Part shown: positions 1 through 64,000 of the stretch, in pieces
Layout of the letters: the number at the start of each line of letters is the position of its first letter
Numbering within the stretch: position 1 is the first letter of the stretch
Origin: Bryum argenteum
Taxonomy: Eukaryota > Streptophyta > Bryopsida > Bryales > Bryaceae
Reading direction: 5' to 3'
DNA: 64,000 bases
NCBI GenBank assembly: GCA_037043015.1
Contig: CM073321.1
Coordinates: 31,288,101-31,352,100 of the forward strand
Made by a program: the position numbers and the translations under genes
The notes under the pieces: generated by a model
The model's database searches: none
What the model saw: only the letters and a program-made list of their open reading frames with translations
What the model was told of the DNA's origin: nothing

Positions 1-10
1 TCTTTCCAAG

Positions 11-35
11 TAGGGTAGATGTACCTATTATTGCG
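11..35 (+). repeat. Left terminal inverted repeat of the pogo-like element
   Basis: Pairs with 5234-5258; differs at only four of 25 positions, two of them T/C and one C/T transitions. Confidence 0.75.
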
Positions 36-677
36 CATTTAAGGATTTGGGCACGCCTATCAACCACAATTTAGGGATATTCTTGGAACTTATTACATGA
101 AAATTAGAAAGGTATGAGTTGATTTTGTTAGTGTCTTTTCAAAATTTAATTTTGTAAATGTATGACACTTTCATGTAAGAATTCAACGATGTAGGTTTGA
201 AGTTACTTTTGAAAAGTCAAATCACCTATGTTTGCGCACAATGTCCCTATGATTGCGCACCATATGCTTAACACTTGAGGGATGCTCCTTGACACCCATA
301 ATTCCACCTTTCTATCAAAATGCTTGCCTCTCAATGCTTCTATCAAGTTTGTAGATGTGTTTGTGAAAGGTTCAGTCTTGAGTGCAGATTGCTAAATGCA
401 CTACACAATATACAAAGACGCACACACTATGATCTGAATCGCAAATAAATTATGTTACCTAACTCGATCAAAAAGGGCTTCCAAAAATACATGACGATTC
501 AAATTATATGGGACTCAAGCATAAAAAAGATCACAAGTCACACATGAATATTCATGATCAACACTAAACATAGACATCATACATTGAATGTCATGTCCAA
601 GATTTAAGCGATTGTTGAAAATCTCTAAAACAAGAGATCATGTAATTTTCATGAGGCCACACCTTCTCACTCTTTGA
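36..677. other. Non-coding left flank inside the pogo-like element
   Basis: No coding region is supported. It holds subterminal motifs near 228-262 (two runs of the type ...CCTATG.TTGCGCAC) and the probable 3' untranslated region of the minus-strand gene that stops at 678. Confidence 0.5.
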
Positions 678-2589
678 TCACCTTGTCCAGTCGTCAATTC
701 TGGACAATGAATTTGATAAGCCTTGAGAGGCGAAAGGTGTGACGAAGGTTCTCTGTCTTTTAGAGAGTACATTCGGAGATTCATTCTTTGTGGACATTGA
801 ACCTTTGGTGCTCTTCATACACCTCTTCTTCACACCATAATCAAACTCCTTTGCAGTTGTTGACTTGTCTTTCATCTTTTTAACCTGTGCTACCTTCTCT
901 TTCTCTTTTTTGATGAGGGCCTTTGATAATTTCTGTTCTTTTGAAATCAGTTGTTTCTCTAGTTTAGCTTCCCTTTTAAGCTTCAGTTGTTCTTCGTGAT
1001 CTCTAAACTCAAGAGATGTGACTAATTTCCGGGTTGCAATTTCCCGAGTGATGCTCATCTTTGGCTCCACAATCTTGTAATGAGGTACATCCAAAATTTT
1101 GGATAGCGATCCTATAAACATAACCACAAGTTAGTAATGTTTACAACAACAAACAATGAAAATGAGCTTTTAATTAAACCTCTTAAGAGTGTTCAAGAAA
1201 AGGTACCATTTGCAAAACTGTTGTCAAATTCCTTCTGTGATCCAAACTCTGGATGCAAACTGTTATTACATTCACTTTTTGCTTCAATTTGCTCCATCAT
1301 GATTCTTTGGATTTTCTCCCTTAAAACTGAAGCTTCAATTGGTGGAAACCAATTACTATTGAACATGTCATCTAAGTTACGGTAAATCAATTTTTGAGGT
1401 GCAGCTTCCAAGAACTTCTCAATGTAATTCAGCAAAAAGAGCCCACAATCAGTGCCATTATCCTGCAAAGGAACCTGTTGAATGAGTTAGACCCTGAGCT
1501 CGGAACATGAAATAATTCCAGACTATCTGTTTCAACACCTAAGTAGAGTATTGAAAGCTTATTTATGTACTTACTGATACTCTTTTGTGCAAGATTTGCT
1601 TTGTAATCGATGTATGGTCTTCTTTCTGACCAACTCCAACAATAGAGTGCCATTCCCAGATAAGGTATCTACAAACAAAAATATAAATTAAGGAGTTACC
1701 ATATCGTAATCAGTAAAGTAAAGTTTACAAAATTAGAACATAAAAGTAACATTTGAAATGATAGCCTTCAATTGCTATTGTAGCTAACTTATATCGCGAT
1801 GATTTCTAAAAAGATATGACTTTGCAACATACCTTTTGAGAACATCAAAGATCAAATCACTGTCATGGCCTTGATTCATTGAATCCAAGTGCACAATGAT
1901 CCGTTCTGAAAGACCCACTTGGCCAGGTTGTATGATTGCTAAACTCCAATGGAGACTAGCAAAAACAACATAGAAGAAAAAGTTAATTATATACAAAAAT
2001 CCCATACAAACTATACATTCAATGAAACTTTACAAAAGAATATGAGTAAATGTTTCTCACTTGTCATGGATTGGAACAAAGAGATAGTCTTTTGAGAGTA
2101 TTTGAATTCCCTTGGTCCACTTCTTGAGGTCTTGAAAATTCAAACAACGTTTTGCTTTTGTGTAAAAAAAGCAATTGAAAAAATATAGCTTCTTGCTCCA
2201 TTCCTGATCCAAAATTTGTTGAGTGTGTATGCACCTATATCACAACGCAAAGATAATTAGGAGAAGGATCACTAACATACAAGAAACCAAATTAACATGG
2301 GTTAAAAGATTTGAATACCTGATGTAGAAGTCTATGACTGTGTCATTTAAGAACTCATGTGGATCCAAAGCATGGACATCTGCCCATATTATTTCAATCG
2401 GTCCAACAAAATCCCTGTTCCACCCAACCGAAAGTATTTTAGTTCAAAACAACAATCCGTAAACTAAGCACTTACAAACACTAATTCATCAATAAAATGC
2501 AGTAAATTTTACCTCTCTGTTTCCATGGCATTGCTGTTGCCAACAACTTTAGGAGTAAACACTGTAGAAGGTCCGAATTCATCATCCAT
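678..2589 (-). CDS. Ulp1/SENP-like SUMO protease domain, seven exons, continuous with the transposase
   Basis: C48-family cysteine protease, expected to cleave SUMO or similar from targets. Seven exons join with GT-AG introns and matching phases: about 2589-2513, 2416-2322, 2234-2062, 1956-1835, 1672-1575, 1480-1202 and 1127-678. The spliced protein shows the full Ulp1 signature in order: HEFLNDTVIDFYI, KDYLFVPIHDNLHWSLAII (catalytic His), IIVHLDSM (Asp) and VPLQDNGTDCGLFL (oxyanion Gln and nucleophile Cys). The last exon adds about 140 residues of Lys/Arg/Glu-rich coiled coil that ordinary Ulp1 proteins lack; it could bind nucleic acid. The catalytic triad is intact. The first codons read on from the transposase with one TAA between them, so this is better seen as the C-terminal half of one transposon protein than as a host gene; a separate start at Met 2589 remains possible. 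Exon ends are my reading and good to a few bases. Confidence 0.8.
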
Positions 2590-2619
2590 AGCATGCGCAT
2601 TCAGTGGATATATGCCAGT

Positions 2620-3859
2620 TTATCTAAAACCAGCTTGAATGATCGACACTGTAAGGGCCTCTCTTAAGGCATTACTTGCCAATTCTGCAAGGTAAGTCTT
2701 GTCGAAACTACCATTTGCGCATGCAGCATTAGCATTTATGAACCTTTCTTTTATGCTCATGAAATTGCATTTGAAAGATTTGAAAATGGAGACATCCAAC
2801 GGTTGCATCTTATGAGTAGTATGGGAAGGTAGTAATCCAATATCAATCCCATAAGCTGCTGCTTTCGTTACCACATTATAGCTTATGTGGCTCGCATGTC
2901 CATCAACTAACAGGAGATGCTTTCGCTCGAGAGATACACCTCCAGGCACAGAGTCTTTGAAATGGTCTAGCCATTCACAAAAAATTTCTTCATTTATCCA
3001 ACCCTTCTCCTGAAATGCCATCTTTGCATTCGGTTCGCATCGCTCAATGTAGTCCTTTCGCTTCCTACCCTTTGACTTGAAAATATAGAGATTTGGAATG
3101 TTGAACCCCATGGCATTCACACACACGAGAATTGTCATCCACTCTCGATCACTGCTATTGGTAGTCATAACATTTCTCGACCCTTTGATTCCAATGACCT
3201 TTATGCTGCTATTTGTTTGACCAGCACTCAAACCGCTCTCATCTGCATTCCAGATCCTACACGGAGGGTATTTCCCTTCTTCATATACGCTAGTCAAAAA
3301 TCTGTAAAACTTGCCACATGCCTCTTTGGATAGGCCTTGAGCTCTTGCAAGATCTAAATTCTCCGGTCTTTGAAGTGTCAACAGTGGATGCCTCTTTTGA
3401 AACCAATGCCACCAACTTCTACCCGGTGTACCTTCACGAAAAGGTGTTAGTCTGTTGCTGCAAATTTCCTTCACTTTACCCTTCAGAAGAGTTAAGGAGG
3501 CACAATGAGCTACATTTTGTCTAATCTCACACCATTCAACCACTTGTTTCTCTTCTTCTGATGTGAGAATAGTCTCGGGTCCGCTTTTCTTTGATTTTAT
3601 CTTTCCACTTTGCCACGCACGAATACTCGACTCAGGAATACTGTAATGGCGTGAGGCCTCTCTAAGTTTCATCCTTCCGCTTTCGATGTCCAACAACGCT
3701 CCTCTCATTGATTCTTCTGTCCACAATCCCCGGCTCTTCACATATTTGGCACGTTTTATCGATGGCTTCAGTGGTGGTTTAGATGGCTTGGTTTCCATAT
3801 GCTCTTGTGATGTCTTGCATGGACCGCTCCGTCTCCTTGTGCTACCCCAATGCAACATT
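2620..3859 (-). CDS. pogo/Tigger-type DDE transposase (DDE_1) with N-terminal HTH
   Basis: About 412 residues. Order: basic N-terminus; helix-turn-helix of the psq/CENP-B type (LREASRHYSIPESSIRAWQSGK) near residues 65-90; a second DNA-binding-like segment (WWHWFQKRHPLLTLQRPE); then the RNase H-like DDE_1 domain, with first acid in IWNADESGL, second in LLLVDGHASHISYNVV, and the downstream PSHTTHKMQPLDVSIFKSFK block typical of Tigger/Jerky transposases. The frame opens at a splice acceptor (CAG before 3859), so an upstream exon is likely. It stops at TAA 2620-2622, exactly where related proteins read RKTGIYPLN; the frame continues TGIYPLNAHAMDDEF directly into the Ulp1 domain. The TAA is therefore one substitution (AAA to TAA) inside a conserved block. 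DDE residues look intact. Confidence 0.85.
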
Positions 3860-3955
3860 CTGCAAAATTTCCAATATTAAACATAAGAGACGAGCTACAA
3901 CAAAAAGAATGCACATACAAGAAGCCTACTAAAAAAATATAACTTGAGGTGGAAC

Positions 3956-5080
3956 TCAAGAACATGCTCCGTAAACGCTAAGAAGGTGACTACTCCCCAC
4001 CACTAAGACGGCCTTTGCAGCATGGACAAGTGCATGCCCAACCCTCCCACCGAGTCCTCTCATAATTCCTTGCAGAGCAACCACTTCATGCTCTTGCTCT
4101 TGATGGTCCTGCTTGGCTATCAATGGTCCTTGAGAGCTTATATCATCTTCAGATAGAGAAAGACTTTTAGCAACTCGACCTCTCGGTAGTAAGATTGCAC
4201 GAATAAGGTGATTAGGGGACTGGTTTCCATCATTCAAATCTGGCCTCGGTAAAGAGAAATGAGCTCGCATATTTCTTCCACATACTCACTTGCAAATGCT
4301 AAGGCTTCCTTAACAACTCCCCTGTCACGCCCACAATGATTCCTCAATTTCAGTAGCAGTCGGTGTCGACTTTCTTCGAGCTCTAATACTACTGCATTTT
4401 TTCAGCCCTCTGATGATTCTGCATTGACTGCAGCAAGGACCAGCAAGCACCAGGTGAAGCGTTAAAAATTCCTCTGAAGAATTTATTAAGCACTACAGTA
4501 GCACTGAATAAAAAAATTTCATTGAAGGACAGGCAGGCAGTCAACAGAAAAAAACACAGAAACAAAGTGACGACTAGGGGAAGATTGAATAAGACAACCT
4601 GCAAAGTATTAAGCTGCTCTTGAAGTGTTTCCAAGGCATTGCAAATCAAACCTAATGTCGTGACTGATCGCGCATTTCTCCAAAGAACCGAAACGATGAC
4701 TCTAAAGAGAGTGATCGATCTCATTTTGATAAATAGTGAGGACATGGGCGAGGAAGAAAAAAGGCCGGAGTATCGACTAAGAGAAGGTCGGATATCTAAC
4801 CTGCAATGCCTCGAGCTGTTCTTCAAGAGTTTCTAACGCATTGCGAATCAAAACTAATCTTCTGGCCTCCATATTGTTGTCTCCGCTACTGTCGAAGCCA
4901 TTGATGTTTTCCGCTCACTGAAGAGAACTCAAACAACTCTGCAATTGTGAAGCTCAGAAGAGTACTCACAAACTTAGCGATTCTGAAGCTCGTCGTCTGC
5001 CTCTTCATCGCGGGCCATCGTCTCCGACATTGCCGCACCAATACTCCCTCTTCCTCATCGTAGAGAGGAATGCAATACAA
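3956..5080 (-). CDS. Putative upstream exons: small coiled-coil protein of the pogo-like element
   Basis: Not recognised. On the minus strand several short open stretches end at splice-like donors: 4872-4801 (MEARRLVLIRNALETLEEQL, then GCAG before GTTAG), about 4690-4600 (a similar LICNALETLQEQLNTLQ), about 4400-4258 (VLELEESRHRLLLKLRNHCG) and 4270-3956 (Ser/Glu-rich then hydrophobic). They may be 5' exons of the transposase transcript or a second small gene. The predicted helices suggest dimerisation. Exon joins cannot be fixed from sequence alone. Confidence 0.35.
4600..4872 (-). repeat. Tandemly duplicated coiled-coil exon
   Basis: The 3' part of exon 4872-4801 and the stretch ending at 4600 share most positions over about 55 bases, including the splice donor (GCAG/GTT). 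Both encode (R/C)NALETL(E/Q)EQL, so one exon with its intron was duplicated. Confidence 0.6.
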
Positions 5081-5233
5081 TCGGAGTTTCTCTCTTTCTC
5101 CTCACGTCACTTTCGCAGATCGACAGGTGGCTAAAAGTGCGAAATCGACGGTAATCCAAGAACTCTGAGATTGACGGTGGGGATTACAACAACGCGCAGT
5201 CATAGGTACTTCATGCGCAATGATAGGGTTCAA

Positions 5234-5258
5234 CACAATGATAGGTGCATCTACCATA
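5234..5258 (-). repeat. Right terminal inverted repeat of the pogo-like element
   Basis: Reverse complement of the repeat at 11-35 with four mismatches. The outermost TA is the presumed target dinucleotide. Confidence 0.75.
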
Positions 5259-5947
5259 TATAGATTCCCTCAATTTTCCTTAAGTGCACGATAATAGGTT
5301 TGCATACCATAATCACACAATGCAGATCTTTAATTGTTTGTTCATTCAATATCTTTGTCGTGCAGGACTTTGTATAATATGCAGATTTGACCCTCAAATG
5401 CCCCCGCTATCAAAAGTCTCGTGCATGGAAATGAAGGTATGTTACACAAACATGTATATTGAAATTTATATCTCAATGGAAATGAAGGTATGTTATACAA
5501 ACATGTTGAAATACATATCTCAATTGTACCATCTTGGAGTGTACTCCTCAAAAATCATGTACTTTTAAAATTTTCTAGTACTGAAACATCATTGCAAATC
5601 CAATACATTGCAAATCGAAGACATAATACATTGCAAATCTAATACTTAATAAAAAAATTCCAGTTACAAAGTTGGATTTCATTTTAAGATTATATTTATT
5701 CAAAAGATCTTATGGAAGTTAGATGGAATTTTACATAATTGGCTTGCAAACCCACAGACAAGAAACACTAAAATGCTTGCAATAAATTCATACTTTCTTG
5801 TATGAGGTTGGAAATTTTACCACACAAACTCGGCTTGACTTGGGACTTAACCTTAGATAATTCATCCAAAAACTTACAACGAAGTTTTCATAATGAAGAA
5901 GGTATGGTTCTTCAAAGTTGTTGTCTTTCATCCAGAATGTCGTTTTT
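5259..5947. other. AT-rich intergenic sequence outside the pogo-like element
   Basis: No gene supported. It holds a 51-bp tandem duplication (5425-5475 and 5476-5525, each starting ATGGAAATGAAGGTATGTTA) and three nearby copies of CATTGCAAATC about 5588-5640. Confidence 0.5.
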
Positions 5948-6592
5948 CTATACGTGGCTCGCTAAAGGGGGTCTCCCGCACTTCAAGGCATGTGCAACTT
6001 CGTAGTGTATTTGTCCGCGCTTACGAAAATGCTTAATATAATTTGAAATAGACTCAAACTTATGTAAGGAATAAATGGAGGGAAGAATATCTGTAAATAT
6101 ATTAGGAGTAGTCCTGCTTGATGGGTTGAAATCTCCTTGAAAAGGCCAAGGCATGTAGCAAGTAGCATCTAGAGTTCTACATAGTGAGAAAAGACTAACG
6201 TCAATTAGCAATACTTGGTGAGGGTGGCACCCATCACGAGATTGGGGCTTGAAATAGAGAGTGTTTTGAAGCTTGTAACACCAAGGGTAATTCTCAGGAC
6301 GTTCACAATGTACTCTATTGAACACAAAAGATAACCTACTAGAAATGCCCTCTGGGTGAAAAAATGTAAGGGGGGGCTTCAAGTCTCGTAAAGGCAATTT
6401 TGACCACAAGCCAGCATCGAATCGTTCCAACAATACTTGAAACAACGTCTTGAAACCTTGCCTCCTTAGAGCATTCCGATGAGCATTCCAACGGTCAACT
6501 GCAACATTAGAATTGATGAAGTAGAGCAACTCCAAAATACATAGAACAATGCATTTATTAATGTCATGAGGTTGAGCAAACATAGAATCCAC
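5948..6592 (-). pseudogene. FCP1/NLI-interacting-factor-like HAD phosphatase fragment
   Basis: A 214-residue frame showing the layout of plant FCP1-homology proteins: GFKTLFQVLLERFDAGLWSK matches the family block of the (F..FL..C.ERF.VG.WSS) type, and HQVLLIDVSLFSL matches the DD-containing motif (usually LIDDSP), followed by TCYMPWPFQGD. The N-terminal DxDG motif is not recognisable (CILELLYFINSNV lies there), and the second Asp of the DD pair is Val, so catalysis is unlikely. Truncated at its 5' side near the LTR-like sequence at 6639. A second FCP1-like gene lies at 56.7-58.5 kb. Confidence 0.55.
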
Positions 6593-6638
6593 GTAGACAT
6601 GTCACTGAACAAACGAGTAGTCAAATATAGTTAATAGC

Positions 6639-6804
6639 TGTTAACCAAATATTTTCCAAATATTCCCTTTTTGCTAGTCTATACCCGGTAGTCATAGACT
6701 CAACAGTAGATAATTAGCAGAGACGACGTAGTCGAGGTTGATACCCGACCGACCGACTTACTTAACTACAAGTCGGGTCGACCTTAGAGTCGACCGGGTC
6801 TGAC
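6639..6804 (+). repeat. LTR-like copy 1, left part (split by the giant hAT)
   Basis: Starts TGTTAACCAAATATT and continues after the hAT at 26508-26598, giving about 257 bp once the insertion is removed. It resembles, in length and in its last 75 bases (CCTATATGTAC...AAGGTGTT...GGTGGTAACC), the second copy at 28958-30859. Confidence 0.4.
6797..6804 (+). repeat. 8-bp target-site duplication GGTCTGAC, left copy
   Basis: Identical to 26500-26507, directly abutting the inverted repeats of the giant hAT. Eight base pairs is the hAT-superfamily size. Confidence 0.95.
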
Positions 6805-6825
6805 CAGGGTTGTCTTATTAGACAC
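6805..6825 (+). repeat. Left terminal inverted repeat of giant hAT
   Basis: Perfect 21-bp match to the inverted 26479-26499. Confidence 0.95.
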
Positions 6826-7014
6826 AATTTAGGGAATGTTTGTCTGATTTGTCGTATTGGACATGTCTGTTAGACGTCCGATCGACGAAAATGTGGACCG
6901 TACCAAAAATTACATAGTAAAAAACTTGTTGAGATTTACCTTGAGGTAAAAAGCTATTTTCCTACGTGGCGTAGGGTTGATAATGACGTGGAAAATCAAA
7001 ATACACGTCATAGT

Positions 7015-7280
7015 GGGCGACCGCGGGTGGGCGACCTCGCTAGGCGACCGACGGTCGCACATGGGCGAACGTCGGTCGCCTGCTGCGATCGCCGATCGCC
7101 CTGGACTGCCGAATACGAAACAAGAAAGACTGCTGCGATCGCCGATCGCCCTGGCTGCCTCACGTAGGCGATCGCCACATGGGCGCTACCCCCAGGGCGA
7201 CCGCCGATCGCTATAAGCGACCGACGATCGCCCTGGGCGATCGTCGGTCGCTCACTACTGGACCGGCGGTCGCCTAGTAG
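7015..7280. repeat. Palindrome array 1 (left subterminal)
   Basis: About ten near-copies of GCGACCG-N-CGGTCGC and half sites (GGCGACC, CGATCGCC). GC-rich island in AT-rich surroundings. A 30-bp stretch ending in AATACGAAACAAGAAAGA recurs at 7110-7130 and 7288-7303. Open frames here are by-products of the high GC content. Confidence 0.85.
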
Positions 7281-7609
7281 CGGTTGAATACGAAACAAGA
7301 AAGATAAATTCATATTGGTACAAAATGAGCTTCAACGCATGTTTATGAATACCTTTTTATCGGAAACAAGATCAATGGTGCATTTCATAGTACGAATTTG
7401 TCCATGTCTATAATCATAGTATTCATATATATGATGTAACTATTACATATACCAAACTATATATATATTATACTCCGAAACATACTAGGATACCAAAATA
7501 TTGTAAGCTAATAGTTGCCCTATTTGCAGTACATTCTAGTATTCTACTGAGTACTAACAATGAACTTTGTGCTTCCAATCTAAAATAACAAAATTCTAAT
7601 AACCCGTCT
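7281..7609. other. AT-rich spacer, probable 3' region of the hAT transposase gene
   Basis: No open frame or motif supported. Lies downstream of the minus-strand transposase gene. Confidence 0.5.
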
Positions 7610-8437
7610 TTAGGTATCCTTCAATGTATACGTATTGTCGCTTGATACTTCATCTGCATTTGGATCGGTTTCACCTAGAGAGTCATCAGTGCTTTGGTCG
7701 CCATCCTCGTCTTCATCCTTTGTCTTATTGCGTACTTCACACTCAACCTCACTCGCCAAATTGTGCAATTCTGTGTCTGTAGTTGTTTTCTTGTTCACTG
7801 TAACGAGGCGCTTCAAGGGCCGTGAAGCATTAGTGATCCCGTTTGCGTTCAGTGGTAGATGGCGCATTGTACGTGTATTCGGATTATTGGATGAAGCAAT
7901 CCGCGCATGAACTTCTTCATGTACGCGTGCTCCTTTCCGACATCGTTGGTCGTGTGCCTTCCTCAAACGCTTCTGGCCTCGTGTAATACGATTGCGAGGT
8001 TGTGTAGATGGCCCAACGTCTCGTGCCACTGCCAATGCCTGGGTGCATGTTGGACTTGATGGTTCTATCTTGACCTCCATCTTCGGCAATACCATACGAG
8101 TTGTATGGGCCCCTTTAGGTTGGGTAACCCTTGGGAACAATTGCTGTAGAGGTACATCGGAGTCATCTCCGTTAAGAGTTGAATTCCTTGATCGAATGGT
8201 TGAAACTCTAGGTGACCCCACTTCCATGCAACCTGAATTGGATACATCGTCAGGTTCTACTTTAATTTGGTCCATTTGAACTCCTGCCGTGGTAACCGTG
8301 CACTTCACACTCTCAAGTTTATCGTCGTTGTTAGAGTGTGGGCTGCTTTCAAGTGGACCAATGTTCTCTTCATCCATCCGGTTTACCAAGTCTTGTTTCG
8401 CTAGGCAGGTACTCTCTTGGAGTTGTAAATTTGCCAC
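7610..8437 (-). CDS. Acidic/basic tail ORF overlapping the end of the hAT transposase
   Basis: 275 codons, Ser/Asp/Glu-rich with a basic patch (RGQKRLRKAHDQRCRKGAR) that looks like a nuclear localisation signal. It overlaps the last 37 bases of the transposase frame in the -1 register (8401-8437). It may be a C-terminal extension reached by splicing or by a one-base shift, or a second small protein; no family recognised. The absence of stops over 275 codons between two AT-rich regions argues that it is or was coding. Confidence 0.5.
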   Translation of the reverse strand: MANLQLQESTCLAKQDLVNRMDEENIGPLESSPHSNNDDKLESVKCTVTTAGVQMDQIKVEPDDVSNSGCMEVGSPRVSTIRSRNSTLNGDDSDVPLQQLFPRVTQPKGAHTTRMVLPKMEVKIEPSSPTCTQALAVARDVGPSTQPRNRITRGQKRLRKAHDQRCRKGARVHEEVHARIASSNNPNTRTMRHLPLNANGITNASRPLKRLVTVNKKTTTDTELHNLASEVECEVRNKTKDEDEDGDQSTDDSLGETDPNADEVSSDNTYTLKDT

Positions 8438-10769
8438 TCCTTCTCCTTCTGTGTCGCTGGCGAATACCGCAAGCTGGCGAGGCAGTTGTGGAACATCCTG
8501 GTGTCATCGAACTCAAACGGGTCCTTGACATGAATAGTCATGTTTCCTTCGTTGTCGTTCCAATTCTCTAGGTCGTCGTGTTCGCTACCGTCATTGAGAT
8601 AATTGTCGTCATCTGCCTCCGGATTATCCATGAATACACCATCATCCCATTCATTGTCCGGTACATAGTCTTCTTTGTCAGAGTCCTCTTCTTCTAAATA
8701 ATTTTCGTACCACGTTCTCGGCGATTTGGTACGTTTCTGGCGCTCGAGTTTGGCGTTCGCATAGATGTACACAAGGTCCTCTGCTTTGGAAGTTGACAAC
8801 CGATTCCTCACTTTGTTGTGCACGAAAGAGTACATGCTCCAATTCCTCTCACATGATGAAGCTGGACATGTCAATGCCAAAATCCTCTTCGCAATTTTTG
8901 GCAAGGCATTCCCCTCGACTTGATGCCACCATTGATGTGGTAACAAGTCACAGTGAGCTGGATCAGGGGCCTCTGAATTGATGTTAAATGGACCCGTCCT
9001 CTCCTCATATTGTATGAGTTCCCGCACCACTTCCTCATAGACTACTCCCATTGGGGCGCTAAGCTTCCTTATGACCCGGTTTAAAGCTCTTTTTGCTTCT
9101 CCATTGTTTTGAATTGCTCCCATATTTGTCAAATAAGGGTTCAACAAAGCTGTTGCATAGTGGAGGTCTGTGAGCATCATTTCCCATCGTTTTTGAAATG
9201 CATCCTTGTATTTTGTAGCTATGGCGGGGGATTGTTCGAATGGAGGTTCACGCAAAGAGAACACGTGTTCTTTAAGGTCCGACATGATCACATACGCCCT
9301 AGGCATGGCTGGTACTTCCCCGTCAAACTCCCGAAGAGCTATGAGTACTGGTTCAACTACTTTCACAAACTTCGTACAATTCTCCCAGAACTCATCGCTC
9401 CTAATGCTATTCCGCACATTCCTTGCCTTTGTCTGTAACTGGTGACTGTTTTGCCTGTTGAACAATGTTTGGACAAACACATGCCACTCCGCATCGATCA
9501 CCATGTTGTTCAGAGGTTGTTGTAGCTTTAACAACCGCTCTATCATCAAGTAGTTTGTTGCAAATCGAGTCTGAGGTGGTACCTTGAGCTGCGGCTTCGG
9601 CGAGTACTTCCTGAATAGAGCAAGTGGGACGTGCGACCCTTTAATAAATGTGCACACTCTCTTGGTTTGCTCCACCAAATGCTTAACCCATGCCTCTTTC
9701 CCCCAATCTTCTAGAAGGAGGTCTAGAATATGTGCCGCACAACCTTGTCCATATAAGTGAGGATAGTCTATCTGCAACTTCTTCACAGCACCTAACATGG
9801 AGCTTGCATTGTCTGTGTATATCTGAACGATGTTTTGTGGTCCAACCTCCTCTATGTACTTCGCCATTTCATTTGCCACATAAGCGATGTCCTTTTACTT
9901 CCCTGTAGTATCCACTGATCCCAGAAACACCTCTCCCACTGGGCAAACGAGCATCACGTTAATGAGTAGTCTACTTGTGACATCTGACCACCTATTTGAG
10001 CATATTGTTCCTCCGTACTTCTCGATAGAAAGTTTTGTTCGATCCTCTACCGACCTTTGCACAGCTGCCTTCTTTGCATCGAGCATCGTAGTCCTAATAG
10101 CATGATACAAGGGTGGTTGATATCCACCAATACCGGCCTTTGCTGTATCTTGAACGGCATTTATGAATGCTGGATGTCGTGCGGCATTGAATGCAATGTT
10201 TGCCTCTTAGAAAAATGAAGCCCACTTTGCATCCAAATTTTGCCTAGTGGCAAGATCAAAACTATCCTCCATACTCCTTTGCCCATGTCGCCGTCCACTA
10301 GAGAGTGTAGAGATCCTTTGTCCATTGCTGCCATGACTCCCCTTGTTAGAGGATGGCACCTGATTAGACCTTAGGTTAGGGGATGGCACTTGTACAGACT
10401 TGATGCGAGGGGAATCTATGTTCTCTATAGTTTCCCTTGCCACATATGGTATGCCGGCATCCACTCGTGAGTCAGGAACAACATCCGCATAAGGAATGTT
10501 GTTCTTTGGAACCATCCCTCCGCAGTCACGGAATAGCTCGAGAACTCCACGGGGTAACCTCGTACACCGGGGTAATGGGGAATTATGAGGATATCCGAAA
10601 TAAGCATATGCTCGTTGCTTTACAAAGACTGTGCTTTTTTCTTACAGAATAAGCACACGCGAGTATTTGGCTTGTCGTTCCGTTCCGTGGATACTTGTAG
10701 CCAATCGTCCCATTTGCGAGTGTCTCTTCTATTATCTGCTACCCCGTTGGATTGGGAAGAATGCTCCAT
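8401..10769 (-). pseudogene. hAT-superfamily transposase (BED finger, DUF659, dimerisation domain), broken
   Basis: Likely start at Met 10769 (MEHSSQ). Order: BED-type zinc finger (KWDDWLQVSTERND...VCLFCKK), a Ser-rich linker, DUF659 start (KYGGTICSNRWSDVTSRLLI and VDTTGK), the RNase H-like core (YTDNASSMLGAVKKL...YGQGCAAHILDLLLEDW), and the C-terminal hAT dimerisation block (LTCPASSCERNWSMYSFVHN, KVRNRL), then an acidic tail. Breaks: stop or shift in the finger near 10620-10640, TAA at 10207-10209 and TAA at 9895-9897, each inside a conserved block with the frame resuming on the other side. Function: cut-and-paste transposition of this element, dead in this copy unless supplied by another. 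It is preceded by a TATA box (10938-10945) and palindrome array 2. Confidence 0.88.
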
Positions 10770-10937
10770 GTTCCGGAATCGCACCTCCGCCGGTGTAATG
10801 AAACTGGTGACGACAACGCGCACTACAAGGGCTCAAGTTACTCTTTGCACATAGACCGAGCAGGGGGCTTCTCATGGGGAGACCCAAGACAACTGGCAAA
10901 GCGCAAAGGAAAGTGGCTTCGAGCCCGTGAACGACTC

Positions 10938-10945
10938 CTTATATA
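10938..10945 (-). promoter_or_regulatory. TATA box of the hAT transposase gene
   Basis: On the minus strand GGAGTATATAAGGAG, about 170 bases upstream of the MEHSSQ start and 40 bases downstream of array 2. Confidence 0.55.
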
Positions 10946-10980
10946 CTCCAACTTTTGTAAGTTGGGGGCGAATGCGCATA

Positions 10981-11152
10981 GAAGGCGACCGGCGGTTCGG
11001 CTAGGTCGCCACAGCCAGATCGGCGGTCGCCCTAACAACAACGCTGACGCGCCATATGAACCGGCGGTCGCCCTGGCCTTGACTTCATCGCGCTAGGTGG
11101 ACCGCCGGTCGCCCTAGCCCTGACCCAGTTGGACCGCCGGTCGCCCTAGCGA
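10981..11152. repeat. Palindrome array 2 (upstream of the hAT transposase)
   Basis: Five copies of GGCGACCGSCGGT-type sites (for example GACCGCCGGTCGCCCTAG twice). Position immediately upstream of the TATA box suggests an upstream activating or transposase-binding region. Confidence 0.8.
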
Positions 11153-11704
11153 TGACAGATTTCTTCGACGAATAGCACTTTACTCTCCAACCACAAATTT
11201 GTAGGGGGCTATAGTCAATATCAATGGTCCACGCAGTACAGCTATTATTAACTAGAATCCCAGAGACCATGCGGCTCAAAAATGTTTGATTGGCAATTAT
11301 GCTTTTCTTTTTTTAAAAAAAAAAAAAAAACAAATAAAGGGAACATGGGAAGGCAAGAGAGAGAACAATACGGACTCATATTAGAAACTAGAGTTTTAAC
11401 TTCTCTTGCTCCAAATCCAAAAAATATAGGGATGAATATTGCTCAATCCACGTTTTCTAAATAATTAAGAATGGAAAAAATTGCCATATATCAATGAAGG
11501 TACCTTGGACATTGAAGGTTTTTCCCTTATGCTTATACCAAATGCAATAGTGAGATTTCATTCACCAAGAATATTTAAATTGAAGAAAATCAAAAACTTC
11601 ATATTCACATTCAACGTTTTTGCATACAAAATGGCAATTGCACTTAGAGTTTGGTATTACGTAGACTACTTTTCTACAACTGCTAAAAAAACGTGATTAA
11701 CTAA
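11153..11704. other. AT-rich spacer between array 2 and cargo copy A
   Basis: No gene supported; contains a poly-T/poly-A run at 11310-11331. Short plus-strand open frames show no family features. Confidence 0.5.
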
Positions 11705-12345
11705 CTACCAGTCATTCTTCGCTTGGGCCCCCTTCATTGTAAAGTTGGCTTGGCCCCCCTTCTGTACAAACTTGGCTTGGCCCCCCTCATCCAAATGTGC
11801 TTCATCTTCCTCCATTGTTTGGTTCGGCTCCCCTTCATCCACTTCTCGCTTTTCGGTCCCTTCTTCTTCCGAATTTGACCAAACTATGTCCTCATCTGGG
11901 ATTCCTCTTTAGTAACCCCTAGGCGTTGTAAGACCTTCTCGTGGGTTGGCCGCTGGATAAGGAGCTCGCGGAATATGGGGTTGTGTTGGCTTAATTGTTT
12001 GAGGGGATTTTTTTAACGTCCTCCAATCCACCTCCCTCTGCAAAATTATCTCCGCGTACACCATTTGTGCTATGTTGTACGAAAACTCGTTGCTCACCAC
12101 ATGCACACCGGCGTAGAGGAACTTCCACACTTCAATGCATCGTTGCACAAATTCATCGTGATTGCAATAGTGCAAATTTGCGCTATTCAGGCGGCGATGA
12201 AACTCGTGGGATCTATGAGAATCTTGTGAAATCTCCTTTGCTTCTTTCCTTTCCTCTTGCGGTCCTTGTCTCTCGCTATCTTTCGCTCCTGGCTAGGCGT
12301 CATCGTCACCCAAATGCTAACCAAGGAAGAAAATTTTTAAAATAA
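11705..12345 (-). pseudogene. Cargo family copy A, truncated
   Basis: Same family as copies B, C and D. In one frame from about 12265 to 11705: a charged stretch, then FHRRLNSANLHYCNHDEF, VQRCIEVWKFLY, NEFSYNIAQMVYAEIILQ and EVDWRTLKKSPQ, matching copy B residue for residue over about 90 positions. TAA at 11909-11911 interrupts; the frame resumes with an acidic segment aligning to copy B (WSNSEEE to NPNSDEE) and ends in short Gly/Gln repeats (GGQAKFVQK, GGQANFTMK). The region matching the first part of the domain (AFxGWE to WCHI) is lost or shifted. No known domain recognised. Confidence 0.6.
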
Positions 12346-12473
12346 CTCAAAACAAAGTTATATCTATTCCGTGGACTAACACAGAATTTGAAAAACTTGA
12401 AAATCGGGCAGCACGTATGTGTAAAATGTACACGTGTGGCACGTCTGTGCCAATCACTGCACGCTCTAGCGCT

Positions 12474-12562
12474 CGAACAAGCAAGCGGCAACCAGAGGTC
12501 GACACCAGACAATGCGCAAGGCCCGACACGTGGAGGTGAAAAATGGCGACTGCCAGTGTCCG
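12474..12562 (-). promoter_or_regulatory. Shared upstream module of cargo copy A
   Basis: About 89 bases closely matching 17383-17471 in front of copy B; the end nearest the gene reads GTTGCCGCTTGCTTGTTCG on the gene strand, and the same core stands in front of copy C (19351-19369). It lies between the gene and array 3, so it is probably core promoter or 5' leader. Confidence 0.55.
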
Positions 12563-12584
12563 CGCGCGTATTTGTAACCCTGGT

Positions 12585-12905
12585 GCTAGGGCGACCGCCG
12601 ATCCAGCCGATGGGCGAGCGTCGGTCGCTGGGGCGACCACCGATCCACCCGATAGGCGAACGTCGGTCGCTGGGGCGACCGCCGATCCACTTGGTGGGCG
12701 ACCTTCGGTCAGAGGGCGCGACCTCGAAATGGGAGGGCGCGACGTATGTCTGGGGGCGCGACCTCTGGATTGCGCGACCACCGATGCAGCGGACGGGCGA
12801 ACGTCAGTCGCTGGGGCGAACGTCGGTCGCTGAGGCGAACGCGGATCCAGCTGGTGGGCGAACGTAGGTCAGTGGGCGACCGCCGGTCCAGCTCATGGGC
12901 AAGGA
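12585..12905. repeat. Palindrome array 3 (upstream of cargo copy A)
   Basis: Near-tandem units of about 38 bp: GGGCGACCGCCGATCCA(S)CCGATGGGCGAACGTCGGTCGCTG. Contains both the palindromic site and an inverted half site per unit. Confidence 0.85.
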
Positions 12906-12919
12906 CTAACCTTCCTCCC

Positions 12920-14545
12920 AGCGTATTTGTCAAAATTATCAAAGCAGTAACGAATTTATATAATGGCTTTTGGTGGCAAGTATTTGGAACCATCAAAACT
13001 ATAAAAAAAAAAGAGATATAATAGATAAATGGGGCATTAATGTGATTTAAATACTTGGACTTCCTAATAATGACCCTATGAAAATGATCGAATCATAAAA
13101 AAAACCATAGGGAAATCACATCCATATGTCATAATTTAGGTGCACCCACCACAACTTCGAATGATAAGGGAAAAGAGAATAAAAGGGTAGAGGAGGTGAT
13201 ACGAACACTTGAATTAGGTAATAAGGGCCTCATGAATGTAATAGAAGTATTCATACAACCATAGGAGAATGCGAACTATGTGGTTGAATTTATATGGGGA
13301 TATTTGAATTGCGGGGTTTGAAGCACGGGGGCATATGTAAAAATATAAGCAAAAAGGGAGTGGAAGGGGTGTTGATAACTTTCTTAGGTGATTCATATAA
13401 TGTAAAAAATATGGTATAAATCTTAGGGCCACGGGAGGAACGAAAGTATTTTTCCCGAATTTCTGAAAATTAAATAGTCATGTGAAAGTAGGCGGTGTGG
13501 GCACATGCATACGAAAACAAAGTGGGGAATGTAATTTGAACATTTGGACTACACTAAATAGGTACAATAGTGTTAGATTTTTATAAAATTTGAAAATGCT
13601 ACAAGTTTTTACTTTTGGTAAAAAAAATTTACCAAGAGTATTGATTCCAATACTATGTAAGGATCCCCATCTTGACCATTGTAGAGGGTAAAAATATTGA
13701 CTAATAGTAAAAACTTATAGCCTATTTATGTAAATTAGTGTATCTAACACTAATCTACCTATTCAGTGTAGGTAATATGGATCATATAAAAATGATGGAA
13801 CCATCAAAAAAATTTATAGGACAACCTATACTATTTTTCCCAAATTAATCTAGAATTTTTGAAGTAAGTAGAGCTTTAAATAATAGATAAAAATAGTTAA
13901 ATGGAGAGAAAAAATATTTTAAAAAGAATTGGACTATTTAATAACTACCTTATGAACATGATGGAGCTATAAAAAAAAAATCGTTGGAGTAAAGGATCTA
14001 TAGGGTGGATTTTGGTTGCAAGCACTTAGAAACACCAAAACTTCAAAAAATAAGAAAAAATAGATAAAGGGGTAAGGGGACAATTTAAACCCTTAGACTA
14101 CCTAATGATGACCCTATGGAAATGATGGTGTTATTTAGAAAATCGTGGGGATATCTCATCTATAGGTCATCATTTACTTGTAAGTCTTTTGAATGAGTAG
14201 AATATTGAATGATATACGGAAAATAGATTTGTGGAAAGGGATAACGATTTTAAAACTTGTGTTGACTAAAAAAGACCTTATAAAAATTATGGAAGAATAA
14301 AATTCCCGTAAGAGAAACGTATCTACATGTCATGATTTACTTTGACTTTGTAGGATGCTGAGTAATAGAGGAAGTTATACTAAAGGGGGGAGGAGGTGGT
14401 TTTATTATTTTCTCTAACCGTATTAAATATATTGAATCATGAAAGAAGCCACATGGAACTTGGATTTACATGGAAGGAAATACTTGGTGTTAATTTGATT
14501 GAACGTTGGCATGGTATAGGATACTTGGTGTTAACTTGATTCAAA
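12920..14545. repeat. Degenerate tandem repeat, period about 165 bp
   Basis: The phrase (GACC)TATG-AAATGATGG plus a preceding TTTAAA..CTTGGACTA..TAATGA recurs near 13073, 13226, 13391, 13560, 13778, 13946, 14110, 14274 and 14422, mostly 150-170 bases apart. AT-rich with no coding potential. It looks like an old satellite inside the hAT. Confidence 0.55.
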
Positions 14546-14555
14546 ACCTCCAGAT

Positions 14556-15006
14556 CGCGCGACCGCCAATAGAGCGGATGGGCGAACGTCGGTCGCTAGG
14601 GCGACCGCCGATCTAGTCGATGGGCGAACGACGCTGACAGGGCGACCGGCGGTCTACGTGATGGGCAAGGACCCAAGGAGAAAGTATCCGCGAGCCTCCG
14701 CGCACCCCCTCTTGATGGGGCGACCGACGATCCAGCCGATGGACGAATGTCGGTCGCTTGGGCGAACGTCGGTCGCTAGGGCGACCGCCGATCCAGCCGA
14801 TGGGCGAATGACGCTGACAAGGCGACCGGCGGTCTACGTGATGGGCAAGGACCCAGGGAGAAAGTGTCCGCGAGCCTCCACGCACCCCTCATGATGGGGC
14901 GACCGCCGATACAGCAGATGGGCGAACGTCGGTCGCTAGGGCGACCGCCGATCCAGCCGATGGGCGAACGACGCTGAGAGGGCGACCGGCGGTCTACGTG
15001 ATGGGC
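14556..15006. repeat. Palindrome array 4 with a higher-order repeat
   Basis: Three higher-order units of roughly 170-190 bp: three palindromic sites (GGGCGAACGTCGGTCGCTAG, GGGCGACCGCCGATCCAGCC, GGGCGACCGGCGGTCTACGT), then an 80-bp linker (GATGGGCAAGGACCCA...GCCTC). Unlike other arrays, no gene start lies next to it; it sits beyond the 3' end of cargo copy B and may mark a lost gene. Confidence 0.85.
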
Positions 15007-15711
15007 TCGAATATCTGCTTCCCCCCCTTTTGCTACAAATCTTTTTCTGCATATTTGAAATCATGTACGATTATACTGAATCATTACCTTTAGATGTTTT
15101 GGGGGGTTTGTCAAAATATTCATCGACTCTAAATACTTGCAACTAAATCCCACCATATATTGATACGTAACTACAACAACTTAGTCATGATTCCAAATTT
15201 TTACAAATTATTTATCATTACTTCATCGTGGATTAATGCTAATCAAAGCTTTCCAAAATTCAATATCATTATATATACATATGGAATGGTATAGACGACA
15301 TAATTTTCTAAAATACCACTGTCCAAAGTATCCACCAACCTACCAACATACAAACCTACCAACTTAAATAATTACCAACCTACATACCATTCTAAGAACC
15401 TTTCTTTACATATTTCCAAATCATGCATTTAAAATAAAAAATAAAAAAAGAAAAAGAATAAACAAGATGATTAAAATAACACCGTGCGCATATATACAAA
15501 TAATAAACATAACATCGTTCAACGAGTATCTTACTAGTAAAAACATATCATATAATCAAAAAGATACATTGTATAACATCCAGCCTAGCACTTATCTCCC
15601 AACTTTCAGTTCACAAATAAAATAAAGTAAATGGATATAACCAACACACCAACGTCTTTCTAAAATTTGATTCCGCTTACTCTAATCTTCTTCCATTGTA
15701 CTTTCGATTAT
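15007..15711. other. AT-rich spacer downstream of cargo copy B
   Basis: No gene supported. Simple AT-rich sequence and an A-rich run near 15430-15462. Confidence 0.5.
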
Positions 15712-17312
15712 TTATAAATGGTACCAGCTCCGACATTTCTCCTTTGTCTTATTTGCAATACATAGATCTTCGATCCTTGCTTTTAAGAACCTCTCCTCTT
15801 CTGCGAACACAAGTAGCTTTTTGACCAACTCCTGAGTTGTTTCATTGCGCTGTGAACTTTGACCCTCTTCTGCAATATCCACGGTTCCATCTATTCTATT
15901 GAGTACTAACTTTTCCTTGTTCTCCTTCATCCTTCTTGATGCTAGGTTCACCCTTTCGATCTCAGCTCTCAAGGCATCGCATGCCGAAATGAATTCCTTT
16001 AGCTCCTTCTCAGAATGACCTTGGTCCTTGGCTCCTTCAACCATAATATCCTTCTCGCGACCCCAATCATTGACCACAAACCATTCGTCGACGTGATTAT
16101 ATCTCCTTTGCACATCTTCGAAATGTTTCATCTGCTTTATGAGCTCTTTCTCATAATCGACCTGATCCGATGCATCGAGAGTTGGAAAAACATTCGTCGC
16201 CACATCTTGGATCTTCTTTTTTGCATCCTTGATTACCTGTATGTCATGTTGGAGTTCAACACACTTTGCCCGTTCGTATGACAAAGCATGAAAGAAATAT
16301 TCATAATCCTCATAAGCCCTCTTCATCTCCTTCATCCACGAATCATCGATTTCATTCGGGCGTTTCGCTTTGAAGACTACTTGAACTTCCTTCTCCAGCT
16401 CTACTTCTTCATTTCCTTCTCTTTCTGGCTGTTCAATCGTTTCCATTGGATATTCTAGAGTCCCATCCTCTACGCTAACATTTGTTTGAGGAGAGGCGCT
16501 CATAGCGGGCCGAACTATAACTTCGGGTGGACCCAAAGTACAAGCACCAAACATTGCTTCAACCTCCATGTATTCAATGACATCCGCTTCTCCTTCTGTT
16601 CGTAGGTCCTCGACGTGCTTCACAGGTGCATCAATCACATCCAAATCTTGCACGCTTGTTTCACCCACATGAAAGTCTCCTACGCCACCAATAGAACCTT
16701 CTACAAGAGGAGTATGATGCTCCCTCTCGTTAACCTCTTCTTCATCAGAATTAGGATTTACCCAAACATACACATCATCAGCATCCCCATCTTTCCGATG
16801 CCTTGCTGCCGTATGTCCTTCTCGTGGGTTTTCTGTCAATGGAGCTCTTGGAATGTCTTGCTTGGTTGGAAGGAAGAATTGAGGCGATTTTTTCATTGAG
16901 CTCCAATCCACCACTTTCTCCAATATTACCTCTGCATACACCATTTGAGCAATATGATACGAAACCTCGTTCTTGGTGACATTCTTGCCTTTATAAAGGA
17001 ACCTCCACACTTCAATACATTGTTGTACAAATTGGTCATGCTTACAATAGTGCAGATTTGCAGCATTTAATTTCAAGTGCGTCTTATGTCGAAAGTGTGG
17101 AAACAACTTGCTGATGTGGCACCAGGCGATGTAATTCTTCACTGTTGTCCGACTCTACACACCCTCTTTGGTCTCCCACCCTGGAAAAGCGCGTTGAGTG
17201 GCATCTTGGAGAATACGGTGATTCCTCTTCTGTGTTTTTCCTCTCTTCTTGCGTCGTTCACCGAGTACTATTTTACGTTCCGCAATTGTACTCATTGTTA
17301 CCTCCGATCACG
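15712..17312 (-). CDS. Cargo family copy B (about 520 aa with one TAG)
   Basis: Start Met near 17311 (MSTIAERKIVLGERRKKRGK), basic leader, then the family domain: AFPGWETKEGV, TAG at 17155-17157 (other copies have an aromatic or Cys-type residue in this region), NYIAWCHISKLFPHFRH, NAANLHYCKHDQFVQQCIEVW, NEVSYHIAQMVYAEVILEK and VDWSSMKKSP. An acidic linker follows and then about 200 residues of coiled coil (YEDYEYFFHALSYERAKCVE; LRAEIERVNLASRRMKENKE). The His/Cys spacing (WCHI...RH...LHYC) could bind metal, but that is inference. Not recognised as any named family. Upstream lie the shared module and array 5. Apart from the TAG the frame is open for 476 codons, so it decayed recently. Confidence 0.65.
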
Positions 17313-17382
17313 GAAATGCGGCTATGATGTGATGTTAGATTCAAAACACCAAAAATAGTGCAGTCCACGTTGGTCGACCAAT

Positions 17383-17471
17383 CGAGCAAGCAAGTGGCAA
17401 CTTTGAGTCGACACCAGACAATGCGCAACACCACGGCACGTGGACTGAAAAGTGACGACTACGGCCAATAA
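17383..17471 (-). promoter_or_regulatory. Shared upstream module of cargo copy B
   Basis: Matches 12474-12562; gene-strand core GTTGCCACTTGCTTGCTCG. Both contain GTCGACACCAGACAATGCGC and a CACGTGGA E-box-like site. Confidence 0.6.
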
Positions 17472-17494
17472 CGATTGTATTTAACCTCCTGTGG

Positions 17495-17690
17495 CAGGGC
17501 GACCGGCGGTGTCACGGCGACATCGTTAGAGCGACCACCGGTCCAGTGTTTCTTGCAAGACTCGCTCCAGGGCGACCGCCGGTCCAGCTGCACCAGACCT
17601 CCGTTGTGACCGGCGGTGCAGCTTCAGAAGAGTTTCGATCCAGCCTCAGCGGAGCGCTTCGGGGCGACCGGCACTCTGCAGGGGCGACAT
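17495..17690. repeat. Palindrome array 5 (upstream of cargo copy B)
   Basis: Sites such as GGGCGACCGCCGGTCCAGCT and GGGCGACCGGCGGTGTCACG; more degenerate than arrays 3 and 4. Confidence 0.75.
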
Positions 17691-19009
17691 CGCGAGAGCT
17701 CCCGCTCTTGTTCTTGGATCCTCTTTATGCAATATTCAAATTTTGAATTAACCGCTTCAAGCATCTCTCCCATTCCCCCCTTCAATCCTCCTCATCCCCC
17801 CTCATCGCCCCTCATTCCCTCTCATTCCCACTTGGTTCTTTTATTTCTCATTCCCAAATGAAAATGATTCTCATGGTCATAGGCATTTTGCCAAGAGCGG
17901 TGACCATGATAGATGAAAAATGTATTTTATGCTCATTGGATACTCTTGTGGTGTAATATGGATTTAGATCGATACAAGTTTAATCACAATTTACAAAATT
18001 ATAATTTTCAACATTCTCAAAATTCTCAATATAAAATTTTCATCAAATATTGGTTCCAAAAGTACCCTCAGTAATGGATTGATTAGAATGTCCGCAAATC
18101 ATTAGTCTTCTTGACTTCAAATATTTACCTTCATATGGTGGTCACTCATTTTTTCTCCAAACATATAATATGTCATGATATATCACCTTTTAATTTGGTA
18201 AGCAACTATTTCTCTCAGTGCTTACTAGGCTATATGCACTAATCCCATTCACTTAATTGTATTTCAAGGCCTTATTATTTGACTTGCCAAAATTTTCAAA
18301 ATCCTCCCCCCTCTCAATTTAACCAATTTCATAATGTTATGAGCCCATAAACTCATTGCGAGGATAATCTATCAGTCGGATATTGTATACGGAGATCTTA
18401 TAATTTATTAAAGGCTCCACTGATATAAAAAGAAACTAGAAATTGTTCTTGAATGTGATGTTAAAATATGAGGTGCAGTTTTGGTATAGAAATGGTACCT
18501 TATTTAGATGCTAGGAATTGACTACCTTGGATTACATTCTTAGATTGTAGGTATTGAATCATTAGATGCATTAAAGTGTTTCATGCATTGAAGAGGCTGA
18601 TGCTCTATAATTGAATTCACATTTTATCACTTATTATAAATGGTTAGGCACAATATGACTTCTTAAAATATACATCATACAAAATAATATATACCATTCA
18701 TGCCTACGAAGAGGACGAGGAACTCTCACCCCATCCTTCCTCCCATTCATTATTATCCATTTAGACATCTCTTGTCCATTTCTTATGAATTGAATGATCA
18801 TAAAATGGGAATTATGGGACCCACGATCCGAAATTCCTACCCTATGCGTACCTTCTTAATTTTTAAACTAATACATTATAAACTATAGGGCTCTTTTATC
18901 CCTCCCCCATCCAATATTCATCCTCATCTCATGATTCTCATCCTCGTAAGAGCTGCTATGAAACCTCATGCCCTCGCATTCAACATAAAGAGGTGAATTC
19001 CCGATTGCA
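17691..19009. other. AT-rich spacer with polypyrimidine tracts
   Basis: No gene supported. Pyrimidine-rich runs at 17760-17850 (repeated CCTCATCCCC, CTCATTCCC) and 18900-18955. It separates divergently transcribed copies B (minus) and C (plus), each with its own array. Confidence 0.5.
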
Positions 19010-19262
19010 AATAGGGCGACCGCCGATTCAGCTGATGGGCGAACGTCGGTCGCTGGGGCGATCGGCGGTCCAGCTCATGGGCGAACGTCGGTCGCTGGGG
19101 CGATCGGCGGTCCAGCCAATGAGCGAACGTCGGTCACAGGGCGACCGCCGGTATAGCTTATGGGCGAACGTCGGTCGCTGGGGCGATCGGCGGTACAGAT
19201 AGGGCAATAGCTGGACCGGCGGGCGACCAGCGGTGCAGATTTTGTAGACCGCCGGTCGCCTT
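19010..19262. repeat. Palindrome array 6 (upstream of cargo copy C)
   Basis: Five units of about 38-40 bp alternating GGGCGAACGTCGGTCGCTGG and GGGCGATCGGCGGTCCAGC. Confidence 0.85.
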
Positions 19263-19350
19263 ATTACAGTGCTTAAAAACGCGACGGACAGTCCATTTTC
19301 ACACTTTGTGAGTCCCTCCTTTTCGCGTATTGACTAGTATGGACTTCAGT

Positions 19351-19369
19351 GTTGCTGCTTGCTTGCTCG
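19351..19369 (+). promoter_or_regulatory. Shared upstream core of cargo copy C
   Basis: GTTGCTGCTTGCTTGCTCG, the same core found in front of copies A and B, here about 35 bases before the likely start Met. Confidence 0.55.
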
Positions 19370-19403
19370 TAGAGGGACTTTGTGTTTCTACGAATTTTTT
19401 TTT

Positions 19404-20744
19404 ATGGAGGCACTACTCGTTGTAGCGGGTACATCCATGGTGCGCCATGACCGAGGTCGGATTGAGAAGAAGCGCATAGACATCTTGAAGAATCCAAAGA
19501 TATTAGCATTTGGAGGATGGGAGGAAGAGACGGGGCTGTGTTCTTTTGCCATATGTGAGAAATATGTGGAGTGGTGCCACATCAACAAGCTCTTTCCTCT
19601 ACATCGGCACAATATTCAACGCTACAAGAACGAAGCAAACCTCCGAGAGTGCCATCATTACCTATTTAAAGCAAGATGCATATATGCTTGGCATTTGATA
19701 TACGGTAACAACCATACTTTTAAATATGAGGTTCCCTACTTTTTGGCAAAAATGGCATATGCGGAAATGATTTTCGGGAAGGAGGTGGATTGGTGGACGC
19801 ATCCACGTTTGCCTATACAAGAGAAGACCGAACCAATAGAGGTTGGAGAGACATCAAAGACTATTGAAGGAGATGGAATTGGAACTATACCTATGAGTTC
19901 TAAGGCCAACGCGGAATTTTCCACAGCAGGGTCTTCTTCCGAATCGACGGAGGATGAACACACACACGAATATGAGCTCAGTGAACTGAGTGAACCAAAT
20001 GGTCCTCCAATAAATTGGGTGGAGGGGATTTCCTATGAGTCAAATCTACTCCGAACAGTGGGTGGAAGATTATCCGAATACATGGATGATTTTATCGTAT
20101 TGCACAATTTCAGTATAAGAACTTGCGTGCAATTGGAGGAAGTAGTGCAGCATAGAAAGGAATTGGAAGCCCTCAAAGAAAGAGCCCTTTCTCCCACTGA
20201 ACCATACGATGTACAAGAAGACTGTCGGGAGATTTCGGAAAAAGTTCTAGACAGCATAGCTGACATGGAGACCATGCTTGTGCTACAAAAAGAAGCTCGT
20301 GAGAAGTTTTTGGAGAAGAAACATTCAAACAACCTTTCCATAGAAGACTACGTAGAGTTCTGGACAGCGAAACATACTTACCTGGAAGGGGTCCTAGCTG
20401 AGAGGAGGGATTGATTGACGGATATTGAAGAATCTACTGCTCTAGAGGTAGATAAAGAGATGCTACGCATTTGTGATTTGGCATTTGCGGGTAAGTATGG
20501 CAAGACTCCAGAGGAAGTTGACAAATTAAAGAGGCTGGTGAAATGGAGTGAAGACCAGAATGTAAAACTCGCGAAGCAACTACGTGTAGCTGAGGAGAAT
20601 GCTCGATTCGAGGACGCATGGGCAGAGTGGGCTCATCGTAAAAGTAACGCAAAAGTTGACATCAACATAAACGCAATCAACGTTGATTTGGAACCGCAAC
20701 GATCACTTTTTTCAAAGGGCAAGGAAAAAGTTGAAGATTCTTAA
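19404..20744 (+). CDS. Cargo family copy C (about 445 aa with one TGA)
   Basis: Likely start Met 19404 (MEALLVVAG); an in-frame Met at 19359 exists but overlaps the promoter core. Domain: ILKNPKILAFGGWEEETGLC, YVEWCHINKLFPLHRHNIQR, EANLRECHHYLFKARCIYAW, YEVPYFLAKMAYAEMIFGK and EVDWWTHPRLP. Then an acidic linker (SSSESTEDEHTHEYE) and coiled coil. TGA at 20412-20414 interrupts at ERRD; the frame continues LTDIEESTALEVDKEMLRIC with further coiled coil to a stop at 20742. Family unrecognised. CGA-to-TGA would explain the stop. Confidence 0.65.
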
Positions 20745-21176
20745 CGTAGAGACGATGGACTTACACCCCCAACATTCACCAAACGATATTTGATTTACGT
20801 TAATTAGGTGTAGGGAAAGTGTACGTAATTTCTTCTATGTACTTTTTCGCATACACTTTATATATGGAAGTTTGTTTTTACCTTTCATCATGCGTAAGTA
20901 CGTGTTTATGCATTGGTACAAGGGGTTGGGCGGGTTATATGGACTATGAAGATGTAAGTTACAATAAAAGCTGACAAAGTACAATCGATAGACCACAAGC
21001 AAAGGAGTGAACCAAATACATACCATTGATTTAATCGGTGCAGAAAGCAGTACAATAGGAAATGAGATACATTGTTGCAAAAAGCTGCCACTCGATAATA
21101 ATATAATCAAATATAGTCCTATATAGCTAAAACCATACGCTATGCTGGAGTGTATGGATTGACAATATCGTAATTA
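20745..21176. other. Intergenic between convergent cargo genes C and D
   Basis: No gene supported; expected to contain the 3' ends and polyadenylation signals of both genes. Confidence 0.5.
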
Positions 21177-23526
21177 TCATTCACTAGACTGAAGGTTGGA
21201 GCATTCTCCAACAAGAAGTTTGGGCTTTGCACGAGTTCGATTGAATGGACCATCTGCATTTAAGATCAGATCTAAGACTCTAGAGTCTTTCAAGTACTGC
21301 AAAGTCCTTCTTGTGAGGGGACTATATACATCCAGTAAATAGTCTAGAGCTTGAGACTGGTATCGTGGCCCCCAAGTAGACTCAGCATATTGACACTCTT
21401 CCAAATCTTCCATCGACGCATGACCTTCACCGTTGGTTACTCTCTTCCCATATTGATTCCATCGATGTCCCATTGGATGGGGCCCCCACTTGAATGTATT
21501 AGAGCTCACATCAAAATAGCCTCCAAGGCATTGGAAGAAGAACATCCGATTACCCTCATGCTGTGGACCTTGTCCGGCAAGTATTGGTGCAACTCTTAGA
21601 ATCTCGTTTGGGTCAGTCCCCCAATTCAATTGGGAGCTAGGAGTACTCTTTTCGAGATCATGTTCACGTCTACGCCAACTCCAAATAAGGTCTTTACCCC
21701 AGAATCAAACCTCGTCAGTAGTCTCAGCATTGTGTTCCCAAGAAGGCGGCATATAAGTTCTTAGATTGAACATCTCGTAAAACCGCTCGTGAAAAGGCGC
21801 TTTGCATATAGCACAGCGACTTTGAGTCAAACAATGAACTAAGAGACACTGCGGATGATACATATGGACACATGAGCCTAAAGCCCATCCACCCTCAGGT
21901 CCAAATGGATTTAGGCATATGGGACACGTAGAGTGATCCAATACAAACTGCGGAGGGTTGGGCCACAATAATGTCCTGGATGCTACATCAACATGTGCCG
22001 ACATGTGGTGTTTGAAATTCCACCCGGCCTTGCTCCAATCTACAACCTCTGTAGAAGTGACATCTTGCATCTTGATGTCCATCATAGGAAGATTATCAAA
22101 CAATGTATCCACACTCGGCCACGAGGTCATATTGAATGTTCGTCGACCAGCTCCACTAGTAAAATTCGTATCGATCTTCTCGAGCTCCGCTGCAACTTGT
22201 CTCCCTCTGTCCACCGAAAGTATACATGCCACCTTCCAATGGTAGTAAGTGGCAGACAACTGCTCCAAACGAGCTTGCAGTTGTTGCTTTTCCTTTAGTA
22301 AGGAGTTGTATCCATCAGAAGACATGAAAGGGGGATTACGAATAGGGGGTAAACAACGGTAAAGATAAAGAATCTTGAGAATCACATCGTACATCTTCTT
22401 CTTGTTCGAAGCCCGACATATTAACAAGACATGGCTGAGCTTTCACAGGACGGCGCAATATAGGGCGTTGCGGTGACATTTCTCCAAATGCCAAGTCTTC
22501 TGTAAGGTTGAAGACAACTCTATCAACATACGCCATGTCTGATTTCTCTATATCTCCAGGAATGTTACGTGGGTGAGATAGTTCTTGCATCTTCTCGCGC
22601 ATGCGTGCATATTCCACGGAAAGCTCGTCCCCTTCTTTCACCTTCTCCTCATACATTGCTCGTGTTTTTTCGAGATCTGCTTGCAATCTTGCTATGACGT
22701 CGTCTTTGCTCTTCAGAAGAGCTTTGAGATCAGAAGATGTGTCAAGTTCTTCCAATGGTAAGATGCAAGTACCATGGGGCTCTACTATGGGTGGATGATT
22801 ACTTGCTATTGGAGGGCGAGAGCCACCTATTTCAGGAACGCGGCCAGGTAAATTACGACGATGATCCGCATCAATCACAACGCTGGAGGGAGGAAGAGGT
22901 TGTTGTACTTGACGCACCGCCTTACGAGGCCGCGAACCATCTGAGTCATTGTCCTCTTCCGATGTAGCACTATGATAGGAAGCCTCCTCCATAGCCTTGG
23001 TAATAGACCTCGTCACTCCCATGCCACCATTAGGAGCGTCAGGGAATCTTAGAATGCCTGTTGGAATGTCACTCGTTGAAGGTCGTGTTACATGCTTCCC
23101 CTCTTTGACAGTTGTCCAATCCACTCGTTTACCAAGAGCAACCTCGGCGTATACTCCACAAGCAAGAAACAATGGAACCTCGTTGCGCTCCACACATGGC
23201 ATGCCATACAGGACTTGGTAAACCTCAATGCATTGTTGTTTGAAGTTTGGGCATTCGCAAAACTTAAGATTTGCCTTGTTGGTGCGCTGATGAAAATGGT
23301 GACGAGACAGAGGGAATTTCTTGTCAATGTGACACCAATCAATGAACGATTCGCAAGTGGCCATCGTCCACATATCTCGTTCATCTTCCCAACCTCTGAA
23401 GGCAAGCTTATTTGGATTTTGAAGCACGTGTACTCTTTTCCATTGTGGAGCGCCCTTCCTCTTCCTCTTCATGTCGTTCTCTACCTTCCTAAGTTGCCCG
23501 AAAGTAGCCATGGATGAAATAGCCAA
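21177..23526 (-). pseudogene. Cargo family copy D fused to a RING-H2 finger and a C-terminal domain
   Basis: Start Met 23526 (MAISSMATFGQLRKVEND). Family domain: VLQNPNKLAFRGWEDERDMW, FIDWCHIDKKFPLSRHHFHQ, KANLKFCECPNFKQQCIEVY, NEVPLFLACGVYAEVALGK, RVDWTTVKEG. Then a low-complexity linker and coiled coil (KSKDDVIARLQADLEKTRAM). Near 22360 the register moves by one base at a C-run, after which a second coiled coil and a RING-H2 finger follow (CPICLNPF...CVHMYHPQCLL...RCAIC), as in E3 ubiquitin ligases. TGA at 21705-21707 interrupts, and the frame continues (FWGKDLIWSWRRREHDLEKS) through a Trp/Gly-rich domain of about 150 residues to 21177. The frame shift could instead be a short intron. Zinc ligands are all present. 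The TATA-like stretch at 23637-23645 and array 7 lie upstream. Confidence 0.65.
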
Positions 23527-23636
23527 AATGGCGAATAGTTATTACCAACCCGGAACGAGCATGCAGCCAATTTAATGGATGTAAGAGAACGCCCAAGGCC
23601 CGTAAACCCAAATAAGAAGTTCAGATACAATGGGGG

Positions 23637-23645
23637 AATATATAG
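23637..23645 (-). promoter_or_regulatory. TATA box of cargo copy D
   Basis: Gene-strand CCTATATATTCC about 110 bases upstream of Met 23526, at the edge of array 7. Confidence 0.5.
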
Positions 23646-23975
23646 GGCAACCTCGCGCCGGGGCGATCACAAAATCAAGGCAACCGTCGGTCCAGATAGA
23701 GGTACGATGTTGCGTGGCGACCGGCGGATCAGTGAGGGCGCGACCGCACGTACAGCTGTCGCGACGCTTGAGGTGGGGCGACCGCCGGTGCAGCTGTTCG
23801 CGACAGCTGTAGGTAGGGCGACCCATGGTGCAGCTGTTCGCGACAGCGGGACGTAGGGCGACCGCCGGTGCAGCTGTCGCGAAAGCGGGACGTAGGACGA
23901 CCGCCGGTGCAGCTGTCGCGACAGCGGGACCTGGGGCGACTGGCGGTGGGCGACTGTAGGGCGACCGCCGGTCTC
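23646..23975. repeat. Palindrome array 7, between divergent genes D and the kinase
   Basis: Units of about 38-40 bp: GGGCGACCGCCGGTGCAGCT then GTCGCGACAGCGGGACGTAG. The TCGCGA sites are a second palindrome. TATA boxes flank the array on both sides, pointing outwards, so it sits where a bidirectional control region would be. Confidence 0.85.
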
Positions 23976-23981
23976 CAGGGA

Positions 23982-23989
23982 TATATAAA
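23982..23989 (+). promoter_or_regulatory. TATA box of the kinase-like gene
   Basis: TATATAAA, just after array 7 and about 180 bases before Met 24168. Confidence 0.6.
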
Positions 23990-24167
23990 TCCCAATGCGC
24001 GGGTTTGTTATTACTTTTCCCCAAACCGCTATCGAACTCTCCTCCGCCCTGTGTCCATGCTCGTCTTAATGATGCGCACTGCCGGGTCGTCTGAGGAGTT
24101 TTTGGGGTTTGGTGCACATTGATAGCAGGGGGGAGATTTTTTGCCGATTTTTTCAAGAAGTTCAACG

Positions 24168-25713
24168 ATGAGTAAATCCAAAAAGCACCAGGAGAGACAA
24201 CGAACATGGGATCTGGATGCCCCCGAAACATTTGCACCAGACCTTGGTATGCAACAACCTAGTGGAAGTGGAGGCCATAAGAGGAAGAGGAGACACCCAA
24301 AAGAAGTAACCGGATTCCCAACATCAGATTATACTAGGTTTGCGGAAAAAGCATGCTTGGATTGGTATGAGGAAATGGAGGCTCAATTCCTAGAGCACAA
24401 CTACTTGAAGAATGTTAGCATGGGCAAAGGGAGACTGAAGAAGAAATTGGAGGCGGTAATTTTGAAGGCCATGGCGGAATCGGATGAATTCCAGATGTGG
24501 ATTATCATTCGCAGTACCAGTTGTGGATGGAGAATACAATTGAACAATGCATCTTCAATGTAAAGGAGTTGTGGAGGAAGCAATTTGGACAGAGGCGTCT
24601 AACACAAGAGGAGGACCAATTTAAACGCAAGATGGATTGGTGGCAATTCTATGTCTAAATGCTTAGCAAAAATAAAACCCGAGAAGTGTCATGGGAAAAA
24701 ACCGCTTTGCGCGCCACATTTGAACGAGACACAGGGTCGGGGGTGGTGTGGATTCCTCAAGACGCTACGATAGAAGCTCTATCAGCCCGCGACATGGAGG
24801 GAGGCCATGGACTGGTGCGGGAGGTGCGGATTGTTGGAGTAGACCACGTTCCAGATTATATCGAGTTTGCAGCAAAGCTTTCCAAGAATATGAATATTCA
24901 CAAGAGGAGAATAGAGACTGCAGCAGAAGCTCTTGTATGTCCTTTGAATCATCCAGGAATTATCAAGTTTTGGGCGTTGCATACAAGGACATTCGAAGCT
25001 TACTCATATTGTTGGAATGGAGGATCACTACACGAAATGTTGAAGTTGGATGAGAAGGTCGGCGACAAACATCTTCACTGGTCGAGAGTAAAGGAAGTTC
25101 TCAGTCTCACTCAAGAGGAGGCTTTCAGAATTAGCCTTTTCCGTCAGCATAGGATGAAGTTAGCTTGGGGTTTAGTGTACATCATGAATGTGGTGCATAA
25201 GACAGGAGTACTTCACAATGACCTATCCCCTCGAACATACTATTGCATTTCTCAACTATCGGAGAAGACAAGATTTGTATTGGAGTGTGTGACTGGGGGA
25301 TGGCATCTCGCATAGTAGAACAACAGCCTTCACGTTACGGATACCAGACGGAGAAGAAAAAAGAAGAAGATATGGCACGTCGATGGTGGGTGGTGCCCGA
25401 GATGTTCTATACTTATGGACCTCAAAGTTTTGATACAAATTTGAACGTCCAGGAACTTCGACATCAAACCACAGTAGCATCAGATTCGTATGCTGTTGGC
25501 AAGCTCATCGAGCTGATTGGTGTGCATAACGAATTCGACGAAGAATTATTTCCGAATTCGACGGTGCGATATTCATTCCTATCAAAAGTGTTATCACTGA
25601 CCAGGCATGAATCGGAGAAGAGAATGACCTGTGGGGAGGTGGTGAACCGCTTGATGGGGAAACCATATCATATGCTTCCACCGGAGTCTGTGTTTAGAGA
25701 GGACAGTAATTAG
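24168..25713 (+). pseudogene. Protein-kinase-like cargo gene, broken in three places
   Basis: Start Met 24168 (MSKSKKHQERQRTWDLD). About 150 residues of charged, unrecognised N-terminal domain come first (one-base shift near 24490, TAA at 24656-24658). A kinase-like C-terminal half follows: EFAAKLSK may hold the ATP-binding Lys; VVHKTGVLHNDLSP is the catalytic loop with HND in place of HRD; NILLHF follows after a one-base loss near 25233; CDWGMA replaces DFG; VVPEMFYTYG stands for APE; SDSYAVGKLIELI matches the helix F region. The catalytic Asp and the metal-binding DWG Asp are both present, so the ancestor could have been active. Closest subfamily not recognised. It has no sign of a host intron structure in this element. 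Kinase and RING next to each other suggest signalling or degradation roles, by inference only. Confidence 0.65.
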
Positions 25714-26107
25714 TTTATAATATCAGTATATCTTCTTGCAATTCATAGACTCCTATGGATGACCATCTCACGTCATTGAGTGCTCATTTAGCCATGTAAT
25801 TCACAAATTATACTTGCAATATATACAATCTACTTTTTGACATATTGTTCCAGTTTTAATAGATTTTTGCAACTCTTATAATTATGTTCCCTTTTTACAC
25901 TAGTCACATATGTATGTCACCACATTTTTTGTTACATGAGTTTCAAACCTCATGGTTGATGTTAGCCTTTTCTTCACCGGTTCGTGGATTGTTGTAATTT
26001 GTTTCATCTTAAATTCTTAATGCTTCATCTACGTTTGTATAACGAGAATTTTGGATAATGTTGGATAGCAAAATAACTTATTGTACTCGGGGGAAGCCTC
26101 CAATGCA
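25714..26107. other. AT-rich spacer between the kinase gene and the right-hand array
   Basis: No gene supported; probable 3' untranslated region of the kinase-like gene. Confidence 0.5.
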
Positions 26108-26302
26108 AGGCGACCCTAGGCGACCACCGGTCCAGGGGCAAAAATAGGCGACCGCCGGTCAAGCGAGACCGCCGGTCGCCCCGGGCGATCGTCGGTCGCT
26201 CATGGGCGATTGTCGGTCTACCCTGGGCGATCGGCTTTCACTAAGGCGACCGCCGGTCTAGACGGGGCGACCGCCGGTCTAGACGGGGCGACCGCCGGTC
26301 CA
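26108..26302. repeat. Palindrome array 8 (right subterminal)
   Basis: Includes three tandem 20-bp units GGCGACCGCCGGTCTAGACG (about 26243-26301) and CCGGGCGATCGTCGGTCGCT sites. It mirrors array 1 at the other end, each roughly 200 bases from its terminal repeat. Confidence 0.85.
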
Positions 26303-26478
26303 GTCCTATGTGGCGCAGTCTCGAACCGTATTGCTGAGTTGTACACACCACGTGGCATCCACGTAGGATGCAACGTGGACAAGGTAAATCAAGGGTAAAA
26401 AAAAGATTCTGTAGATTCTATTAGACACTTTGAGGATCAATGTCTGTCGGACATGTCGTGTCTGTCTGACGTCCGACA

Positions 26479-26499
26479 GTGTCTAATAAGACAACCCTG
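26479..26499 (-). repeat. Right terminal inverted repeat of giant hAT
   Basis: Reverse complement of 6805-6825, no mismatch. Confidence 0.95.
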
Positions 26500-26507
26500 G
26501 GTCTGAC
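26500..26507 (+). repeat. 8-bp target-site duplication GGTCTGAC, right copy
   Basis: Identical to 6797-6804. Confidence 0.95.
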
Positions 26508-26598
26508 AATAGTGTCAGACCTGCAACCTATATGTACCCACCTTCTCTTGAGAAGGTGTTACTCGCTCTTTATATTATTCTATCTCTTGGTGGTAACC
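26508..26598 (+). repeat. LTR-like copy 1, right part
   Basis: Continuation of 6639-6804 after removing the hAT; ends in GGTGGTAACCCA. Confidence 0.4.
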
Positions 26599-28957
26599 CA
26601 AAGCAAGTCGATTCTGGAATTGATATGATTGTATGTCCTTGGCTTCACGGTTTAGAACTCGAGACCAACTCGAGACCAGTCGACTCCCTTTTGTAATTGA
26701 ATTTTTTTGGTTCATTCTAAGACCTCCCCGAGGTCAACTTCTGCAGCCTAGTAGTCGATCTACTAAAATCCACTATACACAAGGATTGAGTTGACAAAGT
26801 TAGTTAAGTCATTTTTGTCTTTATGACTTCCTTTTGCTTCTAGCTGCTCGACTTTAGAAGTCGACTACAACTCTCGATCCTTCCTTCGTTAAGTCGTTTC
26901 TATAGAATACGTCCTCAACAATATTAGAGAAGGACAATAACAAAGTCGGGTCTAGACTCAAAAGAAGAGGTGAAGTAGGAAGAGTTTCAGGGCTAGCAAT
27001 TGATTCGAGAATGAGCATGAGAAATATCATATCTATGGACAAGTCAACCGAGCATGAACAAATAACTGGAGTAAGAAGAGCACATTGGCAAGCAATCAAT
27101 ATTAGAATGCACATGGCGAGAATCATAGCGGCGGTTAGCTGACAAGAAATAAATAGCAAGAGACAAAAGAGTCAGTGAAAGGGCAACTAAAAACTACATG
27201 AGTGAAAAGATCAGTAACTTGCATGTTCTACATAAACTCATAAAAGACAAAGAATAATGCATGAAAAGGTTGTTCAACACATAACGATGAACACATGTAG
27301 AAGCACCAATGAAGTAATAAAGTCGACAATTATATACCAAAAATTTTAATTTTTTGAACAAGAAAGGATCATGTAGAATGAAGGTGAGAAAGAGCGGTCC
27401 TGTTGATAATCCATTGTTATAAGACAATGGAATTACTGCAAATAAAAAAAATGTGTATAATTGGCAAGGTAAGTATTTTGGAAATTGACCAAGAGATAGT
27501 CTAGGTGATAAATACTTTTCTATTGTAAAATTTGCTGGTGTTTGAAGATTGTGAGGATGCTAGGTATACAAGTAATTTAAGATGATATCATTAATTGGCG
27601 TACATCAGTCAGGCTTAAACATGTGAGCATTAAATTGAGCATATAATAATTTGTAAGTGATGACAGCCGCCATTGTTAGATTAGTTACATCAAATGGTGT
27701 GCATTTTAAATATAGATTAGAAGTGAAGTTGGACACACTTATTTTGTGACGTTAGTTTAAAAACCTTGACAATTGTGATGTTACGTATACGCGCTTGTTA
27801 ATTTGACTAGTCAATGGGATGTGGACATTAAATAAATGGGAGCATAATGTGAGAATAATGCCCTCTCTTATCCTATATGTAGTTTCTTGGACTTAGCTTG
27901 TAGAACTTTTTAATTGAGATTTGCATTTGGGATTGAAGGCATTATGGAGAACGTAGCAATGTTTCCAAGAAAGTGAAGGACAATAAAAAGAAGATTAAAG
28001 GGGGGATGGAGTTTAGTGGATCTAAAGCTCTCAAATGTAGCACGTCCTAAAACAAAGGGGCATTAGGCTCTATTGAAGACAAGCAAGTAGTAGGCAAGTT
28101 TGAGAGCTTCGTCAAATAGGAGAGACTTTTATTTAGGCAAAGACTAAACGTTTAATCCATAAACTTAGATGCTATTGTTGAGAATGTTCGTATTGTATAG
28201 ATGGAAGACAAAGAGAAATAGAAGAACAATACCAAAGAATAGAAGCTGACGTAGCATTCTCTTTTCAGAGTGACTTGTTAATGTTTGACAATGAGGATGA
28301 TGAAGGGGGTGTTTATTATTGGAAAATGTTACGCACTTTTTTGAGATTAGAAATTTTAATCTTAGGCCATTCTTGTTAACACTAGTTTGTAAAATGAATA
28401 TGTATGAATTGTGGTCTGATGCAATAAAGAGAAAGGTGGTCAAATTCTAGACTTAGATGATGTTGAGAAGAGAATTATCAAAGGAAAGCAAATGAAAGGT
28501 TTGGGTAAAGAAAGCAAGACTTTGGAAGTGATAGAGAAGGTAAACTTGTTGAGCGGTGAACGTGTAGGGTAGGAGGTAAATCAAAAGTTTTGGTTTTCAA
28601 TAAAAAATAAATGAATCAGAATATACATAGTGTTTATAGACAAAGATTTTTAATTGAGTAGACAGCAGTTGTACTTTGAAGCACACCAAACAACTAATGC
28701 GTGGATTTTGTCTTTAAAGATGATTGTATATTTGAGTTTTTAAATGATTGGTATAATATTTTGAGCTGAAAGCACATTTTTTCAAACTTTAAAGTATACA
28801 AATAAATTACAACTGCCTACTTTGAATGATGCATTATTGAAACAAGTTACATATTTGTGCAGTGAGTCTTTAATTTAGTACAATTTAAAATCTGTTGATT
28901 CAACAAATTTTGTAGCTGGACATTTGGATCTAGTCCTCTCTTTAGGCAATAGTATGG
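26599..28957. other. Gene-poor sequence between two LTR-like copies
   Basis: About 2.36 kb with no recognisable gag, pol or host gene; only short unconvincing open frames (for example 26854-27159 and 28165-28443, minus). It could be the interior of a non-autonomous LTR element, but no primer-binding site or polypurine tract is convincing. Confidence 0.4.
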
Positions 28958-29023
28958 TGTTGACCATATATTCCACAAACACTACCTTAGGCTAAGTAGG
29001 ACCGACCTATACCTGGTAGGTAT
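28958..29023 (+). repeat. LTR-like copy 2, left part (split by CACTA element)
   Basis: Begins TGTTGACCATATATTCC; continues at 30664-30859. Total about 262 bp, nearly the length of copy 1. Confidence 0.4.
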
Positions 29024-30660
29024 CACTACAATAAATCCAACCCAATGTGACTAGATGTAAACCGGCCTATGTGACTGCGTAGTCATCAGTTTAGTCAAAA
29101 ATCAGTCATAAGACGGTCTAGTCACAGACTAGTCATGGACTAGTCATAAACGTAGTCATTTTTTTGAGGACGTGGATGGAAACGTCTACAGGAACGAGAC
29201 ATATGTTCCCCTGCGCAGTTCCCATAGTCATGCTTTGATTGCTTACTATATGCAGTCATATCTAACATAGTTGTATGGTATTGGTATTTGGTTTATGTAT
29301 GACTTAGTGCTGTCATAGAGTTGGTTTGGGTGACTACATGTAGTCACGTAGTCCTTAACGTGACTAATAGTAGTCATATATTTCAATTTGATGACTCTAC
29401 AAAGTCATAAACCCTTAAAAGACTCAGTAAAAAAATGACACGTGGCGAAGGTGGACCTTGCCTCCATTTTTGTTTAGGGTTAGGGTTAGGGTTGAGAATA
29501 TTAAGGGAAACCAACCTCCAGCCCCTCATTTTTTGAGCTCTCTTTCTTTCTTTCTTTCTCTCTCTCTCTCTCTTAGAAGATTGTTGAAGGTAAGAGGTGT
29601 TGAGGAGTACTTTGAGGTAGGAGTATAGATGAATACTTAGAGGGTCACATTTGCTAGAGGAGAAGTGATTTTACATGTTCTTTTTCTTTGGCACTTTCTA
29701 TTGATTGGCAATGAGGCAACAACTCAATTGTCCACCTAAAAGCTATATGAACTTCTCTGAGGTATTGTGTTTCATGCATGATCGTCTCTCATCTTTAATC
29801 AAGTTTACAATCTAGAGAGTATTAAGTACAGTTGAACATTGTTGCAATTTCTTGAACCTTGTATGTACCTTCCATTGAATCCCACATATATGTCTCCATT
29901 GTATAATTTTGGTACTGATGTGGAATGTGAATTTCAGTCAAAGAAATCATCACTCTACGCAGTCATAGGGCCACATACACGGTAAGAATTTTATCACTAC
30001 CACGAGTCATTCTTTCCAATACTGTGACTGAAACCCAGTCATCTACCCTTGACTGAAACCAGTCATCTATCCTTTTACTGAAACCAGTCATCTATACTAC
30101 GACGGTGCACAATCATAATCCACGGCACCTAAAAACATAACTAACATTAATATTCCATGTCAACAACATAATATATGACTCTATAGAGTCACATTCCACG
30201 TTGACGACATTAACTATGACTCCACATAGTCACATTCGACGTCAGCCAAAAATATGACTCAATGCAGTCACCATTACATTACTATGCATGGTGAAAAAAC
30301 CATATATGTGTTGACTGATACCTCACTACAATTAGTCACTATCTTCATATTGATGACTTTATGTAGTCACACATATGTGACTCTACATAGTCACTATTTT
30401 CAAATTGATGACTTTATGTAGTCACACATATGTGACTCTACACAGTCATATTTTCCCAAGTCCTAGTGCACGTCCCTATTTGAGGTCCCAAAACAGTGTG
30501 GGAACGCAGTATTGGAAACAAAAAATGTCCGATATGACTGCTAGTCAGATTGTCTGAAGCGACTAAGTCCAAATGACTACAAATGGTGCTAGTCACATTT
30601 TGATTTATGCCCGATTTTAGTCATAAAACCTAGTCACATTGGGCTGGATTTGTTGTAGTG
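29024..30660. mobile_element. Non-autonomous CACTA (En/Spm) transposon, 1,637 bp
   Basis: Ends: CACTACAATAAATCCAACCC at 29024 and the inverted ...GGGCTGGATTTGTTGTAGTG at 30660, followed inward by ATGTGACTAG on both sides. A 3-bp duplication TAT flanks it (29021-29023 and 30661-30663). Dozens of subterminal motifs of the TGTAGTCAC/GTGACTACA type fill both ends, including the palindrome GTGACTACATGTAGTCAC near 29331. No transposase inside, so it depends on a helper. Confidence 0.93.
29472..29495 (+). repeat. Telomere-like tract inside the CACTA element
   Basis: TTTAGGGTTAGGGTTAGGG followed by TTGAG. Short, so more likely a promoter telo-box or captured 5' leader than a telomere remnant. A (TTTC)n(TC)n microsatellite follows at 29543-29574. 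Confidence 0.6.
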
Positions 30661-30663
30661 TAT

Positions 30664-30859
30664 AGAGCCGGTAGGCGATACTGAGCAAGGAAACCTCTAG
30701 TTGGTTAGAGACCCAATAGTCGACCTACCTACCAAGTTTTGGTCGACCTATTAGTTGGCTAGATTTCATACCCTTGTCAAACTCACTCCCTATATGTACT
30801 TCCCAAGTCTTTGAAAAGGTGTTGCTAATTAATACACTTGCACTTTCTTGCTGGTAACC
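30664..30859 (+). repeat. LTR-like copy 2, right part
   Basis: Shares CCTATATGTAC, AAGGTGTT, TTCTTG(S)TGGTAACC with copy 1 at the same distance from the end. Confidence 0.4.
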
Positions 30860-32544
30860 TCACATCATCTCTTCTTGATTTTCTTGCTTAGTTTTGGTTG
30901 TTTGTATGGCAATAAGTCCTAAACTCTGCATGTATATAGAAATTTTCTCATGTAGATATATATTCATCGCTACTATGATCTTTGCTGGATAAAGTGGTAG
31001 TCGACCTCTCTGCTTAATATGCTCTCCAATTTGACTCTATTCCTACTAGCTGACTTTACTCTTAAACATCTAGACAACATGTGGAAACCCTCTCACTTTC
31101 CAACGTTGTTAGTTGGTGCATTGAGTCGTAACTACTATGTTAGGTTGTTTCTCTGAAGAACTACCTTAATACTTTGGCAATCGTATACACTTCAACTCAA
31201 ACACTATACGAGTTTGCAAATAGAAGTTTTGGTCCTTAGATTCAAATTTGATAAGTTGACTTTGTCCCGAAGCTACGGTGTATAACTATTTTCTTCACAC
31301 ACAAACGACCTCATGAACACAATTGAAGCTTAAACGACGCGAGTAAGGGACTCTACCTAGTACACTAGAAAAAAAGGTTGAGTAGTAAATAGGTCAATAA
31401 CGCTCCTGTAAGCATTAGAGAGCAAGCATTTGGTGCAAGTCATTTACGGTACCATTACATCCCAAACATCCAACGGACTGGCCAAAACATGCTTATAGGT
31501 ATTTTACACTGGAAGGCATATAAATTGAGATGCCAAAGAACTGAAGCTTTACACATGCAAATTTGAGTCGAAAGAATATAAAGAGGAAATGTTAACATAG
31601 ACAACATGTTTGTCCTCCGTGGCAACAAATTTCACAATGATATTGGCTCTTGAACTTGTAGTCAAGCCTACCTCAATGAGCAGGGCGTTACTAAAAAGCG
31701 AGAGGACCATTGGGAAAAGTAACCACCACCCATTATTTAGCATTTTTAAGATCAATATAGAAAAAACTCGACATGAAAGCCTTGAACAGTTTCTTCCCAT
31801 ACACTACATCAAAAAAGCGATGACTTCTCAAGAATTGGCTTCTCAAGTATGGGCCATGGTCTAAGTGAGGTTTAGCCGGAGTTTTTTTATATGAGTTTCA
31901 ACTAAGTAGCCCCATCCATCCGTAGTTGCCCCGTTCTTTTACTGATTAATGTGATATTCTATACATTTATATTCTACTTTCTATGTCTCTCTATAATTGC
32001 TTCTACTAGAACGATTGCTCTAAATAATACTCAATGTATGTGTCATGATATAATTTAAATTACATAAAAATACATGTACTTCTTTATTGATGTCATTTGC
32101 AATTGAAACTTGTCAATGTAATTAGAGGCTACTATTGTATACCTACATAGGTGTCGATATCTGCTACACACACAATGCAATGCTCAAAGAACCACAAGGG
32201 GATTTAGAACAAGACCACCGCATGGCCAAATGGACGTCATTCCGTACACCTCCAAAGATGATACTCTTTGACAGTTTTTGCACTTAAGATATAAATTATA
32301 CAAAATCTACCAATATAATGTTATCTCAACCATGTTCTCATTTGGCTATAAATTCATACTGAACCCTAGTCTACTTAGTACATGAAACCCCATATTTGTT
32401 ATATTGGGAGAAATTAAGGACTTTGGAAGATTATCTCGAGATAAAAGTGTCAATCTCTAAAAATATGTGTTAAAATCAGTGTATTTCATCCAAGGCCCGG
32501 ACATAACATTCAGGTAGAAGCACACTAAGGTTGTCACAAAGAGC
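30860..32544. other. AT-rich sequence with no supported gene
   Basis: Open frames at 31549-31800 (minus) and 31610-31864 (plus) overlap each other and show no family features. Confidence 0.45.
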
Positions 32545-32933
32545 TGTTTCTGAAGATTTATGCATTCAATTCGTTGTAGAGTTTTAAATACTATCTCTTT
32601 GAGGGATGGTATGGAAAAATATAATTTTATATATAGATGAGGAAAAAAAAATCTCCTTTCTATTAATAAACTCCTCATAGCTTGGCCGTAGTGAGTATAT
32701 TTATATACCAAGGTTGTGACAGACAAAGTATATTTAAAAAACAATATACTTCATTTTGTGGGTTTTAGGTTATAGATTTCGATTACCTCTTCATTATAAG
32801 TGTAATATATGTTCATGAAGCATATTTTGTGTAAAAATTCCCAAGATTTTGCTATTTACTCAATAATTATTAAGGAAATTTGGGTTATTTTTGAAACTCT
32901 ACAACGAATTGAATGCATAAATCTTCAGAAACA
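32545..32933. repeat. Perfect 40-bp inverted repeat with a 309-bp loop
   Basis: 32545-32584 (TGTTTCTGAAGATTTATGCA...) is exactly complementary to 32894-32933. A transcript would fold into a long hairpin. No TIR-type signature or target duplication was found. Confidence 0.85.
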
Positions 32934-33484
32934 TAGGGAAAAAACTTCAACATAATTTGCACAGTCATTCGGCCAATGGTAGATGGCCATGTGTCATTCT
33001 AATTCCTACTTTATTGCCGGTAGTCTACTTTGGACGGCCAAGATTGATCTGATAGAGAAACTCAAAGGTTCCGGCAATTTTACGAAATCCCAAAGCATTC
33101 GTGAAAAGTGATATACTTAACATACTTAGATTTTTGCCCAAAGTGCACCCACCATAGTGTGCTTCTACCCATTCTCATTACGACTCCAAAATAAAGAAAC
33201 GTTGCAATAGTTATCCCCATAAACGGCAAAAAAATAAACACGCATTCCTCTAGAACCGGCATGCATTAGCGAATTATCCCTCTTCCAAAACCCAACATTC
33301 CAAACCAAACGAAGGAGAAATTATCCTCGCCTCGAGGATAATATCCAAGTACTTAAAGTAGAGCTTGTATAGGGTTAAGATTGTACCTTGGAACATGCTT
33401 ATCTCATCTCAATTACACAGGGGAGGAATATACATGCCTGTATAATAAAACTTTCTAGATGAGGTTCGGGAATAATAGAAATCC
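32934..33484. other. AT-rich sequence with no supported gene
   Basis: Nothing recognisable on either strand. Confidence 0.45.
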
Positions 33485-34712
33485 ATGCTGAAGTTTGCAT
33501 GTAGAGAAGGCAGTTATTATCTCCAGTCCAAGAGTAACGCTTTTGATATTTATAATTCGGATCATTACCTATTAGAAGTTATCCACGACCAGGGGATAAT
33601 TTCAAACACAATTTTCAACGCTAATAGTGTCCACTCTCTAACCATTGCAATCACTTATGCAGAATTTGAGATGGCAGTGCGTGGTAATAACCCCCACAAC
33701 TTCTTCACTCGTTCATTCGAAGTTACTGTAGACTAAAAGGCTTTCTTTTTGGACATCGTAGACGAAGATTTGCCCCTGAGGCAGTTTAAAGAGGTCGTCA
33801 TTAGTTGGTCTGTAAAAATTGTAGGATGGAGGGTCCTTGTGACGCATTAGGAGGTCATTGAAGATGGATACTACCCTTGCATGTGAACATTCACATTGTT
33901 GCAGTTGAATGCCACAAGGGTAAATATATATTGTTGCGCCTTGTCTTCAATCAGAGGGACGACAACAGAAGGGAGTTCCTCTTCAGCCTTGTCATTGAGA
34001 ACGGTGAGGGACGTAGGTGGCAGTTCAACATCGCGGCGTTCATCAATGACCTCCGCAAGCAGAACTATTCCCTCTTCAAGAGATGAGAGGGTTTGCAAGC
34101 AAAATGGCACAAGGACTCAGCAATCAACGTTAGTAGAGGGCTTAGTACAATGGTTATATTCATTAGTACTAGGAAGTCACTAACTAACTAACAACAACTG
34201 ACACAGTTTTGCCAGAGAAGAGGAAGGAGAAGAAAAGTACAAAAGACAACTGACTTGATTTTGCGTACTCGGCAAAATTTGAGACAAAATTCGGAAAAGA
34301 GTACAGAAAGTCCTTCCATTTTGAGATGGTACCATAGAGGATCAACACCTCCCAAATGAACAAGGGGAAGGACAAGTGGGTCGTTAGGAGCTTGGAGCTA
34401 GAAATGGTCGACTGCCTAAAGACAGTTCTCATCACTCTAGGTGATATCTGTTAGGCGCAAAGTATTGTGGTTATTCCAGTTGATGCAAACGGTAAACTCC
34501 TGAAGAGAGCCTCGAAATCCTGGAATGACATCAAAGACGGACAATTTTTCATTATAGTTGGCCAAACCTTTGTGACTTTCTCCAAGATAATAATTGTGGA
34601 GGCGACGGCATCTACAAAGCGAAAAGAGGAGCTCAGCTCTTGGGATGCGTACGTTGTGTACGCTAAGGACCCAAAGAGGCTTATTGCCATCTTGGAGTTT
34701 CAACACAACTAA
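33485..34712 (+). pseudogene. Decayed coding region of unknown family
   Basis: Plus-strand frame segments 33485-33736, 33877-34086 and about 34210-34712 read as ordinary globular protein (YILLRLVFNQRDDNRREFLF; KDGQFFIIVGQTFVTFSKII; SSWDAYVVYAKDPKRLIAIL), broken by TGA/TAG codons inside otherwise protein-like frames (34253, 34335, 34452 areas) and by shifts. Not recognised. Confidence 0.4.
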
Positions 34713-35423
34713 AGCCTTGAAGCATGCCTAACCCATGTGAGAAAATAAAATCATCCCAACGAAGGCAATGTTGGAGTCTTGTGGTCATCCGGCTCAAATA
34801 TTGGGCGAGGACAAAATCAGGCATAATGCAGCTGTTTATGAACCTAACATGTTCAAAGTAACTCCTCCTCGTTGGATAAAATCTACATATTTGAAGAGTA
34901 TCTTCATAGAACCTAGATTCTAGAAATCATTTTGCAACTATTGTTCTTAATTGTAGACCGTGGAATGTCCATATTTAGTTAAATATGTCATCTTAGCTCT
35001 AGGCGAGCTAAATGACTTGAGCTTTAAATTTATCTTGTGGTGATTTTTTGCCAATAGAATCATCTTAGAAATGCAGGTAGAAGTCCTATCTCTTATCATT
35101 GGTAGCGGTTGGTATTTGTAGTTAAGTATTGGTACAATTGTTGTGCCTTAAAGGTCAACAATTCAAGTGTTTGGATTTATTCGGCGTTGATTGTTGATTC
35201 CCAGTTTAATTGACTTTATCGTTTTGTTGTGCTCTTCTTGCAAATTAGTGCTGGAATGCATTTTGCGTTGGCTGCTTACAACATCTTTTGTATGCACTTT
35301 AGCTCTACAACAGGCGCGTTTTGCTTGATACATATGTGCAAACTTAGGTCGATTGAGTTTTTGAGAATTTGAATATTACCATTATAACGAAATACGTGTT
35401 AAAGGTCAAATTGTCCCTTAGCA
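34713..35423. other. Intergenic, no supported gene
   Basis: AT-rich, no motif seen. Confidence 0.45.
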
Positions 35424-38090
35424 GTGGAAGGAACTGTTGACAACTGGCAGAGAGGAGTCGACTCTATGAGGTCCTCGTTTGCCGAAGAGACTGCTCCACT
35501 GGAATCGTTGACTCAACGATTGGGAGACTCCGTCGAAGTTAGAGCAGCGCAATCGAGAGCCTCCAGTGAAACCGCAACGCCTTCCTCGTTGGCTCGACGA
35601 TTGGAAGACTCTGTTGGAGTTGGAGCCACGCAAGCAGAAGCATCTAATGATGTCGTGGCCCCTTCATCGTCAGTACGACAATCATGTGACTTTATAAGAG
35701 TTGGGGCTGCGCACTTGGCAGCATCGGGGGTGGCCGTAGCATCATCATCTACGGGGCGATGATCTGAAGTCGCTAGCAGCGGCTGCTGCTCTGTCAGAGG
35801 AGAGGGATCCGATGTGCGAGGAGGAGGCAGTAGCGTGGACAGGACCACGGGCTCAGCAGGAGGAAGGGGGACGATGTAGAGAGGGGCAGTGGTGTAGTGG
35901 GGACCACGGTCTTCGCAAGACGAGGGGCGGACGATGTGGACGAAGTAGGCAGTGGTGTACAGGGAGCCACTGCCTCTATAGCAAGCGTATTGGACGATGT
36001 CAACGCGGGAGGCATCGGTGTCGAGGAGGACTATGTCGACGGAGGAAGCACTGGAGAAGAGAGAACGACGGCATCAACATTGAACCCGGTTATCTTCAAC
36101 AACAACTCCATCTTTGCCATTTGAGCCTAAAGTTGTTCTACTATCTTCTCCGACTGGGCTTGCCTCTAAGTTAACGTTAAGTTTGCGAGCCAGTACTCCT
36201 CCTTCTTCTAAGCCCGTTGATACTCTTCGCCCTTCTTTCCTCATCCTTGGTCGAGTATCCCTTCTCGACTTTGATCCACTTGCCTGTCGAAGGCCGTGAG
36301 GATTTTGTACTCGAAAGCAAATGAATCAAGGCGTTCTTCGTCATCATCATTAGATGAGTGCAGTTTATTGAACTTGTCATTGCTTGGAAGATGTATGATC
36401 TCAGAGGGACTCGGAATTTGTTGTTTGATGACATTGGTTACGACTTCATTGTCATCTTTACCCACGACTACGGTGGCTAAGACTCGGGATTGTTTTGAGG
36501 CTGTTACTCGACTATGCAAGCTTGCGGCTCGGCCCGTATGCCCTATGTGTCCTGATCGTCGAGTCGACGATTTGACGATCAACACCTTTCTCCTGTACAC
36601 CATCCAGTTGGAGATCCAAACCTTCTTCCTGTACATCGTGGGGTTGACGATCTGACCCCTTCTCCTGTATGACGTCGGGGCGAAGATCCCCAACAGGCTC
36701 CTCAACATCCTCCGACCGACAATGATTTTGCGGTCCGCCTTGGATAATCCCACCATGCTGTGCCTCCTCTATTGCAACCAAATCAAGGATGGCCTCATCT
36801 TGGAGGACATCCTCATGATAAGATTTGTGTTCATGCCCCTCTTTGTCCTGTGCGGGTACCTCTTGGCCTTCCAAGAGGATGTCCTCTAAATGCACAATAT
36901 CGCCCGCTTGTGCATCGCCATCCAAATCCTCTTTGTGTAATGGAGGATTCTGTCGCACCTCCCACTCCGTATCTGTCTCCATGTCAATGGGATTCTGAGA
37001 TGACCCGGCTCCCTAAACATCTATTATTGCAATGGCGGAATCTTGCTCAAAATCCATCCTCGAGCAGATTCGCAACGTGTTCGTCCGGAACTGATCGAGG
37101 CCTTGGATGCTAGGATCATCAGTAACATGCGCTCCTACTTTTTCTGGTTGGCGCATTACTCCGAATCCTCCTTTGGTTGGAGAGTCTAGATTCATCGGTG
37201 GCGACGGAGGAGACTCGAAGTGCACAAATACGGGTCCGCGCGCGATCAGTCAAACAAGATCTATTGTATACAACGAATTGGAGTGCATGAAATCGTTGAT
37301 GTCCAGCCGTTCTCGAAGACCCGTGATCTCTACTTTGCTCCTCACGTCTTCACGATCTACAAACCCGTAGTTATAAGCTCCAAACATCTGGCGTATACAT
37401 GTCACATTGTTAGTAAATTTTATAGTCGACCCGACGATTAAATTGAAAGACTGTTTACCTCTGAGACAAGCTATTACACGTGACAAATAATTCTATAGCA
37501 CACAATTAGTTCTAATCACCGTCGTGTTGGCAATACTATGCTGCACAAAGCTGCAAAGAGCAATGGGTATCGTCGACTTGACAATACCAAAGAAAGGAGT
37601 ATGAGTGGTCACCTTCGTAGCGAGGAGAAACTTTGCGCCTGCGTGAATGCCAATGACATTTTCCTTCCCTAACACGCTCGCGGTTAGGATCTCAAAGTAG
37701 AACTCCTAGCGAGTTCAGCTTCATACACGCGCATTTTTGCCTTCGTATTTCTGGCGGCCTCTACATAATACAAACAATTAGCATATGTGTCATACTTCTT
37801 CTTGACACACTCTTTGCAACTTTTGCTAAGTCGCTTGAGTTCCTTTTTAAAAAAAGAAGAGAAGTGTCACATCTGGTGCAGTTTTCCTGTTGGTGACATT
37901 GTTAAACATTTTTGCCTTAATCTGTACGCACGTTAAGAGCGACGGCTCATATTGAGGGAGCTCTTGAGCTGCAAACTTTGATGCAGCTTTCTAGTCTTCA
38001 TTTCAAGACAAGACGATGAGCCAGACGTTCGGCTCCAAGATCTTGGGCTCTAGATGATGCCGAGAAACGCACGGGCGTGAGCGGAGAGCG
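35424..38090 (-). pseudogene. Partial paralogue of the DGQHR/methyltransferase-like gene (3' half)
   Basis: Minus-strand frame from about 38090 aligns with the 61-60 kb part of the gene at 58586-63905: ILEPNVWLIVLS to IKNSDVWLIIIE; EFYFEILTASVLGKENVIGI to EFYIRVLRMFTVPGNRFLSI; GAKFLLATKV to ETKPMLAGI; then an acidic repeat-rich tail. In-frame stops include TAG 37493-37495, TGA 37250-37252 and TAG 37013-37015, each with the frame resuming. The tail has 12-13-residue repeats (QEKGSDRQPHDVQEEGLDLQ, 36550-36680), a coiled coil and, at 35500-35760, three 99-bp repeats. Upstream of 38090 the homology ends abruptly, so the 5' half was lost. Confidence 0.6.
35500..35765. repeat. 99-bp coding tandem repeat, about 2.7 copies
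   Basis: Units contain TCGACGATTGGAAGACTCYG and GCAGCGCAATCGAGAGC-like blocks, keeping both strands open. The minus strand reads DDEGATTSLDASACVAPTPT. Confidence 0.6.
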
Positions 38091-38862
38091 ATGAGCGGTG
38101 AGCGTGAATTCTGGTACTTTTTTGTTTTTTTTATGGAAGATTATGACCCTATTACCACTCATTCTATTTGAGATTGTGACCCTATGACCATTGAGTTAAG
38201 TGTCATAATTTTTATTTAGAATTAATTTAGTCCAATTGAGTACCCCAAATCTGTGGAGTTAGATCTTATTTTCGCGCGAAAGTAATGTTGGCTCCATTCT
38301 ATAATTCCTCAAATAATTGGAAAGTTTTGACATTGCCGTCAATAAATTAGGACTAACGTCATCGATTCTAACTTAACAAATTTTGAGGTCATTTTTGCCC
38401 CTGATTAAGAATTGAAATTTTTTCCACATTTTGATTCCAGTTATGGAATTAAGAGAACAGCTACATTGATGCATTGAAATTGGAACTGAAGGATTTACAT
38501 CAAAATTAGGATTGACGTGACTATTAGAGGCAAGCATGGCTTTGATTAAAGTGTATTGACATACTTAGAGTAATACTTGAAGCACTTAGTGTAGGTTAAG
38601 GTATAGACAATAATCATGATAAGTAAAAATATAAAACCGTACTGAAAACACATAAAGATAATAAACACTGGTTTCGTTAAAAGTGCAATTCAATATGTAA
38701 AAGTGAACATGAACAAAATTCTGTAATCATTGAGAATTCATTGTAAGTATGACAATTTTGTGAGTTCCTCGGTAAGAAAAAAAAAGGGATAAAATCTAAT
38801 AGGTTGTAAGGAGAGGAACTTGTATTTCCCTCCTTTGAACCTAAAAAATGTTACTCCCAATT
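38091..38862. other. AT-rich intergenic sequence
   Basis: No supported gene; a short GAGCGGTGAGCG repeat lies near 38078-38103. Confidence 0.4.
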
Positions 38863-39055
38863 TGATTAGTGTGGCATGTGTCTCACTCCCTTTGGGCATG
38901 TGAAGATTAATGTCTTATAAGGAAGGTGTGGCATGTGCCTCACCATTAAAGACTAGTGACCTAAAAAGAAGGTGTGGCTTGTGCCACACCCCTAAACCAA
39001 GCAAAGACTGATGACCTAAAAGGAAGGTGTGGCATGTGCCTCACCCCTACCTTTA
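38863..39055. repeat. Minisatellite of GGTGTGGCATGTGCCTCACC, block 1
   Basis: Four units of about 60 bp (AAGACTGATGACCTAAAAGGAAGGTGTGG...). The core is an imperfect palindrome, 16 of 20 positions symmetric. Confidence 0.75.
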
Positions 39056-40240
39056 CACGCATACCTAATAAGGTCTTTATTCTTCTTATAAATCACGGTT
39101 TTAGAATATGAATTGCTATTTTAAACATTTCACAAAAAACTCAAATCAAACTTAGACTTTTATAAACTTTTGGCTAAGTCACATAAACTTTGGTGTGTAG
39201 GTATCCTCTTGATAAACTCCAAACTTTAATAGTGCAAATAGAACATAGACCAATCACCAAAAGTAACATTTTTAGATATCTTTATCATACATCACGGATC
39301 TAGGCTTTTATGAGAGATTAGAGATGTTGAAAAATACAGTACTAAAAAGGTGATATTTTAGAAGCCGCAATTATGGTTGCTCGTAGAACAAGAAATGCAA
39401 AATGGACCAAAACCCTCTTAAGTAAGCATGTCTAACATGGAAAGAATTGGAAGAAGGGGTAAGTGTGAGCGATGGGACAAAAAAAAATTTTAAAAAATAA
39501 AAATAAAAAATAAAAATAATAACATCAGAATGTCGAAAGGAGCAGCAACACCTTCAGCAATTGCGACAAAGCGATAGCGCAGCAGCTAGTCAGACGACAT
39601 GTTCGAGACGATGTTCTCGTCGTTCATATGATTGTGTTTGCAATTGATGAGGCGCGAGTCACCGGCGACCCTCCCAAACTTGCACCCATTGAAAGTTGAT
39701 GCGATCTCTGCTCCCTGGTAACAATCCACACCTCTATCAGGGAGAACAAGGGTTAGGGTTTCCCTCTATGGGGGAGAACAAGGGTTAGGATTTCTACAAT
39801 TGGCCTGCAATACAGTAGTGAAATCTCCCATTTGACTTTGTAGTCTGTAAGTAAAAGGCTTCCTTTCTCCTTTCCCGCTCACGGAATTTGAAGATACTTT
39901 GTTGAATTGCTATTATCTTGCTTCATACCGGACTGTATTAGAAGGCGTAGTCAACAATTGTGATAGGTTTAGATTTCTGGTTGTGAGTTTGAGTTTGAGG
40001 CCTAGAGAATCAGTGCACATTCACGGTTCAAGAAGTGTTCATGTTCTCCCCCTTCTACCTTGTTCTCTTGGCCTTTTACCAATATCTTGTGTGCATGTCA
40101 TGAAGGTTAAGTTAAAGGGTCATTTATTCATGCTAACTTCATTATAGGTTCAGAGTTTCTTTTGTTTTATACAACTATGATATTTGGCTCTTCAGATAAA
40201 ACATGTGCCACATCCTTTTCTATATATTTCCTAAAGCTAA
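39056..40240. other. Intergenic, no supported gene
   Basis: Contains a duplicated 25-bp phrase GGGAGAACAAGGGTTAGGRT at 39741 and 39773. Short plus frame 39899-40147 is not supported by any family feature. Confidence 0.4.
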
Positions 40241-40650
40241 TTTAGAGCAAGAAGGTGTGGCATGTGTTTCATCCTTATTTAAACTTTGGGAGTTTAGAAG
40301 AGCTTGAAGAGGGTGTGGCATGTGCCTCACCCCTAGTTTAGATTTGAGAGTTTAGAAAAACTTGAAGAAGGTGTGGCATGTGCCTCACCCCTAGCTTATT
40401 TTTGAGGGTTTATAAGAGCTTGAAGGTGTGGCATGTGCCTCACCCCTAGTTCAGATTTGGGAGTTTAAAAGAGCTTGAAGAAGGTGGTGGCATGTGCCTC
40501 ACCCCTAGTTCAATTTTGAGGGTTTGGAAGAGCTTGAAGAAGGTGGTGGCATGTGCCCCACCCTAGTTTAGATTTGGGAGTTTAGAAGAGCTTGAAGAAG
40601 GTGGTGGCATGTGTTTCATCCTTATTTAAACTATGGGAATTTGCAAGAGC
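40241..40650. repeat. Minisatellite of GGTGTGGCATGTGCCTCACC, block 2
   Basis: Seven units of about 58 bp (GAGCTTGAAGAAGGTGTGGC...CCCTAGTTTAGATTTGRG). Further single cores at about 41008-41030 and a partial one near 40953. Confidence 0.85.
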
Positions 40651-41368
40651 TTGACTTGCTTAACCCCTCAAGGACCAAGGCGTCAAAGTTGATTTACAAG
40701 ATAATTCTAGGAAAGCCTTTGGTTCTTTTATTTTTGGCAAGATATATATAGGTATATTCAACAAAAATTTCATTCACATCAATTTCGTACAAAGATTTGG
40801 AGTTTATGCTCTATTGCACTCAATGTATTACACTGCAAATCTAGTATTTCATTTTATGAACAACATAATGAGGAGATTGTTGGTTTTGGGTGATGCACAT
40901 GTCTCACTTCTTATTATTGTTATTCAAATCATGCATGGTTCTCAAGATAAGACATGTGGCACACCTTCTTTAAGCATTCCTAAAATTTCACAACTTACAT
41001 CATACGGGTGTGGCATGTGTCTCACCTCTTAAGATTTGGCGAGTGCTTCACTTTTTGTCCCCCTCAAATGTTTTGATTGGAAAGTAGAAAAAAATGTAAT
41101 TGTGGCAAAGATGTTATGAGAATGGCTTATTTTGAAATGTCATATAATTTTGAATTATAATTTGCAAAGAAGTGGAACCAAATTGCTATATATTTGCATA
41201 TACATCTCAAAATTAGTGATTAAAATATTCAAAAATAATCCCAAAAAAAGTGCACATATCAAAAGGCACTTTTAACGAAACCCTTGTTAATAGATAAATA
41301 ATAGATGATGGCAACTACTAATGTATGGCGCTATCATGTCAAGTACCTATCAGAAAACAAATTACGTA
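40651..41368. other. Intergenic, no supported gene
   Basis: AT-rich; only isolated minisatellite cores. Confidence 0.4.
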
Positions 41369-42130
41369 CTATGCAGAAGGTGTAGCACCATTAAAGTGCT
41401 GGTCACACTCATCACCCTCAAAGTCTATAAGCTTAAGCACATTATTGCTGAAACGTGGACGTGTACTGTCAGACAGAATGGGAGATGGAGCTCGAACAAA
41501 CTCTTGCGCAAGGCACTCGGCATAGGAAGGTAGGGTGAATGTTGTTGGAGGGCTGTTGTAGAGGTGAGCGTTGCGAGTCAATTGCTCCTTCAGAGCTGCG
41601 ATGCTAAAAGTACAAAGAAAGTCAGTACAATATACTTGTAATGCGGAATTCAAAATTGAGAAAGAGAATAGATGATGGTTTTACGCATCACAAAAATGGC
41701 TCCAACGTCTGTCAAAAGATACGCAGCAAATAAGAAGAGGTTCTCAAAGTAGTTTTTATCACGTTGGTTCTAGGATGGAATTTCTGTAGGAAACACATCA
41801 GACATAGGCAAGTTCTCTTGAGCATCTGCAAAAATAAGATCAATTCCAGGATGCTTGGGATTATATTCCATCGCCGTAGACGAGTACTTCCGGTCTTTTA
41901 CAATTTGAGATACACTTCAATAATTAGATAGTGGATGATAGATTTACAAGTACATGATGATAGTAAGGAGATTCTATATGACAATTGTAAGAAATAGTAC
42001 CCTGTTGATGTGCTGGACGATATCAAGAACTTGAAAATCTCAGTTTCAAGTTGCCAGCAATTGATGAATTAAATCTTTAATGTTCCCCTTCTCGAGATAC
42101 ATAGGCAAAGTGACTGATATTTTTGACGAC
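41369..42130 (-). pseudogene. Methyltransferase-like segment of the ParB-like gene
   Basis: Minus-strand exon-like segment about 41890-41690 reads NPKHPGIDLIFADAQENLPM, then RDKNYFENLFLFAAYLLTDV and GAIFVM, with one TAG between. The layout (hydrophobic strand ending DLIFAD, then a helix of the NLFLFAAYLL type, then a G.IFV strand) resembles motif IV and the following helix/strand of N4/N6 DNA methyltransferases, but the DPPY-type residues are replaced (ADAQ). It aligns loosely with GIIDLRCVPGHSS...YFNDFL...DVWLIII in the 61-kb gene. 41369-41653 is a further open stretch of unknown role. Confidence 0.4.
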
Positions 42131-42179
42131 GAGCTGCTACCAATGTATTTTGGTTTTAGAACACGCAGTTTGGCGAATT

Positions 42180-45100
42180 TTAGCTGACTGAGGCGACGAG
42201 GGGAATGCGGGGAGTTGTTGTCGATGGTGAAAGATTGCGGAGGGGTGTCCTCGCATTCGTACGTCCACCTGCAGAATTTTGAGTCAATCTTGCACCGCGT
42301 CTAATTGCATTGATTTTTGCTCCATCTGAAGCCTGAGTCAGATCAAGTTCTTCTAAACCTGCAATGTCTTGTGAAAGGGGAGCGATTTCTTCGGATTCTT
42401 GATCAAAATCTACAACAGGGTCCGGAGCAGCGATACGTCGCTTTTTTTTTGGTCGAGGTTTGGGCTGTGCAGCTGGTGTAGAAGGCAGAGATGGTGGGAC
42501 AGGTGAGCCTGGTAATATCGAGAAGTTGTCGTCGTCATCGTTGTCATCTATCTCCATAGGTGCGGTGCAAGGAGCGCTTGAACCTATGTTTCGAAGAAGA
42601 TGTTTCTCCTGCTTATGGACGTAGTTATCGTTGCACTCAAAGAACTAACCACCGGTCATCAATTGTGAGGTAGAAAACTGCCTCTGCTAGGCTTCTGAGA
42701 AAATGCTGTTGGGATCATTTGTAACTGAAACGTTTTCAGAATCTACTGGAATGGACCAAGAAGCTAATGCTCCTTTGGCAACAAGCTCTTGTTTCAAGTA
42801 CCTGCACTCAAGCAAACATAATAGAATGATTTGATTAAATATTTGGTACAAATTTTGATACAAGTGATTTGCAAATTGAATATATACCAAAATAAGAGTT
42901 GTTTAATAGTAACTTTGCCACCACCAATCTTTTGAATATTTGTCCTTTTAATGAACCTTGGGCTTGCATTTGGAGAAAGGTAGTTGCTGAATGCCTTCTC
43001 CCATACGAGCAACCTCCACTTCTCAACATACGCAGATGGCTTTAAGACAGCCGCAGACCAGTGAATGTTGAGATTACCATCTTCCACAAGCTTTTGTAAT
43101 TCACTTGCAAGGGATTGTTCCAGCTGAAAATAAAGAGAACCCGTTCGATTTTAAAATACCGTAACGACAATAATATTGTAAACACATTGATAACGGGCAA
43201 GTTAACTCTGCTAAAAAGATGCGCGATGGAGAAATGCAACCAAAGCTTTATCTTTCATTGGACACTCTTCTGGAAAGTGGACAGACCGGCAAACTTTGTT
43301 TATTGAGTTCCACGATTGTAGCCACTTTCCCTTGAAATCGGAATGAGCATTGGTAGTGATTACCATGTGTAAGCGATCGATTGTCATATCCGGTTTGTGG
43401 TTTTGGCTATAGTGTGAATAGATCTGCATATGAAATAGATTGACAATGTTCATTTGAGTTATAGAACTCAAGGACGGGTAGGCTCATAGTGAAATTGAAA
43501 AGAGAGCGATGTATACCTCTTTTGGAAATACTTTCCCAAGTTTGTTATTGGCGACAGGGACCATCTTGTCCAAATTTTTGCCACAAATTGATTTGTTTAT
43601 TGCTTTGATTGTGTTATCCATGGTACTCTATACTCTTGGCCATGTTTGTTTATCCTTTGGGACAGTGGCGTAGTAAGTTGTTTCAGCGTCGTCTGATGCT
43701 TTCGCTAACTTCCTGTGTACGAATTATAAAAATGAGGAGAAGGTGTGAAAAAAAATACAAAATATTAAAGTGAAGCACATAAAATCCAACTTACCGCATA
43801 TAAAAATTTAACGAAGACGTCTATTGTTACATTGAACCAAGTTTCCTTTTTTGCTTTGACGTTCTTGCATATTCTGTAATCCTTCGGAGATATGAGATCC
43901 TTGAAATCCTCAAGTTTCAATTTACCGAACTTCCTCGTGCGTTGCAATTTTGCACACAAACCCTCTTCGACATGGTCATGTTCGGTAGACCTTCAGAGCG
44001 AGATCAAAGATGAGAAACATTGCAGTTTAAGAGTGTACAAATAAATTGATTCAAATCATTGTGAGAATTACTTACCAATTTATGTCGTTCATAGCGTCCA
44101 GCCGTCCAGGAGCAGGTTGCTCTCTCCACGAGCATCAAGTACGATGTAGTCTACGGAGATGTACTACGAAGGATCTATTTTATGATACCTCTCTATATGT
44201 TGCATCTATGGCGTAAGACGGTGGTTACCTTTGTACATATAAAAGTACTTGTCGCTCAGGTGTTGAAGATCTGAATCAGACTGGAGAGTCTTCTCAAACT
44301 CTTCATTAGCAACTTTCCATAGAGGATTCGTCCACACAACATCACCTGTATCAATCATTTTTTCTCTGCCTTTCTCAACAAAAAGAGACACGTACATTAC
44401 CCAATTGCCTTCACGATAGCCTTTGTTGAACTTGTTCTTCAATTTTCCAACGTCTTGTTCCAAGATAGGTCGAACTCTAGGATAACAAATGAGACGACAG
44501 AAGGGAATAAGCATGCAAGACTTTTTAACGAGTTTGTACCGAAACATGTTTATGGTCGCAATTGAATCACTTTTGTGAATCCTTTTCATCTCGTTTGCAA
44601 TCCAATCCGGATCCTTGTTTCAAATATGAGGAGGCATGTGGACGATTCCAACGTTGACACTCCTGGGCAGTATAGTGTTTTCATCCTCCAAAAGGGACTC
44701 ATGTCCATCATGATCTTGCATGGCTTTAGAATGACGGTCCGTTTCTAAAGGACTCTCTTCCGAAACTCCGTTGCACATGTCTTCAGCATTCAAGTCACTA
44801 CCAAGTAGGAGTTCATCACCATTGGTAGATTGGATTGGTGGAGGATTAAGAGGAGGTGGGGTAGCTTCTTCATCTTTGACAATATGGACTTGGCTTATTC
44901 TAATCTTACAAGCTTGAAAACCAAGTACAACACCCTACAGAAAGAATAAGAAGATGTCAAAAGTACAATGAGATATAAATAATATTACATAGGCGTGTTG
45001 TTAATTAAGATAATGATAAACATATCATATAGTCTGAGCATCCAATGAACGAGATTTTGACTTTGCTGCAAATCGCAGTGAACGTCGTGGTGCAAATCTA

Positions 45101-46474
45101 GCTAATGCCTTTGCTTTGACACGTCGAGCTTTTGCCAAATCACTATATCTTTGCATATAATTTGCTCGTGCAACCCGATCAACGTCAACACGTAAAGTTT
45201 GACAAATAGGTGAGGCAGGAGAATGAATTACGGAAACCGCAGACAATGCTGATACTACACGACGGGACTCCACTACAGCCATGACACGCTCTCTCACAGT
45301 TGATAGGTCGCTATCAACATCAAAATCCTCATCTTCATCAACTTCATTTTGTTGAAAAGGATCCTGCAATACCACACAAAACCAATGTTAAGCAAATTAT
45401 CAGCAAGCAAACTCCAACATTCAACAAAACCAAAAAAATACAACCAAACCAAAATAATACAACCAAAACAGAACGACCTTAGCTTTGTGAACAACCAAGA
45501 AATGAATATATCAAGTCATCCATTAATTATATGGTTAATACTAAATATTCGTCAATACAGGCTCTTCAATATCAACCCAAAACCAAGTATCCGACCCCGA
45601 GTTCCTACATACCATCGCAACATTAGCAAACAAGATACACTCTGTTTAGCATCAATGACTGTGCTCATCTAAGCTCTTGAGGACCACAACAAAACGAATA
45701 GGAATCGACCGGCATCTAACTTAACAGCTAGCATATCAGAAAAAAGGAGGCCCGAAAAACAGCCGAATCAAGCACCACCTTCTCAGACTTGCATTGACGC
45801 AAGACTACAATGCAGGGGAGCTTATATGGAAAAAAGACCTCCCAATACCCCCACAAACTAGCGAGATCCTAATCAAGGAAGAACTTATGTCCGTCCGCGG
45901 ATACGAGCGCGTGAATGATGCCTCAGGCCGACCGACTAGAACAACTCCAAGCCTTCACCGGCATTATAGCACAGAGGCAACGCATCCACCCCACAAAAAC
46001 GTGATTCCCTGCTTAAACACATCTTAGCTCTTTATAAACACAGAGAAACGGGCGAAACTGACCAGCATTTGACTTAACTTAATGGCGAGCATCTCAAGAA
46101 GATTTTTACAGACCTTGAAGCCGATAGAGTAGAATGCTTCCAACTCCGCACGGGGTTTGATTGCCTCTTGTGGACAACACCGATGGGATCTATAAAATCC
46201 TACGAGGACTCTCACAATTGTGTACTTACATTCTACAAATCCATCTCGACTTCCTCTTCTTCGCGCCACATTGTCACCTCATCTTCTTCGCCCAACTTTG
46301 CCATTTGTTTTTTTTGCTTCGACAATCGTAGCTCCTTCCTTTAAACTGAGCTGGACATGAAGAAATTACGCATATATTGGAATCTACGCTAGGCCCTACA
46401 AGACCATCGTTATCGTCTTCATTGTCAACGTCTATTCTACTCTGGATGCTAAAATCAACCATCCTGTCAGACAT
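42180..46474 (-). pseudogene. Multi-exon ParB-like gene, decayed
   Basis: Minus-strand exon-like blocks: 46474-46200 (MSDRMVDFSIQSRIDVDNED, then Glu-rich), 45370-45025 (acidic then basic, RYSDLAKARRVKAKALARFA), about 44940-44090, 43990-43790, 43730-43500, 43471-43211, 43090-42690 and 42557-42180 (acidic with PKPRPKKKRRIAAPDPV, a nuclear-signal-like patch). The 44.6-44.1 kb block contains VRPILEQDVGKLKNKFNKGY and KYFYMYKGNHRLTP: a GNHR motif in the setting expected for ParB/sulfiredoxin-fold proteins. In-frame stops: TGA at 44620-44622 and two TAGs just after GNHRLTP. Introns have GT-AG borders. Possible role: nucleotide-dependent or nucleic-acid-binding protein; no specific function can be claimed. 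Confidence 0.45.
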
Positions 46475-47128
46475 CTTTCAAAAATACATGCTTACCGAGC
46501 TATTCACTCGGCGGAGCAAAACTCTTCGGCGGCTTAGGTGATACGATTAGGCTTCGGAGCAACAACGGCACTGCCCGAGGTCCTGACGCTACTGATGAAA
46601 TCCGGCCAGAGGGGTGGATCCGATTGAAAAAGAGAATGGAGGCCCTCGGTATACCCGACTGGCCTTGGACGATGGTGGTGCTGCAATGGAGGGTCTGGGT
46701 TTACCCGACTAGCCCTTGGGCGATGCTGACTTTGCTGTTTGGACAATCTCGGCGATTGAAGCACAACCACGACCGGACCGCCGGTGAAGACTTGCCCTTC
46801 AATTGAGGACTAGCCACGATCGGACCGAGCCCGCCGCGGCTGAGCGGTACCAGCGCTACCTCTGAGGATCGGCCATGACCAAGTATTTCTGTTCGCTTAT
46901 TATATAATTGACTTGTTAGTGTACCCCCCGTAATAATTTTAGGCACTGAGTGTATAGTATTTACAAGCATCAGTAACACCTTACTTAGTCAGTGCAATTG
47001 TTATTAATAAGATTGATATGTATCACAACAAATCAAATATATATTCAATAATTGGTCATATCTTTCTTCCTACACGAATACTTGATCTAAATTTACATTG
47101 GCATACGGTGAAAACATAACCATGCATC
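46475..47128. other. Intergenic with a short imperfect repeat
   Basis: A GC-rich stretch (46510-46870) contains two similar blocks (TATACCCGACTGGCCTTGGA and TTTACCCGACTAGCCCTTGG). Overlapping open frames on both strands give no family signal. Confidence 0.4.
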
Positions 47129-47252
47129 AAGAGGATATTTGTTATTTTGAGACAAAATGGATATATTGAGATGTTGAGATACACACACGCAAGAGAGAAA
47201 AAGAAAAAGTTGTTGAAGTATTTGAAAGATATGAAATTTAAAATCACATCAT
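47129..47252 (+). repeat. 120-bp direct repeat, left copy
   Basis: AAGAGGATATTTGTTATTTTGA... to ATTTAAAATCACAT; about 90% identical to 49623-49744. Confidence 0.85.
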
Positions 47253-49600
47253 CTCCAACCTACTCGATCTCAGCTCACCCAAGAAATTTGTCTGAACCTA
47301 CGAGCAGTATATCTCGAATATCTAGAGTGTCGTCTGATCACAGCAAGCAAGGCCAAGGGAAAGGCTATAGCGCGAAGGATAGTTGCGGCTGCTTTGGATG
47401 AGGAGACCAGTTCAGGGACAGCTCGATCGGGCATGGCATCACTTGAGGCAACTCCTATGCAGCCCAGGAAACACTTCAACCGCAATCCCTCTGCTTCAGG
47501 AGCTAATCAAAATGCAAAGAGATCCAAGATTAATTTGGAAGGCAATACAATTACTTATTTGAATCCTACTATGAAGCATGCCACTTTCGAGAAGGATATC
47601 AAATACGATGCAGCAAGTAAAACTCTCAAGGATTTCTAAGAGAAGTGCGAGCCTTGTTACGTTGTTGGCAATGATTCGGATTTTGTGCTTGTATCAATAG
47701 ATCTCCTTGAGCCCGTGTGAGAGCTCGTAGTGGCTCTCTTGTTTTCATATTGTTTATTTGTTACCTTTATGAATGTAATGTTAACAAGCAATGCCTTTAT
47801 GAGGTAATTTGATGAAATTTAAGTTAATTAAGTTGTGAATACAATATGCATGGTAGAAGATGGTTGTTGGAAGGCCTTGGGTAGAATGTTTGGTACTAAT
47901 TTAAGGTTTGGGTTAGATTTAGTATGGAAGGACTAAAGGAGGGAAGATCCCCCCTAGTGGATCCAATTGATGATGGAGAAGGACTAGAGGAGGGAAGATC
48001 CCCCCTAGTGAATCCTCAAATTGAGAATATGGTTAGTTGCTTAATTTAAGATTGAGTGTTTTATCATGGGCCTTGCGCAATTAGCGTTAATGTGCATGTT
48101 TGTGTTTCTGGCTTGATTGTCTTGGTTTTGTTCATTTAACTTCGTGATGGCGATTGTGAGTTATATTCATTTGTGGAGCCGGTGGAGGAGTTGGTGTGTT
48201 TGAAGAACGGAGCGCCATGGAGTTGGGGCAACATTCATCCACGAAGACCTTATATTAGGGCTTTGAGCCTTGGTAAGGTAAGGGTGAGCCGCCTCTCTGG
48301 CAGCTCATGATTGTGTATTTAAGAGCTTGTTTCCAAGCTTTTTACATCTCCTCAATCTAGTTAGAGTAGGAGGAGGAGGGACGTAGGCCTCCTCCTCCAC
48401 CTTGTTCATCTTTTTTGTCTCCTTAATCTTCATTTTCACTTTGATCTTCATTGTTAGGACACCATTGTTAGATTAGGAGAAGGAAGGCCGTGGGCCTCCT
48501 TCTCAAGTGCCTTGTCTTTCTTTGTTCAATTTTGATCCCCCTTATTCGGTTTGATTACTAGTTAGTGTCTTGTTCTTCCCCCATGAAAGGCAGTCTGTTT
48601 GTTTTGCTCATAGTCTACTAAATTCTTCTTCAACAACTTTGAGATTTTTAGAGCAGGTAGAGCTCTAGGGGAGCTTTCTAGGGGTATATGGTATGTTTCC
48701 AATCCAATCTTTAGAGAGGGAGAAATTGGCTCCCAAAGTCGGGGTATTGAAAACGGTTTCTCCCCGGCAGTGGCGAAAAAGAGCCAGTGTCAAATGGCAA
48801 TTTGTCCTGGGTTTTTAACCCTATGCTTTTGAGATTTAAAGGGTGCATGCAAATTGAAGTTAGCTTCCAAAATGCTAAGGCACGCCCCAATCAAAGCTAG
48901 GATAAAGAAATGGTGATAAAAAGACTAGAGGTCACTTCCAAGGCATCCGGCAAGTGGTTCTTTTCTTCTTCCTTCCTTTCGCCCTCATTCTCTTCTTTTC
49001 TCCTCTTCTCTCTTCTACTTTCCTTCATGTAATCTTGTTTTCTAAAACCCCTTGTGACCAAAGGCCACTCCATGGTGGTTTTTTGGCTCACAACCCGCCA
49101 AAGCAAGATACATTGTCCGGGAGCTGAAACCCGCTAGAATTGTGCATAACAAGAATATCTTGACAAATGCAATTGACATGAACTCTAGGCAGACCATCAT
49201 CACCATGTGCATGATCGAGCAGGCTGCTCTGATATGGGACTGGGAAATTCTTCTTGCAATGCACTGCAAGTTCCGTGTCATCGATGGGCAACATCATGTT
49301 GAAGGAGCTGATCAGGATTGCAAGACTCGCATTGGAGAAGATCACCTCCCTTAAGACTTGGTGGGCACAAGTAGTTTGGCATTCTAACGAACATGATCAC
49401 GGACGTGTCTATCATAGCAAACAAGACCAACAACTTCGGAACGTTCACAACTTCGTGGGCTACGAATATCTTGGGTGCCCGGAGTGTGTGCAAGGACTAC
49501 GAGTTGCGCGGAAAGTGTGGTCCAAAGCCAAAGTTAAGTCGTGAATTGGTCCAACAATCTCTCGCCTGACAGAAGTATGAGGTAGCACTTGCAACATACT
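47253..49600 (+). pseudogene. Captured DGQHR (ParB-like) gene fragment, split by an insertion
   Basis: Plus-strand copy of the segment found at 63285-62360 (minus). Before the insertion: SSPKKFV...TYEQYISNI, then GTARSGMASLEATP, NTITYLNPTMKHATFEKDIK and TLKDF; after it: ARYIVRELKPARIVHNKNIL, AIDMNSRQTIIT, CKFRVIDGQHHVEGA and KCGPKPKLSRELV. The DGQH motif is intact but the frame has several stops and shifts. It lacks introns within this stretch only because the source exon also lacks them. Confidence 0.75.
47716..49092. mobile_element. 1,377-bp TG...CA insertion (probable solo LTR)
   Basis: Starts TGTGAG, ends CTCACA (6-bp inverted ends), and is flanked by GCCCG (47711-47715) and ACCCG (49093-49097), a 5-bp duplication with one mismatch. 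Removing the insert and one duplication restores the reading frame that matches the 62-kb gene. Inside are hairpins (GGAGGAGGAGGGACGTAGGC + CTCCTCCTCC near 48369; AGAAGGAAGGCCGTGGGCCT near 48479) and a repeated 35-bp phrase GGACTARAGGAGGGAAGATC (47928, 47981). No coding region. Confidence 0.75.
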
Positions 49601-49622
49601 GGATTTTCATTTCAACTTGATT

Positions 49623-49744
49623 GAAGGGGATATTTGTTATTTTGAGACAAAATGGACATATTGAGATGTTGAGATACACACACGCAAGGGGGAAAAGGAA
49701 AAAGTTTTTGAAGTTTTTTAAAGATATGAAATTTAAATTCACAT
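49623..49744 (+). repeat. 120-bp direct repeat, right copy
   Basis: Preceded by TTGAAGGGGATAT, which resembles a copia polypurine tract before a TGTT-starting LTR. The left copy is preceded by a similar AAGAGGATAT. Confidence 0.8.
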
Positions 49745-50347
49745 GCCAAGCTTAAAGAAAGAGTTGAAGGGTCCAATCACAAAGCAATAGGTTAGAAAAT
49801 GAGATCTTACTATAAATAGAAGGAAGTAGAGATTGATTTGGCAATTTAATATTTCTAAAAGTAGACATTGAACAAAACATAGTAAAGAATCACGTAGGAA
49901 CCATGTTCACATTAATTCCCATGAGAAGTCACAATTGTCAAGTCAGATCATAGTTGGAAGACATGGTAAAGGCTGTATTGAAATATAAAGAATACGTACA
50001 TTTGTACAAGTGTACACTATATTTTGACACTGGTATATTGTGAAAGAATGAAATAAGAGAATGAATGTAGAGTCGTTAAATGTTGTGCCCTTAATAATAA
50101 TACTAAAGGTAGAGTAATTAGAAGAAGGTATGTAGAATATACAAGGAATATACGAGGAATATACTAATCACATAAGAGCTATAAATGCATAGTCAAGAAA
50201 GGGGATGATTCACAACTAAGCACAACTAGCTAAGCGGTGATATGTTAGATTTACTAGATTCCACCAAAATGCGAAACACTTTATGTTGAACATATCCTGC
50301 CAATCAAGGATATTAGAACCGAGTAGGAAGACCACGAAGGAGGAACA
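49745..50347. other. AT-rich intergenic sequence
   Basis: No supported gene. Confidence 0.4.
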
Positions 50348-51203
50348 TTAAGGCTTCTTTTCTTTAGACTTAGAGCCATTCAGCTTGGTTGACTTCTCCA
50401 ACAACTTGGCTTCGGCCTCGTGATGCTTCATAAGTGCGCGAATAAGATCATTGCGAGGAGAGTTTGGCAAGCAATTAGTACCCAAAGTCTCACTCCGACG
50501 GGCAAACCAGGTGTCAAAACATTTCCCATCACGCCTACAAAAGGAGTCAAGAGAACGCGAAGGACAAGAAGATGAAAGAGCTGCCAATTCCCCATGTGCA
50601 GGATACGGACGGGGTGTGCAAGACGCTCGCCTTGATGGAGGGGGACGCGATGCAAGTGGCTCTGCAAGAGGCAAGAAATCCCCCTTTGAAAGGGGTTGTG
50701 GCGTGGCACCGCCGAGGGATCTAGTTGTCTTGCTACTGTTTTAATTGTTGACTTGGAACGCGGGTTGTGATGTTTTGGACGTCCCACCCACATTAATGGT
50801 GGAAGGAGATACAATTGAATCTCGCAAATGAACGTCCATAGCACCCACACCGGAGTAGAAGTGCCTCTGAGGTGTTTTCAAATTGAGAGCAACCGGCGAC
50901 ATGGAGCGCCGCCGCGATGGTGATGTACGAAGCCGCTTTAGGGAAGACGGAGAGCAGATAGGAGTCCGAACAGAACCTCGACTCGGTGGACTGTCGACAA
51001 CATTGTCATCAACACTATCTCTTGTAAAATCCATCGTTGCGGATGCTGCATCCGTAGCCGTGAAAATATCAAAATGCCTCAACGCGAGAGAGGCAGCAAC
51101 ACTTGCTGAGAGTGAAACAGAACATTTGGGGACGAAGGTCCGGTTAGAGACATCATCCTCATGACGAGACTCGTCGAGGGTGGAAGGCGCCTTGACCTGC
51201 AAA
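50348..51203 (-). pseudogene. Orphan exon related to the last exon of the FCP1-like gene
   Basis: One minus-strand frame from a splice acceptor (CAG before 51202) to 50348 with TAA at 50741-50743. The piece FTATDAASATMDFTRDSVDD resembles YVARDDASAVDYTKDVMDDD at 57 kb. Basic Ser/Pro/Arg-rich middle (SSLKRLRTSPSRRRSMSPV) and a C-terminal helix (RNDLIRALMKHHEAEAKLLE). No catalytic domain present. Confidence 0.5.
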
Positions 51204-52050
51204 ACAGAACCAGAAAGCCAAGGCGTGAGTCAAGAAAAGATGGACGTAGGAACATGCAAGAGTTATCCACGAAGCGGGGATAACTCAAGCGGGAAAGAAT
51301 TGACGTCATGATCACAAGCACAAATCATACAGGAACTTAAGAAGGAAACAACCTTTGAAATCAAATTCGACATAAAGAGAATAGAAAACTGAATGCATAC
51401 AAGTTGATACTCCAAAAGATTATACCCGGGTCGGGCAAAAATGACGTCTTAACTACCAACAAAGAAAGAGTCATACAGCAGAAATAATCATCAACATCCT
51501 AAGTGAACAAGCCTCCACAAATGACGAATGAAAATTGAGCACATCGCAATGTGGTATAGAAAGGATGATAAAATAATCGGCTTCCTAATTAAACCAACCC
51601 GATTCATACACTAGCAACACATTTACATGTTTATCTACTGCGTCCTCAAAAAGGAATAAAGAGTGTCCTAACCGTCATCGAGACAATGACTTAGGAAAGG
51701 AAGGAGTGTCGTAAGTATGCCCTAAGTTCCTATGCGACTGCGCCATACTTTCTAAAATAAATCTCCCTAAATTGCTATACTTATTGAGAGACGGAATACC
51801 AATCCTATGATTGTCGACATAGGACCAAAAACACAATATTCATTAATTTAAGAGTTAATAATCCTCTCAAAATGAAATTGAGAGGTTTTAGATTGATGTT
51901 TTGTTGTACACAAGTAACTTAGAAAGTTATGAATCTTAAAGTTTCCATTCAAATTATAGTATGATATGGGGGAAAGTTTGTGCATTGTGGACTTTCCAAG
52001 TCGGAATTCCAATTGATTAATATAAAGGCCGGAGTAATTTTAAAATGGAC
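51204..52050. other. Intergenic, no supported gene
   Basis: AT-rich; nothing recognised. Confidence 0.4.
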
Positions 52051-52054
52051 ACCA

Positions 52055-52290
52055 AGTCATGAGCTGAGTGGTTGGATGAGAAGGAGTCTCTGTATAGTGC
52101 AGGTGGTCCGAGTTCAATTCCGATCAGACTCGTGTGAGCAGCTAAAATGTACACATGACTTGGTACTGCTAAGTGAGCTTCGGCGGGCAGGAAAATATTT
52201 GCTACCAACCAACCACGTACCCTTAATTGTGACATGTATGACACACATAAACATCAGTGGTGCTAACCACTACTACCTTTTATAACAAAT
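52055..52290 (+). mobile_element. tRNA-derived SINE
   Basis: A pol III box A-like GAGCTGAGTGGTTGGATGAG at 52061 and box B-like GGTCCGAGTTCAATTCCGA at 52107 stand about 45 bases apart, as in a tRNA-related SINE head. A unique body of about 150 bases follows, ending in a T-rich CTACCTTTTA tail. It does not fold as a complete tRNA. Target duplication not resolved. Confidence 0.5.
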
Positions 52291-52509
52291 TAAATACATG
52301 TTATCATTTTTAATCACATAAAGCAATCGACAAAAGTACTAAATGGAAAGAACAAATCAATACTATAATATAGTATAGAAATATATTTTCATAAATGCGT
52401 ACAATGTATTTTTGATTTCTAATGAAACCGTGTACCACAAACAAAGTGTTGCTCGAAGTTAGCTAAGTAACTTAAAAAAATTCCATATTCCATTGATACT
52501 ACCAACATC

Positions 52510-54973
52510 CTAAACCACACATCCTTGTAGATCATTTGGTCTAACATATGTTCTATATTTATAAATGCCTATAATCTTTTGAATTTGAAACAATGGCCAA
52601 AATCCGTCCCGAAGAACATTCGATGGTTTAATGGGAACCTCTAGTGCTGCCTTCACAGCGCGCCAATAGAACACAAGATGTTCATAGCGTCTTCTATACT
52701 CTCCAGTTCGATCTTCATCAGACATTGCCTCCCAGTACTTGATAAATCCAGATATGCCCTTCACAATGTCCTCCACACCCCTCATTGCACGATGCGTCGT
52801 AGGAGTTGGATCACCACGTGGCCACAAACAACAACCTTCCGAGTCCTATGTCCACAACTTAATTCCGGTTGTATCATTTGGCAACCAATCTTCTGCTGTG
52901 CACAAAACCTTGTACTTCATCACGGGACAACCTGTAGAATCCAAAAAAACTTGAATTCTTGTGCCTTCGTATGACCAAAAAGTGCTTCCCCTCCATCCCT
53001 AGTAAACCCATCGATAAATCCTTTAAAATCCGGCACCTCTTCAACAAGGTGGGGGATGACTGGAATAGATTCCACGTCAATGAAAGATTTCATGAGTAAC
53101 GGAAAAGTGGGGAAATTGTTTTTCCGCAACAACATGCTCCACCTCCCAAATATAGCATCGATGTCATCATGGGTATGCCCAACCATTATGAAATTGACGT
53201 ATACCTCCCGGAAGATCTTCTTTGCGACAAGGAGAGACCAAAAACAGAATACATATCTATTCTTGTTGTCACCTGCGGCATTGTCCATCTGAATATTGAG
53301 AATTGACGGAATAAGAATCCCTCAAAGTGGACGAGCTGGTGCTGGACGGAGTGATGATGTGCAAGTTTCCGCACCTCAGAGAACAGCATCAAAGATAGGT
53401 GCCGACCTCGACCCAACAAAAAGCTCCCTCAAAGAGTACTTTGGTGGCAACTCTATATGTCGGAGCAGCCTAGCAAAAGAGCCCACCGTGTAATTTGAAT
53501 CGTGTGCGAAAATATCTAGACCGTAATGCACGTAGCATACATCTCCGTGGCCAAAAGCAATCATTTCTGTGACGGATACTGGTAGCTTCATCAGACCATC
53601 CAGCTCCTTACTCTTGTGAAAAAAGACATGGAAAGCGGTCTTTGCACGATCCATTTTGTCATGCATAATGGTCAAACACTCATGCGGGTAGGTTTTTGAC
53701 CTATACTTGTTTGCATAATATAACTCCCGATGAGCACGGGCTGCAGCCAAGTGTACCTCGAGCTTCTTTGCCCAAAGTAGTGCTTGTTGCAACCTTGAAA
53801 TAGAGCCACGACGGAGTGTGTGCAACCGATCACATTTGGAGCACCGAGAAAATTTATGCCCGGGTTTCTTGGCATCAAATTCAAGAAAGTGTAACTTTTG
53901 AATTCTACTCAGAGAAGATGGCAAGACCATCTTCAAACCGAAGCCTTCATTTGCGGCGTTGATCTCTGGGATGGCACTCTTCCATTTCCGCATAGCGGAA
54001 AGAATCATCGATACAACCTTCTCTTTAGATTTCAATGTCCTCGTTCGGTGCGGCATGTAATCTGCAAAGTTCTCCAGGATGCAACGCAGGGTTGCTGTTG
54101 CCTGCGACGTGTGCTTACGTGGCTTAAGCAAAGACAATTTTCATGGGGATGCGCCATGACGCCATCGGCGACGTACGTTTGAAACCGATGGAAGGTTGCC
54201 TCGGACACTCCAGCAATATGTCTCCACGCAGGCAAGCAAACATCGATTCCCTCAACCGTGACCACCCTCTTTCCGTCAGCATTCCGAGGAACTTCCCTGT
54301 GAACGTCAAGCTTCATGTGAAACCTGAATTGGTAGGTCGTTCCACTATACATCCGCTCTCGGAAACATTGGATCTTCTCCCTCGGGAAGGGCTGAATGCA
54401 GTTCCTGGTGCAGCAAACTTTGCTTGAGACGGAATTGATAGACTCCTGAGGTTAATAATCCTTTGAATTTGACGGATGTTTCACAAGGCGGGTTCCTAGC
54501 TGTATTGTTGTAACGTCTGCTACGCAATGATTGAGGTCTTGCAATAAGTGTAACACGATAGTCATGATCGTGTCTTATCTCATGGTCTCTGAGACTAGCC
54601 CCATTATAGATGACTTTATCAAACGGCCACGTCGTGACAGAACATCTACACTTATCTCGCACCACTGTGGCATTAAGAGTCTTCGAGATTTGAACTGCGA
54701 CACGGGAGTGCCCAAGTGAACCATTGCTACCGAGGACGAGATCGTAACTGATGTTGTGACATAGGCCTTCTTCTACAGGCCGACCCTCGTCACCGTAAAG
54801 GGTAACGAACTTAGTAGCCCAAAGACGCCGGGTGATTCCTTCACATTTTGGAACGTTTTCCAGCTCCTTCGGTTGCACCACAACATCCTCACCAGAGGAG
54901 TAATCCCCGATTGCTCTACAACATCCTCATCAGAGGAGAAATCACCAAGCATTTGAACATCTTGAGCTGCCAT
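52510..54973 (-). pseudogene. DUF7869-type transposase-like gene, frameshifted
   Basis: From Met 54973 (MAAQDVQMLGDFSSDEDVVE). Blocks in order: tandem acidic motif (SSDEDVVEQS, SSGEDVVVQP); zinc-like KVCCTRNCIQPFPREKIQCF; RERMYSGTTYQFRFHMKLDV; VEGIDVCLPAWRHIAGVSEA; LKPRKHTSQATATLRCILEN; FSRCSKCDRLHTLRR (CxxC); and the DUF7869 signature DNAAGDNKNRYVFCFWSLLV followed by NFIMVGHTHDDIDAIFGRWS. These are typical of a plant and protist family thought to be transposase-derived with an RNase H-like fold. At least three one-base shifts (near 54890, 54135 and 53380) and a TAG near 52845 break it. A DNA-binding role and the adjacent palindrome array suggest a mobile element, whose ends I could not locate. 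Confidence 0.7.
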
Positions 54974-55035
54974 GGTAGAGACTACAAAATTATCAGAAAA
55001 CGATAGTTTAGGAATAAAAGATTCTGTTGCGGTTC

Positions 55036-56347
55036 AACTCGAGTCGAGTTGAATACAATAATGACTGAACAAACCCTGTATTATATTTCACTCAAAGCGA
55101 CCCAGGAAATAGGAATAGAAGAAAGTATTTTAGAGAAAGTAAAGATGTATGAATAGATTCAACTTGACTCGAGTTGAAATCCCCGGAATAGAATTCCTAC
55201 AATATTCAAAACAATCATTATCGTAGAATCTGATACTCAAGATACTTAAGGACTTTAAAGTGGCACGATCAATTCTAGCTGTTAATAAGTAGCCATAAAA
55301 TCACTATATGCGGTATTTAGTATTCGAGTCTATTTAGACTTAAGAGGTCCTTGAATTTGCTGATGTGTCGGAGAAAGTATTTCTGAATTCAACTCGAGTC
55401 GAGTTGAATATCCACAAATATTTCAAGCGAATCCATTGCACGGAGGAATATATCTCTAATTATGTGTGACTTCTAATTTAACTCAAATCAAGTTAAATAT
55501 TGTTGGGGGGATTACAATATTAAGTGGCTCTGCCCAAAATCCGCAGCGCGAATTTCAACTCGACTCGAGTTAGATATTCGGATCTATAAAGACAGCTAAA
55601 TCAAACGACACTCGATGATGTACACGTCAATTCGAGTCGAGTTGAAAATCAACACCCATGAATATATCATTCCTGATTCTGTGAATATTGTTGATACGTA
55701 CCAAATATATTTGCAATTATGTGATAATTTATATTTAACTCGATTCGAGTTAAATATTATGAGAATGATAACAATATGAAGTGTCTCTGCCGTCAAGGTT
55801 GTCATATCGGGCGTGTTGAGGTAATCGGCAGGCAAAACGGGCGTACGAGTTGTCCCGGACGGACGGGCGTGCTCGCCCACCTTGATTGTAGGGGGTGTAT
55901 AGTTTTTCGTGGGTAACAAACTTTGCAGTAAAAAGCGTGTGTGGCGTTCCACGCGGCTCGTACGCGGCGGCCAAGTGGCTTTGTTTTCACCTAAACCCTT
56001 GCCACGTCCTCGTTTTGTTTACCTAAACTAAAAGTCAAGAGCCGTTTGACCCTATCGGGCGAGCTACAACTCAATCGGACAGACAAGGCGGACGGACGGG
56101 CCGGCGGCCTGCTCGCTTGGTATCACAACCTTGCCTGCCATATCTCCACACCGTGAATTTCAACTCGATTCGAGTTGAATATCCACATCCATAAATGGAA
56201 CATCCCCTTACTAATAAACCAAATGATACTAGATAATTTCAAATTCAACTCGAGTCGAGTTAAATATCAACCCCCATGAATATATTATTTCTAAATTTGA
56301 CACCATGGCTGATACTTGACAAATTACAAATTAACTCGACTTGAGTT
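55036..56347. repeat. Array of ten AACTCGA-N-TCGAGTT palindromes
   Basis: Copies at 55036, 55161, 55391, 55480, 55557, 55629, 55737, 56162, 56247 and 56333 (15 bp each). The core is an odd palindrome; variation is mostly CG to TG or CA. The intervening 80-190 bases are themselves partly repeated (ATGAATATATCATT, TAAGTGGCTCTGCC). It sits just upstream of the DUF7869 gene. Confidence 0.9.
55794..56133. mobile_element. hAT-type MITE (340 bp) nested in the palindrome array
   Basis: Ends CAAGGTTGT and ACAACCTTG (inverted, 9 bp perfect, then (S)ATA matching), GC-rich interior, no gene. Flanking octamers TCTGCCGT (55786-55793) and CCTGCCAT (56134-56141) match at six of eight positions, both differences transitions. 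Confidence 0.65.
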
Positions 56348-56722
56348 GAAATTGTACACTGAACACGTAATTCATTATAATGGGAATATATACACAAAAT
56401 GGTAAATACGAATTAGAGTAATACAATCGCACTTAGACTGCACCAAGCCAAATGCATTACCAAATAATGAAAGTTCATCAATATAGAGAATAGTATTCTC
56501 AAAATAAAAAGCACGTTTTATCAAAATAACAGAATATTCCCAAAATAAAAAGACACAGTAATGAATATACAAAACTATACTAAAACAAAAAGAAGAATTC
56601 ATTCAAAATACAAACACTGATAAAAACAAATTTACTAAAGGAGAAAGGTTTATTGATTGAAAAATTCAGAAAACATATTATTGGTGTAATTGTAGACCTC
56701 CTAAAGTAAAGCCCAGTAAAAT
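56348..56722. other. AT-rich spacer downstream of the FCP1-like gene
   Basis: No supported gene. Confidence 0.4.
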
Positions 56723-58523
56723 CTAAATAGTACTACTTGGACGTGCATCACCAAAAGCCTCATTTCTGTCACGCTTCCCAACAACTCGGGGATAGTCTCC
56801 TTCAAAGGATAGTCCCACACGGGCCATTGTAGTTCGCAAAGGATCATTTAGCTTCAGGGGAGCTAAATCGCAAGGTACATCTAAGTCCGCGGAATGAATT
56901 GGGGTGTCAGTACTCGGTGCCATGGTGCCTGTCGTCGTAACTGGGATGTTATCACGTGAAGCCGCCACAATTCGATTTGGTACATTGACGTAACTATCAA
57001 CGACACCATCATCATCATCATCCATGACGTCTTTGGTGTAGTCCACAGCAGATGCGTCATCTCGAGCAACATATATGTACCGCCCTCGCTGCAACTCCGA
57101 GAGTGTCGTCGACCCCTCACTATTGTAAGAGGGATCTGACATCGTAGAGGGACCCATTGGGGGAATATCATCCGGGGAAGCACTTTGATGTCCATCGCTG
57201 AAAACCTGAACATCATAAAAACAAACACTAAGTCTTTAAAAGGCATTCTAATGGTAGACTCACCCGAACTATTGAAAGTGTTCTAATGCCTGGTCAAATC
57301 ATCACCATTTTCTAGTCATGGATTTGCGAATTGCCACAAGGTCAAGCAACAAGCAAAAAAAAGAAATTTAAACCAATACTGTAAATGAAAGTAATCACGA
57401 CATAGTTTTTCCATTTAGTAGGAGCTGGTTCCATACATAGGGCAAATTCCGAGACATAATGCCGTATAACTCGGAGTCCTTGGGCAAGTCATTGTGAGAG
57501 GGTCTACTAGTCATAACTTGACGGAAGTTCTGCGGACCTCTCAAATGTATGCCAAAACAAAACTCGTGGATTAATTTCAGTGGATAAGAGTCTGAGGGTG
57601 GACCCAGATGTGAATGGACCCAAGGATCAGGAAAGAGAGTGCTTAGTGGAGGAACAGCCATACAAGCCGCAGAATTGCTATCGACCATAATAAAGTTTTG
57701 GGCGTTGAAATTAGCATCCCTTCTGGTGAAGAGACGTCGACGCGGATATTTCAGTAAGATAGGATTAGTCGTGCCAGGGTAAATGGCCTTTGTGCAATTC
57801 TTCAGCAAGAGTCCATCGCAGGAGTTTGAGGCTAATATAATTTGCGGATCGGCAACACTACTAGAGAAACGGAAGGTGCAGGGACCGTCGACAACTTCAA
57901 TTTGAAGGGTACTCCAAACGTGGATGTGGCAGAAACGGTCTAACACATTAAGGAAGAGGGTCAGTCCAGGACGACAGTATACTACCGTGTCAGCAACTAC
58001 ATTGAAGATAGTGGAGGAAAGAATAGGAGGGTGTATGGGATCGGGAAAAATAAGGTACTGAGATGGGGCCTGAGACATAGGGGTAGTGGAACAAAGGACG
58101 CCGTTCAATTTCAACACCACATTCAACCACTTGGGCATGGGCCGGTGTGCATTGAGTGATGGCACAGGCGATAGGGGTTGATCGAGGGATGTAGGGAAAG
58201 TCTTGCTTGAAGTTTTGGACAATCTAGCCTGCAGCACGACAAGTGACAATTGCGGACGATATTAAAACAAGAGTGTTACCTTGTGAAATGCCGAAGCATG
58301 CAAATGACTGCTCGGAGTGATTGAGGACCGGACCACCACACCGATGCACAGCACAAGGTGGGCAGTGGGGGTTCTGGTGGCAAGCGGACGGAATAAGGTA
58401 CTCAGAGGCGCGGCGTAATAGAGAAATGACGATATTTAGCGCCAAGAATGAGGAGAATGACGCGGACGCAGTGCAGACGCAAATGATAAAATAAAAATTC
58501 TTCATTTTATTGAATGATGTCAC
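56723..58523 (-). CDS. FCP1-homology (NLI-interacting-factor-like) protein, multi-exon
   Basis: Exon blocks: 58523 to about 58276, about 58228-57395, and 57217-56723, with GT-AG borders. The central exon reads WLNVVLKLNGVLCSTTP, where FCP1/SCP phosphatases have LDLDGTLV-type DxDG(T/V), and CRPGLTLFLNVLDRFCHIHV with WST, the block that precedes the second half of the HAD fold. Later KYPRRRLFTRRDANFNAQNF. The nucleophile Asp positions are Lys and Asn, so phosphatase activity is unlikely; such degenerate LNG-type members are common in plants. The last exon is acidic (VMDDDDDGVVDS) and includes a TTTAG...CTAAA palindrome in coding sequence (56847-56867). The first exon has a hydrophobic segment. 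Exact splice joins uncertain, and the first-exon frame may be wrong. Confidence 0.5.
56847..56867. repeat. Dispersed 21-bp palindrome (coding exon of the FCP1-like gene)
   Basis: TTTAGCTTCA-G-GGGAGCTAAA, encoding DLAPLKLN on the minus strand, close to the DLARLELN of the neighbouring gene. Confidence 0.7.
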
Positions 58524-58585
58524 TACATGGTATTATCTACAAATGTGGCACACCATCCAATAATTCAAAGACTAACTCGCAGGAC

Positions 58586-61500
58586 CTATTCGCCGCCTTC
58601 AATGCCGGACTCCTATAAAATAAGAAGCGCTGGCTTTAAGATTATTACAAAGATTAAACATCGTACGAGCAGAGCAATAATATGAGCAGATGCCCATCAA
58701 CCAGTCAAAGAGAAATTTAGGCCGACCCGAGCTAAACGAGTTTTGCTACAATTGATAAGAAGCTCACCGTGGGATTAGTCGCAGGTACTGAGTCAGGTAT
58801 GTCATCCGCAGAGTCAAGGGAAATAGGGTCACCCTGAACCGCTGTCTCTACATCTTCCTGCAAGTCTTGAACACCCTCGGGAGCCTCATGCCCGGAGGTC
58901 GCACCTATCGAAACGGGGCTCACCACGAGTGAGGAAGCACCGTCAAGAACATCTTCATCTGCTCGTCCGTGGTCGCTAACTTCGTGGTCCACATTGTCGT
59001 TTCGGTGGTCTGGCGCCTCGAGCGGATGAACGCCATCGTTCTCTCCCTGATTGGCGATATCAGCTTCCGAAGGAGATGCGACAGCAATAATCTCCTCAAT
59101 AACAACGTCGGGTACTAAGGTAGACGGAGCAGGAAGAATGCAGGCAGGAACTAAAGGAATCGGAGGTGCTAAGCGTTCGGGTGGAGTTTGGGTGGTGGAA
59201 GTCGAAGGCCCACAGATAGCCAAAGGACGCTGATTGACGGGGTTGTAGGAGGCAAGGGGAAGAGCCACCTGTGCTATCTGGGTCAACGAGACCTTCAAAT
59301 CGCTCAGATCGCCCAGAACTCTGGAATTTAAGGTCTCCAAACTCGACAACTTCGATTCGACTTTGAGTTGATCTTCCTGACGTTGCTCCTCCAACCTAAC
59401 AAGATCTGCAAGTCTTTGCGCCTCCCGTCTTGCATTTACGGCTTCTTCTACTGCTTGTTAGGCGGCCCTTCTCTCCTCCTTTTCTTTCTGACGCTGTCCA
59501 GGCTTCGCATCCTTCGAGAGTGGAACGGAAATGTTCGACTCAATCTTCACTCGCGGTTGCGAAGGTTCACCCTCCTCTTGCGGACCCAGACCAAGATTTA
59601 TGAGCGGATCGACAGGCTCCTTTGCTGGTGTGGGGGAATCCGGCTCACCTGAGGTGGCGTTAATTCCCTTTCAACTGCTGCTTCCAGCGATGGGGCCGGC
59701 ATAGGAGCCAGGGAGGGAACGACATCATCGTCCAAATTCATGGGAGAGGGATCAATATTGTTATCCTCGTCAGACCCTTCAGTTTCTTCCTCGGCACCCT
59801 CTTCGATGTTCTCCTCGTCAGAACTATCGGAAGTAGCCGCATCTCTGGCATTCTCTCTTGCTCGAGAATGACCTCCTGTTCCGACTCAGACCCAAAAGCA
59901 ACGTTTGCAGTCTTCGTGCGGGTCTCTCGACAATGATCAGAGTTCTCTTCTTCATTATCATCGTCTTTGCTAAGAGTATCAGGGAGGCCGGTGGAGGCGA
60001 GTGTCTCCTTAAGGAGTGTAGGGGGATTTAGCTCGAGTCGTGCTAAATCCCCACGGCGGGTCGTTGAGCGTCGACGGTCGACCACTGGATCAACTTCATC
60101 AACGTCGTCATCGGCGGATAGATTTATCAGCAGGTTCTTCTGAACAGGATCTATGCTCTGTATAGGCTTAATGCTTAAAGCCCGCACGCTAGAAGTCCCA
60201 CTAGATGCTCGAGCACGACCACGAGCACGCCCACCACGACCACGACCACCACATGAACGAGCGCCACCACGACCGTGAACAGCGGATGAAGGACCGCCTT
60301 CACGGCCACCAGACGATGGATTACTACCACAAGCACGGCCACTAGACGATGGATTACTCCTACGAGCACGACCACCAGACGATGGACGACCACCACGAGC
60401 AAGACCAGCAGACGATGGTTCGCCACCACGAGCCACAGCAGCAGAGGATGCCTCACTACGACCACGACAAGCAGATCCGGTAAACCCAGCCTCAAGCGAG
60501 CACCCAGGCTTCGGACCATGAACTTAAGCTGGATTCACATAGGCATCCACACAGAAGTCGTTGGGATCGAGATTAAAACTACTTTCTGGGATGGGTATGT
60601 ACCTCTCCAACTCATCTTCGTCCCCATAGACAATATGAGTCTGAAGATTAAGCATCTGCGAAATGAAAACACAAAGTTAGTCAAGTAAGAAGAACGCCAA
60701 GTAAAATTTTAGATTGAGCCGAGCGAAATTGACAAGTAGAACAGAAGAGCAGATGGGAACTTGACAAAAAGACATTTAGGTGGCATCGACCTAAACACCC
60801 AAATGAATGTCAAACTTACAATTCCTGCAAGCATGGGCTTTGTTTCTGCCATAATCGACAGAAATCTGTTTCCTGGAACTGTAAACATTCGCAGTACGCG
60901 AATGTAAAACTCCAAGCGCAACTCGTTATCGTTGATGCTAAAATCGAACTCCTTGTAAGCTCCTCGTTTCTGATACAGGGGCAACTCGGGGGCATAGAAT
61001 GTCTCCGGAATATTATCGAAGAGCTCGGATACCTGGTGGGTTCTCTTCACAAGAAACAAGAGTGAAATGAGGTGTTTGTCTACGACCTTTCCTTCCAAGA
61101 TACCGTTGAAATGTACATTGTTCGCAGGAGCGTAGTGGACAGTCTTCACCTTGTACTCATCCTTGAACGCGTTAAAATAAACAACGACCTGACAATGCCA
61201 ATCGGTAGTCTCTATAATGATAAGCCAGACGTCAGAATTCTTTATGGAGGGGTCAAACACCGAATCCTTCCAAGCATTCAAGAAGTCATTGAAGTAGAGA
61301 TTCGACGTATCATCCACTCTACTACTATGGCCTGGGACGCATCTGAGGTCGATAATGCCCAACGCGCACCTTCCATCGTCCCAAGTATACCCATTATCCC
61401 AGCCAACGAATTGAAACGTCTTAGCATCAAACATTCGTGTGCGAAGTTCCGGAGTTGGCAGCAAAAAATCCCCTTTCACTTCCAAACATTTCTCGGAAAT

Positions 61501-63905
61501 CTCCTCCAAACTCTTGTTCTTGGTCCTCTTCTGGCGGTAGTCGCTGAAGAAAGTGTCTCCGGGCACGGAAAGGAGCATCGACATGGTCTGTAGATTGACG
61601 TTGTATTTGTACTTGAAAAGATTCCACTTTTCAACCACAAACTTATTGACACTGTCGAATAACCCCAGTGCTTGCTTGATGTTGTGAAGCTCTCTTGCAA
61701 CACATTTCTTCCTCTTGCGCTTCTCCAGCGACATCTTTAGCGAAAAGCACTCCCAGTAGTTGAGTTTCGGTTTCTTCAAAGACACCTTGGGATACGGTAG
61801 GTCCCGATTCGGAGTCTTATTCAGAAGATGTAGTCATAGTGTCTTAAAGTCGTGCTCCTCCAATCCTGACATACACCTGAAGATATCGCGAGTCAAGACG
61901 GCGTCCTTGGATTTCAACTCCCAGTCATGAGCCCGGTTGAAAGGCTCGCAAGTGTCGGGGTCGATCAATTCTCCCAGCCCGTTTGCAATGATAACGTTGG
62001 ACCACAGCTGGTATACTTCCTCAGAAGCGGTGATGATTTCCAATCCATTGAGGAGGTCCGTTGGCTTCAAGAGCTTGTCAAGGGATTTTGTCTTGATACT
62101 TATGAAGCGTTTCACCGTGGCCTCTTCAAAATCTTGAAGAAGAAAGAGCGACTCAATTCAAGAACATGACGGGATGATCATTTAGCTCGAGTCGAGCTAA
62201 ACGCACGGAATTTAGGTCGAGTCGAGCTAAACGCACGGAATTTAGCTCGCATCGAGCTAAAGACCTGAAATTTAGGTCACATCGACCTAAAAGCCATATA
62301 TCAAGCTATAAGGCAAATTGCGTTGCAGAAAAAATAACAGAAAATGCAAGACTTACCTCATAGTTCCGTCGAGCGATAGCTTGTTCGATTGATTCACGAC
62401 CGGACTTGGGCTTTGCACCACACTTCGCGGGCGACCCGTATTCTATTCAAACACTCCTCGCGGCCAAGATGTTTGTAGCCCACGATGGTGTGAAAGTTCC
62501 CGCGTTGTTGGTCTTGTTTGCCATGATAGAGACGTCCATGATCATCTTCGCGTGTGAATGCCAAACAATATGCGTCCGCCAAGTCTTTAAGGCGGTAATC
62601 TTATCCGCTGAGATTCTAGCCTCCTGGATAAGCTGCTTCGCAGCTTCAACGTGATGCTGCCCATCGATGACACGGAAGTTGCACTTTGTAGCGAGTTGTG
62701 CATCCCAGTCCCATGTCGCAGGAGCCTCAGAGATGATGGGCATGATGATGATGGTCTGCCTTGAGTTCAAATCGACTGAATTCGTCAAAATATATTTGTA
62801 ATGCACAACACCAGCGGGCTCAAGCTTTCGGACGATGAACCGCGCTTCAGCTTTCTGGAGGAGATCGATAGACACAATGATAGGAGCCGAGCCTTTGCCA
62901 AAAAAGTAACAGGGCTCGCACTTTTCCCAAAAGTCCTTCAGAGTCTTGTTTGCTGCTTTGTAGTCGATGTCCTTCTCGGTTGTGGCATGCTTGATTGAAG
63001 GATTTATGTAAGTAAGAGTACTACCTGCGAAATAACTCTTGGATCTCTTGCCCTTCTTAACTAGAGAGAGGTTCGAGTTGCGGCGTTTCCGCGAAGGTGA
63101 AGGAGTTGCCTCAATGGAGGCCATACCCGACCACGCTGTTCCTGACCCTGTACCCTCCTCAAAAGCAGGCACGAGTGCCTTCCGTGCGGGAGCTTTGCCT
63201 TTGGCCTTGCCTCTTTCGTGATCATTCAAGGCACTCCAGATATTCATGCAATACTACTGGTAGGTCTGAACGAATTTCTTTGGAGAGCTAAAATTCAGTA
63301 TGCCTGTGACGATGTGGTCTACGAGACCCGCCTCTATCTTCTCGACCATGTAAGCCGTGATAGTGTCGTGCGAGTATCGCACTTCATTCGCAGGAAAGAC
63401 GATAGTAAACACAAATCCACGAACGTAGGTCACCTGAAGCGTGATCAAAAGGTGTGACTCCTCATAGTTGACAGAGTATATGAATGTGTCGTTGCAGATG
63501 GGAAGATGGGCAGGATTAGTTTCGGACTGTTGAAATAGGTGGAAAATTCCCTTCTCCTTCGGGTATAAGGACCACAACACAATCAAATTTGGCTTAGGGA
63601 TCCACAACATGCCGTATTGTTCGACATCCGCAGCAGCAGAGGCAAGGACATCTGAGGGCACGACAACTAGAGGCTCCAGGTATCCTTCAATGGTACTCAA
63701 GTCAAACGGTACCTGATTTAAAAGTAGCAACAAGAATTAGCTCGAAATGCATGTACAAGATGTAAATTCAGAATTGAAAAACAAACAATTTAAGTACAAG
63801 AGATATTCTTACCTGATTGTCACGAGGTTCATCCTGACTCTCAGAACGGATGTCCCTTTCTGAAGGAGCGGGAACAATTGTAGCAGTCATCTTGGTGCGA
63901 GCCAT
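58586..63905 (-). CDS. DGQHR/ParB-like plus methyltransferase-like gene, multi-exon, with in-frame stops
   Basis: Met 63905 (MARTKMTATIVPAPSERDIR), exons near 63905-63812, 63713-62357, about 62160-60822, 60658 to about 59660, 59640-58758, and 58613-58586; introns have GT-AG borders and compatible phases. Order: N-terminal globular region; basic linker (KRRNSNLSLVKKGKRSKS); ParB/Srx-like part with NSVDLNSRQTIIIMPI and CNFRVIDGQHHVEAAKQL; a long middle domain (GIIDLRCVPGHSS; YFNDFLNAW; NSDVWLIIIETTDWHCQVVV; EFYIRVLRMFTVPGNRFLSI, then AETKPMLAGI), whose last block resembles the PGD.VLD.F.G...A motif of beta-class N4/N6 DNA methyltransferases; then RGG-like repeats, acidic linker, coiled coil (QAVEEAVNARREAQRLADLV) and a Pro/acidic tail ending GIEGGE. 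In-frame stops: TAG 63254-63256, TGA 61834-61836, TAA 60524-60526, TAA 59458-59460; one shift near 59870. The paralogue at 47.3 kb has CAG where the first TAG lies. Methyltransferase identity is inference. Confidence 0.6.
58716..58736. repeat. Dispersed 21-bp palindrome, degenerate (intron)
   Basis: TTTAGGCCGA-C-CCGAGCTAAA. Confidence 0.65.
60027..60047. repeat. Dispersed 21-bp palindrome (coding exon)
   Basis: TTTAGCTCGA-G-TCGTGCTAAA within the exon, encoding DLARLELN on the minus strand. Confidence 0.8.
60290..60470 (-). repeat. Coding RGG/RSNPSSGG repeats
   Basis: 30-bp degenerate repeats inside the gene above encode ARGGRPSSGG/RARRSNPSSSG units, an RNA- or DNA-binding-like low-complexity region. 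Confidence 0.7.
60773..60793. repeat. Dispersed 21-bp palindrome (intron)
   Basis: TTTAGGTGGC-A-TCGACCTAAA; arms TTTAGGT/ACCTAAA pair. Confidence 0.8.
62181..62291. repeat. Tandem array of four 21-bp palindromes, period 30 bp, in an intron
   Basis: Units start at 62181, 62211, 62241 and 62271, each TTTAG(S)TCG.-N-.CGA(S)CTAAA plus a 9-bp linker CGCACGGAA (last one changed to GACCTGAAA). Lies in the intron between 62357 and about 62160. Confidence 0.9.
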
Positions 63906-64000
63906 ATCTCCAATTCAGCGCAATAACTCTAAGTCCCATTGGTGACTAAAGAATCATGGGCCGCTACTAAGATCGGGATGAGCTAAGAGATCTATTTCAG

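Follow-up and report, generated by a model that had tools for sequence, protein, structure and literature searches.

A hAT transposon family of six genes and about 19.5 kb with palindromic motif arrays, represented by a decayed copy in a probable moss genome

The usual description of a hAT element is that of a transposon with a single gene. The 64,000-nucleotide window analyzed here (C1:31288101-31352100, in a genome of 258.8 Mb in 25 contigs) contains a stretch of about 19.7 kb at 6805-26499 that a preliminary description had presented as a cargo-carrying giant DNA transposon of the hAT type. The locus raises the questions whether this stretch is indeed one mobile element and whether the further genes between its ends belong to it or merely travel with it.

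The perfect 21-bp inverted repeat and the identical 8-bp duplications claimed to lie 19.7 kb apart both proved exact (Table 1), and the claimed hAT transposase gene was recovered between the ends in the form of DUF659 and Dimer_Tnp_hAT domains. The element is inserted in a dispersed repeat. A genome-wide search with its joined flanks gave 24 scored matching places, two of which are the element's own flanks and 17 of which cross the junction, the best of these being C3:22415981 (88%, query 1-213). Three junctions were inspected. At C1:36561508 the exact expected pre-insertion site is present with one GGTCTGAC, C5:7266117 also has a single GGTCTGAC, and C3:22415981 is diverged at the site. The inverted ends, the duplication and the paralogous empty sites that are uninterrupted at other places show 6805-26499 to be a single mobile element.

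The exact 21-mer end occurs 214 times in the 258.8-Mb genome (108 forward and 106 reverse), whereas the reversed control pattern did not occur in the same 258.8 Mb, and the ends are therefore more frequent than expected by chance. Allowing up to three mismatches, 171 left-type and 126 right-type ends were counted genome-wide. From a partial list (the first 40 or 100 places per search, richest in C1 and with one duplicate entry), 44 pairs of adjacent inward-facing ends were obtained, and the 43 pairs shorter than 50 kb were tested for duplications; the pair left out spans 56 kb and has same-type ends. An exact 8-bp duplication flanks 34 of the 43, and two more pairs are one base off. Among the pairs of at least 17 kb, 13 of 15 have an exact duplication, with lengths of 45.6, 35.5 (C6), 32.9, 30.0, 29.7, 27.9, 19.7, 19.7 (the window's element), 19.5, 19.4, 19.1, 18.9 and 18.9 kb; no duplication was present at the 35.5-kb pair in C1 (E35b) or at the 17.7-kb pair. 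Many short members share the same ends. The duplications have a weak preference for T at position 2 (16 of 33 exact cases) and A at position 7 (18 of 33).

Besides the window, the large copies E19b (C1:27255963), E45 (C5), E35a (C6), E35b, E33 and E30 (C1) were read, E30 except for 7.4 kb at its right side, where the end alone was read; of the eight further pairs between 17 and 30 kb, those of 29.7 and 27.9 kb included, just the ends were covered. E19b (19,742 bp) has its own duplication and is colinear with the window's element at 92-94% identity, except for a stretch of about 170 bp within the left array. A genome search for the 21-bp end, which the preliminary description had suggested as a check, hence yielded not only the exact ends but also copies of similar size with their own 8-bp duplications, and E19b shares both ends and the cargo over a colinear 19.7 kb or so. 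The same backbone is present in the same order in E45, E35b, E33 and E30, with gaps and other insertions; in E35a only the ends and spacers, amounting to a few kb, are common to the family. The unit measures 17.7-19.7 kb, a range into which 8 of the 43 pairs fall. We rejected the idea that every large pair is a true giant. E45 contains a nested LTR retrotransposon with direct repeats of 1.3 kb that are 99.2% identical and with frames read as gag-pol-like, and E35a was discarded as a giant family unit because its 30-kb middle contains frames read as other transposon genes. Nested insertions thus account for at least part of the length of the larger pairs.

Six single-exon genes, encoding the transposase and the companions A, B, C, D and K, follow one another in the same order across the copies read. 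A, B, C and D have one uncharacterized domain in common, to which D adds a RING, and K has a kinase fold with the catalytic residues present. The "at least five other genes", said to be mostly of one family, are four genes of one family and a kinase. In 13 members of the A-D family, the Pfam matches with an E value of 0.1 or lower included neither DUF1985 nor DUF287. A D-like protein with a RING (P0055) was found in another source, and relatives of K with as little as about 30% identity still have its active-site residues. The E19b transposase matches PF04937 (5.6e-31) and PF05699 (5.2e-6), both above the Pfam cut-offs; these domains are also found in the window copy, where the gene is in pieces at 7610-8503, 8401-9894 and 10207-10641. 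Its N-terminal part is a Cys/His-rich region that we take to be BED-finger-like. Relatives of the transposase number 124, of which 120 were listed, and few of them carry an organism name. Named among the matches listed are Ceratodon purpureus and Physcomitrium patens, with Fragaria vesca far lower, and one relative (P0074) is labeled as a Bacilli bacterium MAG, perhaps through contamination. By these names the host is probably a moss. All six genes of the window copy carry stops or frame breaks, so that an intact window copy was rejected, and no fully intact copy was seen among the copies read. A 5.7-kb member at C1:1074950 has CTTCACAA on both sides and flanks that read as K-gene sequence; in the K gene of the window, the CTTCACAA stretch occurs once, near 25200-25240.

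Linkage of genes and ends was counted genome-wide for K, D and the transposase, using the best 86 of 1011, 55 of 1784 and 56 of 1177 first-look candidates, respectively; for A, B and C it is based on the copies read. A right end lies within 6 kb of K in 32 of the 86 scored copies (20 at 860-1016 bp), one of these links (5,653 bp) belonging to a smaller member that has inserted into the K gene concerned, and a left end lies 5-45 kb away in 37 of 86 (19 at 16.9-18.0 kb). Linkage of K to either end was found in 58 of 86 copies and to both in 11 of 86, compared with 1 in the flipped control and a random mean of 2.6 (maximum 9). The transposase has a left end within 4 kb in 31 of 56 scored copies, a K partner in 26 and either of them in 40; the controls for left end and K partner gave 0 and 0 when flipped and 0.15 and 0.76 at random. 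For D, a divergent K within 6 kb was present in 37 of 55 scored copies, an element end in 41 and either in 49. Copies without a partner in the partial lists of ends and genes were 28 of 86 for K, 16 of 56 for the transposase and 6 of 55 for D. Many of the best-scored transposase, D and K copies stand at near-constant distance from the ends or from one another. As the gene set and its order recur, the companion genes behave as parts of the element and not as chance passengers. Of the earlier phrase "cargo-carrying giant DNA transposon", a real element with recurring cargo stands, but "cargo" in the sense of chance passengers does not, and "giant" is borderline at 19.7 kb.

The motif GCGANCGNCG and its reverse form occur 71 times in the window's element, against a Markov mean of 0.2, and all 47 plus-strand matches of the window lie within the element. 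Beyond the fixed search letters, the consensus of 381 sites from six copies completes the GC-rich palindrome gGGCGACCGNCGGTCgc. The motifs form eight clusters. Two are at the ends, four precede the genes for the transposase, A, B and C, one serves the divergent genes D and K together, and one is an orphan. By our reading, the start codons of all six window genes are 145-290 bp from a cluster.

Table 1. Features of the element and its flanks, in window positions
Feature	Position	Strand	Basis or remark
Left 8-bp target-site duplication GGTCTGAC	6797..6804	.	Identical to right duplication
Left 21-bp terminal inverted repeat CAGGGTTGTCTTATTAGACAC	6805..6825	+	Exact sequence match
Left subterminal array, GCGANCGNCG motifs	7044..7273	.	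Motif search; 15 matches, both orientations
hAT transposase gene	7610..10769	-	Broken in window copy; better copies have about 1060 codons; start codon by reading sequence
Array 216 bp upstream of transposase start	10985..11144	.	Motif search
Gene A, family domain	11712..12303	-	245-aa stop-to-stop frame in E35b; broken here; limits by reading
Array 288 bp upstream of gene A	12591..12885	.	Motif search
Orphan array, no recognized adjoining gene	14582..14991	.	Motif search
Gene B, family domain	15712..17295	-	One stop in window copy; 530-aa stop-to-stop frame in E19b; start by reading
Array 204 bp upstream of gene B	17499..17581	.	Motif search
Array 145 bp upstream of gene C	19016..19259	.	Motif search
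Gene C, family domain	19404..20745	+	Stop at 20412-20414 in window copy; limits by reading
Gene D, family domain and C-terminal RING-H2-like finger	21177..23511	-	827-aa stop-to-stop frame in E19b; broken here
Array between divergent D and K, whose starts are each about 200 bp away	23717..23970	.	Motif search
Gene K, protein kinase with helical N-terminal domain	24168..25713	+	Frame broken here
Right subterminal array	26148..26297	.	Motif search
Right 21-bp terminal inverted repeat, reverse complement of CAGGGTTGTCTTATTAGACAC	26479..26499	-	Exact match
Right 8-bp target-site duplication GGTCTGAC	26500..26507	.	Single copy at two inspected empty sites

Ends, duplications, empty sites, many copies, a recurring gene set and arrays make up the anatomy of the family, and we infer how the transposase acts and what functions the A-D family, D in particular, and K may have. 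On balance, we favor the reading that the window holds a decayed copy of a six-gene hAT family of about 19.5 kb, in which A-D probably serve as self-specific regulators or anti-silencers at the arrays. By analogy with hAT biology, the DUF659/hAT transposase would excise the element at its 21-bp ends and reinsert it at sites of the weak nTnnnnAn type. The palindromic arrays at the ends and upstream of the genes are putative binding sites, for which the domain common to A-D is the most likely partner. A-D would then lift silencing of the element's DNA and/or activate its genes, comparable to VANC in the VANDAL elements of Arabidopsis and TnpA in Spm. D with its RING and K with its kinase would be the effectors, acting at the arrays on proteins of the host or on the transposase by ubiquitination and phosphorylation. 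A broader proposal, which we regard as possible rather than probable, is that of a moss hAT lineage with a regulatory kit of its own, consisting of sequence-specific A-D proteins (one with a ubiquitin ligase finger), a kinase and promoters that bear the palindrome of the transposon ends. Such a lineage would mark its own DNA and direct ubiquitination and phosphorylation there to undo silencing or to license transposition, a form of anti-silencing that would have originated independently of VANC and TnpA.

The arrays could instead be bound by the transposase only, in a real six-gene hAT whose A-D and K proteins act elsewhere, for example in host repair, the cell cycle or defense signaling. hAT elements generally carry subterminal transposase-binding repeats, and both the presence of arrays at the two ends and the BED-finger-like region of the transposase fit this explanation. 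However, arrays also precede each gene, where binding by the transposase would be needless for excision, and four paralogous proteins per element suit a dedicated binding family better. We consider transposase-only binding a serious but rather unlikely alternative to arrays read by A-D.

Selection on the genes bears on whether the companions matter to the element at all. Pooled pairwise dN/dS over at most six copies was 0.39 for the transposase core and 0.90 for its N-terminal part, 0.65 for A, 0.78 for B, 0.86 for C, 0.52 for D and 0.62 for K. Changes present in two or more copies were taken to reflect the mobile lineage; codons with stops or N and copies with too few codons per gene were excluded from the counts, which left four copies for D. 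The ratio of nonsynonymous to synonymous shared changes was 15:21 in the transposase core, 15:4 in its N-terminal part and 30:25 in the whole transposase, compared with 14:11 for K, 13:13 for D, 18:4 for A, 33:9 for B and 23:8 for C (74:21 for A, B and C together). With copies that are few and related, all p values are rough. The core differed from its own singletons at p 0.008 and from A+B+C at p 0.0001; the effect was weaker for the whole transposase (p 0.04 and 0.003), and the N-terminal part alone showed no difference (p 1.0). Set against their singletons, K and D show no more than a tendency toward the pattern of the core (p 0.10 for K, 0.08 for D), and A+B+C did not differ from theirs (p 0.35). 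These comparisons of shared and singleton changes indicate that A-C are fast-evolving or weakly constrained.

Gene capture by plant transposons is known, and the companions might be passive passengers, that is, host genes captured in the manner of Pack-type elements and amplified without function for the element. The lack of purifying selection on A, B and C among copies and the many broken copies speak for this explanation. It is, however, difficult to reconcile with whole genes instead of fragments, recurring in the same order and at near-constant spacing in many copies, each with an element-specific array upstream, or with the maintained active site of K and the D-like P0055 in another source; we judge it improbable. 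More improbable still is a cargo element that resembles a virus or moves horizontally, after the fashion of Teratorn or Starships. The presence of a kinase in mobile DNA with several genes, the spread of K relatives over many contigs and the bacterial label of P0074, if not contamination, would agree with such an origin, but no structural, replication or packaging gene was recognized among the six genes, and mosses (Ceratodon and Physcomitrium) are among the named relatives of the transposase. That the ends stem from separate short elements, of which there are many with the same ends, or were brought together by chance or an assembly join has a negligible probability in view of the exact duplication at distant ends, the junction-spanning empty sites and the second full copy, which is colinear over 19.7 kb and flanked by a duplication of its own.

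The recurrence of five companions in a large hAT with many copies shows that a plant cut-and-paste element can retain a complex gene set. With a palindrome, candidate binding proteins, a RING protein and a kinase in one unit, the family offers a natural system for how a transposon defeats or negotiates silencing. It is also a warning for annotation, as many of the genes labeled "kinase" or "RING" in genomes of this sort may belong to transposons.

A literature search judged from titles and abstract starts, with most subscription papers outside its range, gave no match to the gene content, size and arrays of the element and no description of a hAT accompanied by kinase or RING genes. As large multi-gene mobile DNA the family resembles Maverick/Polinton elements, Teratorn, in which a piggyBac-like transposon and a herpesvirus are combined, and large Helitrons, which use a Rep-helicase protein (consulted parts of PMC6431247). 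To count as giant there, a transposon must exceed 20 kb over its internal coding region, a limit that a unit of 17.7-19.7 kb narrowly misses; the whole word "hAT" does not occur in this review of giant eukaryotic transposons. What distinguishes the family from Pack-type elements is that gene content and gene order agree between the copies read, with linkage seen genome-wide. In the latter, captured fragments vary from copy to copy. CACTA elements have a different transposase and a 3-bp duplication, and TnpA of Spm/En acts on subterminal repeats. The likeness lies in TnpA being an element protein linked to methylation loss (consulted parts of PMC10398659).

VANDAL elements likewise combine a transposase with companion proteins and have short-motif repeats in noncoding parts, also upstream of the transposase gene; the VANC companions bind tandem short-motif repeats and cause methylation loss, and they are much less conserved than the VANDAL transposase, just as the companions are less conserved than the transposase here (consulted parts of PMC5735166 and PMC10398659). 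In these parts VANC is described as having DUF1985 and DUF287, whereas A-D match neither, and no kinase or RING gene is mentioned. The transposase of the present element is of the hAT type and not of the MULE type. VANA, the VANDAL transposase, belongs to the MULE superfamily. The parallel with VANDAL and VANC is one of anatomy and not of membership.

With the hAT elements Ac/Ds, Tam3 and Tol2 the family shares a DUF659/hAT transposase with a C-terminal dimerization domain, short inverted ends, 8-bp duplications in which T2 and A7 are favored, subterminal repeats and small relatives with the same ends. The terminal inverted repeats of hAT elements start with the consensus C/TAGNG, which the CAGGG... 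start of the ends fits, and the Ac-type target preference is nTnnnnAn. A usual hAT is a few kb long and, when autonomous, encodes a single transposase, a pattern that is usual and not defining. The present family differs in that five further genes, four paralogous companions and a kinase, recur with the transposase in a six-gene unit of about 19.5 kb with per-gene arrays. By every defining feature tested, the element is a hAT.

Full-size copies of the hAT transposon seem to be concentrated on C1, the contig holding the window, which comprises 44.1 of 258.8 Mb (17% of the genome). Copies of the element's kinase gene K lay on this contig in 65 of the 86 best-scored of 1011 candidates, whereas the left ends did so in 21 of the 55 among the matches listed with at most one mismatch (Fisher p 1.6e-5). 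C1 may be a sex chromosome or a gene-poor chromosome.

Small members of 0.8-5.2 kb have ends in common with the large hAT elements and also carry the motif arrays and the spacer blocks of the latter, but the blocks are rearranged. One array of the window element has no adjoining gene (table below). Two small elements, 4.7-4.8 kb long, match the stretch around it (element positions 6472-8193) at 93-95%. This orphan array may mark a structural site or the place of a gene since lost.

Features in the window and in the large element E45
Feature	Location	Strand	Remarks
Tc5/pogo-like DDE_1 transposase frame	window 2620-3876	-	outside hAT element
Motif array without adjoining gene	window 14582-14991		
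Palindromic insertion site GGTCTGACAATAGTGTCAGACC	window 26500-26521		within dispersed repeat
Nested LTR retrotransposon	E45 29199-37254 (C5:13851820 onward)		1.3-kb direct repeats, 99.2% identity

The LTR retrotransposon nested in E45 is young, and gag-pol-like frames, read by eye, lie between its direct repeats. Other genes were found in the large element E33: one codes for a DUF7869 protein (PF25273, 1.2e-42), another for an NLI-interacting-factor/FCP1-like phosphatase (PF03031, 6e-13). Frames of E35a, likewise read by eye, resemble these two genes and follow one another in the same order; the gene pair perhaps represents another multi-gene transposon family.
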